A stretch of 64,000 bases of DNA. Source: Antedon mediterranea. Lineage: Eukaryota > Echinodermata > Crinoidea > Comatulida > Antedonidae. A program made the translations under genes and the position numbers. The notes beneath the pieces were generated by a model that saw only the letters and a program-made list of their open reading frames with translations, did not search any database and was not told the origin of the DNA. The stretch lies in contig NC_092673.1 in NCBI RefSeq assembly GCF_964355755.1, forward strand, positions 29,517,001 to 29,581,000, in the 5' to 3' direction. Below are positions 1 through 64,000 of this stretch, in pieces (positions within the stretch are counted from its first letter, which is position 1; every line of letters starts with the position of its first letter).

Positions 1-3000
1 CTTAGAATCTAACATCTACTAATACAATTGCAGTTTAAAATAAAACATGTTCAGATTAGACATATTTACATACTTCTCACTGTAATAGGAACTAATGTCG
101 TTGCAACCGATATAACTGAAATACCATCGACTGATCAAACTACCTTAAGTAAGTAAACAGGTAGAACTTAGAATCTAACATCTACTAATACAACTGCAGT
201 TAAAAATAAAACTTGTTCAGATTAGACATATTTAAAATAATTTATTTCTCACCGTAATAGGAACTAATGTTGTTGCAACCGATATAACTGAAATCCCATC
301 GACTGATCAAACTACCTTTAGTAAGTAAACAGGAAGAACTTAGAATCTAACATCTACTAATACAACTGCAGTTAAAAATAAAACTTGTTCAGATTAGACA
401 TATTTCAAATAATTTATTTCTCACCGTAATAGGAACTAATGTTGTTGCAACCGATATAACTGAAATCCCATCGACTGATCAAACTACCTTTAGTAAGTAA
501 ACAGGTAGAACTTAGAATCTAACATCTACTAATACAACTGCAGTTAAAAATAAAACTTGTTCAGATTAGACATATTTCAAATAATTTATTTCTCACCGTA
601 ATAGGAACTAATGTCGTTGCAACCGATATAACTGAAATACCATCGACTGATCAAACTACCTTTAGTAAGTAAACAGGTAGAACTTAGAATCTAACATCTA
701 CTAATACAACTGCAGTTAAAAATAAAACTTGTTCAGATTAGACATATTTCAAATAATTTATTTCTCACCGTAATAGGAACTAATGTCGTTGCAACCGGTA
801 TAACTGAAATAGCGACTGATCAAACTACCTTAAGTAAGTAAACAGGTAGAACTTAGAATCTAACATCTACTAATACAACTGCAGTTAAAAATAAAACTTG
901 TTCAGATTAGACATATTTAAAATAATTTATTTCTCACTGTAATAGGAACTAATGTCATTGCAACCGATATAACTGAAATCCCATCGACTGATCAAACTAC
1001 CTTAAGTAAGTAAACAGGTAGAACTTAGAATCTAACATCTACTAATACAACTGCAGTTAAAAATAAAACTTGTTCAGATTAGACATATTTAAATTAATTT
1101 ATTTCTCACCGTAATAGGAACTAATGTTGTTGCAACCGATATAACTGAAATCCCATTGACTGATCAAACTACTTTTAGTAAGTAAACAGGTAGAACTTAG
1201 AATCTAACATCTACTAATACAACTGCAGTTAAAAATAAAACTTGTTCAGATTAGACATATTTCAAATAATTTATTTCTCACCATAATAGGAACTAATGTC
1301 ATTGCAACCGATATAACTGAAATAGCGACTGATCAAACTACCTTTAGTAAGTAAACAGGTAGAACTTAGAATCTAACATCTACTAATACAATTGCAGTTT
1401 AAAATAAAACATGTTCAGATTAGACATATTTACATACTTCTCACTGTAATACGAACTAATGTCATTGCAACCGATATAACTGAAATACCATCGACTGATC
1501 AAACTACCTTTAGTAAGTAAACAGGTAGAACTTAGAATCTAACATCTACTAATACAACTGCAGTTAAAAATAAAACTTGTTCAGATTAGACATATTTAAA
1601 ATAATTTATTTCTCACCGTAATAGGAACTAATGTCGTTGCAACCGATATAACTGAAATACCATCGACTGATCAAACTACCTTTAGTAAGTAAACAGGTAG
1701 AACTTAGAATCTAACATCTACTAATACAACTGCAGTTAAAAATAAAACTTGTTCAGATTAGACATATTTAAAATAATTTATTTCTCACTGTAATAGGAAC
1801 TAATGTCATTGCAACCGATATAACTGAAATACCACCGACTGATCAAACTACCTTTAGTAAGTAAACAGGTAGAACTTAGAATCTAACATCTACTAATACA
1901 ACTGCAGTTAAAAATAAAAATTGTTCAGATTAGACATATTTCAAATAATTTATTTCTCACCGTAATAGGAACTAATGTTGTTGCAACCGATATAACTGAA
2001 ATCCCATCGACTGATCAAACTACTTTTAGTAAGTAAACAGGTAGAACTTAGAATCTAACATCTACTAATACAACTGCAGTTAAAAATAAAACTTGTTCAG
2101 ATTAGACATATTTCAAATAATTTATTTCTCACCATAATAGGAACTAATGTCATTGCAACCGATATAACTGAAATAGCGACTGATCAAACTACCTTTAGTA
2201 AGTAAACAGGTAGAACTTAGAATCTAACATCTACTAATACAATTGCAGTTTAAAATAAAACATGTTCAGATTAGACATATTTACATACTTCTCACTGTAA
2301 TACGAACTAATGTCATTGCAACCGATATAACTGAAATACCATCGACTGATCAAACTACCTTTAGTAAGTAAACAGGTAGAACTTAGAATCTAACATCTAC
2401 TAATACAACTGCAGTTAAAAATAAAACTTGTTCAGATTAGACATATTTCAAATAATTTATTTCTCACCGTAATAGGAACTAATGTCGTTGCAACCGATAT
2501 AACTGAAATACCATCGACTGATCAAACTACCTTTAGTAAGTAAACAGGTAGAACTTAGAATCTAACATCTACTAATACAACTGCAGTTAAAAATAAAACT
2601 TGTTCAGATTAGACATATTTAAAATAATTTATTTCTCACTGTAATAGGAACTAATGTCATTGCAACCGATATAACTGAAATACCATCGACTGATCAAACT
2701 ACCTTTAGTAAGTAAACAGATAGAACTTAGAATCTAACATCTACTAATACAACTGCAGTTAAAAATAAAACTTGTTCGGATAGACATGTTTCAAATAATT
2801 TATTTCTCACCATAATAGGAACTAATGTTGTTGCAACCGATATAACTGAAATAGCGACTGATCAAACTACTTTAAGTAAGTAAACAGGTAGAACTTAGAA
2901 TCTAACATCTACTAATACAACTGCAGTTAAATATAAAACTTGTTCGGATTAGACATATTTCAAATAATTTATTTCTCACCATAATAGGAACTAATGTCAT

Positions 3001-3800
3001 TGCAACCGATATAACTGAAATAGCGACTGATCAAACTACCTTTAGTAAGTAAACAGGTAGAACTTAGAATCTAACATCTACTAATACAACTGCAGTTAAA
3101 AATAAAACTTGTTCAGATTAGACATGTTTCAAATAATTTATTTCTCACCATAATAGGAACTAATGTCGTTGCAACCGATATAACTGAAATAGCGACTGAT
3201 CAAACTACCTTTAGTAAGTAAACAGGTAGAACTTAGAATCTAACATCTACTAATACAATTGCAGTTAAAAATAAAACTTGTTCAGATTAGACATATTTCA
3301 AATAATTTATTTCTCACCGTAATAAGAACTAATGTCGTTGCAACCGATATAACTGAAATAGCGACTGATCAAACTACCTTTAGTAAGTAAACAGGTAGAA
3401 CTTAGAATCTAACATATACTAATACAACTGCAGTTAAAAATAAAACATGTTCAGATTAGACATATTTACAATAATTTATTTCTCATCATAATAGGAACTA
3501 ATGTCGTTGCAACCGATATAACTGAAATAGCGACTGATCAAACTACCTTTAGTAAGTAAACAGGTAGAACTTAGAATCTAACATCTACTAATACAACTGC
3601 AGTTAAAAATAAAACTTGTTCAGATTAGACATGTTTCAAATAATTTATTTCTCACCATAATAGGAACTAATGTCGTTGCAACCGATATAACTGAAATAGC
3701 GACTGATCAAACTACCTTTAGTAAGTAATACAGCTTCAGTTAAAAATAAAATATAAAACTTGTTCAGTTAGATCAAACCACTTGCTGTAAGTAAATGGCT
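1..3800 (+). repeat. Tandem array, 166-172 bp unit, about 22 copies
   Basis: Nearly identical units run from the left edge, marked by the recurring start of cttagaatct at 1, 167, 339, 511, 683 and 852 and onward. The last full unit ends near 3720 and a truncated, diverged copy continues to about 3800. Unit length varies (172, 169, 166) through a 3 nt deletion in the open segment and a 6 nt difference in the flank. Units starting at exon segments 1118, 1290, 1453, 1625 and 1797 recur exactly 851 bp later with the same private variants, so a five-unit block was duplicated recently. The array is cut by the window edge, so total size is unknown. Confidence 0.97.
89..3720 (+). CDS. Candidate array of 22 Thr-rich mucin mini-exons (phase 1-1), upstream part of the mucin gene
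   Basis: Each tandem unit contains a segment preceded by a pyrimidine-leaning stretch ending in taatag and followed by gtaagt. Segments are 89-148, 261-320, 433-492, 605-664, 777-833, 946-1005, 1118-1177, 1290-1346, 1453-1512, 1625-1684, 1797-1856, 1969-2028, 2141-2197, 2304-2363, 2476-2535, 2648-2707, 2819-2875, 2988-3044, 3157-3213, 3326-3382, 3495-3551 and 3664-3720. All are 60 or 57 nt; read with 2 nt completing the previous codon and 1 nt left over, none has a stop. The 20-residue repeat reads TNVVATDITEIPSTDQTT plus F or L and R, rich in Thr. The only indel removes one codon. The donor gtaagt is kept in all 22; the acceptor AG is lost in three (1453, 2304, 3326). Phase 1 matches the next firm exon at 5145. 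Transcription is not shown, so exon status is inference. Confidence 0.6.
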
Positions 3801-5144
3801 AGAACTAGATTGCAGTAAAGTTCCTCTATATCGCTCTGTCTTTTGCCGTCATCTCTTCAACAATTAGAGAAATTATGTTTATTGAAATGCTTTGTTGTCT
3901 GTTTTATGTTTGTGAACGAAAATTATGTGTTTAATTTTACTTTAGTACAAATATAGTCTATGGCATGACTACTTTTATCTTGCTTTTTAAAACAGCTTTC
4001 TGCAAAATGTGATCAATTATTATTGATGCCTACTTTCATTTAAGTCCAAACTTAAGTGTTACTTGGACCACAAATAAGATGAATATTAATAAACACTTCA
4101 TTAACTCAATTTCTTTTTAACAACTAACATTCTTGATTTATTTAAAAAAAAAAAATCCTCTATACTGTATGTTTTTTTTTCTATTATCATCTTCATCTAA
4201 TGATATACACATTTATTTTTGCAGCACTGATCTTTTTCTGTTGTATTAACAAAAGCATCATTTTTTCTACATCAAATGCATTTATCATAGAAGTTTGCAT
4301 TCAGCAGCATATTTACATACAGTATATATAGTATAATATTAATAATTTGTTTGATCCTCCCACTAGCAGGAATATTACTGGCACAATAATAATAATCAGC
4401 AAACAATAATATATTGACAAAAATGGTGATAGCGGGTAGCTAATCAAAGCTTATTAACATATTTTTTTCTAATAGGAGCCGTGTGGATTTTAAGCTTGGT
4501 TCTAACTTGGACACAGCGCAACAATGATGGGCAATCACAAGTGACAGTGATGATCCATGTTACTTGCATTGCGCTTTCATCTTTGCATTGCGCTTTTATC
4601 TTTGCATTGCGTCCCAATGGGAACCAAGCTAGGGAAGTAGACCTGCTCTAAGCCAGACGTACTTGTATAAGGAATTCTAAATATTTGAAGGGTTGCTACT
4701 ACAGAAATAATGCTGAAAGTTCTTACCAATAAAGTACCACCAACTGTGGTGTTTATATTATCATTACTAAATAGATTATTCTTTGAGGGTACTATTTTTC
4801 GAATAGTTCCTTGATAAAACTGTACCTACCTATCCTCCTTGGACCCTTTGTCCCATAAGGCTACACATTTGCGATGCATTTGGTCTTTAGCTCTGTCCAA
4901 GATTCCTTTTCCATTTCAAAGCGTCCAGCTGTTTATTTAAAGATGTCCTGTTTCCTCCAGCCTTCTGGACACATGTTAAAGCTGTTGTACATTTATTTTT
5001 TTAATAAAAAAATTGGCAAATAGCCCAGATGTGGATACCTCTTGAAGTGCCTCTTTCGTGCAGTGCCTCAACAGTGGCAGCTATTTTCCATTCTCATGTA
5101 CCCAATCCAATTACAATGTTATACTATTATGCTTTTTTGTATAG
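3801..5144. other. Intron-like stretch before the first firm mucin exon
   Basis: No exon with both splice sites and a sensible reading was found here. The stretch is AT-rich and holds a short inverted-repeat element at 4491-4630. Sequence around 4770-4800 (tttgagggt followed by a tattttt run) resembles the stretch just before the later SEA exon near 31180, suggesting the duplicated SEA segment included part of the upstream intron. Confidence 0.6.
4491..4630. mobile_element. MITE-like element, family B (AAGCTTGGTT ends)
   Basis: Left end taagcttggttc and right end gggaaccaagcta are inverted repeats. The interior has cacagcgcaacaatg on one side and three cattgcg blocks on the other. Relatives lie at 30691-30818 and 37991-38175. 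No coding capacity; probably a non-autonomous DNA transposon. Confidence 0.6.
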
Positions 5145-5661
5145 CTCCTGAAACGATAATCTACAAAGTGATCATTGCAATTAATGGTATTGATGGTATT
5201 GCAGACGATGCAATATTTGATAACAGTCTTGATGATGAAACCTCAGATAGATACTCCTTATTTGCTGGATACACATGCTCAGCTGTAAGCAATAAATATA
5301 AACTTTTAACATTTTTATTCTAATCACTTTTTGTCATTATATAATTTTTTTTTTCTTTTTTTGCTTTCTCTTAACTTTCAAAATGGTAGACTAATGAATG
5401 GATTCAGTCATTATTGTAATAATCTTTGTCTTTTTTAGATTGAAAATTCCCTCGACAATACTTTTGATGACTATGTAAATTGTAATGCAACAGGATTTTC
5501 CAACGGAAGCATTATAGCAAGTGCTGATGTATGGTTTTTGGCAAACACTAATATATCTGCTGCTATGGTACAAAATCAGTTGAGGGTAGATGCAGAGGAT
5601 GACCTCACTACACTTGAGGGTGTTGTTATAAATGTTATAATATCAAGCATAATAGTAACAG
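5145..5661 (+). CDS. SEA domain 1 (two exons)
   Basis: Exons 5145-5284 (phase 1 to 0) and 5439-5661 (phase 0 to 1). The encoded text has [17 protein letters not shown] at the start and a central [12 protein letters not shown]; the G-S-I-I-A stretch fits the GSxxx-type autocleavage loop of SEA domains between Gly and Ser, though cleavage is inference. The intron falls at the same place as in the later copy at 31237-31965, and the two copies share long stretches such as DDAxFDNSL and DETS. SEA domains in membrane mucins let the extracellular part be cleaved yet stay associated. Confidence 0.88.
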
Positions 5662-8600
5662 GTGAGAATATTTGCCAAATGAAGGGCCATCTGACCACTT
5701 GACAGAACTCACTTACCTATAACCCAAACATACTCCTAAACATAGCAGCTCTAGGGCTTTTATAAATCATGGAATATAGAGTAATTGCAAAATACATAAA
5801 TGATTTATTACACCTATCTATGTAATACAAGAAATGGAAGTCAACTTTTGGAAACTATGGGCTACTTATCAGTGTATCAGTAATCGGTTAGGTACATACT
5901 GTAAGATATCAAGTCCTCCTTCAAAATATGTCTCAAAGAAATTGAGGTCATTAAGGTCCGCCTCTATCTAAAATGCAAATCTTACACAATAATTCACTAA
6001 CTAAATTTTTTTTCTTCTTTTTCTTTCCGGAAACAGACCCAGGTATGAATTTTTAATTATTATTTAAAGTTAATAATATGGTGCATTTTGGACAATCGTA
6101 TCTTTATTTATATTACCACAGGTGTACAAATTTAATGAAATATTTTATTTTATTTTTCACAGCTGACCTAGCCATAACAACTGAAGTCACAACAAGTAAG
6201 TCTAATATTTCAAAGTAGTGAAACTATTTAATTATTTTACATATATGATTGTTGACTCTAGATGTAACCAGTACAGGTGTACAAATTTAATGAAACATTT
6301 TATTTTAATTTTCACAGCTGACCTAGCCACAACAACTGAAGTCACAACGAGTAAGTTTAATATTTCAAAGTAGTGAAATTATTTAATTATTTTACATATA
6401 TGATCGTTGACTCTAGATGTAACCAGTACAGGTGTACCAATTTAATCATTAATCTTATTTTATTTTACACAGCTACCCCAACTCCAACACCCGAAGTCCT
6501 ACGTAAGTCTAATACATTAGTAGTGATACTAACAATTTAACATTATTTTGTTAAATAGGATTTTTTTTACCAACTGGATCAAGTAAAACAATTATTTATC
6601 TGATAAAATCGGAATTTTTTAAATAAAAAAAGTAAACTTCTTGTTTTTTTTTATATAAATAGAATCATTGTTTGATGCTTCTTTTTTTTCTTTTAAAGTC
6701 TGCTTTGCTTTTGAGTTTCAATGTCAGTCGGGTGGTGTTCAAACATGTTTCCCAGATTTCTGGATTTGTGACTACATTTCTGACTGTGATGACAATGCAG
6801 ATGAGATTAATTGTAAGTTGTTGGAAGTTTTTCGGTAGAATGTGTAAACCTTAATTTTAACGCTAAATTTGGACAGAGCAGTATGGTATAAAATGCTGTA
6901 TATACTACGAACAATACTGAATGACAATAAACAGATAAATAGAGTTTTCTTGCATAAAACAAAATTAATTGGAAAAGTTTTTGATCAAATAACGATATTA
7001 TGTGTTGATCAAGGTTCTATACTGAGGAGAACAATTCTTTGTTTTAAATTCGCCCATTTTGTAAAAATACATTGAGAACCATATTTTCACGAATTTAAAA
7101 TGAAAACTTTAACTGAAGGGTATAAAAAATGGAAAAATATGTTTTGCCAAATAGTAAAAAAAATTCTCTTTTGTTTAATCATACAAGATCAATTCTATCT
7201 ATTATTATAATGTTGTTTATGTAAAATAATTAATAAACTGTTTTGTACTAATTTTGTACAATAAATGTTGTTTACCATTTTAATAGGTTTTACAATTAAT
7301 TTTGATTTGTTTATGATGAGAGCATGTCATATCTTTGATAGGTCCTCCGTGTGGAGAAAATAGTTACCAGTGTCCGTTCGACTCTTGTATCCCAGACAGC
7401 TGGCTTTGTGATGATATTGCAGATTGTTTCGATTTCTCCGATGAATCATTCGAGCTTTGCGCAGGTAACATTTTCTTTTTGTTAAGTTAGACTAGGCTTA
7501 TTGAAACTGATCATCAAGAAAATGTTTAGTTTCTATCCTATTTATATTTCTTATACCCAAAAATGTAATTCTGTCTTTTTTGCTACCATAAACTACAGAA
7601 TAGGAATTTTTTTTGTAGAAAACTTTTTTTTAATAAACATGATAACATTAGAAAAATGTTACGCAAGTTAAGTATACATTATATGCGTAATTGTTTACAC
7701 AAAGCAGTATATATTACACCCTCATTATAATATAATACGAATGTGTAACGCACCAATTCCAGCAGTAAGTGAGGAGCGGTGTATGAGAGAGCTCAATCTG
7801 AAAGAAAAAGATGAGTTTTCAAGGCAGATTTAAAGGTGATAGTTATAGCAAAAATCAACAATTATCTCAGAAGAGATATTAAACTAAAAATATTTTGATG
7901 CATTTTGAAATAGAATAGAAATCTGTTTGATCTTCTGTGCCATTCAGTACACATGATAACGCATTGTTGAAAGAATAAGTATTAATATATATGCATCACT
8001 TTTGGTTTACTCAAAGTTTATATACTTTGATACAATTCTATACAATTCTACTTTCCTTTAAATTCAATTTAAAAACACACCTTTTTTTAGAATTTGTATT
8101 GACCTAATTACTTTATTCTCAATTTGGAATTGGCGCTATATAAATTTCTGTTATGAATATTATTATATACCTACAGCAATGCATGTCCTAGTTGATTAAC
8201 ATGTAAACATTATTTTACAGGCCAATGTATTTCACCATTCCCTCCGGACAATGGCATTATTTTGGGAATAGCATACGAGTTCTACTTGAATGGCGATACT
8301 ATAGGATATGACTGTTTTAGTGGGTACTCATTGATAGGACCATCCAATAGTACTTGCTTAAATGGAAATTTCACGGAAGTTCCAACTTGTCGAGGTGAGT
8401 AAATTCTTGTGATCCGGTTCAATGGCTGGGAAAAAAATCATGGAAAATGGGATTAGTATCAAAATAAAACCATTCACACTATGTCATTCCAGACTAAGTG
8501 TATGTGTGTAATCAATGAAATGTAACACAGCTTTACTCTCATTGCCTCGTTCTTTAGATGGAACATAAAGCTGTTGGTCCTGTATATATACTTTGACTCA

Positions 8601-11600
8601 TTACACTATTGAATGAATGAGTAGGTAATCATCTACCAATCATATAATAGTCTTACACACTGGACCCTTTGAGAGAACAGTCTGTACTAAAGAGGAATAA
8701 ATAGTAATAATAAATAAACTTGTTTTACAGAGGATTGCTCGCTTCCACCAGCTCCAGATCAAGGAACTGTATCAGGTTCTATAGTTCATGGCCAGAACAT
8801 AACCTTTGAATGTGAAGAGGGGTATGTTACTACAATGGGTCCAAGCACAATCACGTCTCAGTGTATGGATGGCGGTTATGATGTTACAACAGTAGTCTGT
8901 AAAGGTAGCTAAGTTACAATAAATTAAACAATTTTCCAAATAAAGTTTCGTTTTTAGTGTTTGTGTGTGAAGATCTTTGGTGTGCGGTCACCTCTTCCTA
9001 TGTTGTGTAATTTATTGAGTATGGTCTAATGATTAACATTTTAAAAAGCGAAAACATCACATAAAAATGGTAACAATTAAAAAAGAAAATAAACATAATT
9101 TGTTTGTTTCAGATTTCAATGAATGCACATCTGGGGAAAACAATTGTCACAACATGGCGATTTGTACCAACATATTGGGTAGTTTCTCATGTGAATGTAT
9201 GGGAGGCTATACTGGTGATGGAACCAGCGACTGCACAGGTAGGTACTACTGTACACTATACCTTTAAGCTCTGTCTACACTATCAAACTTTATGTGACAA
9301 AAAAATGTGATGTGCCCATATATGGACACGATGTCGTATCAAAAACATATTTACTTTGGTAATGTAGACAGACCTTTACACAACCTACGATTTTTCAGAT
9401 TTATCTTAATATATAAAGGTTAAGTTTTATAATAATTTGTAGGTGCCTTTAACATTTTGGAATTGGCACTAACTTTTGGAACTAGTCACAATTAAAATAG
9501 ATTAAGAAATCTCTAAATCTTGTAGTACATGAAAAACATTTTGTGTAGATGATAATGCTGTTTAACAATGACATCAATGACAAATGACAGATATGTATAT
9601 AAAAGTTTTGACATTTTTTTTATGTAAAATGTTACTGTATAGATATTGATGAATGTAAGAACAACGACACCTGTCCACTTCTTACTAGTACATGTACCAA
9701 CACAAATGGAAGCTTTTATTGTGTTTGCAATGAAGGGTATGAGGAGTCTTATGGCCAGTGTGTCGGTATGTGAAACATCTAATATTTCTGAATTGTTTTT
9801 GTGTGTCTAGGTATGTCAAAGGTCATTCAATTTGTTAAATTATGTTCAAAATTATACACACAATTGTATTTTATTGACGATGAAGGAAATTCAGTTAATA
9901 TCCCTTTTAATGCCCACCATATCCTCAATGAAGTGCCTACCATTATCATTATATTCCCAACGGCAATATTCTTTTCGAAGGTAGGTAGAAATTGTCTAAA
10001 GGTTTGCATGGCGAAATCAAATGTTGATATAAAGTTTATGGTACACTACATATATTAGTTCGGAAAAGAACTGTTGAGTTTCTCTACGTTTTGATCAATA
10101 TGTTTTGATCGTCCTCAGTAGTGTTGTATCGCAAATTTTAAATCAATATAGAATTTATGTCTTCCTCTATCTTAAGTGTTGAGTGTACATGTTGTCTAAC
10201 TGAAAACACTTTTCAACGTCTGTGTAGCCATCCAATCACTCATAAGCAGACGCATTTTGATGCAGATGCATTCACACACATCATTCCAATTACATTAATA
10301 TAACATCTTAAGAAAACATTCCTAGAAAATTGTAAACCTTCTGTGAATTAACAATTTTGTTTTGTGTTTCAGAAATTGTATTGTGTGATTATGGAGTGGA
10401 AGCTGGTGATTTATTGCTGAGTATGCACGGAGGTGATTCTGGAAATTCTGTAGAAGACCTTATTTCTGAACGATTCTTTCCTCCTATTGGTTTTCCATTT
10501 GGAAGTCAATACTTTGGTGTCATTTATGTAAGACTTTTGTTTAGTTGAATAAAACATCTCAGTTTTATGATTATGATTCATGCAAAGCACTGATTCTGAA
10601 CGGTTCTTTGGATTGTATGCATCTAATTCATATTTATTCTATTTTAGTTTACTGAAAATGGTTTGATACTATTTGCACAAAAAGGTCAAACTCTATATTC
10701 AAATCCTCATCCACCCCAGAATGGACTAAGTGCGATGACTGATAGTCCTCTTGTTGCACCATTCTGGGCAGATGCTGACAATACACTTAATAGTGGAGAA
10801 GTGTACTACCAGGTAAGTTAATTTACCTACCGAGCTAGCTCTACCTAACTAGCACTGACTAGCTACCTAGGTAGCTACCTAACTAGCTACCTAGCTAATG
10901 CTACTTTAGTTAACTAGCTACCTAACTAGCTACCTACCTACTGTAGCTAGCTACCTAACTAGCTACCTACCTACTTAAATCAATCAAATACGTTTCAACC
11001 CCTTTTTATCCTCACCTGATCTAGAATTTATCAACAAAAGCTCCGATGGAAAAACACAACACCCAACAAAATTATAACCGCCAACAAAATGCAAACTAAT
11101 AGTTTTCACAAAATGTTACATGTGGAACCTCTGTTTGCAGTCCTCTCAATCAACAAGCTTTGATTAGAAAACAAAACGCATAAACAAAATTAACTTTGTG
11201 AATTAAAAGAGAATAATACTGAACTTGGAATTAAATAGTGAAAAAATCTCACCACACTCGGCTGGAAAGTAGATTTAACTTACTCATATTTAAAGTGTGT
11301 TAGTCCTTTGATTGTGTCACATACATTATTTCATTGCTTTTACATTTACTTTAAGGTATATGACATGAACAACAATCCTGGTCTTCTCAACAAAGTATCA
11401 GCAATAGTGCAAACATCAAATGTTTCAGATGATTGCAGTTTTGTGAAAGAAAGTTTTAGTGGCACCTGGATGTTAATTGTGACCTGGACGGGAATACCGC
11501 AGCAACCAGCTGAAAGTAATCCAGATACGGTATGTCAATTATTACATTAGAATTTAAATTATTTGTTTAATGATAATAATTCTCTATATTATACATAGCT

Positions 11601-14600
11601 AGCTATGAAAAGTATTGTAATGTTTAGTTCGTTTTTGTTGTAGTACATAGTACATTTTATGTGTATCCTCACCGTTTGATTGGTTGTACATATCACATGG
11701 TGCAGTGTATTATTTCGAACCATTCTCACGATTATGTACTGTAGTACATTACTTTTTTTTAAACAAAAAAATGTTTGGGAAATGCAAGGCTGGCGACTGA
11801 TAGAAAAGTGTGCATCATTTGAATCAGCTCTACTCTAAATTTTGATGCCTAGCTTGCCTAAATATTGTTATAAAACAAATAATGAATGATAATTTATGAG
11901 TGAAATGGATAGAATATGTTTATTATTTAAAAGATAACCTGGTCTGTTGAACCTTACATACTATATGTTGTTTTTTTTTACAGGTCAACACATATCAGGC
12001 TATTTTGATAACGGATGGTACATATTCATTTTCCTTGTTCAACTACAGGATCAATGCAATGAGGTGGAACGCTGATGTATTGATTTACAAAGATGTCATT
12101 ATAGGCTTTAATACTTTATATGATGGTACACAGGAATATGTCAATGCTCAGTACAGTTTCCCAAATGAAACAAGTCGTTACAGACCCGATCAATTCATAG
12201 GTAATACAGGTAACCAGGCTCGTTGGATCTACCGGCTTGAAAAGAACTGTCCATGGACACCCAATCCACGCCAGGTGTGTTTAGACTGGTATAATATGCA
12301 GATCAATCCAATCTTTTGGAACAGTAATCGATTGGTTTGCCCATGGACTTTTGGCCAAGCAAGATCAGATTCACGGTACTCCGACGCAACAAGCATTCAG
12401 AAATTGGCCCGTTTTATGATTCGATTTGCTGCTACAGAATACGAAGTAGAAATTCTAAATCAAATTGACATTCAACAAGGTAAAGGTCAATTTTATACCT
12501 TAGATATAAACTCAAATGGAAACTTTTTAATGTAATTTTTAATCCCTTTTGACATATAATAAACAGTAGGCCTAATTCCAATTCATAAATTGCCAATTTT
12601 TACAATTTGTTTGAGATGGTTTAATCTAATAATAAGTATATAATAATTGTAAGTTATGATTAAAAATTAATATTTTTACATTTTGATATTTTCAGCAATC
12701 ATTATTTCTCCTACAATCCAGGAATTAATGTTTAAGTCTAATATGCTATCGTTAAATTTAATCGAACCATATTAACTTATATTAACTGTGATGTATGTAC
12801 AAAAAATATCAAATTATTTTTGCAGAGGATGCAAGGTGTTTTCAATTGGCAACCCCATCACGAAGGTATTCTGGTGCGCGATGCTGTTACCGTACCAATG
12901 GTACATTTATTGCTGGATATGAAAAGTTTTGGAGAAGTAGCTTCTTGGAACGTTTCCATATTAACCGAGGTTTTTGGAATTGGCTCTGTAAGTAATTTTC
13001 GGTTTTGAAATAAGTTTACTTGCTTGTTGTATAAATACTAAATTTGATTTTCACTAAAATGATGATTCCAGGTGGCTTGTACAGGTGCATTCATATGATG
13101 GTGCATATGTTAATTTATTCAATTAATTACTGTTAAGCGAAGCATATAAATAAAACGTTATTAAATTAGGATCAAACATGGATTACAACATTAGCTCTCA
13201 TAACCTCAATTATCTCAGTTACATCTTTACCTTGAAAAATGGAATCCAATCATTTTTTGGTATTTTTTTTCTTTTATGTGATCCATTAATGTTCGTTAAA
13301 AATGTAAAATATTGAAATGATATATTGCTAATCTTTAACTATTTGCTATTGTAAAAAGACAGCGTATCCACCAAAAAACGTGATCTCACCTAAAATTTTT
13401 ATTTTATGGAAATCATTGGATTTTTTGTTTAGAGTTCAATTTATAAGGAGTTCACCATATTTGATATTACTTAACTTTTAATAGATCAAGAAGTTGTACC
13501 ACAATATTCCTGTTGCACACAATCTCAGGATGAAGATTTCTGCAAACTGTATGAAGAACAACGCCCTGAAGCTTCATTCATTCGTTACAGACCCCCAAGA
13601 ACTTGTAAGTCATAGTTTTTAAGCAAATCAAAACAACTTTAATCAATTCAATTCAATTTATTCCGGGTTTTACAATACAAACAATAATATCATCATTGTA
13701 TGCTAGAACTGGGGGACCCCAACAGCAAACTCTGGCTCTTATAATGTATTAAAATGTATAACAAATTATATTTTTTCTAAATCTTATTTATATCTTGATC
13801 CGTACTTGTCTTTTCCATACATTTTTTTTTTATGACCTATTCATTATCATATCTATTTTTTTAAGGCTAGCCCAACACAAGATTCATCCTTCAAGGCATC
13901 TACCTTTAAACTCTGACCTATTGCTTTTTACTCTCATTCACTAATTATTTGTTTAATAATTTTTATTTTTTTTAGCCTTTACACGTGGGGATCCTCACAT
14001 GACGACTCTAGATAATTACGATTACACATTCAACGGTCATGGCGAATTTGTTCTTGAGGAAGTAGATTTAGGAGATGGTAGAGTGTTTATTGTCCAGTCC
14101 AGAATGGAAACACCGCAGTTTGATTCAAACAGTGACATAAAAGCTACCATTTTCACCTCTTTTGTTGGAGCTATCGATGATGGAACTAGGGTAAAATACT
14201 TTGTCTTTTGTAAACTAAAACTATTTAAATATGGATATTTTGACTGTGGATAAAGCATGAATGACTCTCCTAATGCCCCATCCTGACCGTCGTATACAGA
14301 CACCTACTTTCTATTGAGAGTAATACACTGTAATAGGTCACATCAAATCCAGATATGTTTTTTGGCAAATGGATGAATGATCTTCTTTCCCGGGGAGGGT
14401 GGGGGTGCAACAACCACTTCCTGGCAAAAAGGGAACCATATGTGACAGGGTTTTCGATAACATAGGTGGCTAATTTTTATTGATTCAAAAGTAATATTCC
14501 TTTAGCTTAGCATCTAGTATAGCTAATATTGTGCGATAAATCGTGACATTTTGACACATTTGACCTATTTTAGGTTGAAATCAGATTGACTAGCAATAGT

Positions 14601-17600
14601 CCAGAGATTGGACTTTTTTTTAAACTTTTATTTTACTTACTCTGGATGCACCTTCATTCAAGATTCTTATTATTATTGCTAGTACACTGTAATAGCCCAT
14701 AGTCATGTCCAAAAAAACGTTTTTTAATGAATGAATGATGTTCTGTAGAACTAAAGGTTTTTTCACCTAATTTAGGTTGAAATCAGGTTGACTAGCGATA
14801 GTCTGGATATTGAAATATTAGTTAACGGAACACTAATTGACAAGGCTGCATTAGACAATGGTAAGAATCTTCTTGTTTTACCCAATGATCAAAATTACTA
14901 GTAAAATTAATCTTTCATTACTCGACAATGATTATTAAAGAATTTGATATTTTACTATCCACTGTTTATACAGCTTATTTGATCTTGTCCAAGCTTTTAT
15001 TTGAATAATTTGAATTTATCTGTATTTCATTGTGAAATAAAATCGAATGAATGGAAGAGCATTGAAAATCATGATATGTTTTTGTATGTCTTTTAGTTAC
15101 TTACACAAGTGAGTTGGACTTTGATTTCACTGTGTCTAAAATATCTGGTGAATACATAAATGCAAATGGAACTGATCGTTACATTGCTACATGGAATTCG
15201 GATGTTGGATTTTCTGTGGCCGTTTCTGAAAAGATGTTAAATATAATGTTCCAACTTGATGATGTCTACTTGGGAGATGCCAAAGGTCTTTTCGGTAATT
15301 ATCATCATTATTATTATCATTAATTCTTATTGACCTTATAAATCATCATCATTATCTATATAGTTTTTTTATTAGTGCCATAACTTTAACTTCTAAATCT
15401 AAGTAGTGTCCCAGTAGATTAACTTATATTGCTTCTAGTGCGGGCCCCAGTTATTATTGTCAAATAACTGAATGTGTGTGTGTATGAATGAATGAATTAA
15501 TAATAAATTATTTCAACACGGTAAAGTTGAATCACACAAAAGTGTTTTTCATCAAGGCGCAAGTCTGTAAATGAATTTTAACATGATGATAACAATATAA
15601 GTATACCTTGGTTGTGTTATCAGCAATGATACTATGGACGAACTGGATATTAAAAGCCAATATCGATCATTATGTATTAGAGGTAACTCTCTGTGTAGAA
15701 AATTTAGTAAATGCTCAACAGATGTTAAGATTACTTTGTTTAAGTCATACTGTATTAGTATGTATTGTGCGGCCTTATGGTGCGATTTTAATGTAAAAAC
15801 TATGAAGTCATTACAGGTCTGTTATAATAACGCACTTAGAAAGATTTTAAGACGCTCAAGGAGCTGTAGTGCTAGTGCTATGTTTGTTGATAACCATGTT
15901 CCCTCCTTCTATGAGTACATTCGGAAATCAATTTTTTGTTTCAAAACAAAAATTGAAAAAAGCTGTAATACTTTAATTACATGTGTTTTTTCTCGTATTC
16001 TAAAAGATTCAAAGTTGCATAGAAAATGGATAGAACTTTTGTACATATAATCTCATGTATACTTTTACGTGTGTTAACTAGTATCAGTATAGCCATAATA
16101 ATGTGTTGTTTTGTAAACTACAGTAATCAATAATATAATAATGTCTACAGTCTACATCCAATAAATCCCAAAACATAATCCACATGTATTTTAAGAGGCA
16201 CTATATGTCAACAAATAATTATTAGTCCTCTCTCCATGACGGTTGTCACATAATGCCTTGTATTATTTTTTATTGTATTTATATGTTTCATAAAGTTGAA
16301 TTGAATTGAATTGAATTAATAAAAAACTAAAGTCAATATGATAAAGGAAATATTATAAAATCGATCATTGATTATTAATATGATTTAGAATTTTCGTAAA
16401 TATATACAAATTTATCTGTAAATTTGTTTTGACAGGTCGATGGGATGATGATGCATCAAATGATTTAGAGATGAGGAACGGGACAGTTCTTACACCATCA
16501 CCAGGACAAAACTTAACTGATATGCAGATCTTTGAATTTGGACTTACATGTAATTCATTTCTTTATAAATGTTTTGCCTTAATCTGACATGTACTTGGTA
16601 ATAAGTACATTTGCAAGTGACTCTCCAGTGGAAATAAAACCTACAACCTTCAGATCACTAGCCTGGTGTTCATATCTCTAGACCAACACTGATAACAGCC
16701 TTATATGATGATATCATTCAAATTGATAGTGTTCATAAAATTCATGTTCATGTATTGCTTTTGCAACAAACACATTTTTGTTTCGTGTACAATTTTAAAA
16801 ATAAATGAATCAATGAATATATTGTTGTTTATCCAGAATTGAAAGGTAGAGAGGGTAAAATGCATTTGGTTATTGCCCTTTGATGGCTGTCTCAAAGTGC
16901 AGTTTTTGTTTTGTTTTTACTCATTTGTTTTCCAATTGTTCATAGGGAGAATAACTGAAGAGGAATCGCTCTTCACTTATGATGATGGAAGGTCATACAG
17001 CAATATCAATGACCTGACCTTTGAACCAACCTTCCTTAGCGATCTTATAGCAGAAAATGAGAATACTGACTTATACAGCAATGCTCAGGCAACTTGTGGA
17101 TCCAATATGCAGTGCTTATTTGATGCTCTTGCTACTAAAAATGTTAATATCGGTGCAAATACTCTCAACACGGATCAAGTCATTATTGAAGATATCAATT
17201 TGTTAGGTAAGATGCAAGCATTAATTCTAAAACAATTGGCACATTAAGCTGAGGCATGGTTGTCTATTAATTACGTTATTTTGTAGTTTTTTAAGTTTAT
17301 TTACGATGTAAACAAAACTTTATTGTCACAGTGGAATCAGCTATGAGACAAGATCTTTATTAAATGCAATCAAGTTTGTAAAATCACTATTGTTTATCAC
17401 TTTACTTAAAATTCCTAAAATATTTTTTTCTAGAAAATTTTCCACCAAATATCACTAATGTGATTGATCCTGATAACATATTGAATGGCACAGACGTCTT
17501 GAAGGTAATGGTAGGATCCACATATTCCTTCCAAGTTGAGGCAAATGACCAGAATGGTGATCCAATTACTTTTGGTTTGCTAAATGCTGTTGGAGGAGCT

Positions 17601-20600
17601 TCGGTAGATCCCTCTAGTAAGTAATGTATTTATTTATTTATTAGTGCATAATAAATATTTAAGAGTTGAATGAGAAGAATATTTTCAGAGAGATCAATTT
17701 TCTTTTAAATTGAGACAAAGTAGAACCATTTAATAGAACTTTGACTGTGTGGTAGAAACTGAGCAACACATGATATAAATTAACCAATCAGAGAGTAAAG
17801 ACACTCATAATCGTAAACATTGTATTAGCCTATCATGCATAGTCTCTCTGCTATTTTCAATTAGGAATTTTTAAATAAATTTAGGTAAGGATGTAGAAAG
17901 AAAAAGAAAGAAAAGTTCAAGATAGGAGTCTGTGTATAAATTTGTTATGGAATATAATATAATATTTATACTATTTGAATTTTGTTGTTGCGAATATTGT
18001 TTCATGCATAATAGTATTGTGTTATTCATTGTTCTATATTTAGCTGGTGAAGTTACCTGGACACCAGGAAATACCAATTCAGTCAATTTTGGCGTTGTAG
18101 CCTCTGACGGAATGGCCAGTAGTGCCTTAGTGTTTGAAGTGCGGATTTGTGAATGTCTAAATGGTGGAGTCTGTGATTTCAACACATTGGCTCAAGGGTC
18201 ACTTGTATTGGATAACAAGTTTGCAGTTAGTATTATGTTCTATTTTTATTTTATTTCTAAAGAAGTATATTTTGTCTTAAGCTCTGTCTACACTCTTAAA
18301 CAACAAAATGTGATATGCCCACATATGGACACAATGACATCATATCACATTTGGGCACATTTGTTGTCGAACTTCTGTAGTTTAATAGTGTAGACAGAGC
18401 TTACATTAACTATGGTGGTTGTCAAGTAATCGGCACTTTCTGTGATTGCTGAATGTTACAATACAATATATGTTATTCTTTGCAATTGCTTTTTACAATA
18501 AATGTCTTTCTTTCCTCTAAGGTTGTGGTTTGTGACTGCCCTGCAGCATATTCAGGCAATAATTGTGGGGAGGACTTTGATGCTTGTCTTGATAGTCCAT
18601 GCTTTCCAACAGTCTTATGCACAGATAATCCGGCACCCAATCCGAATGCTACTTGCGATAGCTGTCCAGAAGGGACTGTTGGCAATGGATTTAAGTGCTA
18701 CGGTTAGTATTTGCTTTGTATATTACTCTGTTCTGTACTTCTTGAAAGAGAGAGACTCTATTTTACAACAAACTCAAGAAAGTCATTCATACTGAGTTTG
18801 GGGGAAACACATGCTAAACAACATGTCTACACTATCAATCTAGTGTGACAAAAAGTGTGATGTGCCCATATATGGACATATTATATATTATCATTACTAC
18901 CATATTTAGGCACATCACACTTTTTGTCACACTAGTTTGATAGTGTAGACATAGCTTTATAGTGTGAGTCAATTTCAATCTCAATCAATACAAACAACTA
19001 TAAATTTTGTGTATAGAGCTAACTTATTTTACACATAATGTTCTTTACTGTCGATATAATAAAATAGAACTTATACTAATACATTTCACCATTTGCTTTC
19101 TCAAGACTGTTGAAATTTTCATACTTTTTTAATCTTGTAGATTATGACGAGTGTTTATCTGAGACTGATAGCTGTGATCAGGTCTGCACCAATTCCTTAG
19201 GATCTTATGAATGTAGTTGCAACTCAGGCTATCAGCTTCAAAATGATTTAAGGTCATGTCAAGGCAAGTATTTTTGGATTAGTTTATTAATTATTTTTTG
19301 TCTTAACCATTATTTTATGTCTTAACCATTATTTTAAGTCTTTTAAGCACCATAAAATGACTTCTAAATTATATTGTACGTCGCTTTTAACTTAAGATGG
19401 ATGATACATGTATAAGTAAGTTCAGCAATTATTAATGTTTGGATTTTGTTTTAGTTTCAATATTTGTTCTAATATCTGTTTCCTCTTTTTTCTTAGACAT
19501 AAATGAATGTTTACTTGACACTAATGACTGCAGTGCTAATGCTGACTGTACTGATTTTGATGGAGGGTATAATTGTACATGTAGAATGGGTTACCAGGAT
19601 ATCAATGGAGATGGATCTGTATGCAATGGTAGGTGGAATTATTTATTACTTATGCTAGACCTCTAAAAACCAGAATTATAAAAGATTGTAATCAGATCAG
19701 ATTTTATAAGTCATAGTCACATGGTCTAATTATCTCTGAATTTTTCACACTGCTGTGCTTCTTTGAGAAACATGCTGCCACACTGGACAACAGTATTTAA
19801 AGGTAGTCTAGAGAAAAGATAGACATATTTTGTTTCTTACAGTTTAAGAGTGGTGACTTGATTTTTATTGTAGAAATGAAAGTTGAAATCAATTAAATTT
19901 TATTTTAAAGACATCAATGAATGTATTCAAGATGAGTACCCATGTGCTGCCATAGCAACGTGTACAAACACCGTAGGCTCATTCGTTTGTACATGTTCAC
20001 CTGGTTACATTGGCACTGGAAAGCTATGTGCTGACATTGATGAATGCACACAGAACATGGATGACTGCAACGATAATGCTGTCTGCTCAAACACTGTTGG
20101 ATCGTATAAATGTATTTGTGCAAGCGGGTATTCTGGGAATGGAACGTATTGCGAAGATATTAACGAGTGTGACGATATGTTGGCTAGCTGTAGCAACGTA
20201 GCTACATGTATCAACATCATCGGTAGCTATAGTTGCGAATGCAACTCTGGTTACATTGGGGACGGTCGAAGTTGTGAAAGTAAGTAAACAGATATGTCCA
20301 GTGTAGGTGCCTCTCACTAGGGTAAAATTTCCATTATGCATTGTTTCTTTTATAGAGACTGCATTATGCCATCTAATCTTCAGTTTTAAGTCAATTAAAA
20401 ACAATTATATTACACACGTGATTGTATTCTTGCAATTTGATTTGTTAATTACATAACAAGTGTCAATTGGAATTAGCCCTACCTTAACAAACCTAAGCTA
20501 AGTCTTTGTTTATCTAGAGCATCTTGTGTATATGTTTGTCTTGTGGATTTCCACCTTTAAGAAGGATAGTGAATGAATTACTTGTGATTATCCTTGGTAA

Positions 20601-23600
20601 TTTGCCTAAAATAATAATTTAAACAAAATGATTGATTGGAGAGAATATTTCATTTGATGAAAATTGACTGGTATATTTTCAACTCATCAAATATTCTCAC
20701 CATCCAACACATAAACATTCATTATTTGTATTTTCTCAGCACAGACTACGAGGATTGTATTGTTAGATAGTTGAGAACTATGACATAAGCCTTTATTCAT
20801 CCCCATCTATTAAATTCAATTGATTCTGGATTTTACAATACAAACAATAAAACATACATCACACATGCTAAATCCGGAGAACTCTTCTTTCGATGACGTC
20901 AGCAGAACACCTATCTATTATTAATGAAGATAGCAAAAGTTTGGCGATAGTTCTTAAATGACAGCTCTTGTCTGTCATCAGTGCTTCATTTGTATGTTTC
21001 ACTGAAAGGAATAAATATTCATAATTGATACAATTGATGATTTTTTTTTCAGATGAGGATGAATGTATGACAGGTGTTTACAACTGTTCTGATTCAAACA
21101 CTATATGCATTGATACACCTGGATCATATCTATGCAGATGTTCCAGTGGATTACAAGACAACGTAAATGGAACTTGTGTTGGTATGTGTATTTTATTATT
21201 CACATTGTGTACGTCATGGGCAGGTTGGAGTAGAGATTATTTTATTAAGTGCTTGCCTTGCAATCCCAGGGTAATGAGTTCAAACAGGGTTGTGACTCAT
21301 GTCTCTTTCTACTGCACTCCATAAGCCTCAAATGAGTTTATAAGCGTAATCAATTATAGTTTAAAAATAAATAAATGTAAAATACATTTAAACAAAATTA
21401 ATCTAGCACATGCTTATTGGTTTCAGTGGTCATCAGAACAATTAATTACTTTAAATGTATGTTATACTTTATCTTAGATATTAATGAGTGTATTAACAGT
21501 CCATGCGATGCTCTGGCAACCTGTACAAATACATTTGGCTCTTATTCTTGTGAATGTCCATCTGGCTACACTGGAGGACTTGTTTGCACAGGTTAGTATC
21601 ATGAAAACACACCTATATATAAATAGAATAATCCATCACATTAGGCAGTATATCTCACTGTGAAATTAAAATACTTTATTTGAAACTGAGCAGCATGAAA
21701 AAATATCAAAATGTTATTTAATCATAAAATAACAACATAAAAAACACATTTAAATCATTCCTCCTTTTAAATGTACTTTTGAATAAAATTTAAGTTTCTT
21801 TAAATTAAATGTTCTGTTTTTGGAGAAGATCTAGTCCCTCACATTCATCACTGTTTCTACCTGAACAGCGTGAGTAGATCTTCTGCATATCCATGCAGTT
21901 TGAGGACTTTAAGTGACCAGTTAAATACTCCTGTAGAATCATAATCATTCTAATTCTAATTCTTTCATTTTTGTTATTCATTTTAGACATTGATGAATGT
22001 AGCCTAAACTCTGATAATTGTGAACAAGTCTGCACCAACAACAATGGTAGTTTTGTGTGCAGTTGTGATTCTGGTTTTGTGCTTAGCAATGATGGAATCA
22101 CATGTACTGGTAAGTTATTGGTTTTGATTTGCGATGACCTACCTATGACCTAGGAACTGGTTACAGCATGATAATTTCACTGTGAGCATGCGGGGACATT
22201 TGGACGTCTTTCTTCATTTGATTCCCCGATTTAGTTTCGGTGGATTCTAGGTCCAGAAGACCATTAACACAATATGTATAGGTCATATGTCATTTACTAC
22301 AGTTTATACTAATGTGCAACCAAACTACCAAAGATTTTAAGAAGATGGGATTACTGTAGCTATCCTGAATTTTTCCAGTAAGAAAACATCCATTAGTTGA
22401 TAGGAGAAATTCTAATATCTAGAAACAGACACTTAATATCTCTTGTAAAATATGAGGCCTGACATATTTACCGTTTTGTAAACTAACCACGAAACTTAAA
22501 AACATAAATGGAAAATGCTGTATTTTATCATTCTGACTAAATTGTTAGTTACTAAATGATGAACCTTGACATTTCAAATGATAACCTTTGACATTTCACC
22601 TCGTATAGCTTCCATGACGTGTTCAAGTACTACATGTGTCAATGGCGAATGTTATGTTGATGGCGGGGATGAATTATGTCGATGTAACAATGGATTTGAA
22701 ACCGCTAATGCTACTTCATGCACAGGTAATATATTGGAATATGTCATTTTAGGAGACACCACTAATTAGGGGAAACTTTCCTATGAACCTAATAAGTAAC
22801 AGTATATATGTCTGAACAATACGGCCAACCCCTATTCAGAAGACACCCAATGAGGAAACTTGTTTTGGGTCCCAAAGGTGTCCACTTAATAATGGTTTTA
22901 CTGTATTTATGAATCAAAATTAGAGGGTCAATGTGGTTTTCTTAAAAGGGATGGTCACTTCCGTAATATGGGCTATAGATTTGGCATTGTAAAAATAATT
23001 GTTATTGTCAAGAAATACATTTGAAAATTGAATGAAAAACATTCAGACTCATTTGTGAGATCTTGCATATACATAATATAGTAATTTATGTTTTTAAAAA
23101 TCTAATTTATCTTAGACATTAACGAATGCTCTAACAATGCTGATAACAATTGTGATGTGACCAACGGTGGATGTAAAAATACCTCACCTTTTTATACCTG
23201 TACATGCAATAGTGGATATAGGATTATCGAAAACTCATTCACTTGTGAAGGTAAGTACACATTTTTTATCATTTTAATTTTAATGTTGCCTTTTAGGGAA
23301 AACTTTATGATATATAAGGTGAGTAAACCCAGAGTTCTCAACAGACAGCTTGCTAGTTTTTGAAATGAAATGAAAAGTATTGTTAAAAAGGGGTTCATGA
23401 CTTATGAGCTTTCAGACTCTCTTGGACTCCAATATGGTAGTGATATACCCAAATATGGTAGTGATATGACATCATCATGCCCATATATGGACACATAACA
23501 TTTTTCTGTCACATAAAGTTTTATGTAGACAATGCAAAACTTAAGATTATTTGTAAAATCAAGAACTCACTTGAAGCTTTTGAGAACCCCTTAAGCAATG

Positions 23601-26600
23601 CATCGTATATGCTATATATGGCATCATAATGAACTATTATATCTTATACAAAATTCAGATATTGATGAATGTGCAGAAGGATCACATGACTGTCATGACC
23701 ATGCAACCTGCGTCAACACTGAGGGCGGTTTCAACTGCTCTTGTAATGATGGTTTTACACAGGGATCTACAGATTGTGAAGGTAGTGTTTTTTCCAAATA
23801 CATTAAAAGTACAATATATGTGTGAATGCAAGTTTAATTTATTATTTATTTATTTATTTTACAAGAGCTGTATATTATTCAACTTTGTTTTACAAGAGCT
23901 GTACTACAGTAGTACAGCTGACTTGAAGAGGGCCTCTTAAAACTAACAACATAAGGTTATACCAAAGAACTTATAACACAAGTTCTTCTGTTCTTCAATT
24001 TGCATTAAAAACACAGTATCGGAAGTACAGGGTTAAAAGGTCAAACTGGGCGACGCCATTTCATAGTATGGAGCAGCACCCTCTCCAAACTAGGAAGTCA
24101 AAACTATTATTTCCTATAGAGTGCACAGTCAATTACTCTATCCCCCTATAGTATAGCAGATCCCCTCTACAGATTTTGACTTTCTAATTTGATGAGGGCG
24201 CTACTCCATGGCTCACAATGGCGCCACAAATTAGCTGTATTTTATCCTACAATGCCTTTCAAAATTGTTACACGCGTTGGACAAACAGGAGATTGTTGTG
24301 TTATAAACTTCTTTGGTTATAATGTGTAAAGCTTTTGTTATGATATTCAATTGATGTTAAATAGTAACATGATTAATACAAATGTATTTTTTTACAGACA
24401 TCAACGAGTGTTCTGGTGTGAACAACTGTCATTCCAATGCAAATTGCACTAACACAGATGGCTCTTATACATGTGCCTGTAACAGTGGATTTGTAGGCAG
24501 TGGCACTAGTTGTTTTGGTAAGATCAATATTATCAGTAGTATTAAAATCATCCAGAACCAACATCATCCTCAGTATTGAAATCAATATCACAGATTGTAA
24601 TTATCATTGAGAGAAATCATTACGAAAAAGATATATCATTAAAGATATCACTCTTGTAGTATTTCACAAATGTAACAAAATTCAATGAATACGGGCTCAG
24701 TTTAAACGCAGATTAAGGCCAACAAGTAATATACAAATCACAAAGAACCGGCATCCACAAAATCTTACCAAGTTTCAAACATTTGTTTGTCATTGTGTAG
24801 TGTAATGTAATTAAAAAAAACACATTAGAAATATATTCATATACAAGTATTACTGCTAGTGTGTTGTATCATTGTAGTCTATAACAGACATCAGTGAGAC
24901 CTATAAAGATTGCCGTCTTGATATTATATCGATGAAACACGCAAATACTTTCATACGTGTTACAAAGATTTTACATTTTGCAAGATTTGTGAATCACAGT
25001 CTATACACTCATGATGCTCACATGATATTGTAATGTCACAGTCTATACACTCATGATGCTCACATGATATTGTAATGTCACAGTCTATAATACACTCATG
25101 ATGCTCACATGATATTGTAATGTCACGGTCTATACACTCATGATGCTCACATGATATTGTAATGTCACAGTCTATACACTCATGATGCTCACATGATATT
25201 GTAATGTCACAGTCTATACACTCATGATGCTCACTTGATATTGTAATGTCACAGTCTATACACTCATGATGCTGACATGATATTGTAATGTCACAGTCTA
25301 TACACTCATGATGCTCCCATGATATTGTAATGTCACTGCAGGGAGGTATACCTCCCTGGTCACATTGTAGTACTTTTTTTTGTACTTTTGATTGAAATAT
25401 AAATTTAATGTTTACAGATATCATTGAGTGTGAAGATGAATCTGCATGTCCTGGTGAGAACGTAGCTTGTGAAAATACTGTTGGTAGCTTCACATGTTCA
25501 TGTATGGAAAACTACATGAAAGACAGCAACGATACATGCATAGGTAAAACCAATTTTACAAATACTTTCGAAAATATGTGACATATTTTAAATATACCAT
25601 ATATAAATAATAGAGATAACACAGATTTGTACTGTAGCTACACTGTTTACACCAATTCTAGCCCTAGTTTCAATTTCTTGGTTTGTTTGGGACACCCCTA
25701 TATGTTATATGTTACAGTATATTGTATTTCCTGTTAAACAATAGAGAGGCAATAAATGTTTTGAAAATATAGGCAACCCCTATTCATGTGCACCCTATTA
25801 GGGGAACACCTTTGGTTTCTGAAGGTGTACCCATAACAGCTGTTCTACTTGTATTTTAATAAAATATAAATTTGTATATCAAAATTCTTGCTAGATATCG
25901 ATGAATGTGAAATGGAAGACCGATGCCCTACAAATGGAATGTGTGAAAACATGCCAGGTTCATTCACATGTACATGTAACCAAGGTTACCGTCTTGAATC
26001 AGGCAATTGTAGCGACATCAATGAATGCTTAGAGGCACTTGACGAGTGTCATTTTGACGCTGATTGTGAAAATACTGAAGGAGACTATGAATGCATGTGT
26101 CATGATGGTTTTACTGGAAATGGCTTCAGCTGCATGAGTAAGATTTTAACATATCTGGAATACTTGCAACCCAATTAGATACATCCTGAAGGATGAAACT
26201 AGTCAGCAATATAATAATTATAATAATAATAATAATAACGTTCAATTTATATTGCGCAAAATGTAGCATGTCTCTAAACGATGAACAATCAACAGAAAAT
26301 GTAAAGAGCACAAAATTAATTTGTTGATGACTGTTTAATGTTACCCATAACAACTAGTTACATCACAACAACTAGTTTGTGAAAACGACACTTCTCAATT
26401 AAAAGATTATTTTAGTGTGATATAATTTGTCTTTGCCCTGTTTTTGTTTAATTATTTCCTTTGTATTCCACAATGAATGTAAATAAGTTTTTGCAGGTAG
26501 GCAGTCATTTGTAATCTCCAATATTTCGCAAATATTATTCTATTCTATTTTACATCTCATCAAATTTTCTTTTTACATATACATGAATACTGTATGTTGA

Positions 26601-29600
26601 GACTCAATACAGTTTGCCTTTAAGTTGCTAATATTGTCAATAAATGCTTCTTTTTTTTAGATATTGATGAGTGTGATATGGATTCTGATAATTGTGATGT
26701 AAATGCAGTATGTACAGACACAGCAGGTTCATTTAGATGTACTTGTCTTGATGGTTATATTGATCTTGATGGCACTGCTACAACAGGCCAATGTTCAGGT
26801 TTGTAGGATATCCATGCTAAAGCTCTGTCTACACTATCAAACTTTATGTGACAAAAATAATGTGATGTGCCCGTATATGGACACGATGATGTCATATCAC
26901 TACCACATTTTTTGTCAAACTAGTTTGATAGTGTAGACAGAGTTTAAGAATACAATTTAGTTCATTTCATTACTAATTAATTTTGTATTGGTTAAACACT
27001 AAGTTTTATTCTTTTAATCACTAATTTACAAACTTGTTGACTTGCTGATTGTTTGACTCTATGGGCCTGTTCAGACTTAGATATTTACTCTTGTAAGTTA
27101 CAGGTAGTTTCATTGGCCAGTTACCACTACCGTAACTTTGGTGAGTAGGTCATCAGCTTACTTGAGTTATTAACTAAGCCTGAATGGACTATGAATGACT
27201 GACGACACACAGGCTCATTGATTAACTGAACCAAGCATAGATTGATTGATTGGTTTGTTATTTCATTATTAATTTTCTATAAATGTTAATGTTATTTTAG
27301 ATATTAATGAATGTACATTGAATATTGACAACTGTCATCAAAGAGCTACTTGTAATAACACAAAAGGAAATTTCATGTGTCAATGTGATGCTGGATTTGA
27401 AGGAGATGGCGTACTCACATGTACAGGTATTAATCAACTTATTTTTTTTTATAAAGCTATCATATCATTTATTTTGACAAATTTTAAATGCAGTACAAAG
27501 TAAGACATAAAAACATTACAAAAGTAAATCAATTAGGCAAAATCACTTAAAAAGTTATAAATAAAAATTACCGTCGGGAGGCTCTCCATAAAATGAATTA
27601 CATGCATAAAAGACATGAATTGTTTTGATGCATTTACTTTGTTTTAGGCCTGATGTCCATTAAGCAAATTTATTCGCAGGAATCAAAATATTAATATTTG
27701 CATCTACTTTTTGTGATATGAACAATTGCACAACCAGTCGTAACTCAGGAATGTAATGGAAAACTAACAATAGTACAATATTAGTAATACTATACTTAGT
27801 TTATTTTGTAACAATGCAGGATTATTTAATCCTTCACATTTCATCACCCTGCTCATGATTACATTACATTTAGATGTGGATGAATGTACTAATTCATCGC
27901 CATGTGTTGGAGAACATGAAGTATGTACAAATTCAATTGGATCCTACAGCTGTATGTGCGGAGATGGTTTCACAAGAATCGGTAATGATTGTGAAGGTAG
28001 GTATCTGTTTGAATACTTGTACTATAATAATTCATTCAACAAAGGTTACTTATGAAGGTTACTTATTAAAGTTGTTTTATTATGTCTGAAACCTACCCAA
28101 ACTTAAGGTAATATCTACACTATCAAACTAGTTTGACAACAAAATTGGTTGTATCCAAATATGGCAGTGATATGATGTCATTGTGTCCATATATGGCCAC
28201 ATCACACTTTTTTTGTCAAACTTTGATAGTGCAGACAGAGCTTTATACTAGGGTGGGCGGGCTGGAATGGAAATGTTGATGATAGTATGATTATGGTGGA
28301 GTAAAAAATAAATGTTCTTAATGATGGAACCATATTAATTATTTTGAAAATACATTTTTTAGGAGCTGTAACTGCGTCTGTCACCTTATCTTTCCAATAC
28401 ATTGATGGTTCATTAGTAACTGCTACTTCAATGTTAACAGATGCAAGAAAAGAAGCTTTGGCCTTGGATGTGAGTAACTGAATAATCATTCAATAGGGAG
28501 CTTTTGATTTGCAACGACCTACCTTGGTCAGGTCAATTAATGTCTCGTCGGTTGTCACTTGGACCTAGAACTATCAAAACTTTGTTGAGGTGGAGAGTGA
28601 GGAAACACGATCCCTCTGACATATTTTGTTCAAAAGCTTCAAAGATTCTCTTGTATACGGTTTTTTTTCTTGCCATGACCAGACCTCAATCTTTCCACTT
28701 CTTGAAAACTCTCCAACTTGGTTAGACTTACCTGCAGTATAACAGAAAATATTTTTTGGTAGAAAAATCAATTTGTTGATGTAAGCCATTTGCGGTACAC
28801 CACATATATTTAGTTCTGAAATAAACTAATGGGTTTCTCAACATTTTGATCAATATACGTTTATCGTCCTCAGGAGTAAGAATGAGATAAGAGAATTCTC
28901 AGTCCTGAGGACAATCAAAGTATATTGATCAAAACGTTGTTTTAGAACTAAATATACATTTAGAATATGATATAATTATTATTTATTCAGCTTGAAGAAT
29001 TATTGTTAAGCACAAGCCTGATGTCTAGCTTCCTTGATGCTCATGTGTTATCAGTTACTCCTAATGATATGTGTGACTGTTTAGCGATACAATTTAGAGT
29101 AGATTTTGAAGCTGGCACAATGGTGACCGATGAAGAGCTGGCTGACATTGTCAATATGGCTATTGGCACTGATAATCAGTTTGCTAATAATGTTGTAGTA
29201 GGTATGTATATCTCCACTTCTCTTTTTCTTTTTTAATTTACATTTTACTTTTAGATTTCCCAGGAAATTGGTATAACGTGGATGAGAACAGAGTAAAGGC
29301 TAGCAATGATGATGTCTTAAGCTCTGTCTACACTATCAAACTTTATGTGACAAAAAATGCGATGTGCCCACATATGGACACGGTGATGTTATATTACTAC
29401 CATATTTGGGCACATCACACTTTTTGTCAAGCTAGTTATAGTTTAAACAGAGCCTTAAGAGTGCTATTGACAGTGGCACATCTAATATCTAGGTCACAAT
29501 TACACAACAAAACTCATGAATCACCACTTGATGATATTAATACTGTATTGTTTTAATTGTAAGGCATGGATATAGCTACAACACCATCTGGAACAACATC

Positions 29601-32600
29601 TGGAACAACAGAAGAACAAACGTCTGTCGATTCAACTACTGCTGATGGTACAACATCTGAGAGTACCACACCTCCAAGCACAACATCACCAAGCACCACA
29701 CCTACCGCAGGTACAGTTTAAAAAAATTGTTGTTCATTGTTTTTTGTTTAAAAAAAATGAAAGAAAAATAGTGTATTTCACTTCTTAAGTCATGCATACT
29801 TTTCACTTTACAGCTCAGAGTACCACAGCCCAGGGTACCACAGCCCAAAGTACCACAGCCCAAAGTACCACATCCCAACGTACCACATCCCAGGGTATCG
29901 CATCCCAAGGTACCACAGCCCAAGGTACCACACATCAGGGTACCACACCTCAGGGTACCACACCTCAGGGTACCACAGCCCAAAGTACCACAGCCCAAAG
30001 TACCACAGCCCAAAGTACCACAGCCCAAAGTACCACAGCTCAGGATACCACAGCTCAGGATACCACAGCTCAGGGTACCACAGCCCAAAGTACCACATCT
30101 CAAGGTAGATTTTTTTTTAATGTATAAATGCACTATCTATATACATGCACTATTTCTATGGCAGGTAGGTTTAATATATTAACTTAATTCATTGATCATC
30201 CATTAGGATGAACAAATTTCACCCTTAACACCTTAATTCATACATAATTATAATGGATATCACATCGCTATAATTATATAAATACACTTTTACTATGACA
30301 GGAAGATTTAAGAGATTAACTTAATCCATTGATCATCAATTTGTATTAACAAATTTCACTCTTAACACCTTAATTCATACATAATTATAATAGATATCCC
30401 ATCACATATTAATCCATATTTAATCTGGAGACTATATTATTCACTCATTTTAACTATAAATGCATATATTGCTATGGCAGGTAAGTTATAAAAATGTTTT
30501 ACTGTCTCTTTGTTCATTTTTGTTTGTTTGTCTACCATTTCATCTTTTTACTGCAATGAATTCCTGCAGTTGTTTGCGAGCATTGCTCATTGACATTAAT
30601 TTCTTTTAAAAAACTAACATTCAATAATATGCAAATTTATCTATTGCAGCATTTTCACTGGGTGTTTTTTCTCTTTCTGTTTTGATTGATAAAGCTTGGT
30701 TCCCACAATGTGATGTAACGCCAGTGATGGACCATACGAATTGTCGCCTGTGATTGGTCAAATTTCTTGCTGTGCGGATACGTTCTTGCATTGCATCCAA
30801 GTGGGAACCAAGTTTAATTAAGCATCATTATAACTAAAAAATTTCAATTCATATTATCATATTTATATATCTGCATATTTACCAGAATATTGTTTACTTC
30901 CCACAATGCAGTGTGTCAGCACATAATAATTCTTTATCACAATATTTATTTCATAACTCATCTAACTAACACTATTTGGTTTACTAGATACCAGGTTGCA
31001 AAAGAAACTACGAATACCCATCACTAATATTAATGTTGTATTCGTTAATTATGGACTATTAACTTGATTTAAAGGATCAAGTTATGTATATGATTGAAGG
31101 CTATCCTCTCTTAATGGCATAATGTTTAAATATCTGACTCATAGAGTATCCACAATTTTGGTGTGTTATACGTACATAGCTCCTTTGAGGGTCCTATTTT
31201 CCAGTAGTATATTAATTGCTTTTTCTGTACTATTAGCTCCTGGAGTAATCTACGAAGTGACCATTACAATTGTTGGTATTGATGGTAATGCAGATGACGC
31301 AGCATTTGATAACAGCCTTGCAGATGAAACCTCAGAAAGATACATTCAAATTGCTGGATATGCATGCTCAGCTGTAAGTGAAAAGAATTTCTTCTTCTCC
31401 TACCTTTTTCACTCTTTCTTCTATTTGTGTGTGTGTGTGGGGGTGGTTGGAGTGGTGTGGCGGAGAGGGATTGTGCGCTGATGGAGTATCAAAAAGACCA
31501 CATTTTAATGGGATAATGACCGGAATTTGTACTAAGAAGGTTTTAATCAAGGAAGAGTAAAATTCACTTTTCCTATTACAATTAAAAACTGCCCTGTACA
31601 CTGAATTCAATCGGGCTAAGATTGATTATTTTTTACTTTCTCTAAGAATTTTGAATTGATTAAAATATAAATAATAGTTTACTTAGACTGTCTCAACACA
31701 TAACCTGTGAAACAATCTTTTTCTTTTTATTTAAAGATTGAATATGCCCTGAACACTGCATTTAATGACTATGTCAACTGTGAAGTGACAAGTTTGACAG
31801 ATGGAAGCATTATAGCAGAAGCCAATGTAGGCTTTGTGACGAGCACTGATGTATCGCCCACCATGGTAGAAGAACAGTTGAAGACTGCTGCCGAGGAAGG
31901 CCTGCCTACATCTGATGATGGTGTTCTTTTAAATGTTGAAATATCAAGCATAACAGTTGATTTAGGTGAGTACATTTACACAATGCACTGTACATACAGA
32001 AAAATTATCTTTAAAGCTCTGTCTACACTATCAAATTTTATATGACAACAAAATGTGATGTGCCCATATATGGACATGATGATGTCATGTTACTACCATA
32101 TGTGGGCATACGACTACCATGTTTGGGAACATCACACTTTTTTGTCAATCTAGAGCTTAAGATTACTGAGATTAATTTTAGAAAGTTGAGAAATCTGACA
32201 TTTATGTTGAGAAAGAGATATATATACTATATGGGATCCTACATTCCTTTTTTAACCTTTCAAAGGTGGGTTCAACTAGGCTATAAATCTCTTTTAATGA
32301 CATTAACATAACATAACATATTGAGACCATTTCCCAAATACAGCAGATTTTTTAAAAAATTAATAACATAATGTTGTGCTTTGTTTTATGGTTCTATTAA
32401 TTAGTGTAAATAATTTTTATTTCAATGATATTCAATCTAAAATAATATTATATTTTAAATAAAATATCAATAAATAATTTAATTTTTTCCTTTTCTTTTT
32501 CCAGTACCAACAACAACAGAAGGTATGACAATTTAATTATCATTATCATGCATTTATAGATCTCTTTTATTGATGTTAACATAACAAATATTGGGACCAT

Positions 32601-35424
32601 AACAATAATTTCCCAAATACAGCAGAATGTTTTTGAGACTGATAACATATTTGTGTGCTTTTTTTTATATTTCAATCACAATTCATAATGTTTTTTTGCT
32701 TCTATTATTTACTGAGAATAATTTTATTATATAATATATAATATTATATAATATATAATATTATATATATATATTATATATATATATTATATATTCAATG
32801 TAAAATATAATTATTTTGTAAGAATAATTTTATTTTTCCTTTCTTTTTTCAGTACCAACAACAAAAGGTATGACCTTTAAATTATCATTATTAGTAGTGC
32901 ATTTTCAGAACCTTATATTCACCACATATTTAGCATACTAAATGTATATACATATTATGAAGTACTGTCCACCCAGGCAGCACTTGCCAGCTCTTATACT
33001 ATGATGTTATCCAAATTCCTTCACTTGCACTGATGAAGGGCTATGTGTTGCCCGAAAGCTCTGCTAACTTTTCTGGCTGTTTTACTTATCGTTTTGATTT
33101 AGCTTTTCGCTTTTTTTTTGTATATCCATTGAGATCCAGCCACTGATACCCACAGCATTGTCATTTTTTCAGTAATTTGCCTTTGGATTCATATTATGAA
33201 GTACTAATATATTTTTTAAAATATTTAATAATTAATTCCTTCTTTTTTTCAGCACCAGGAATAGGTATGAACTTTGAATTAGTTAATTTATTTAATATAT
33301 ACGATTATTTAAAACATAAAAAAACACTACAATAACATTTGAAAAGAATAATCAGCTGAGATTCAGCATAGCCAATGAAAGTCCTAATGTGAAACTTATT
33401 TCCAATTGAATCCTATTAACAACAAAAAAGCAAGCAAAAACAACAATGGAAACACATACATAGATAATATGGGACATATTTAATCATTTTTAAGAAATTC
33501 TATTTCTAATTTATTATTAACTATTTTTTATCTTATCAGATACTGTTGTAATTATTATAATTGTGGCATCAGCAATTGGGGTGTTCCTCTTTGTGTTAGT
33601 GTTAATGTTATGCATTATGGGTGCTGCACTTCGTAGAAGAAGACATCTTCATGCAAGACCATTCTCCAAATATCCCACACCACCTGGAATATATGCCAGT
33701 AGGGTTGTACACAATCCTTTGGGCGTGAAATACGATGATGTAGATAGCTTCTATGAAACGGAGAGCGTAACAAGCAGTGAGGAGAGTCGAATGCGACATA
33801 TGGCTAATGTTATACGGAATGCTCCAAGGATTGAGGTTAGTACAGACCCCACAATTCTCCTGATAGTTGCAAGAGTTCTTGGATACTGAAGCCTGTTTTC
33901 CTGTCGACGTTATTCGATGCTGTCGTCGTTGATCGTTCAACGACGACAGCATCGAATAATGTCGACAGGATCAACGACGATCATTTGAAAACGATCAAGT
34001 TGAAATGATGACAATATGGGGTACCTTTTCCAGTAAATCATTTACATAGAAGATCGCCGATTATTGTTAACGATAGCGTCGATCTAACATCGACAGGAAA
34101 ACAGGCTTAAGAAGAAAATGATCTCATATTTCCTGTTTAAAGCAAATCACTCCCCTCTCACTAATAATGGAACAATCCATTAAGAGAACTTTCTTGAAAT
34201 AGCCATTAATTCTAGTGGGCTGAGGTGTCAATCTTGATCATGATAAAGCTCTGTCTACACTATCAAACTAGTTTGACAAAAAAACTTTGATGTTCCCAAA
34301 TATGGCGGTGATATGACATTATTGTATCCATACGGTATATGGGCACATGACATTTTTTTGCCACATAAAGTTTGATAATGTAGGCAGAAATTGAAGTACA
34401 ATTTCTCCTGATTGTTAGTGATATACTAAAACCTCTTTTTAGCATATACTATTGGGTAACTATTTGGAACATTTTTCCTCTATGTTTGGATGTAATTATT
34501 ATAGTGTTCTCTATCGATTGGCCACGCACTCACTAATATGAGTCCTATCCTGTGATATAAATCCATAATGTTGACTCATTGATTTGGTGTTTATATCAAA
34601 TAATACAAGTGTTATTAACTTTTACTTTTGTTACTTTTCAGAGAATGAGTGGTAGCAGAATGAGCATGTCCGAAGGTTCTCCCAGCTCCTACTACAATGA
34701 CTTTGTACGACCATATATAGCTACTGGAGCCGAAGAAGAAGAACTAGTATGTATTATTGTTTAATCTAAAGCTCTGTCCACACTATCAAACTAGTTTTAC
34801 AAAAAAGTGTGATGTGCCGAAATATGGTAGTGATATGACATCATCATGTCCATATATGGGCACATCACATTGTGTTGTAGCATAAAGTTTGATAGTGTAG
34901 ACAAAGCTGCTTTAAGAATAACAGCAGGGTGGATCTATAGCAATGCTCTAGGTAACAGTTCTCAATTGACCTAGCAACATACAAGCTGTGAGTGACAGAA
35001 CGTAGATCTAGATTTATATAAAAACAATCTGTAACTGTTGCTAGTTCTCAGTTGAAATATCAATAAGAATTTGAAAAAAATATATATGTATACAAATATA
35101 CTTTGCCTTAAAATCTTGGCGTACTATTCACTGAAGCTTATCAAAACTTAAAAATAAATGGTAAATAAAAATACTTCATTTGCTATCCAATCGAATTTGA
35201 ACATTTTCATGAAAGCCCCAGTGGTATAATGGTTAGGACATCTGCATATCATGCAGAAGGTTCCGGGTTCAAATCTCAGTTGAGGCAGTTTTTTCTTATT
35301 CCCACTAATTTCCTCATCTTTATCGTTTTAAATTATATTATGCATACAAATATTTCCACTTTTTTTACAGTCACAGTCTTATTACAATCGTGGATTTACA
35401 CGCAACTATAATGCCAACAATTAA
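5145..35424 (+). CDS. Membrane mucin-like protein with SEA, LDLa, Sushi, EGF, NIDO, AMOP, VWD and TM (5' incomplete)
   Basis: Fifty-three exons could be chained in frame to the stop TAA at 35422-35424; the start codon and signal peptide lie upstream of the window. The NIDO-AMOP-VWD core is the arrangement known from MUC4, SUSD2 and insect Mesh; here it is preceded by LDLa and Sushi modules and followed by a long cbEGF array, SEA domains and a single transmembrane helix. The product should be a large type I membrane glycoprotein at the cell surface, partly shed or held together after SEA autoproteolysis, with adhesive or barrier roles by family analogy. Nearly every intron is phase 1, as expected for shuffled extracellular modules; domain-internal introns are phase 0. 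The reading counts 2616 complete codons before the stop. The upstream mini-exon array probably adds a Thr-rich N-terminal region. A direct orthologue name cannot be assigned; MUC4-like is the nearest description. Confidence 0.9.
6037..6502 (+). CDS. Short Thr-rich exons: one 6 nt candidate micro-exon and three 30-33 nt exons
   Basis: Exons 6163-6195, 6318-6350 and 6473-6502 each begin after cacag, end at gtaagt and are phase 1-1; they read [22 protein letters not shown] and [10 protein letters not shown] in series. They sit in three tandem exon+intron units of about 155 bp sharing the flank ggtgtacaaatttaat. Ahead of them, 6037-6042 (acccag between aaacag and gtatga) is a candidate 6 nt exon by analogy with the 12-18 nt exons at 32505-33264; the frame is kept with or without it. 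The segment forms a Thr-rich linker between SEA and LDLa modules. Confidence 0.7.
6699..7464 (+). CDS. Two LDL-receptor class A domains
   Basis: Exons 6699-6812 and 7342-7464, both phase 1-1. Each has six Cys and the calcium-cage end: [15 protein letters not shown] in the first and [14 protein letters not shown] in the second. LDLa modules are calcium-dependent ligand-binding units of about 40 residues, here one per exon. Confidence 0.93.
8221..8904 (+). CDS. Two Sushi (CCP) domains
   Basis: Exons 8221-8394 and 8731-8904, each 174 nt and phase 1-1. Both show four Cys with the CCP spacing, the Gly-Tyr after the third strand (CFSGYSLIG and [10 protein letters not shown]), and a closing Cys just before the donor. 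One module per exon is the usual CCP gene structure. Sushi domains also accompany NIDO-AMOP-VWD cores in SUSD2 and Mesh. Confidence 0.92.
9113..9765 (+). CDS. Two EGF-like domains before NIDO
   Basis: Exons 9113-9238 and 9643-9765, both phase 1-1. Starts FNEC and IDEC, six Cys, and the aromatic-Cys core ([11 protein letters not shown] and [11 protein letters not shown]) mark calcium-binding-type EGF modules. Confidence 0.92.
9266..9377. mobile_element. MITE family A copy 1
   Basis: Begins aagctctgtctacactatc and has the family core gtgatgtgcccatatatgg; the right arm is diverged, ending near gtagacagacctt. Intronic. Confidence 0.65.
10373..11529 (+). CDS. NIDO (nidogen extracellular) domain, first three exons
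   Basis: Exons 10373-10527 (phase 1 to 0), 10648-10812 (phase 0-0) and 11356-11529 (phase 0-0). Typical NIDO features are visible: [19 protein letters not shown], then [14 protein letters not shown] and a short GEVYYQVY strand. The domain is completed by the first part of the next exon ([20 protein letters not shown]). NIDO occurs in nidogen, MUC4, SUSD2 and related proteins. Confidence 0.93.
10829..10975. repeat. CTAGCTACCTA simple repeat
   Basis: Degenerate tandem of ctagctaccta-type units in the intron after 10812. No coding content. Confidence 0.85.
11984..13604 (+). CDS. End of NIDO and AMOP domain (three exons)
   Basis: Exons 11984-12479 (phase 0 to 1, the longest module exon), 12826-12987 and 13485-13604 (phase 1-1). 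After the NIDO end the text has [16 protein letters not shown], a second CPWTFGQA, then [11 protein letters not shown] and [10 protein letters not shown], the Cys pattern of AMOP. The last exon adds [20 protein letters not shown], a Cys-rich bridge before VWD as in MUC4 and SUSD2. The AMOP role is adhesion-related by family knowledge only. Confidence 0.92.
13636..13760 (-). mobile_element. Probable LINE/SINE 3' end, minus orientation
   Basis: Starts with tcaattcaattcaattta, followed by a ccgggttttacaatacaaac stretch that recurs at 20814-20850. The pentanucleotide run mirrors the ttgaattgaattgaatt tail at 16293-16320, suggesting a shared element family inserted in reverse. Confidence 0.45.
13976..16549 (+). 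CDS. von Willebrand factor type D domain (four exons)
   Basis: Exons 13976-14190 (phase 1 to 0), 14776-14860 (0 to 1), 15097-15294 (1-1) and 16436-16549 (1-1). The start [21 protein letters not shown] is the VWD signature, and the end reads KGLFG then [10 protein letters not shown], the usual closing motif split by an intron. The intron before 14776 carries a decayed duplicate of that exon, and the intron after 15294 carries a LINE fragment. Confidence 0.94.
14574..14613 (+). pseudogene. Decayed duplicate of VWD exon 14776-14860
   Basis: After ctattttag the sequence copies the first 30 or so nt of the real exon with few changes (GTTGAAATCAGATTGACTAG), then diverges into a T run without a donor. 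Flanks also match (cacctatttta and cacctaattta). It is an intronic exon copy that lost function. Confidence 0.75.
15602..16320 (+). mobile_element. 3' fragment of a non-LTR retrotransposon (CR1/L2-like)
   Basis: An open stretch from 15602 to the stop at 16048-16050 codes text typical of the end of LINE reverse transcriptase ORFs: [45 protein letters not shown] and a following [13 protein letters not shown] 3' tail of ttgaa repeats ends near 16320. A stop codon lies just upstream (TAA before GTATAC) and the rest of the ORF is missing, so it is a 5'-truncated dead copy, in sense orientation within the VWD intron. Confidence 0.8.
16600..16690 (-). mobile_element. Possible tRNA-derived SINE remnant
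   Basis: On the minus strand the text tggtctagagatatgaacac then ccaggctagtgatctgaagg then a degenerate TTC-arm-like stretch resembles a tRNA head. Weak and without a clear body. Confidence 0.3.
16946..17206 (+). CDS. Post-VWD Cys-containing segment
   Basis: Single phase 1-1 exon. It holds [15 protein letters not shown] and a later [16 protein letters not shown]. In MUC4/SUSD2-type proteins a similar stretch with a CxxxxxCxFD pattern directly follows VWD, which supports continuity of the module order. No separate function can be assigned. Confidence 0.88.
17434..18225 (+). CDS. Cadherin-like beta-sandwich segment running into an EGF-like start
   Basis: Exons 17434-17616 (phase 1-1) and 18044-18225 (phase 1 to 0). 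The text NFPPNITN, then [15 protein letters not shown], then [12 protein letters not shown] and [10 protein letters not shown] looks like a dystroglycan-type cadherin-like fold (DxNGDxxxF and ASDG features), as found after VWD in other large NIDO proteins. The second exon ends in [11 protein letters not shown], the first half of an EGF-like module. The donor is gttagt. Confidence 0.75.
18278..18403. mobile_element. MITE family A copy 2
   Basis: Ends ttaagctctgtctacac and tgtagacagagctta are inverted; core gtgatatgcccacatatgg. Lies in the intron before 18522. Confidence 0.8.
18522..18702 (+). CDS. EGF-like pair with a Pro/Asn-rich insertion
   Basis: Exon in phase 0 to 1. It completes the EGF begun upstream ([12 protein letters not shown]) and adds a second Cys-rich module ([30 protein letters not shown]) with an atypical spacer of Asn and Pro residues. 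The phase switch shows this junction differs from the one-module-per-exon array that follows. Confidence 0.85.
18822..18957. mobile_element. MITE family A copy 3
   Basis: Inverted arms catgtctacactatcaatct and agtttgatagtgtagacat; the long complementary arms include gtgtgatgtgcc and ggcacatcacac. Confidence 0.8.
19141..27996 (+). CDS. Array of about 18 calcium-binding EGF domains (15 exons)
   Basis: Exons: 19141-19263, 19497-19628, 19911-20279 (three EGFs), 21053-21181, 21478-21591, 21987-22109, 22609-22725, 23116-23250, 23659-23781, 24398-24517, 25418-25543, 25895-26137 (two EGFs), 26661-26798, 27301-27426 and 27874-27996. All are phase 1-1. Most begin D-I-(D/N)-E-C and keep the Asn-hydroxylation-type CxNxxGSYxCxC core and six Cys, so calcium binding and rod-like stacking are likely, as in fibrillin. 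The 22609 module lacks the DI(D/N)EC start and the 25418 module has IIEC instead. Exon 19141-19263 ends at a GC donor. Multi-EGF exons suggest intron loss or origin before the intron gains. Confidence 0.93.
20808..20890 (-). mobile_element. Second copy of the 13636 element, minus orientation
   Basis: Shares attctggattttacaata then caaacaataa with the stretch at 13660-13690; a short remnant. Confidence 0.4.
23427..23531. mobile_element. MITE family A copy 4, partial
   Basis: Contains atatggtagtgatatgacat and gcccatatatggacacat of the family core and the arm acataaagttttatgtagac; the left end is missing or diverged. Confidence 0.6.
23953..24322. mobile_element. Inverted-repeat element (about 370 bp)
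   Basis: The outer arms ggttataccaaagaacttat and the complement of ataaacttctttggttataa match, as do inner arms around ggagcagcaccctctcc and gagggcgctactcc. No ORF. A non-autonomous DNA element in the intron between EGF exons. Confidence 0.6.
24995..25336. repeat. 42 bp minisatellite, about 8 copies
   Basis: Unit includes cacagtctatacactcatga then tgctcacatgatattgtaatgt. One unit has a 3 nt insertion. As 42 is a multiple of three the minus strand stays open with a 14-residue repeat ([14 protein letters not shown]); this looks like a by-product, not a gene. Intronic, 80 bp before an EGF exon. Confidence 0.93.
26818..26945. mobile_element. MITE family A copy 5
   Basis: Full-length: taaagctctgtctacactat at the left and agtttgatagtgtagacaga at the right, with the standard core. 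Confidence 0.85.
28112..28245. mobile_element. MITE family A copy 6
   Basis: Arms atctacactatcaaactagt and actttgatagtgcagacaga; core present as atggcagtgatatgatgtca. Confidence 0.8.
28363..29201 (+). CDS. SEA-like domain 2 (two exons), cleavage motif absent
   Basis: Exons 28363-28469 (phase 1 to 0) and 28991-29201 (phase 0 to 1), the same split as the two clear SEA domains. The text has [11 protein letters not shown] near the start and [12 protein letters not shown] where other SEA domains have the GSIIA loop, so autocleavage is unlikely here. Assignment rests on position, exon phases and length rather than on strong residues. Confidence 0.7.
28780..28975. mobile_element. Palindromic element with long arms
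   Basis: The arm ttttgatcaatatacgttta then tcgtcctcagga is mirrored by tcctgaggacaatcaaagta then tattgatcaaaa, with outer stretches around tttagttctgaaa and ttttagaactaaat. A related single arm lies at 10036-10120. Non-coding, just before the exon at 28991. Confidence 0.65.
29317..29457. mobile_element. MITE family A copy 7
   Basis: Left end cttaagctctgtctacacta, right end agtttaaacagagccttaag, core gcgatgtgcccacatatgg. Confidence 0.8.
29564..30104 (+). CDS. Thr/Ser/Pro-rich mucin segment with 15 bp minisatellite exon
   Basis: Exons 29564-29710 and 29814-30104, both phase 1-1. The first is rich in TTSGTT-type text. The second is about 19 tandem copies of a 15 bp unit coding [10 protein letters not shown] with variants TTPQG, TTSQR and TTHQG; it stays open because 15 is a multiple of three. 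Long open frames on the other strand here are by-products of the repeat. Heavy O-glycosylation is expected. Copy number is likely polymorphic. Confidence 0.88.
30105..31236. other. Intron with duplicated block and cag/gta junctions
   Basis: A block around 30159-30296 (AT-rich, with gatcatcaat and cttaacaccttaattcatac) recurs around 30300-30420. At 30163-30164, 30302-30303 and 30481-30482 a 3' splice-like (c)ag is followed at once by gtaggt, gaagat and gtaagt. No coding exon is supported. A MITE-like element lies at 30691-30818. Confidence 0.6.
30691..30818. mobile_element. MITE-like element, family B copy 2
   Basis: Ends aaagcttggttcccacaatg and gtgggaaccaagttt are inverted; the interior has gcatt/aatgc-type short arms as in the other two copies. 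Confidence 0.65.
31237..31965 (+). CDS. SEA domain 3, paralogue of SEA domain 1
   Basis: Exons 31237-31373 (phase 1 to 0) and 31737-31965 (phase 0 to 1). Text [16 protein letters not shown] and [15 protein letters not shown] parallels the first SEA domain, including the G-SIIA cleavage-type loop. Similar exon text and a similar sequence before the first exon suggest a segmental duplication. This membrane-proximal copy is placed as in classic transmembrane mucins. Confidence 0.88.
32012..32160. mobile_element. MITE family A copy 8
   Basis: Left arm taaagctctgtctacactat; the right arm is diverged (gtcaatctagagctta). Core gtgatgtgcccatatatgg present. Confidence 0.75.
32505..33264 (+). CDS. Three micro-exons of 18, 15 and 12 nt
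   Basis: Micro-exons 32505-32522, 32853-32867 and 33253-33264, each after a strong pyrimidine tract plus cag and followed by gtatga. All are phase 1-1 and together read VPTTTE, VPTTK, APGI plus junction glycines, a short Thr/Pro stalk between SEA 3 and the membrane. Matching acceptor and donor contexts indicate they arose by duplication. The frame is unaffected by skipping any of them. Confidence 0.75.
32720..32796. repeat. AT-only palindromic tract
   Basis: Runs of atataatatt and tatatatata between two micro-exons; can fold on itself. Simple sequence. Confidence 0.85.
32970..33195 (+). mobile_element. Dispersed repeat, 3' part shared with 45840-45925
   Basis: Text cattgagatccagccactga then tacccacagcattgtcattt then cagtaatttgcctttggat recurs near 45857-45920 in a FIGNL1 intron. 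Upstream is ctgatgaagggctatgtgtt and gcccgaaagc, a phrase common at ends of invertebrate retroelements. Family unknown. Confidence 0.55.
33540..35424 (+). CDS. Transmembrane helix and cytoplasmic tail (three exons)
   Basis: Exons 33540-33835 (phase 1 to 0), 34642-34746 (0-0) and 35371-35424 with the stop (the exon may continue to 35425 and splice on in the 3' UTR). The first codes a hydrophobic run [20 protein letters not shown] followed by LRRRRH, the stop-transfer charge cluster, so the C-terminus is cytoplasmic. The tail has [18 protein letters not shown], Ser-rich text and Tyr-containing ends (SYYNDF, SYYNRGF) that could be phosphorylation or sorting sites; that is inference. Confidence 0.9.
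33887..34112. mobile_element. Foldback MITE with nested 32 bp hairpin
   Basis: Outer inverted ends aagcctgttttcctgtcga and tcgacaggaaaacaggctt bound an inner hairpin whose arms 33900-33931 and 33938-33969 pair at 31 of 32 positions around a 6 nt loop. No ORF. It lies about 50 bp past the TM exon donor. Confidence 0.85.
34244..34392. mobile_element. MITE family A copy 9
   Basis: Left end aaagctctgtctacactatc then aaactagtttgac; right arm aaagtttgataatgtaggca. Confidence 0.8.
34768..34910. mobile_element. MITE family A copy 10
   Basis: Left end aaagctctgtccacactatc, right end aaagtttgatagtgtagaca then aagct; core gtgatgtgccgaaatatgg. Confidence 0.85.
35215..35287 (+). tRNA. tRNA-like gene or pseudogene, anticodon loop atATCat
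   Basis: A 73 nt stretch beginning gccccagtggtataatggtt has tRNA proportions: a 7 bp acceptor stem with one C-A mismatch and a G-T, a D-arm box tggtataatggttagg, a 5 bp anticodon stem tctgc/gcaga with loop atatcat, and a TTC arm ccgggttcaaatctcag with one mismatch and a G-T. A T6 Pol III-type terminator follows. Anticodon AUC would read GAU (Asp), an unusual choice since Asp tRNAs use GUC. The mismatches and anticodon favour a pseudogene or SINE head. It sits in the last coding-region intron of the mucin gene, same strand. Confidence 0.5.
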
Positions 35425-35800
35425 GGTTAGTTTATTTTAATGCCAAAAATAAATGACAATATCAGAAAATATATCTTTTTAAAGACATTTAAAAAACATA
35501 GAATAAATGTTGTTTTGTATAATTCTGCTTTTTATTTGGGATTTTTTTAGTTTTCATTAAAATAATTTGGAAATATTGTTAAACTAAACTAATTTTTATT
35601 TTTTGCAGGAATGACTGAAAACTAATGCGACTGAAATCAAGTATATACAAATATATAAATAATCATGTAGTTTTTTATATAAAAAAGATATTTATATGTA
35701 ATATACAAAAAAATAGGAATTTTATATGTAAAGACTAGGGGTTTTTATATGTAAAAATAGTTAATTTTACCAGTACTAAAATAAATACTATTGCATACGT
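35425..35800 (+). other. 3' UTR of the mucin gene
   Basis: After the stop, ttaag/gttagt and a later ttttgcag/gaatga (35609-35610) suggest a last UTR intron. An AATAAA lies at 35780-35785. The exact cleavage site is not visible. Confidence 0.5.
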
Positions 35801-36750
35801 TGTGAGAAAAATATTACTTTGGCTTTTCTGGAGATTGTTACCAAAGAAATCTTCCTTGATATATTGTCAACAAAAAAACATAAATAATATTAACAAATAA
35901 TATGGTGACAAGGTGTACTAATTTAGCTAATCAAATTAGCATCTAAATGATCTATAAGACATATTTCTTAAATTATTATAATATAAACGATAGGACATTT
36001 GTAAGCAAGATTAACAATCATAACAATGAACAATTAAAAATCATAATTACAACAAACCAACAAACAACTGTTAGATAGTAGTAATAATAATTTTTATACT
36101 CTAAGAATTATTAAATAACAATTTCTTTTAGTTTCTGAATTTAAAAAAATATGAAACTCAAGCATAAAGTGTTAGAAGGCTAAACCAATAGTAAACCACC
36201 TAATCCGGTTGAATTTTTAAAGTGTTTCGGTTTGTATGCAAAAGCATACATAATATGAATCATAATAAACGTAGTGTTAATAATGTGTAGGCAACATGCT
36301 TGCTTACTTTAGACAGCGTGGTTTAACGGGTAAAATATATATTTATATAGTCTATGCAAACTACACTATTATTCAGACAATCACTTTTATTATAGTGAAA
36401 TAAAATAATATTTGCAATAATTGTTCAACTTGTGTGTTTGATTGTGTATACGCGTTATTAGTTTGGGAAGAAATCTATCTAATCTATTTTGCAAATGATT
36501 TGGTAGGAGGAATTTCTCTATAATAAATCAACTACAGTACAATAGTATACAGTGTGACCATTGTACAAGCAGGACGAAAACAAGTACAACCAATAAAATT
36601 GCTATCATAATTTTAGACATCTATTTGTGGTAATAGTTGTCTATTATGTAAATAAGTTAGCAACAAGCCCAACTTCTTTATATAGTATGATCATGAATAT
36701 ACGTGAAATAAAGTCTGCTGATTGGTTAATAGTTATGCAATTACAATCTA
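35801..36750. other. Intergenic region between mucin and FIGNL1
   Basis: AT-rich, no supported exon or RNA gene; only scattered simple A/T runs. The FIGNL1 promoter is expected at the right end. Confidence 0.5.
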
Positions 36751-36808
36751 TAGAGGGCGTCTTGCGGGAGTTTACAAAATAAAAAAACGTGACTGAAATT
36801 GAAAAGAA
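36751..36808 (+). promoter_or_regulatory. Likely 5' noncoding exon and promoter edge of FIGNL1
   Basis: The stretch tagagggcgtcttgcgggag then an A-rich run ends in gaaaagaag/gtaaag, a good donor. The next acceptor, attttcag at 37281-37288, precedes the coding start. The transcription start is not determinable by eye. Confidence 0.4.
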
Positions 36809-36875
36809 GGTAAAGTTGCCTAGTTTAAAAAACGTATTTCAACGACATAAATTATGAATCATATAGCAAATAGGC

Positions 36876-37225
36876 CTAGCCTAGGCCTATATGAAATGTA
36901 GTTAGTACCAAAATCAACGGCATATTATTTTATCAGATATAGGCCTAGCCTAGGCCTACTCTTATCATAATATTAGCCTAGGCCTAGCCTAAAAGAGGAT
37001 GCCTAGCTAGCTAGCTGTAGAAGTAAGTAGGGCCAGGCTAGGCCTACCTAGCTAGGCCTAGCCTAGTAGTAATATTACTACTAGGTTAGGTAGGGGCTAG
37101 GAGGCCTACCAGCCTAGCCAGGTAGTCTGAGATGGCATAGCCTAGGCCTAGACTAGAGACGGAATTTGAGTTGAGTATTGTTTTGTTACTAAATACTAGG
37201 CTAGCTACTACTAGGCCTAGGCTAT
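36876..37225. repeat. GGCCTA-rich degenerate palindromic repeat
   Basis: Many overlapping gcctaggc and aggcctag units, self-complementary, in the first FIGNL1 intron. Similar short runs appear near 41290-41350 and 50090-50160. Confidence 0.8.
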
Positions 37226-37311
37226 ATTATTATTCATATTTGCCCAGGTTAGGCCAACTATGTATGTAGTACTTTCTCATATTTTCAGAATTGGATAAAG
37301 CCTACTACAAT

Positions 37312-39724
37312 ATGAATCTGTCTACAACAGAAACCTTTTCGTTGAATAAATGGCAAAGATGTTATTTTCATTTAAAATCAAGTGATGCAACTTGTGTTCA
37401 AAAGGCTAATGCAATCAGAGGTATCCTGGCACAAATTGAAGTCGCACATGCCAATAAAAGGTTTGTTGTAAAAAAGGGTCAACTATCCCTTCATCCTTTT
37501 CTCCCCTCTCTTCTTCTCTTTCTCCAGAAAGTGAGGTTTTCTCAGTTCATTTTAAATTATGGAAAAGCATTTTTTGCAAATTTTATTTTCAAAAATCCTG
37601 GTTTGGTAGTTTAGAGAATCCTGTTTTTTATTTGTTACTAATATTGGTAAAAAAATATAATCATGCATCATTGGAGATTTTTAATGGTTAAATTGTTTGT
37701 TTTTGATTTTTATATACTCATCCTTTAATAAATCTTAATTAAATGCGTATATTGTATACTTACATTTGTTTTAACTAGCCACATTATATGTACAGTATTA
37801 CATTGTGCATTGTTTTCATTACATTTTTTAGCATTTCAAACAGTGGTGCCATGCATCTAACCAAACAGTATGGGGGTTTACTGTCCAGCATCGTTGATTC
37901 GCAAACAGGACTTAATAACTACGCTGAGCAAACTTTAACTTTATGCGCTAATCATAGAAATGGTAATTGCATCGCTAGTTAAAGTTACTTTAAAGCTTGG
38001 TTCCCACTAGAACGTAACGCAAGGACGTAAACGCAACGCAAGCGCGTTGACCAATGACAAGCGAAGTTATAGACAGTTAGCAATCACAAGCGAATAAGCC
38101 AACGCTTGTGATTGGTCAATTCACTTGCGTTGCGTTACGTCCTTGCGTTGCGTCGCTAGTGGGAGCCGCGCTTTAACAAGTAAATACTTAAGTGATAAGA
38201 GTACACACTTTAACTAGACCAGTTCAAGCTGTACTAAAACACACACTACTAAAACCAAATTAGAGTATGGTGCAAATTGATACCAAATCATTTTACCTAC
38301 AGTACTGTAAACAAAGAGCGTTATTTTTGTTAGTTGCCTAAATGATGTATATTTATAAATTAAAAAATTTAAGAAAAAAGGATAATATTGAAAGCAAAAA
38401 AATTGAAAATATTAATGATTAAATGTTTTTTATCAGAATATCATACAGAGACAAATATAAGAAAATTATAAAAAAGGAGAAAATAATGTATTATTGATAA
38501 TTGTATTGATCATGACATTATGAAAGAATAAAAATGGTGGTTCACGCCACTAAATAAACAAAGAGCATGTTTAAGAGGTGGTTTTAATTTTGACTTTTAT
38601 ATGACCACACTGTGAAGGGTCAATAAAATACAGAGAGAGTTTTTTTAGGCAACACATTTAATATGTTTGATTAATTGTATTGTAAGTAATAACAAAAATC
38701 TTTTTGTACTGGCAGAAAGTCAAGAATGGAGGAGTGCTTTGACATCAGAAAGTTTGCTTGAAAATGAACATATACAAAATATGCTGAAACATTCACAGGT
38801 GAGATACTTTATTACACATTAAGGTTGAGTTAAACATTTGATGAATATCAATATTTAAATGTTTGAGCTACAGAAGCTAGGAGGTAGGTGTAAAGAACAT
38901 TAAAATGAATGAATCATTATAATAATCACCATCATTATAATCATAATCATCATCTTAATCATCATTGTCATCATCATAATAATATGGTGATGAATGGATG
39001 GTGTTAGCATGGATGGAAAGCTAGCACTAAGCTTTAGGTTGGGTAGAAGAATTCTCAGCCCAGCTGTTTATGTTATTATTCTCTACTTGGCGGTATGAGA
39101 CTATTTTAGAGTACGATTTGTGACACATTTTTGTTTTGTTTCTCTCTTCACAAACTCAGGATTTTAAGACAAATCAAATGAACCAGTCTACCATCGTTGT
39201 TAGAACCAAACAACCAGGAACCAACAGAGTACAAAATCCAGTTACTGCTTGTCAAAATCAACCAGAAAGTGCAAAGCCAGCTACAATCTCACATCAAGTG
39301 TATCATCAGCAGAACATTAATGTTAAAACAGAGGGAGGACATTACAAGCAACAGAATTGTAGTACTTATTCTACCTCTGGTCAAAGTTCAAAGTTTAATC
39401 CTACATTGTCTGTTTTTGAAAGTCACTTTAAGTCTGATCTTAAAGTGAAATCAAGTTTGTTGAAGTCAGATAGGAACTCAAATGTCAACCATAATAAATT
39501 GTTTTATGATTCAGAATCGGGGCCTAGTAACTCAAACAGAAGATTGTATAATTCAGATTCAGGGCCTAGTACATCAAATTCATGTCTTAATAATGTAGAT
39601 CTAAATAGAAAATATCCAGATGCAGGGCCTACCGCAGATTCTGGAAGACAAAATCTACACAGAAGCAGACTATTTGGTGGTGACTTGCTGCAACAACAAA
39701 GTGCGAATAAGAGAACATTACATG
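37312..39724 (+). CDS. FIGNL1 N-terminal region, exons 1-4
   Basis: Exons 1-3 code a helical N-terminal part with [10 protein letters not shown] and [13 protein letters not shown], matching the family's conserved N-terminal domain (ESGLNNYAE in vertebrates). Exon 4 (39160-39724) is a long Ser/Asn/Gln-rich linker with near-duplicate stretches such as [15 protein letters not shown] and [14 protein letters not shown], low-complexity and fast-evolving in this family. Confidence 0.85.
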
Positions 39725-42700
39725 GTAAATATTTTTAAATAATAAAGTTTGTATTGTTTGTAGCATTACAGACTATGTTTGTACAAGCTTTTCTCAGTAG
39801 TCTAGGTCCTGTATTTTGACTATATATTACTAGTAAAAAGATAAATATTTTGACACACATGGCATTTCATACATAAATACTTTAGCTCGACAAAAATAGT
39901 AATGCCAACTGGTGGACTAACATAAAAGAAAAGCAATGACTTTAGATTTCCTTTCAATAAAGGGTTTTAAACATTTTATATTCAAATATATAGACATGTA
40001 TGAATGTGACATGAAAAAGTCATCCCATGTAAGCAGAACATTGAATCAAGATGATGTTACTCACCCTAAGCAAGCTAATAACTTTCTGACAGCCAGAGAC
40101 CAATTGGTGAGACATCTCATTCATTCCGAGTGTTGCACAACTGGATTCAAAACGGGTGAAACTTGATCCAGGTTTTCATAAATTAATAAAACACTATGTT
40201 TTAGTTTTGACGATTATACAGGTGGAATGCCATCCTGAGATTAGAGCGCGTCGTCGTCGTCTCAGTTTATTTGTGTTATTTTATACATAATTTATACTTT
40301 TTATTGACCAGAGATTCCAAAATAAATGATTGAAGGAATGATGAAGGATAGAACAATAGCTTGAACATTTCATTTCACAATTTGTAGGCCCACCCACTCT
40401 CCCAAAGCCTTATTTCAAAATCCTGGATCTGGAAATTATCCCTGACCATGCTCATGTTGGCATGCATGAGTACTGCATGCTCATGTTGGCATGCATGAGT
40501 ACTGCATGCTCATGTTGGCATGCATGAGTACTGCATGCTCATGTTGGCATGCATGAGTACTGCATGCTCATGTTGGCATGCATGAGTACTGCATGCTCAT
40601 GTTGGCATGCATGAGTACTGCATGCTCATGTTGGCATGCATGAGTACTGCATGCTCATGTTGGCATGCATGAGTACTGCATGCTCATGTTGGCATGCATG
40701 AGTACTGCATGCTCATGTTGGCATGCATGAGTACTGCATGCTCATGTTGGCATGCATGAGTACTCCATGCTCATGTTGGCATGCATGAGTACTGCATGCT
40801 CATGTTGGCATGCATGAGTACTGCATGCTCATGTTGGCATGCATGATTACTGCATGCTCATGTTGGCATGCATGAGTACTGCATGCTCATGTTGGCATGC
40901 ATGAGTACTGCATGCTCATGTTGGCATGCATGAGTACTGCATGCTCATGTTGGCATGCATGAGTACTGCATGCTTGTATTCATACAATCTTTGAGAAAAG
41001 CTACCAATAATAAATCTGTTGCATTTATTTACTTGCAGACAATTAACAACCAGAAGAAGAATAGAGGAAGAGAAGAAAGCACTAGCGGGTCAACAACTTG
41101 TTACGGGACAAGTCGTAAAGTGCTTGGAACAAGGTACAGTAGAACCTCCATTTTACGTACGGTACGGGACCGAAAGGCGTACGTAAAACAAAGGATTCGT
41201 AAAATCAAGGTTGACCTTAAATTGACCCCAAATACGTAGAGATCGTAGCTGGCCGTGTTTGCCTTCTGTACATTATGCAGGTGGTCACTAGCTAGGCCTT
41301 GCCTAGACTATTCAGGCCAGGCTAGCAGGCCTAGCAAGATGTGAGGCCTAACTAGAAAAGTACAGTATATACAGGCTGTGCGATGTTTAAATAAAGTGTA
41401 AAATATAATTGTTTTCTATAAAAAAAAAAACAGTCGCTGCTTTATGGGGAATGCACGTGCGTAGCTTGTCCCACACACAGCAGAATTCCTCACACAGCCA
41501 TGCTTGTGGCTTTGTGTGCTTTGTTGTTGTTAATTTGCGCCCTCAATGTAAGAAAATGATGACGTCATCGGTTATTTTTAGCGTACGTAAAATCGAGGGA
41601 ACGTAAAATCAGGGTACGTAAAACACAGGTTCTACTGTATTAAGTATTTTATTATACTAACTAGAAGCATGATAATGATGATGCATGATAACAGGATTAT
41701 TACCACTAATATTATTGGTTATCCGCCTCAAGCGGATAAGCCCTTGGAATTGTAGTGTTTCTTTTTTTTTTTTTTATTATTCTTTCTTTCCGCCACTTTT
41801 GTACGCGACGTTTCTCTGCAACGTGTTAACATAACATGTTGTAACTTGGTAAACATTTAGACATTTAACTGAAGTTGTGCAGCCAAGCTTTTGGACGCTG
41901 TCAGAGCCGCGTAGCGTAAGTTACGCGCGAGTTTATGAAAATCTTAAATTGATCATAACTTCGAAAACCGATAAATATTTTTTAACGTAACTTTCAGCCA
42001 CGTTTTCTTCACATCAATGGCTAACTTTTTCAATCTTTAGCACATTTTTGGACACTAGAAAGTTTGCGCGTAAATTGCGTTTGAAATTTTAAAATACTCC
42101 AAATTTGTACACGCTGTTTCTCTGCAATGCGTTAACATAACATGTTGTAACTTGGTCAACATATAGACATTTAACTGAAGATGTGCAGCCAAGCTTTCTG
42201 ACGTTGTCAGATACGCGTAGCGTAAGTCACGCGCGATTTTCTTAAAATCTTAAATTGATCATAATTTCAAAACAGATAAATATTTTTTAACGTAATTTTC
42301 AGCCAGGTTTGGTTCACATCATTTGTTAACTTTTTTATTCCTACCGAATTTTGTAACATTAGAAAGTGCGCGCGTAAACGGCGTTTGAAATTTTAAAATG
42401 CTTCAAATCAATTTCTGATTAATCAATCAATCAATCAATCAATAATTTTTATTTCTCAAATAAAAACACAAAAAAACAGTTAACATTTTCTAAAAATAAT
42501 AGATAATAAATGAGAAAAAGGAATTAAATAGAGCACGTTTCAGGTCATTTTAAGCGTTTAAAAATTTACCACTGGTGCGCACATTTTTACGCGCGCACGG
42601 CGCAGGGAACACGTATGAGTATTTCTTTTACACGATTTGTGTTTTTAAATCTTTGGTTAACAATTTTACGTTATTTTATTCACTATTCAACTTGAAATGC

Positions 42701-45700
42701 CGTTCTACGAGCACGTTAAACATGACTGGTTGCGCACAAAAACGTCAAAAAATTGTGAAAATGTTACAAAATATGTCTACTTTTAAAAACGATACAGTTC
42801 ATCAGAATGCAAGGTTACCCCCATTTCTTATTTTTATTTCTTGCAGTGTATGAATCATAGGTATGATTTATTATAGTGTTGAATACTAAAACGTGTTTGA
42901 TGGCTACATTATTTGCATATTAAATATAATTTTTGAAATTTTTATCATCAAACAAACATAAACTTTTTCAAACAGCAAAACAATAAACATAACGTTTATC
43001 TTTTTTCTTTTCATGTTAATATATAAAACTTGAAAGTATGTACTTTCATAAAATGTCAGCGTTTAAAATTTGTGAAGATTTCATCATAGTAAAATTTATG
43101 ATTTAAGTTTGATATGTAATAATCAACTTGCATCGAGGGGGTTCACGACATACCGAATGAACGAGGACTCTTTCTTCGGATTCTCTTCAGCAGGTGCTCA
43201 TATGGCTCGATGTGTAATGCAACCGACTTTGGTATCGGAGGTACCGGGTTCGAATCCCATCACGGGAAAACAATTAAATAAAAGGATTTGTTTGGTTATT
43301 ACACTGAAAGGGCAGTTGTAATTTTGAATAGGCTACTTTTTGGAAAAGTCACAACTGAAAAGTACTTGAATGCGCAAGATACGTTTTGTTGCGGGCGGAT
43401 AACCAAACTCGTCCTCAAGTGACAAGTTTAAGATCTAGTTATTTTTTATTCTGGGTAGCCTTTTCAGTAAAAGACTGTTCTCCCAGAGGGCCCAGTGTAC
43501 AGTACTATGATGAGTTTGTGACAGTGACTGTGTGTGAACTAGTACTCTGGGTAACCCCCTACTCATCTCAAGAGATGTACTAGGTTCTTTAAAGTGCACA
43601 TGAACCAGATGTGTACACTGGACCTATGGTTTATAGTCCTTATCTGGGAAGACTCATTCTACCACCAGAACCATGGAGCGAGTGAGCCTCGAACCCTTGC
43701 TGATAATGTTATGGCTACGTATTACGGTTTCATGGTCTTAACCGCTCAGCCACTCACTCGCTTAATGGATGGTGTCCGGGATTAAAAATAGGATGGAATG
43801 GTCAAGAGATTCCTAGATAAGGAGTTGGCGGTGGTGGCGGTGGTGGCACATGACTAAACCAACACCTCAACCTATGCACAACCTTGTGAATTTTACCTGT
43901 AAAGATTTTTATTCTATAAATGTTGTAATTAATTTCAGACGTGGACTAAACAGTAAATTTGTTCCTCCAATTATGAATAAAGATGAAGTCACTCAAGAGA
44001 CAAGGTAATCTTTATTAAATTAATTTAAAAGTTTTCCATAAAACCACTTTTATATATGTCTTTTATATTTGTTTTTTTCTGTATCAATGTTTTTATGGAA
44101 AGTTGGTCTATGTTTATCCATGGAGAAATAAGTTATTTTTCCATGGTTTATCAAAAGTTATAATGCATGTGATAATTGATTGTGTTTAGGAATACCAGTC
44201 ATTCAGGTAGTGCTGATAGCAATGAATGCATTGATGAACGTTTAAAGAATATCGACCCTAAAATGATTGAACTTGTCATGAATGAGGTAATTTTTATATT
44301 TACTTTTAACTTCAGAAGTAATGCAGTGAACATTTGTGATTTTATTTTAAATAGGAGAAATTTGTCATCATTTGTGAGTCTAGGAGAGGTTCAGTAATTG
44401 AATGAATGATAGATGGATGGAGGGTTGGCTGATGGGATGGGAAATTGTTGTATGTGTTGATGGTATAAGGATCTTCTTTGATGGAATGGGATGGATATAT
44501 GTAAAACCAATTAAAAATACCAGTGGGAAAAATGTTACATAATATGTACATAATATGCAAATTCTTCTGGCTGTCAAACATTACGCGGTCTACGCGCGAT
44601 TTAACAAAATCACGTTTGTAATCATATCTTCACAAGCATGAATCACTTTTAAACAAAATTTGGTACTCATAAATTTCAGGTCATATTTCATCATATGGGA
44701 ATACAATTGGTACGTGCGTAGCGCATATAACACATGCGTACGCGCGCTTAAAATGTTCAAAATTTTCAGAATTTATTTTCGATGAAATTAGAGTACGTTT
44801 CAGGCAATTTTAAGCGTTTAAAAAATTGCCATAAGTGCGCAGATTTTTGCACGCGCACTGCGCGTCAAACGTTATTGCGCACTGTTTTTGTCCGATTACT
44901 GTTGTACTGTATAACCTTTCTTTAACAATATCATCATATTGTATTAACTTTTCAACGCGAAACAGCGTTATACGAGCACATCAAAAGTGACAGGCTACGC
45001 ACGTGTAAGTTAACAAAATGGTGAAAATATGCAAAATTTTAAAATTAATATATATCGTTAGAATGCTCGGGAACACCGATTTTTTATTTCATTTTCTTGA
45101 AGTGTATGTATCATATGTATGATTTATTATGAAATTAAGAGAACAAAAGTTGATTAAGTCATCATTAATGGCATATTAAATTTACAAAAATTTATTTCGA
45201 CAATCAAACAAATTATAACATTTTCTTAGGCCGAAATAACAAACTTAACATTAACTTTCTTCCTTAAGAAGTTCATATATTAAAGTTAAAAGTATATAGT
45301 TTGACAGTGCATCATTTTTAAAAATCTTTAAAGATGTCATCATAGTAAAACATTATAATTCATTGCGGTATGTAATAATCTATCTGCACCAAAGTGGTTA
45401 CTGCATAGTAAATACACGGAGGAATATTTCCATAATTTTTAGTCAGTTGTGTATGGCTCGGTGGTCTTTGCTCGTGTCTACAGCATTCAAGCTACCGAGT
45501 TCGAGGCTTACCTTGGGAAACGTAACGAAATAAGATTTTTTTTATTACCCGTATTGTTTGTTCAATTGTATTTCTTAGTGCTTAGATTATACAGATGATT
45601 TATAATGAAATTTATTTAAAAACACAAATGTGGTTTATGACATTATATACGCAGAAGGATCTTTGATCGGATTATGATACCGGCTATTGTATTTGCGTTA

Positions 45701-48700
45701 GCAAGATCCTATCATATATTATAAATAACTAAAGATTCTGAGAAAATCAATCAATCAAAATATCTTAAATCAATCAATTATCTTTATTTAAATCAATGCA
45801 TATAACCTATAATTCGTCATAGTGACGAATTAAATCTAGTTTTATTTTGTATCTTCATTGAGATCCAACCACACTGATACCCACAGCATTGTCATTTTTT
45901 TCCGTAATTTGCCTTTGGATTTATTAATATAATATTTACATATTTGTCAGGTGATGGATAACGGTCCACCAATTCATTGGGATGACATTGCAGGTCTTGA
46001 ATTTGCTAAGTCAACCATTAAAGAAATTGTGGTGTGGCCAATGCTTAGACCGTAAGTACCATTTTAACGTCATTATTTCATATTCTTATTATATTGGTTA
46101 AGGTGAGTGCATTTCCAAATATGTATACTGTATGTATATATCATACACCACTGTAGTTAAGTTACTTCATATATAGAGCAAATGAGATGTTTTATTTTTT
46201 ATTTCATACGCATCCGCAAGTAACTCACCAATACAGGATGGATAAACTATTTAATAATTTATTGTGCTTTTCTTGCAGAGACATTTTTCATGGTTTGCGT
46301 GGACCACCAAAAGGTCTATTACTGTTTGGACCACCTGGAACCGGCAAAACACTCATAGGTAATTGAAACATCTAGTTTATAAACAATTTTATTCTATTAT
46401 TTTTTTTTTTTCCAAAATAACTACTATAAATTTAATTGACGATTTATTATTTATTTTGATAGGAAAGTGTATTGCCAACCAATCAGGAGCAACGTTTTTC
46501 AGTATTAGTGCTTCGTCGTTGACATCTAAATGGATCGGTGAAGGAGAAAAGATGGTGAGGGCGCTGTTTGCTGTATCCCGTTGCCATCAACCAGCTGTTA
46601 TCTTCATTGATGAGATTGATTCGTTATTATCGCAGAGATCAGCTGATGAACATGAATCGTCAAGAAGAATTAAAACAGAATTTCTTGTGCAATTGGTAAT
46701 AAAAAATAATTCATGCATTTCATCATAAAGATATATCTTATACCCATTTCACACCAAAACACTCGGGTTTTAAGACCATTCAAAACATCGATAAACTCCG
46801 GAGATACCCCTTTCACACCAACCTAGCAACACCAGGGTTTATAAAATAAAATTGTAAATGTCGCCCTTTGTTTTATTACATAGCGACGATTATTAGAATC
46901 ATTTTAATTAATAATATTTTTAATTTGATAATTAATTTCAAAAGTCTCAGAATTCATATAATGATTTATTGATACCACGTATTATTTTCTAGACCCGCTA
47001 TTATTTTTTACAAATACTTAAAGTATTTTGAAATAATACTAAAGCAATGAGTGATTGTGTGAGGATGACTTTTTGACCTCAAAAGTTTGATGTTGGTACC
47101 TTTCACACCAAAACACTGGGGTGTCTCCGCAGTTCACTCTCCGGAGAATGTTCAGCTGTTCAACCCCGCAGTTTTAAACTCCGGAGTTGCTTGATTTTAC
47201 CTTTCACACCAAATAACCGGGGCGTCAACTCCGAAGTGTCTCTCCTTTGTATAATCATAAAAATATTATCCAGGCCTTGTCTTTTGCAAATTGTAGGTGT
47301 GCTACAAATTGCACTCCTCAATACATTCAGGGGTGCTGTAGGTGTGCTGTTTGTATTTTGGTGTGTAGAAATTTAAGCTTGTTGTAAATCGCACTCCTCA
47401 AGGGCATTTTAGGTGAGTGATCGCACTCGCTCGCCTTAAAAGACAAGGCATAATTATAGTGTACTATAATATCTCTACGGTATAATACTTTTTTTATTTC
47501 CAAAATTTATCAGAATTATTATTTTTTTATGGTATCTTATGATGTGGTCAAAGTCTCTCGATGATCACATTATATTATTGATATTTATTTCTTTACAAGG
47601 ACGGTGCTACAACAAATTCAGAGGATAGACTGTTAGTGGTCGGCGCTACAAACCGCCCTCATGAGATAGACGAGGCTGCCCGAAGACGACTGGTCAAGAG
47701 ACTTTATATTCCTCTACCAGATGCTGCTGCAAGAAAACAAATTGTAACCAACTTGCTGAGCACACAAGCGTATGTGCTAAGCGAAAGTGAACTAAACAAC
47801 ATACAGGAACAAACTGAAGGTAATTATAATGTATGAGTCATGGTGTTTTAAGAGATACTACTACTGGAGAAAGTTTTAGAGAAATGCCCAAAAAGGTTAA
47901 TTCATTTAAAACAAATATATTGTACAGACAAAAATTGGAAACCAACATTTAATTTTATTTTATACAAATAATAAATGTTTATGAGTGTAATGGTACAAAT
48001 AATGGCATGAGGTGAATGATGAAAGGTTATATTTCAATATGATTATGTGACCCACAATTGTCCAAACAAATGACAGGAATTTATTTAGGTGTGTAGTGAT
48101 TTATTTAAGTTGGTTCCGAGCTTTCTCAGGCGTATATAACTCCACGCGACGTACACTGTCACTGAATGATAACTCATACAAAAGTATATTTAATTCAACT
48201 AGAACTTTTATTCCTTGTAACTCGATTAATACATCTTACTACCAGTCAAGCCTTATTTTCTTTATCATCTTTCCATTTATCTACTCTGATCTTATTCTCT
48301 CTTCTCTTCTAATATCTATAACATTCTACTTTTATACTGGATATGCAAATTTTAGGCTTCAGAGGAGGATAACATTTTCCCTCCAAAAATTATACGATTT
48401 TGATTGGCTAATAATATAAGGCGGACCTGGTCTAAAGCATCCTTCTCTAAACACAGAGAATCACAACATAAATAATATGACAAGGTGTTATTATAATATC
48501 TTATATTACATAATGCATGTTCTATCAACTTTACCCCTAAATAATCAACCTCACCCTTAAATATAACAAAACCTAACCCTATAAATATTCCCTAAAGTAC
48601 TAAAAAATGAATTACCACCCTCCGAGGGGTGTGTGGTACCACTATTATGTATAGTGTTTTGTAGTGTTTAGTAGGACCAATCAATACTGTGGTTGGCACT

Positions 48701-49053
48701 GTTAACTTTATACCAAGGTGGAATCTTATTTCTACTCTATTAGGTTATTCAGGCGCTGATGTTGCTAATTTATGTCGTGAGGCTGCTCTTGGCCCAGTTA
48801 GATGTATCAAAGATATCCAACAAGTTTCTGCTGATCAGGTAATACATTTTAAAATACAGTATGTACTGCATATGACCTGGATCTGCCCCCATTTCCTTGC
48901 AGTGTACTTATTGTGCTTTTTTCTTTTTTTCAGGTTCGTCCCATGCTTTTTAAAGATTTCCAGGCAGCTTTAAAAACTGTTAGACCAAGTGTTTCTCAGC
49001 AAGATCTTAATATTTACCTAGAATGGAATAAACAATATGGAAGTGGTATTTGA
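37312..49053 (+). CDS. Fidgetin-like protein 1, AAA ATPase (14 coding exons, 715 aa)
   Basis: Coding exons: 37312-37460, 37832-37962, 38716-38798, 39160-39724, 39994-40106, 41039-41133, 43939-44004, 44190-44286, 45951-46051, 46279-46358, 46463-46695, 47600-47819, 48744-48838 and 48934-49053; all phases join. The AAA part is nearly identical in text to vertebrate FIGNL1, including DERLKN, PKMIELxMNE, the Walker loops and the RPSVS C-terminal end. FIGNL1 is a nuclear AAA ATPase that binds RAD51 and removes it from DNA, acting in homologous recombination and meiosis; it is related to fidgetin, spastin and katanin. The start is the ATG at 37312, giving [19 protein letters not shown], which aligns with the vertebrate N-terminus (HLSEWQKNYF-type). 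Length is near the usual 650-700. Introns are heavily loaded with transposons. Confidence 0.95.
37991..38175. mobile_element. MITE-like element, family B copy 3
   Basis: Ends aaagcttggttcccactag and ctagtgggagccgcgcttt; interior inverted arms contain cgtaacgcaaggacgtaa and ttacgtccttgcgttgcg. Located in FIGNL1 intron 2. Confidence 0.8.
39994..44286 (+). CDS. FIGNL1 central linker with RAD51-binding region, exons 5-8
   Basis: Exons 39994-40106, 41039-41133, 43939-44004 and 44190-44286. Exon 5 ends FLTARDQL, matching the vertebrate FKTAKEQL stretch. Exons 6-7 join to [19 protein letters not shown], corresponding to the vertebrate RGILGKFVPPI segment within the region reported to bind RAD51. 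Exon 8 has [18 protein letters not shown]. The start of exon 5 (tatatag/ac) has the weakest acceptor of the gene. The donor of exon 6 abuts a transposon. Confidence 0.82.
40447..40972. repeat. 29 bp satellite, about 18 copies
   Basis: Unit catgctcatgttggcatgca then tgagtactg, almost invariant (single changes at about 40771 and 40847). It is rich in catg and gcatgc palindromes. It lies in FIGNL1 intron 5, about 65 bp before exon 6. Confidence 0.97.
41137..41637. mobile_element. TIR element (pogo/Tigger-like ends, TA target site)
   Basis: Left end CAGTAGAACCTCC and right end AGGTTCTACTG are inverted and flanked by TA (41135-41136 and 41638-41639). Further inverted stretches of cgtacgtaaaa occur inside. 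About 500 bp, no transposase, so non-autonomous. It begins 3 nt into the intron after FIGNL1 exon 6. Confidence 0.8.
41717..43404. mobile_element. 1.7 kb TIR element with internal duplicated blocks and a tRNA-like segment
   Basis: Ends ggttatccgcc and ggcggataacc are inverted. Inside, a block around 41812-42095 (cgacgtttctctgcaacg, gttaacataacatgttgtaa) repeats at about 42108-42400. An aatc run lies at 42420-42442, and 43199-43268 is tRNA-like. No transposase reading is seen. It lies in FIGNL1 intron 6. Confidence 0.6.
43199..43268 (+). other. tRNA-like segment with Pol III boxes
   Basis: tatggctcgatgtgtaatgc resembles an A box, ccgactttggtatcgg an anticodon arm and gggttcgaatccc a perfect B box. 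Acceptor pairing is poor, so this is a tRNA relic or SINE head rather than a gene. Confidence 0.4.
43485..43770 (-). mobile_element. tRNA-derived SINE, minus orientation
   Basis: Read on the minus strand it begins gagtggctgagcggttaaga and has gggttcgaggctcactcg, the A and B boxes of a Ser/Leu-type tRNA. The body includes gttcatgtgcactttaaaga and acctagtacatctcttgaga. The tRNA head plus an unrelated body is the SINE layout. Confidence 0.7.
44580..45840. mobile_element. Diverged relative of the 41717 element
   Basis: Shares tacgcgcg-type text, the gtttcaggcaattttaagcg then ttaaaaa block (compare 42538-42565), an atgtatcatatgtatgattt block (compare 42849-42871) and a tRNA-like stretch at 45443-45520 (tatggctcggtggtc, accgagttcgag). 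Borders unclear. FIGNL1 intron 8. Confidence 0.5.
45840..45925 (+). mobile_element. Second copy of the 32970-33195 repeat
   Basis: Matches the cattgagatccaaccac, tacccacagcattgtcattt and aatttgcctttggatt text; ends about 25 bp before FIGNL1 exon 9. Confidence 0.6.
45951..49053 (+). CDS. FIGNL1 AAA ATPase domain, exons 9-14
   Basis: By residue number: Walker A GPPGTGKT at 484-491, pore-loop text SKWIGEGEK at 515-523, Walker B VIFIDEID at 539-546 with catalytic Glu 544, sensor-type GATNRP at 586-591, and arginine-finger RRR at 599-601. The small domain carries [14 protein letters not shown], and the C-terminal helix ends [20 protein letters not shown]. All residues needed for ATP binding, hydrolysis and hexamer contact are intact. 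Confidence 0.95.
46741..47240. repeat. Interspersed cctttcacaccaaaacact repeats
   Basis: At least four copies of ttcacaccaa(aacac) and several ctccgga blocks, partly inverted, in FIGNL1 intron 11. Probably one degenerate DNA element. Confidence 0.55.
47272..47452. mobile_element. MITE-like element with gccttgtctttt ends
   Basis: gccttgtcttttgc at the left and ttaaaagacaaggc at the right are inverted; the interior repeats gcactcctcaa twice. Confidence 0.65.
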
Positions 49054-49130
49054 ACACACATGTTCTAAGAAAGAAAGACAAATGTACTTAATTGTTATCA
49101 AATGTTCTGAAATAAAATAAAAAATTAACA
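49054..49130 (+). terminator. FIGNL1 3' UTR and poly(A) signal
   Basis: AATAAA at 49111-49116, about 60 nt after the stop; a short 3' UTR. Confidence 0.7.
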
Positions 49131-49769
49131 AAAACAATTAACATGTTTTTTATTAATAGTATTATAATGCACTGGTCATTTTTTTAAATACTAGGCTATT
49201 TTGATATCACATAAAACAATGGATGGGAAATGATGATTTATATACCTGATAAAAAAAATGTGAAGAAAAACTAGCCATTGTTTTTTTAATTTTATACCTT
49301 AATGATTTTTTTGTTTTTTCAACTGTTTATTTTGTATTTTTTATAAGCGAAACCATTGAGATTTTGTTTGTCACACACACCCTTCCCCTAAGACAATGCA
49401 GAACAAAGAAGGGATGGTTTATTATGAGGATAAAATTACATTTTCCGTATTTGGCAATATTATACCCATATTTGGGGAGATAGCAAAGAAGTAGCCAATG
49501 AAAATCCTACGCGCATGAATTCAAACGGCCATACTTATTACGTAGACTAAATATAATTGTCTCCCGTAGATTATTCCGCCGGAAATACACTATGACAATT
49601 TAATGTTTTTTCCTAAATATTATAACAATTCTTTTAGGTACTTTACTAAATATTAAATTATTTAAAAATGATAAGATGTAAAATAGAGATATAAGTTTAA
49701 AATTATGCTTAAAAAACGCCATTGTTTTCAAGACCTACTTTGTTTACGCGGATGCTTAATATTTTCAAA
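49131..49769. other. Intergenic gap between FIGNL1 and Ki-67
   Basis: About 650 bp with no gene. Near its right end gccggaaat (49570-49580) and gcgcggaagtgg (49796-49807) are ETS-like motifs, expected of a housekeeping or cell-cycle promoter; this is inference. Confidence 0.45.
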
Positions 49770-49826
49770 TTGCTCTCCGTCAGTTACAAATTACTCGCGC
49801 GGAAGTGGTTTTTACATGTTTGTCAA
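49770..49826 (+). promoter_or_regulatory. Possible 5' noncoding exon of Ki-67
   Basis: The stretch ends in tttgtcaa/gtaagt, a strong donor, just after the GC-richer ctcgcgcggaag. The next acceptor (atttcag, 50531-50537) leads 19 nt before the ATG at 50557. Confidence 0.4.
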
Positions 49827-50556
49827 GTAAGTATGCAATACAAATTCACATTTTAGTGATATAAATGAATTTTAAATATTTTAAGTATATATAGTCGGTA
49901 GAATATATAATAGCTCATCACTGTATGGCTAAATATTGTATGAAATTTGTTGTATGTTTGCTGATTGTGCGATTTAATTTATCAATTTAGGCCTACATAA
50001 TGCTTGGCATGATCAGATTAGGCAAACCGTTTTAACCGCACAGCCAGTCGGCCATTCACGGCCGCTTTGAATTTAATCATGTCTTCCGACTGGTATAGGC
50101 TAGCCTGCCGGCCTAGCACTTAATTATGACTAGGCCTACGTTTTGATTGACCTAGCTAGGCGGATAGATCCCTAGAGTGACTCTTAGCTTATAAATAATT
50201 TAATTATTAATTTAAATAAATTACCATTCTATAAAAAAAAATAAATTGTGATTTTATTTGTGTGGTCTGTTAGTTATTAAAAGACACCTGAAGAATTATT
50301 CAAGATATTGCCTCCGAATTTTGTTCTATGTTGATTCGTTGTAGCCTAGAATATCCTCAACCATTAAATAAAGTACATATTTTAGGGTTGACAAAAATAG
50401 GTGAAATGAGTTATTCTGAGCATTAAAACAACCACAAATCAACAAAAATATCAGAAATTTTTCCAAATTTTCCATACATGTATGTCTAGGCTAGAAAATG
50501 TGTTAAATTTTACAATTACAGTATCTTTTCATTTCAGCTGAAAGTAAGTATTGAAG

Positions 50557-52904
50557 ATGCCACTTCACGGTAAGATTGTGGTTATCAAAAGAAATGGAGC
50601 AGATGGGGCACATTTTCCATTAACTGCAGATCAGTGTTTATTTGGAAGGTAAACTATTAGTTAAATAGATAAAACTGGAATAGCATTTACAAAAGAAACA
50701 AACAACAAATAGGCCTATGTTATTTGATGGACGACTCGCTGACTATTATTTATGAATTGTGTACGTTGTGTTCCTAATTTTTGGGTATAATATCTGGAAA
50801 ATGTCTGTTTTTCACATGTACAGTGTCACCTACATTGATGAAAAATATTGCCATATCTGGTACTATGATTACATCTTCAGTCAACTTTCCCAGAATCGTA
50901 ATGCTTGTAAACCACAGTGCCAATAATATATTTAAGGACTGGTATATTCTGTGTGAGCTGGAGGCAGACTGATGGTACAGTATGTTGAGTTTATAATATT
51001 ATCATCAATAGATTTTAAAGCGGTGTACATTTTTCTTTTAGAACGAATGAATGCGATATCAGGATTCAATTAGCTAATGTGTCTGTGGAGCATTGCAGAA
51101 TCTCTGTGAAGAAAAACTCTGAGGTTGGTGGTTGAATGATTTGTCATAGTACTATTAAATTACGTAGAATTAGTCACAGTATTTACTTGAATGACTACAG
51201 TATATGATTTGACACTTCCACTTAGTTATACCCACCACCCAAAGAAGACTATTGTTAAAATCAAACAATCCTCTATTACAGTCAACTCTCCCAATACCGG
51301 ACACCCTTGGGCGGGCATATATTTTCCGGTTTTTCGAAAGTCCGGTTTCCTGAAAACATATTTTTAAAGTCATCACGTTGTCACTGAAAATGCTTTGAAT
51401 CACCGGTCCGAATGCTGCCCGGTTCGGTCTCCTAGCGTAGGGAAGGCCTAGGCTAGGTAGGCTATGATTGTGTCAATCTAGTTTTAATTAAATAAATACT
51501 GATAGGCCTAGGCCTACCTTATTAATATTAAGCTACAGTAATTCAATTTACCTTTTTTTAAAAGTTACATTATTTACTGTACCAATAAAACATGTTACAA
51601 TAGTAAATTATTGTTTCTCAATGTGTTTTTAACGGCAAAAAGGCCTACGTACGTACGGTGAACATAATTTCGGTCTGTTTATTGTTTTTCGTGAGCTAGC
51701 TAGCAGCAGCAGCATGGGTGAATTGAAGGGCTTTGATTGATGCGCATGTGCAGAGGTGTCATAATCAAATAAAAACGCCCACACCTAGACCACATGTTTT
51801 TTAAGCTCCTTTATTTTGACGTAATTTGATAGCAATGATGAAAATTGATTAGGTAAACGAGCCAAGCAATAATGAAACAATAATTAATTGGTAACATTTC
51901 AAAGTTTATTAACACTAGTTAAGTCAAGTTCATTCCGTTTACGTTTTGCCATAATGATTTCCAAATTTATAATGATGCACATTTTTAGTGAAACATTCCT
52001 TTTTAAAGTCCTATTGCAATTGTGAATTTAACAATAATTTAAACAAAACAAAGACACAAAGTGGAATGTAAATTGAACTTTATTAAAAAACAATTCATAT
52101 GCTAAAAAACATTGTTAACAACTCCCTGCTAAAAACAATAGACATTTAAGACATAGCGCTTCGATGTGAAAAAGCCCACCGCAGTTCGATACGCAACAAA
52201 GCAATTGCCGCCTCGTGGGTTAACAATGAACTGACCTGTCAATCACAGTGTAGCGCTCCATGGCAACATTATTTGATCGTACCGCAAAACGTTGCGCACT
52301 TCATGCATGGTGAGGGTATGGTTAAAAGCTTTTGTACATTGTGAATGTATTGAATCCGAGTCAGCGACGACGATGTTGCGTTGTTTTCGTAAATATTTGA
52401 GTTTTTTAACTGTCAGTCCGGTTTTCAGACGCTAATTTTCGTGTTTTGTACTTCATAATTTGTCCGGATTCCGGAATTGGGTATTCCGGTTTTCATAATA
52501 AATTACAGTACATTTAGAATAGGGACAAATTGGGCCCTTCAAAAAAGTCCGGTTTTTCATGAATTCCGGTTTTGGGAGAGTCCGGTATTGGGAGAGTTGA
52601 CTGTATTCAGATCAAAGAAGCATCTATTGTTACTGTACTGTAAGGTTGTCAATAAGTTGAGGGTAGTAATATTGTTTTTAACACCATAAACCAGCGGATT
52701 TATCTGGGTGTTTGGTCTTGTGGATGAAGATTGATCATCTAACTTGAGTATATAAGTAAATACTTTTATTTATCATTTTTATTTTCAGATAATCCTTACC
52801 AATCTCAGTGCAACTAACCCAACGCTACTGAATGGAAAGGCAATAATAAAAAATGAGAAAATTAATCACATGGATGTGTTTACAATCAGTGATAGATCAT
52901 TCAG
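50557..52904 (+). CDS. Ki-67 FHA domain, exons 1-3 (residues 1-97)
   Basis: MPLHGKIVVIKRNGADG opens the protein; the FHA phosphopeptide-binding signature follows: G30-R31, S45-V-E-H48, and TNPTLLNG. It ends in FTISDRSFRFEYPPGS. In vertebrates this domain binds NIFK and Hklp2 phosphopeptides. The key FHA Arg, Ser, His and Asn are all present. A large TIR element fills the second intron and another the third. Confidence 0.93.
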
Positions 52905-55900
52905 GTTAGTTTGTCTGCAGTAATTATGTTTTTTATTATTTTAACTTCTCAATAACCAATTGGTAATAGCCTTCTGAAATTTCAGATTATCGTAGCAACA
53001 TTTAATTGCTCGTTTTAAAATACTGTAATAGAATAAAACTTGAAAATAGCAATTTACCATCTATTACTAGATAAAGTAAATATGATTGTCTGTGTCTGTT
53101 GCAATTAGGCCAAATAAAAAAACATACTTGTTAAGCGTCACCGCCCGCTCCTGATTATCCAGCCGCCTCTCTTTTTATTTTTATTTTTTTTTTACCCATA
53201 TACAACGGAAAGTTCAGCGGCCCGGCCCAGCTCCAGAGCAGGGCTCAAAATTCACGCTAGCAAACTAGCATTTTGCTAGTAGATTCTTCATAATTGCTAG
53301 TTGAAAATTTCAAAACTAGCAAATGTTTGCTAGGCTGGTGTAATTTTTGAAAAATACGTACTGTACTTCTTAGCTTAGCCACGCTAGCTAGCCACCGATC
53401 GCTCTATGTCGACAACGGCAATTTGGTGAAAACAATTGTTTCATTTACACACCGCCGATTTACGTCAAGGAAACGCGAATCATGTAATGTGGTAAACAGC
53501 AAGCTTTTTCCCCAACACATTAAATCACGTGCATTTAGTACGTCGCTGAGGATGACATCATCAGTCACGTGATTACAGAATACACGATTATCAATTTAGG
53601 GATTTAACGAAATAAATATTTTGCCTACACATTGGTCGAAGCGCGTTTTTTATAGGTTCGTAAATAGGAAACACCCCATACATAATGGACTCTACCAATT
53701 TTGTTTACGATGATCTCGCGCTCGAGATCGGCACACCACAAGGTCCTGTTGGGGCGATGGGCCCGGCGATGCGTTTCATCACAACTTTAAATACTGATTT
53801 ACACAGCAATTGGCAAAGGATTCATCAAAGAAGAATGAATACGTTGAATAAAAATTCACTTAAGAAATGCCGTAAGCTGTTTTCAAAATCAGCCCACTAT
53901 TTAGTATTATTGAGACCAACATCATGCTTCTCGCGATAGGGAATTTCCTGGATAGATGAGTCGAGCGAGAGACGGCGGACCATGGCCGATGAGTGAGGCG
54001 GGGGTGGCAGTTTGGACGGATTAGCCTAGGGCCTACAATTTCGCTCGGTGGCAATTAAATTTAATGTTTTAATTACGTCTGGATTTAAACAATACAAAAC
54101 TCAATTTTGTCATCGGCAATAATATTTCATACATAGTCAATTTTGTTCTGTTTCGCATTTTAAAAGTTTGACGTTTCGTCCTAAAAAAAAGTGGGCCAAA
54201 ACGTCCATCGCACAAAATTATACCTCCAGAAAAAGTATAAAAAAAAACCGTCCCCCCGCCCCTGAAAATTTATGAGGGTGTGACGCTTAACAAGTATTTT
54301 TTTTTATTTGGCCTTATCTAATGTTGATAGATCTAAGTTTTAATGTTTGCCTACTACTTTTACTTAGATTTGAGTATCCTCCTGGTTCAGTGATGCGTGG
54401 TTCTCCCAAACCTGGTGGAAAGAAGGTTATTCAAAGTCCTATTGTGTCGAGTAGTACAGACAGGTCAAGAAGACTGTCATTGCAGGCCTCAAAAACTCCA
54501 TCAAAGACCCCAGCGAAGACAGCTACTCCAGGAAAGAAAACCCCTGTAAAGACTCCTACAAAGGCAGCACTATCTAAAACACCACTAAAGTTAGATACAC
54601 CAGTAAAGAGTACTAGTAAGAAAACACCAGGGAAGACGTCTCCAAAGACACCCCAAACCAAGACACCGACAAAGGCAGCTACACTTGCAAAGAAAACACC
54701 AGCAAAAACTTCTCCAAAAACACCACAAACAAAGACACCAACAAAGGCGACCACACCTGCAAAGACACCAACAAAGGCGACCACACCTGCAAAGACTACC
54801 CCGAACAAAACACCTGCAAAAATAGTTACACCAAAAGCATCTGCAAAGAAAAGTCCTGCAAAGACACCTGAAATGGTAGACACTCCAGCCAAAAAATCCA
54901 CTTCTGCTAAAAAAGGCACTCCAGCAAAGACAACCCCTGCAAAAAGTTCTGCTAAAACTCCTCCTAAGACACCTGAAGAATTGTTTAAGATCTTAACTCC
55001 AAAGGTTAAATCACCAGTTGCAAAGACACCGCCAAAGTCGACAGGAAAGAAGTCTCCAGGAAAGTCACCAGCAAAGAAATCGCCAAAAGGTAAATATCCA
55101 ATTTTATTATTAACTGTCTTACATCTACTGTAGTGTAGCCGCATATCATAAAAGTTTTTATTGAAAAATAGTTCATTCTGCAAGCTGATGCATAATATAT
55201 AAATATACAGAATAAGTTTGTCTTTTTAATGGTAACACAGTAAACTCTCCCAATACCGGACAGCTTTGTGATTGCCAAATATATCTTGTTTTCCGGAAAG
55301 TCTGGTATTCAGAATGTGTTTTTAATGGTAAAGAGGAATTTCGGACCTTTTTGGAAAAGTCTGATTTTGGGAGAGTTTCAGGTTTTCTGAGAGTCTGGTA
55401 CTGGGAGAGTTTACTATTAGTATAGTATTCTAGTTTTTTTATATATATATATTTATATGTTTTTTTGTTTTTAAGGCACAACTCCTCAAATTAAAAAGTC
55501 TCCTAAAAGACTCAGTGGATCTCTCAAGAAGATCAAAGCTAAGGTGAGTTTTTCAATTAATTTTTTATTCGCTGTTATTGTTATTTTATTTATGTTATTG
55601 AATACTGAATTACTATCAACACGTATATTGATAATTGTACTTGGTTTATAAATATCTCTAACAATTTATTATTAGGGTGTGCCTTTTGGAAGCCCGCGTC
55701 AGCCCAAGTCAACTCCACTAAAAACAGCCATGGATCAGCTGAAACGTCGCTCTGCGCCTGTAGTTGAAGAATCACCAAGGACAAAGCGGTCACCAGGTAT
55801 TTTAAATTATTACTATTAATCACTTTTTTTGATTTGTTGTTAATATTCTATAAATATGCAGTATATATATTTGATAGCATGTAACTGTAGATTGGATAAT

Positions 55901-58900
55901 GTGTTAACATCTCCAAACAGATTTACATTTTTACTTGGCATAGCCCTGCCGCATAACAACTATTTGTTCAGGGAATAGGTCGTTCTAAAATGTTTAATCC
56001 TCCTTGAATCGAAACCAATTTGTTTCTGCTTACTTTTATAGCTGTGAAACCTGTGAGTGTTGAAAAGAAGAAAGCTACACCAAAACGCAAGTCTATTGAA
56101 AGTATTGCACCATCAGCAAAGCGAAAAAGAGTGTCATTTGGACCAAACCTCAGTCCAGAACACTTTGACAAAAAACTGCCGCCGTCTACACCACTTCGAC
56201 GAGGTGCAGCTCCACGTAGAAAAACAGTGGGTGAGTTTAAGGTTCGTAGTCCAGGTGCTACACCAAAAATAAAGAAGAGAGCATCGGTTGGAACTCAACT
56301 ACATCCCGTGATTCCAGAAGAGAGGTTGACACCAGTAAAGTCACCAAAAGGCCAGAAATTAAAGACACCATCCCCTAATAAAGCAAGTCCCAAAACCAAG
56401 ACTCCATCTCCAAGAAAAGCAACACCCAAAACAAAAACACCACCTAAGTCCTCCACTCCAGTGAAGTCACCTAAGAAAAGTAGCACTCCAAAAGCCTCTA
56501 CTCCTGTGAAGTCACCCAAGAAAAGTAGCACTCCAAAAGCCTCTACTCCTGCGAAATCACCCAAGAAAAGAAGCACTCCAAAAGCCTCTACTCCTGTGAA
56601 GTCACCCAAGAAAAGTAGCACTCCAAAAGCCTCTACTCCTGCGAAGTCACCCAAGAAAAGTAGCACTCCAAAAGCCTCTACTCCTGCGAAGTCACCCAAA
56701 AAAAGTAGCACTCCAAAGGCCTCAACTCCTGCGAGTAGCACTCCGGAAGCTAAGGCAGTGACTCCAAGATCTACCTCTCCAGGCCGCTCATTATCTAAGC
56801 GTACTGTTAAGCCTCCAGCTGCATTTGCAGATGAAAGTTACACTGGATTGCCAAATCTATTCCAGACACCAACTAAGGCTACCAAAGACTCACCAGCAGC
56901 TCAGTCAGCAAAGCAAGTTACACTAAAGAAACTATCTACTCCTTTAAGAAAGGATATAACAGCAGGCAAGACATTGAAGCCAACCAAGAGAGCTATGGCT
57001 ACACCTTTGAGAAAAGATATTCAAAAGGTGTGTATTTAAAAAAAATCATATTGTTGTAACATTATTTACTTTGTTTACATTTATGTTACCTGAAGCAATT
57101 ATTTGTATTAGTTTTAGAAAATGCTACTGCCATTCTATCAATAATTTTTTTTGTTTTTCTGTAGGGAATTGAACTAAAACCATCAAAGACTGCAAAAAAG
57201 ACACCAGTTGGTAAAGTTTCTAAGCCATCAACCCCTGTTACTGAGAAGACCACGTCATTAACCACACCTGGTAGGAAGACTCCAAGGTCCTCGCGTTCAA
57301 AGACACCAAAATCAGCAAAGGCTAAAACATGGGCTGACATTGTCAAGAAGGGCGCTAAGAAACCAAGTACTGTGAGCACAAAGTCTGAGCTTTTCAAGAT
57401 TAAAGCCGGACGTGTAACCAAGCCAATTCATCCAGCTATCACTCGATTGAGGACTCCAAAGGTAGATCAGAATTCTACTTAATTTTTCAGACGTTTTGTA
57501 CTTGCTTGTAATTTAGAGATAATTAAATAAAATGTAATTAAAATAATCAAATTAAAGGAAAATTCTTAAGCAGATAGCAATTGATCCACTACTACCCAAT
57601 AACCGTTTTTAAACTTAATTACAACCTGCTGATGTAGGATTTATATAATTACACAATTCCTAAATTGCTAGAGAAATTACTACAGTTATTACCGTTTTAT
57701 GTGCTCAATCTAAATAAAGTTAATTTGGTTCTTGTAGGCTGCAAGAGGAGGTGTTAAAAGCACAGGACATGTTGGATCACCAGCCACTATTATAATTGGA
57801 AAAGCAAGTACACCCGTAACAATTGTACCAAAAACCAGAAGAGGACGCAAAACACCAAGCAAGAAAATGGCACAATTAAAGGGTATCAACGAAGACATTT
57901 TAACCGGATTAGAAGATCTTTTCCAAACTCCATCACCAAAAGCTAAAACTCCTAAGAGGGCTGAACTAAATGTTGCATCACCTAAGACACCAAAAACACC
58001 TGAAGGACCAGGAGTAATGGCAGTCTCGCCTCTGGCTTCACGTACACCAAGCCCAAGAAAAAGCACTTCGCCATACAAGATGACTCCACAATCTCGTAGA
58101 GAATCTGACAAATTTGTTTCCCCATTAGTGGCAACAAAAACTCCATCGAATACACCTGCCAAAAATGTGTTTGAGAGAAGAACACCAAAGCCGAAAAACA
58201 AAGCAGTAGAGGATATGGTTGGAGTCAGTAGATTGGTCAAGACACCTAAACAGAAGTCCTCCCCAGTTGGTAAAGATTTTGGCTTGAAGAGAATAATGAG
58301 TAGCCCAAAACAGAAAAATCAAGCAGTTGATGATTTTGCTGGAGTTTCAGAGATGTTCCAAAGTCCAGCAGTAAAATCTGATGCGCCAAAAGCAGCAACA
58401 CCTACAGTGTCTTTGAAGCGAAAAGCTCAAGAAAGTGCAAAGAAGCCTGCCAAACGATTAAAACAATCAAACACCCCAGTGAAAACGCCTCCAAAGAAAG
58501 TGTCTTCAAAGCGAGAATCAAATATATTTGTCTCGCCTTTAGTTACAACTAAAACTCCATCCAAGTCACCTGCCAAGAAGGTTTATCAGAAGCAAACTCC
58601 CAAGCAAAAGAACAAAGCTGTAGAAGATATGGTTGGATTAAGTAGATTGGTTAAGACACCTAAACAGAAGTCATCACCAGTTGGTAAAGATTTTGGCTTG
58701 AAAAGAATAATGAGTAGCCCAAAACAGAAAAATCAAGCAGTTGATGATTTCGCTGGAGTTTCAGAGATGTTTCCAAGTCCAAAATCAACTCCAGCAGCAA
58801 CACCATCTGAAGCTACAACACCATCTAAAGCTGCAACACCCAAGACTAAACCGAATGCTTTGAAGAGGAAAGCGCCAACAAGTGCAAAGAAGTCTCCTAA

Positions 58901-60044
58901 ACAAGCAAAAACTTCACCAGTTAAAATTACTACTTCACCTGACAATAAACCCGATTCACCTGCAGTTGTCCCTAAAAAGTCCAACAGTAAACGTAAAGCA
59001 CCTACAAAGACTAAGACAACAGAGGAGGTACTCTCCCCACCTAAGGCGAGGTCAACACGCTCTAGAAGGAATCCACCAGCAGCGAACAAAAAGACAACAA
59101 AAGAACCAGTTGCTACTAAAGCGGCAGTTGTAAGCCCTAAAAAGTCAAAAAGAGGTAAAGTTGTTGAAAGTAAGATAACGGAAGAAGTGCTCTCTCCACC
59201 TAAGGCAAGGTCGACACGCTCTAAAAGGAATGCACCAGCAGTGAATAAAAAGACAACAAAAGAAACAGTTGTGATTAAGTCGCCTGTTGTAAGCCCTAAA
59301 AAGTCAAATAGACGTAAAGTTGCTGAACCTAAAGCAACAGAAGAAGTTTTTTCTCCACCTAAGGCTAGGTCGACACGCTCTAAAAGGAATGCACCAGCGG
59401 CGAACAAAAAGACAAAAGAACCAGTTGTGACGAAGTCACCAATTATAAGCCCTAAAAAGTCAAATAGACGTAAAGTTGTTGAACCTAAGGCAACAGAAGA
59501 AGTATTTTCTCCACCGAAGGCTAGGTCGACACGTAAGCGTGCTCCTACAAAAGTGGCCGAGCCAAAAATTGATTCCCCTAAATCCAAGAGGTCTAGACGA
59601 GGAGTAGCTTATTCTACTCCTGCAAAGAAAGAAAATAATGAACCAGTTATTGAAGTTGATGAGCCGGTGAAAAAACAGGCTGCACGTGGGAAAAAGAAGG
59701 CTTCTTTAACTTTTGTAGAACCAGAGTCTGTACCTGAAAAACCTAAAGGTAGAGGGGAAAAAGCTAGTCCTATTAAAAAGTCAGACGACACTACAAAGGT
59801 AACCAAGAAATCTGCAAAAGGAGCTGCAAGTCCACGTAAAACAAGAGCCTCAAAAGTAACTTTATCCACTCCTGCAACAACCCCACAAAAGACTAGCAGA
59901 ACAAAAAAAGCTGCCATCGTCGAGAAAGCTGCTCCATCTCCTAAAAAGACAAGATCTACTCGCGCTGCCCAGAAAAAAGGTCAAGACAGTCAAACGAAAG
60001 AATCGCCCAAAAAGACCGTAGCAACTAGATCAAGACGAAAGTGA
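50557..60044 (+). CDS. Ki-67 homologue (9 coding exons, 1596 aa)
   Basis: Coding exons: 50557-50648, 51042-51123, 52789-52904, 54368-55089, 55476-55543, 55676-55796, 56042-57027, 57165-57461 and 57738-60044; all phases join. Ki-67 is a large disordered nuclear protein that coats mitotic chromosomes, organises the perichromosomal layer and recruits PP1. Three parts support the call: an N-terminal FHA domain close in text to human Ki-67 (CLFGR, ECDIRIQL, DRSFRxE), the RVSF docking segment followed by SPEHFDKKLPPSTPLRRG as in human Ki-67 and Repo-Man, and repeated LFQTP motifs like those of the Ki-67 repeats. The rest is Lys, Pro, Thr and Ser-rich with many TPxK/SPxK sites suited to CDK phosphorylation. 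It is about half the length of human Ki-67, with fewer repeats. Repo-Man is excluded by the FHA domain. Confidence 0.9.
51279..52603. mobile_element. 1.3 kb pogo/Tigger-like TIR element, non-autonomous
   Basis: Ends CAGTCAACTCTCCCAATACC and the exact complement at 52579-52603, flanked by TA on both sides. The text resembles Tigger/pogo TIRs. Internal ccggttt blocks repeat. No transposase reading. Lies in Ki-67 intron 2. Confidence 0.85.
53108..54313. mobile_element. 1.2 kb TIR element, family unknown
   Basis: Ends ggccaaataaaaaaacatac then ttgttaagcgtcac, with the inverted copy gtgacgcttaacaagtattt then ttatttggcc; TTA flanks both sides. An internal 84-codon open frame (53685-53939, MDSTNFVYDDLALEIG) has no family I recognise. 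Ki-67 intron 3; the element ends 54 bp before exon 4. Confidence 0.8.
54368..55089 (+). CDS. Ki-67 exon 4, Lys/Thr/Pro repeat region
   Basis: Residues 97-338. After the FHA end, the exon is a loose repeat of KTP, KTPTKA and SPAKKTP units, basic and predicted disordered. Long open frames on the minus strand here arise from the biased codons. Many T-P-x-K sites fit mitotic kinases. Confidence 0.9.
55238..55416. mobile_element. Short relative of the 51279 element
   Basis: CAGTAAACTCTCCCAATACC at the left and tactgggagagtttacta at the right; the interior has ccggaaagtctggtattc and a second gggagagt. About 180 bp MITE, Ki-67 intron 4. Confidence 0.8.
55476..55796 (+). CDS. Ki-67 exons 5-6
   Basis: Exons 55476-55543 and 55676-55796. 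Basic text KSPKRLSGSLKKIKAK, then PFGSPRQPKSTPLKTAMDQL. The second partly resembles the segment after the PP1 motif (FG...P...TPL) and may be a degenerate copy; that is inference. Confidence 0.85.
56042..57027 (+). CDS. Ki-67 exon 7 with PP1-docking RVSF segment
   Basis: Residues 402-729. The motif RVSF at residues 430-433 is followed by GPNLSPEHFDKKLPPSTPLR, matching the RVxF plus extended Ki-67/Repo-Man docking stretch that selects PP1 gamma. Downstream, six copies of a 45 bp unit (about 56455-56736) code TPxKSPKKSSTPKAS. Near the end is GLPNLFQTPTK, a repeat-core motif. Confidence 0.93.
57165..57461 (+). CDS. Ki-67 exon 8
   Basis: 99 codons, phase 0-0. It contains KTWADIVKKGAKKP; I recall similar SWADVV-type text in vertebrate Ki-67 but could not check it. 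The rest is basic with several TP sites. Confidence 0.88.
57738..60044 (+). CDS. Ki-67 terminal exon with repeats
   Basis: 769 codons including stop; one large last exon, as vertebrate Ki-67 carries its repeats in one huge exon. Repeat cores: LTGLEDLFQTP near 57900, FAGVSEMFQSP near 58335, and FAGVSEMFPSP near 58746. A roughly 410 bp unit is present twice (58080-58356 and 58515-58767, sharing VGKDFGLKRIMSSPKQKNQA). Then four copies of a SPPKARSTRSxRNAPA plus NKKT unit (59020-59540). The tail is very basic, ending TRSRRK; a clear vertebrate-type Leu/Arg chromatin-binding domain is not evident, but the basic tail may serve. Confidence 0.92.
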   Translation, partial: AARGGVKSTGHVGSPATIIIGKASTPVTIVPKTRRGRKTPSKKMAQLKGINEDILTGLEDLFQTPSPKAKTPKRAELNVASPKTPKTPEGPGVMAVSPLASRTPSPRKSTSPYKMTPQSRRESDKFVSPLVATKTPSNTPAKNVFERRTPKPKNKAVEDMVGVSRLVKTPKQKSSPVGKDFGLKRIMSSPKQKNQAVDDFAGVSEMFQSPAVKSDAPKAATPTVSLKRKAQESAKKPAKRLKQSNTPVKTPPKKVSSKRESNIFVSPLVTTKTPSKSPAKKVYQKQTPKQKNKAVEDMVGLSRLVKTPKQKSSPVGKDFGLKRIMSSPKQKNQAVDDFAGVSEMFPSPKSTPAATPSEATTPSKAATPKTKPNALKRKAPTSAKKSPKQAKTSPVKITTSPDNKPDSPAVVPKKSNSKRKAPTKTKTTEEVLSPPKARSTRSRRNPPAANKKTTKEPVATKAAVVSPKKSKRGKVVESKITEEVLSPPKARSTRSKRNAPAVNKKTTKETVVIKSPVVSPKKSNRRKVAEPKATEEVFSPPKARSTRSKRNAPAANKKTKEPVVTKSPIISPKKSNRRKVVEPKATEEVFSPPKARSTRKRAPTKVAEPKIDSPKSKRSRRGVAYSTPAKKENNEPVIEVDEPVKKQAARGKKKASLTFVEPESVPEKPKGRGEKASPIKKSDDTTKVTKKSAKGAASPRKTRASKVTLSTPATTPQKTSRTKKAAIVEKAAPSPKKTRSTRAAQKKGQDSQTKESPKKTVATRSRRK

Positions 60045-61000
60045 AGTTTTTTAGAATTTTTAAACAAAAGTTCAGTTTGTAAATATGTGCACAAATTTAC
60101 AATTCATTGTACTGTTAAATACTAGTTATCATGATATAATTTTCACAATGTCTTTTATATGTCTGTGTTGTCGTCCTAATTACAAAAGTATTTTTGAAAT
60201 AAATTTCATGAACAAGAATTAATAGCAATACAGAATATATTTTAAACCGTTTTTACATTGTGTATATAGCATACAAAAACCCTATTGCTGACTTTTTGAT
60301 GTGTAACACAATTTTACTTAATTTGGATATTTGTACAAAGTTTTATGATAGTCGGGTACAGACAAGGAAACTGATATTTTGTATTGACATTTTTATAGAG
60401 TCATGGTAGCAGAATTGTTGTGTACTCTCGTATACATATATACATTGTACTTTTTAAAACTGTTTTTGCACTGTACCGACTGTGTTTTTTCCACAAATAC
60501 AGATAAAGCTTGTGGTGATTGTTTTACTATATACTAATTTTAATTAATAAATAGTTGAATCATTTTGCTTCTTTTTGGGATGTATACCATTCTACCCCGC
60601 ATTCTACCTCATTCATCTGATGATAAATGTTTCAGTATTAAGTTTTGACCTTACTGTTACTGCAGCAGAATTAACAAGCCATTTTGTCCCATGTATTTAC
60701 AGTAAATTGGAGTATTTTTAGGTTTGCATCTGATACTGTTTGTTCAACTAAGAAACGTTCCTAATGGATATAATAATGTTATCTGTTGTAGACCTGTAGT
60801 TTAGTCCAGTGTGATACTACAGTACCTGTATTGTACAATCCTACTTCATTTTATGTTTGAATTATGTTTTATGTAAATCTTGTAATATATTTGATAGTAT
60901 GTAGTAGGAAATACATTTAGATGTTATTTTACCTCTATTTCATTTTTGTATGTGTTACCTGGGATGACATGTGAACTGAGTGACCAGTAATAAAAATGAA
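60045..61000 (+). other. Ki-67 3' UTR with several poly(A) signals
   Basis: AATAAA-type signals occur near 60199 (gaaataaattt), 60546 (ttaataaatag) and 60990 (agtaataaaaatg). Which is used is not visible. Confidence 0.55.
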
Positions 61001-64000
61001 TAATATGTAAAATCACAAGTTATCCAATGCCTTTTTATGTCACAGCCATATATGGCTCTGTTTAATGTAAGATAACAGCGCCCTCTTTTTATAATTCAAC
61101 TTTCTGGCCATTTGTTTCTGTTTTTCGAATGTAAAATAACTATTTGCATATTTTATCAAGAGTGTCAATTCCTTGGGCTATATAAGTTGTATGGCTAATA
61201 TTTCTGCACACCTTTCTGTCGAACGCTAAATTAATTCACAATTATGACCGGCGGCGAGTTTTACCATTTTTGCGCGCGTTACAACGATATCGTCTTCTTG
61301 TACCATTTGGCGTTTATTTATCTTTAATTTGCCATTTTAGTCGCGTCAACTGCTCTGTGTAATCTGTCAACAATTGAAACTCATTGTAAAACAATAGGAA
61401 ACGTAATTTGTACAGCTTGGTTTGTTGTTTGACCACTTCTTTCATCATTGAATAATGTATCGGCCACGAAACGTAGTTTGTAAATCATATTGATGCTATT
61501 AATTGTGCAATTGTTAAGTTTGTGGGTAAATGACGTGCGCGCGTTTGAAAGCGAAAAATACCGGGCCTATAAACCCAATCGTTTATTATATTTATTTTAA
61601 ACTAGTATCCTACACAATCTCAATATTTGAGCGTTATTTTATTGAACAAATACGAACTTAATGTTGTGTTCCACTGAGTTCCACCGATTTTTGTAGGCCT
61701 AAAAATTGCTTCCTTTTTCTTATTAAATTTATTTGCCTTCAATGTAATTCTGCTGACAAAACCTGCTGCTGACAGTAGCAGTATTTTACCTTATCATGTG
61801 TAGACCACAATGTCTGAGGCCGTACTCCATAGGAAACCAGTTACCGGTAGGTCTATGATCGGATTGAGATCAGTCCGTCTCTATCCCCTGCTCACTAAGT
61901 TCATACGCCCACCCCTGCTGTGTGAGTCAGTCAGTAGATGACTTATATTAATCATTCCTAAAATTATGGTTTAGCTTGTTTTTGATAAGTTTTGAGACTA
62001 GTTGGTATCCAAATTAACATAAATTCAAGGCATACGGCTGATTTAGAGAAGATGTTAAACCCGCAAATAACCACCAGTCCTGATACTTCACGGTGAGTGA
62101 TAACAATTTTGGGGGGAGAGGGTTTTTATTGAAAATAGAAGTTAAACTTATTGTAATAATAATGTATTTGGTTAACCTGTTATGGTTTAGTACACGACCA
62201 TGCCAATTACATCTGCAACGTAGTGGCAAGACACAAAGCTGACGCGCGCATATATTAAGGAACTATCATTTGACGCGCGCGTAAAGAAACTATCATTTGA
62301 CGCGCGCGTAAATAAACTGGATCATTTTATCAACGTTGACACGCGCGCGTCAAATTTGTGTTATTTCGACATGTAGATGGCGTGCTTTTTACTGTTGATG
62401 CCAAAGTGCCATAAGAAACAGGTGTCGGTCAACCTGTAGGATTTTGATACGATTATAAAACTTCTGCAAACACAGTAACGATATCTTGATCTGTTTTCTC
62501 GTGAAAATATTTTAACATTTACCAACGAACAAGCATTCTGATGACCCCAAAAATAAGACGGATTTAAATCTCTTCGGCAAGATGTTGATGGCCGCATGAA
62601 CTTAAAAGTTCAAACAGGGCATTAGGCCTATATCTAAATACTTGAAGCTACGCTAATATGATCGCTATCTCTGCCATCATTTCCCATGCGTTTAGAATCC
62701 ATTACGTTTTCAAATATTTTAAACATCGTTAGTAATTTATAGCACCCCTTTGATTTTACCCGCAAAGATTATAATAAAATTATCGAATTATCGGTGTACT
62801 GTTTTAAAGAGCCCTTCGCGTATTATTTCACGTAACGCACAGTGGTTAAAGAGGATATTCATTCGAATTATTATCTCTGATATTGAGAATGTGATATTTT
62901 AAATTGTTCTTTGTAGATTTACTTAGTCCAATAATAATTAAGCTTTATCAACATTGTTAATGACCATTGTGATTCGTAATTTGTTTAATGTGAATGTAAA
63001 GTGTAAATTCTCGCCTTACTTCGAGTCAACAACGGAATTTGGTTCGTAAACGAGTGTTGGGCATTCTGTACGCAACACGATCCAGATGGTAAATGGTTGA
63101 TTTGGTGTTAAAGATAAAGAACTGATTTAAAGTTTGTCATCAAATCACCGCACATTTATAGTTGTAAAGTATAAAGTATTAAAACAAAAAATATGTGTAT
63201 TTATAATCGTAAGATAATTACATTGAGCAGTGACATTCCGATGTCATTTTGCTGTGTTCTGAATCATGTTATGTAGGCCTATTTCGCAGGCCTATTTATC
63301 TGTTTACTACAGTTACAGCATGGAGGTAAAAAATTAGTAAGCCTCCATGTTTTATGCGTTCTATAGTATATTATAAGAGAACAGTATTTTTTTTAAGTAA
63401 GTTTTCTATATGCCTTATTAAATGTTTGTATTGATATTCTGTTTTTAACCAGCAACTAATTTTGTCTTTATACCTTTTTGTGAAAACACCATAAAGATAT
63501 GTTGTTGGGGGTTACACAAAATTGAATCCCTTTCACGTTCGCATCACTTCGCCGTCGCCTGGGTTAACGCTCTTCTAATTACTGTATTATATAATCCACC
63601 TCTAGAAAGTTACAGTGGGCCAGTCTATGCCTCTAAAGTCTAGAGTCATCAAATAATAGGCCTATTATATCCTTAATAAAATATAAACTAAAATCACAAT
63701 ATAGGTTTGGTTGGTTAACTTCAGACTTAAATCTACTTTGTGTCATTTTCTGGCATCGTAACGCCACAGAATTTTGACATTATATTAAATACCGCTCCTA
63801 AAGGTGATTTGCATGATAAAGATAGGAATGCAAATTAGCATATACAAAAGGTAGTTAAATTTAGCGAGAACGGTTTTTTATGATGGACTCTGTTATGTAA
63901 GTAGGCCTACGCCTTGTTTGCTGTTATTAGTAGAAGTAGTAAGCCTTGTTTGGATCATTAAGTAGAAGTAGTTTTATAAAACGGTAACTATTTTTATCAA
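61001..64000. other. No gene seen
   Basis: I found no chained exons, RNA gene or long open frame. The stretch is AT-rich with GC-rich islands of cgcgcg text at 61525-61545 and 62240-62350. It may be intergenic or a regulatory flank of a gene to the right. Confidence 0.5.
62241..62355. repeat. Short direct repeats centred on tttgacgcgcgcg
   Basis: A 27 bp unit (aactatcatttgacgcgcgc then gtaaag) occurs twice in tandem with partial copies on both sides, and an inverted acgcgcgcgtcaaa follows at about 62341-62354. Could be a small element or a clustered binding site. Confidence 0.6.

Follow-up and report, generated by a model that had tools for sequence, protein, structure and literature searches.

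In the SmPoMuc mucins of Schistosoma mansoni, which form a multigene family whose members have 15 exons and for which cDNAs provide proof, a 27-bp exon lies in a repeat of ~1 kb that is present in up to 20 copies; the repeat introns are >93–94% identical, and transcripts carry 1 to 100 repeats (PMC2576457). The same source describes modular spider silk genes, in which tandem exon-intron units undergo concerted evolution and the exons are under purifying selection (PMC2576457). Coding repeats can also be much longer, as in LPA, where the kringle IV-2 (KIV-2) unit of 5.6 kb encodes a kringle domain and occurs 1–40 times per allele (PMC11462820). MUC4-like transmembrane mucins, finally, are long proteins that have NIDO and VWD domains as well as Thr-rich regions, and sea anemone versions can also carry SEA (PMC9080433).

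Here we analyze a tandem array in a 64,000-nt stretch of the Antedon mediterranea genome (the window), each unit of which contains a candidate mini-exon. Compared with the parts of these accounts cited above, the locus resembles SmPoMuc in that a mucin repeat domain would be built from tandem genomic units, each consisting of a short candidate exon and flanking intron, and in that the introns are homogenised. In contrast to SmPoMuc, the candidate exon has 57 or 60 nt and the unit 172 bp, there is one locus, several splice sites are damaged, the exons are predicted from DNA sequence, and the host is a giant gene of many domains, among them HYR, SEA-like, NIDO and VWD. By this comparison, the exon-plus-intron-unit design of a mucin is already known, and SmPoMuc is of the same kind. 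As in the spider silk genes described there, protein repeats would derive from tandem exon-intron units, but the gene is mucin-like and the purifying selection reported for silk exons is not seen in the array. As in LPA, a coding repeat would vary by whole genomic units, although the KIV-2 units are 5.6-kb long and encode a kringle. With the MUC4-like mucins, as far as that source describes them, the host gene shares the presence of NIDO and VWD, the Thr-rich regions and the great length of the protein, whereas it differs in its arrays of HYR and of EGF and in having two SEA-like modules, and AMOP was undetected. No published description of this gene was recognised in the literature searched, whose partial coverage makes this weak evidence.

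Tandem Repeats Finder (TRF) detects a 172-bp unit in 22.0 copies with 94% matches at window positions 1–3733 on the + strand, and alignment of the units agrees with the original prediction of a satellite-like array with 22 segments of 57 or 60 nt at 89–3720, each followed by gtaagt. The count of 22 stands for the window but not for the whole array, which extends to the left: five further unit exons lie at 9152–9982 of the upstream DNA (L001, G000:C4:29507001-29517000), giving 27 unit exons in all, named u0 to u26, of which u0 starts at L001 9152 (G000:C4:29516152). Unit spacing in the window is 163–172 and not 166–172 as had been stated. The array runs in sense orientation within a very large mucin-like gene. 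By eye, partial degenerate copies also seem to be present within the intron of 210 nt that follows u0 and at the array end (3734–3800).

Candidate mini-exons, all on the + strand and placed by unit alignment unless stated otherwise, are u5 (89–148; 60 nt, recognised by AG...GTAAGT and an open phase 1), u6 (261–320), u7 (433–492), u8 (605–664), u9 (777–833; 57 nt), u10 (946–1005), u11 (1118–1177), u12 (1290–1346), u14 (1625–1684), u15 (1797–1856), u16 (1969–2028), u17 (2141–2197), u19 (2476–2535), u20 (2648–2707), u21 (2819–2875), u22 (2988–3044), u23 (3157–3213), u25 (3495–3551; also by the acceptor model, with the best acceptor score of the 27) and u26 (3664–3720). In the same alignment, u13 (1453–1512) has lost its acceptor AG (taatac) and is probably skipped, u18 (2304–2363), one five-unit block (851 bp) further on, shows the same loss, and in u24 (3326–3382) the AG is shifted by one base, which would give an exon of 56 nt and a frameshift if the new site were used. 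Thus, the taatag end that had been assigned to every unit is present in 19 of the 22 window units. The gtaagt donor is perfect in 22 of 22, and one upstream unit has a GC donor (exon at L001 9591–9650). Since u13 and u18 lie one block apart in a near-identical stretch, the AG loss was probably a single change that was copied once.

Whole units u1–u25 have a mean pairwise identity of 94.2% (lowest 86.6%), and u12–u14 are 100, 99.4 and 100% identical to u17–u19, which is a recent multi-unit duplication. The repeat introns are homogenised (concerted evolution) in the manner of an SmPoMuc-type array. The original prediction had named a dispersed 172-bp satellite as the finding that would speak against it; instead, a DNA search of the whole 354-Mb assembly with 721 array bases as query returned a single first-look candidate and nine matches, none of them outside this locus, whereas a dispersed element from the same window gave 2,511 first-look candidates, 40 of them scored, in the same kind of search. 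Because very common words are passed over in such a search, the result establishes a single-locus array and not absolute absence elsewhere. A peptide search also pointed to a second place at C4 7.6 Mb; this is a tandem repeat of 60 bp in which the frame that matched contains stops, and it was judged unrelated. A search for COX1 gave no match, and one for a cellulase family was uninformative, being negative here and in all controls.

The gene order on the + strand was read from translations of 84 kb together with Pfam scans. From the 5′ side, HYR-like exons, 28 of which lie within the upstream 20 kb, are followed by a 27-nt Thr-rich exon (PTTTPQVT, L001 8767–8793), the array, a SEA-like module, three Thr-rich mini-exons, LDLa (~6700), sushi (~8.2 kb), EGF (9113) and NIDO (10.3–12.3 kb). 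The 3′ part continues with VWD (from 13960), a long EGF series (19–28 kb), a Thr-rich exon (from ~29564), an exon with a 15-bp repeat (29814–30104), a second SEA-like module, very small Thr-rich exons at 32505, 32853 and 33253, and a hydrophobic segment at ~33540–33640 with basic residues after it, which was judged by eye and gave no Pfam match. The Pfam cut-offs were passed by LDLa, sushi and NIDO (PF06119, 39.4 bits versus a cut-off of 25), as well as by the two HYR exons and the one EGF exon that were tested. VWD (PF00094) reached 26.7 bits versus 22.9 when two exons were joined; its first piece alone scored 18.8 and its second piece alone gave no match.

The first SEA-like module comprises two exons on the + strand with ends set by eye, one starting in phase 1 (5145–5284) and one ending in phase 1 (5439–5661). 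It has no Pfam match of its own and is 50–63% identical to the second copy (two exons, 31237–31965, +, ends by eye), so that its label rests on the latter, which itself stays below the Pfam SEA cut-off (24.2 versus 26.4 bits). No AMOP match was obtained at E values up to 10 in the stretch after NIDO, where exon ends are only roughly set. Judged from its predicted modules, the gene is mucin-like and modular, probably transmembrane, with a MUC4-like architecture. This agrees with the original reading of the array as part of a mucin; phase 1-1 exons are numerous in the gene, and the array lies between a Thr-rich exon and a SEA-like module. The gene carries a second exon-plus-intron tandem duplication (155 bp x 2.3, 6118–6474, +), which includes the Thr-rich mini-exons at 6163–6195 and 6318–6350 and the acceptor of that at 6473–6502.

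No stop interrupts phase 1 in any of the 27 units, as predicted for those in the window, and each of the other two frames has a stop in all 27. Read from the old boundary in the case of u24, every unit exon is symmetric, with 57 or 60 nt and phase 1-1. In the most diverged copy, u0, 8 of 19 codons specify Thr (P 6e-6 relative to how often Thr occurs when upstream DNA is read in all frames, uncorrected for the choice of frame). Compared with the 57-nt type, its exon has 4 mismatches and 7 gap columns in the first part and 3 mismatches in 40 in the second, and the intron that follows has 2 mismatches in 69. This left-to-right gradient of divergence fits a less homogenised array edge, and we do not claim fast exon evolution or positive selection in u0. 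Its likeness to the mini-exon at 6163 is suggestive but not convincing (P 0.01–0.12). Being diverged and yet open, with a passable acceptor, u0 is a good candidate for a Thr-rich exon and the most telling copy.

An exon-like segment is present in all 27 units, with an AG acceptor in 24 and a GT donor in 26, and the acceptors are weak. Splice sites were scored against 43 exons of the same gene (28 HYR, 15 EGF). Because the rule for selecting them demands phase 1-1, their phase is not independent evidence, although such exons occur all along the gene. The donor model was built on 41 of the 43, leaving out two doubtful donors, and the acceptor model omits the first exon base, since the exon-picking rule forces it to be A. 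Donors score 6.8–7.6 bits in 26 of the 27 units, within the 2.8–12.4 spanned by real donors. In contrast, 25 units, among them 22 of the 24 that retain AG, have acceptors scoring under the leave-one-out minimum (0.4) of the 43 domain-exon acceptors; only those of u0 (2.6 bits) and u25 (2.7) lie inside the reference range. Moreover, of 1,812 decoy AGs from the region, 47% equal or exceed the score of the median unit acceptor, so that the typical unit site does not stand out from random intronic AGs. However, pyrimidine content is 0.69–0.75 (reference median 0.69), the AG-free distance is 35 in 22 of the 27 units (reference median 41), and the reference exon -13236 likewise ends in taatag, so that the unit acceptors look weak rather than absent.

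When acceptor, donor and coding scores were combined in a chain, 23 unit exons were kept under every threshold tried between 0 and 10 bits, and 11 remained at 12 bits, whereas background yielded 5 spurious exons in 18 kb (39 introns) at 10 bits; u2, u13, u18 and u24 failed to qualify as candidates. As the units are copies of each other, the 23 kept exons are not independent successes. Their total scores of 10.7–16.1 are, for 22 of the 23, below those of all seven mini-exon controls of the gene (15.5–26.4).

Variation among the copies has little power as a test of selection on the array. In u1–u25 the sole exon indel is one codon and the intron parts carry one indel of 6 nt and one of 1 nt, in line with the original description. 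That base changes in the segment are mostly silent or mild was not borne out. There are 10 substitution events in 60 exon columns, including one linked to the codon indel, versus 19 in 108 intron columns counted without splice bases, i.e. similar densities (Fisher P 1.0). By eye from the alignment, 4 of nine exon substitutions are silent and 5 change an amino acid (including D/G, S/P and S/L), which is within chance expectation (P 0.11–0.27 for at least 4 silent changes). Nine changes without a stop have a chance probability of 0.82–0.85, so that the open frames prove little. The four splice bases show 3 events versus 0.7 expected (P 0.035). Thus, variation among the copies reveals no purifying selection on the coding segment or splice bases; it gives no sign that individual copies are under such selection, and the pattern at the splice bases argues against it.

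These data bear on the main alternative, that the working exon is u0 or a few copies and that the rest is mostly unused intronic expansion in neutral drift, which would be spliced out as part of one ~6 kb intron. We regard this as a possible but somewhat doubtful account of the array. It would explain why the array acceptors are weak compared with the passable one of u0, why three broken acceptors and a GC donor are tolerated, one case having probably been passed on by block duplication, and why exon and intron are equally diverged with splice bases unspared. It sits less well with donors and pyrimidine tracts that look normal, and with frames that are open and exon lengths that are multiples of three throughout, although these two points have low statistical power. 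Besides, symmetric exons in a redundant array are expected to be individually dispensable and would likewise show little selection per copy, so that missing selection weakens coding use but does not exclude it.

Chance resemblance was assessed on 3,000 windows of 172 bases drawn from the gene's introns, of which 6.4% contain a phase-compatible candidate exon of at least the same site strength and 1.2% a Ser/Thr-rich one; the latter value is an upper estimate because intron windows may include real mini-exons. Read antisense, the windows gave 2.6% and 0.03%, and 3,000 shuffled units gave 1.1% and 0.1%, respectively. The antisense strand of the unit itself holds a 63-nt exon-like candidate, poorer in Ser/Thr, and site strength alone therefore does not settle the matter. 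No such candidate was present on either strand in one unit each of five chosen tandem repeats (88, 42, 137 and 208 bp in the gene, and 29 bp ~5 kb beyond it). By contrast, a strong candidate rich in Thr is present in the 155-bp exon-plus-intron duplication at 6118. An ordinary non-coding intronic satellite with a unit that is exon-like by chance is very improbable: the 6.4% of intron windows with equal site strength and the antisense candidate leave it some room, but it would have to account for Thr-richness in exactly the frame of the gene, strongest in the diverged u0, for the orientation of the array, its location between a Thr-rich exon and a SEA-like module and its single locus, and for the sister exon-plus-intron duplication in the same gene.

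On balance, we lean towards reading the array as skippable Thr-rich mini-exons, of which at least several copies would be spliced in and variably included. The mini-exon mucin domain originally proposed is partly supported: by its context, with a sense position among phase-1 exons, open frames and a single locus, by u0 and the second exon-plus-intron duplication, by normal donors and pyrimidine tracts and rarity in the controls, and by the precedent of SmPoMuc. It is weakened by broken or weak acceptors, low total scores, equal exon and intron divergence without visible purifying selection, unspared splice bases and the antisense candidate.

The most likely history, as suggested by the sequence, is that a real Thr-rich mini-exon of phase 1-1 was copied along with its short intron, and that further duplications, each spanning one to several units, raised the number to 27. 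For the mRNA we infer that at least u0 and several array copies are spliced in, each contributing 19–20 residues (of the R-TNVVATDITEIPSTDQTTF type), and that they would form a stalk separating the HYR domains from the SEA-like module, with 469 residues if all 24 AG-bearing copies were used. Because the copies are symmetric multiples of three, any subset would keep the frame, and copies with broken acceptors would simply be skipped. Weak acceptors may lead to partial inclusion, so that one allele may yield stalks of several lengths, and a change in copy number would add or remove whole exons.

A more far-reaching version, which we consider rather unlikely, is that the array acts as a splice-tuned length regulator, in which ~24 near-identical symmetric exons with weak acceptors would be randomly included to give a ladder of stalk lengths per allele. 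Taken jointly with this, exon number would change fast by unit duplication, and splice-site loss would be tolerated but frame loss would not.

If the copies are not spliced, the locus would clearly illustrate how an exon-plus-intron duplication becomes an intronic satellite, and would caution against inferring exons from repeats. If they are spliced, up to ~470 residues of mucin-like protein are encoded by a repeat that may be masked in annotation pipelines. Mucin length could then change by whole exons and by splicing, not just by slippage within one exon, in contrast to the Thr-rich stretch ahead of the second SEA-like copy of the same gene (29814–30104, +), which grows as a 15-bp minisatellite inside one ordinary exon.

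The very large mucin-like gene on the plus strand carries a group of HYR exons at −12390 to −10720 (window-relative; L002/L001, the latter being the DNA directly upstream) that reappears ∼7.3 kb downstream at −5044 to −3262 with near-identical protein text, indicative of a block duplication inside the gene. Within the same gene, the 6-nt sequence ACCCAG at 6037–6042 represents a possible phase 1-1 micro-exon, whose donor site is strong (score 9.5), whereas its acceptor scores poorly (−2.4).

Outside the gene, the array peptide, i.e., the translation of the candidate Thr-rich mini-exons, gave a match to a satellite with a 60-bp unit and ∼102 copies in L003, a separate locus on C4 (2183–8293 of L003; G000:C4:7600183–7606293). 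This match is weak, and we judged the satellite to be unrelated to the array.

The window also harbors a short dispersed element (34248–34390; 2,511 first-look candidates genome-wide), which is palindromic, since many of its genomic places match on both strands. A 29-bp tandem repeat (40447–40974; 18.2 copies) shows 99% matches and is therefore probably very young. Further protein-coding stretches encode an AAA ATPase (46157–48970; PF00004, 136.9 bits), presumably reminiscent of fidgetin-like proteins, and a protein rich in Lys, Pro and Thr with Ki-67 repeats (54291–60041; PF08065, 58.5 bits), the latter in a presumably invertebrate genome.

The second SEA-like copy of the mucin-like gene is preceded by a Thr-rich exon at 29814–30104, formed by 19.2 copies of a 15-bp repeat (TRF analysis of the window). 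Thus, the same gene that carries the array also holds a Thr-rich stretch that grows in the usual manner, within an exon.
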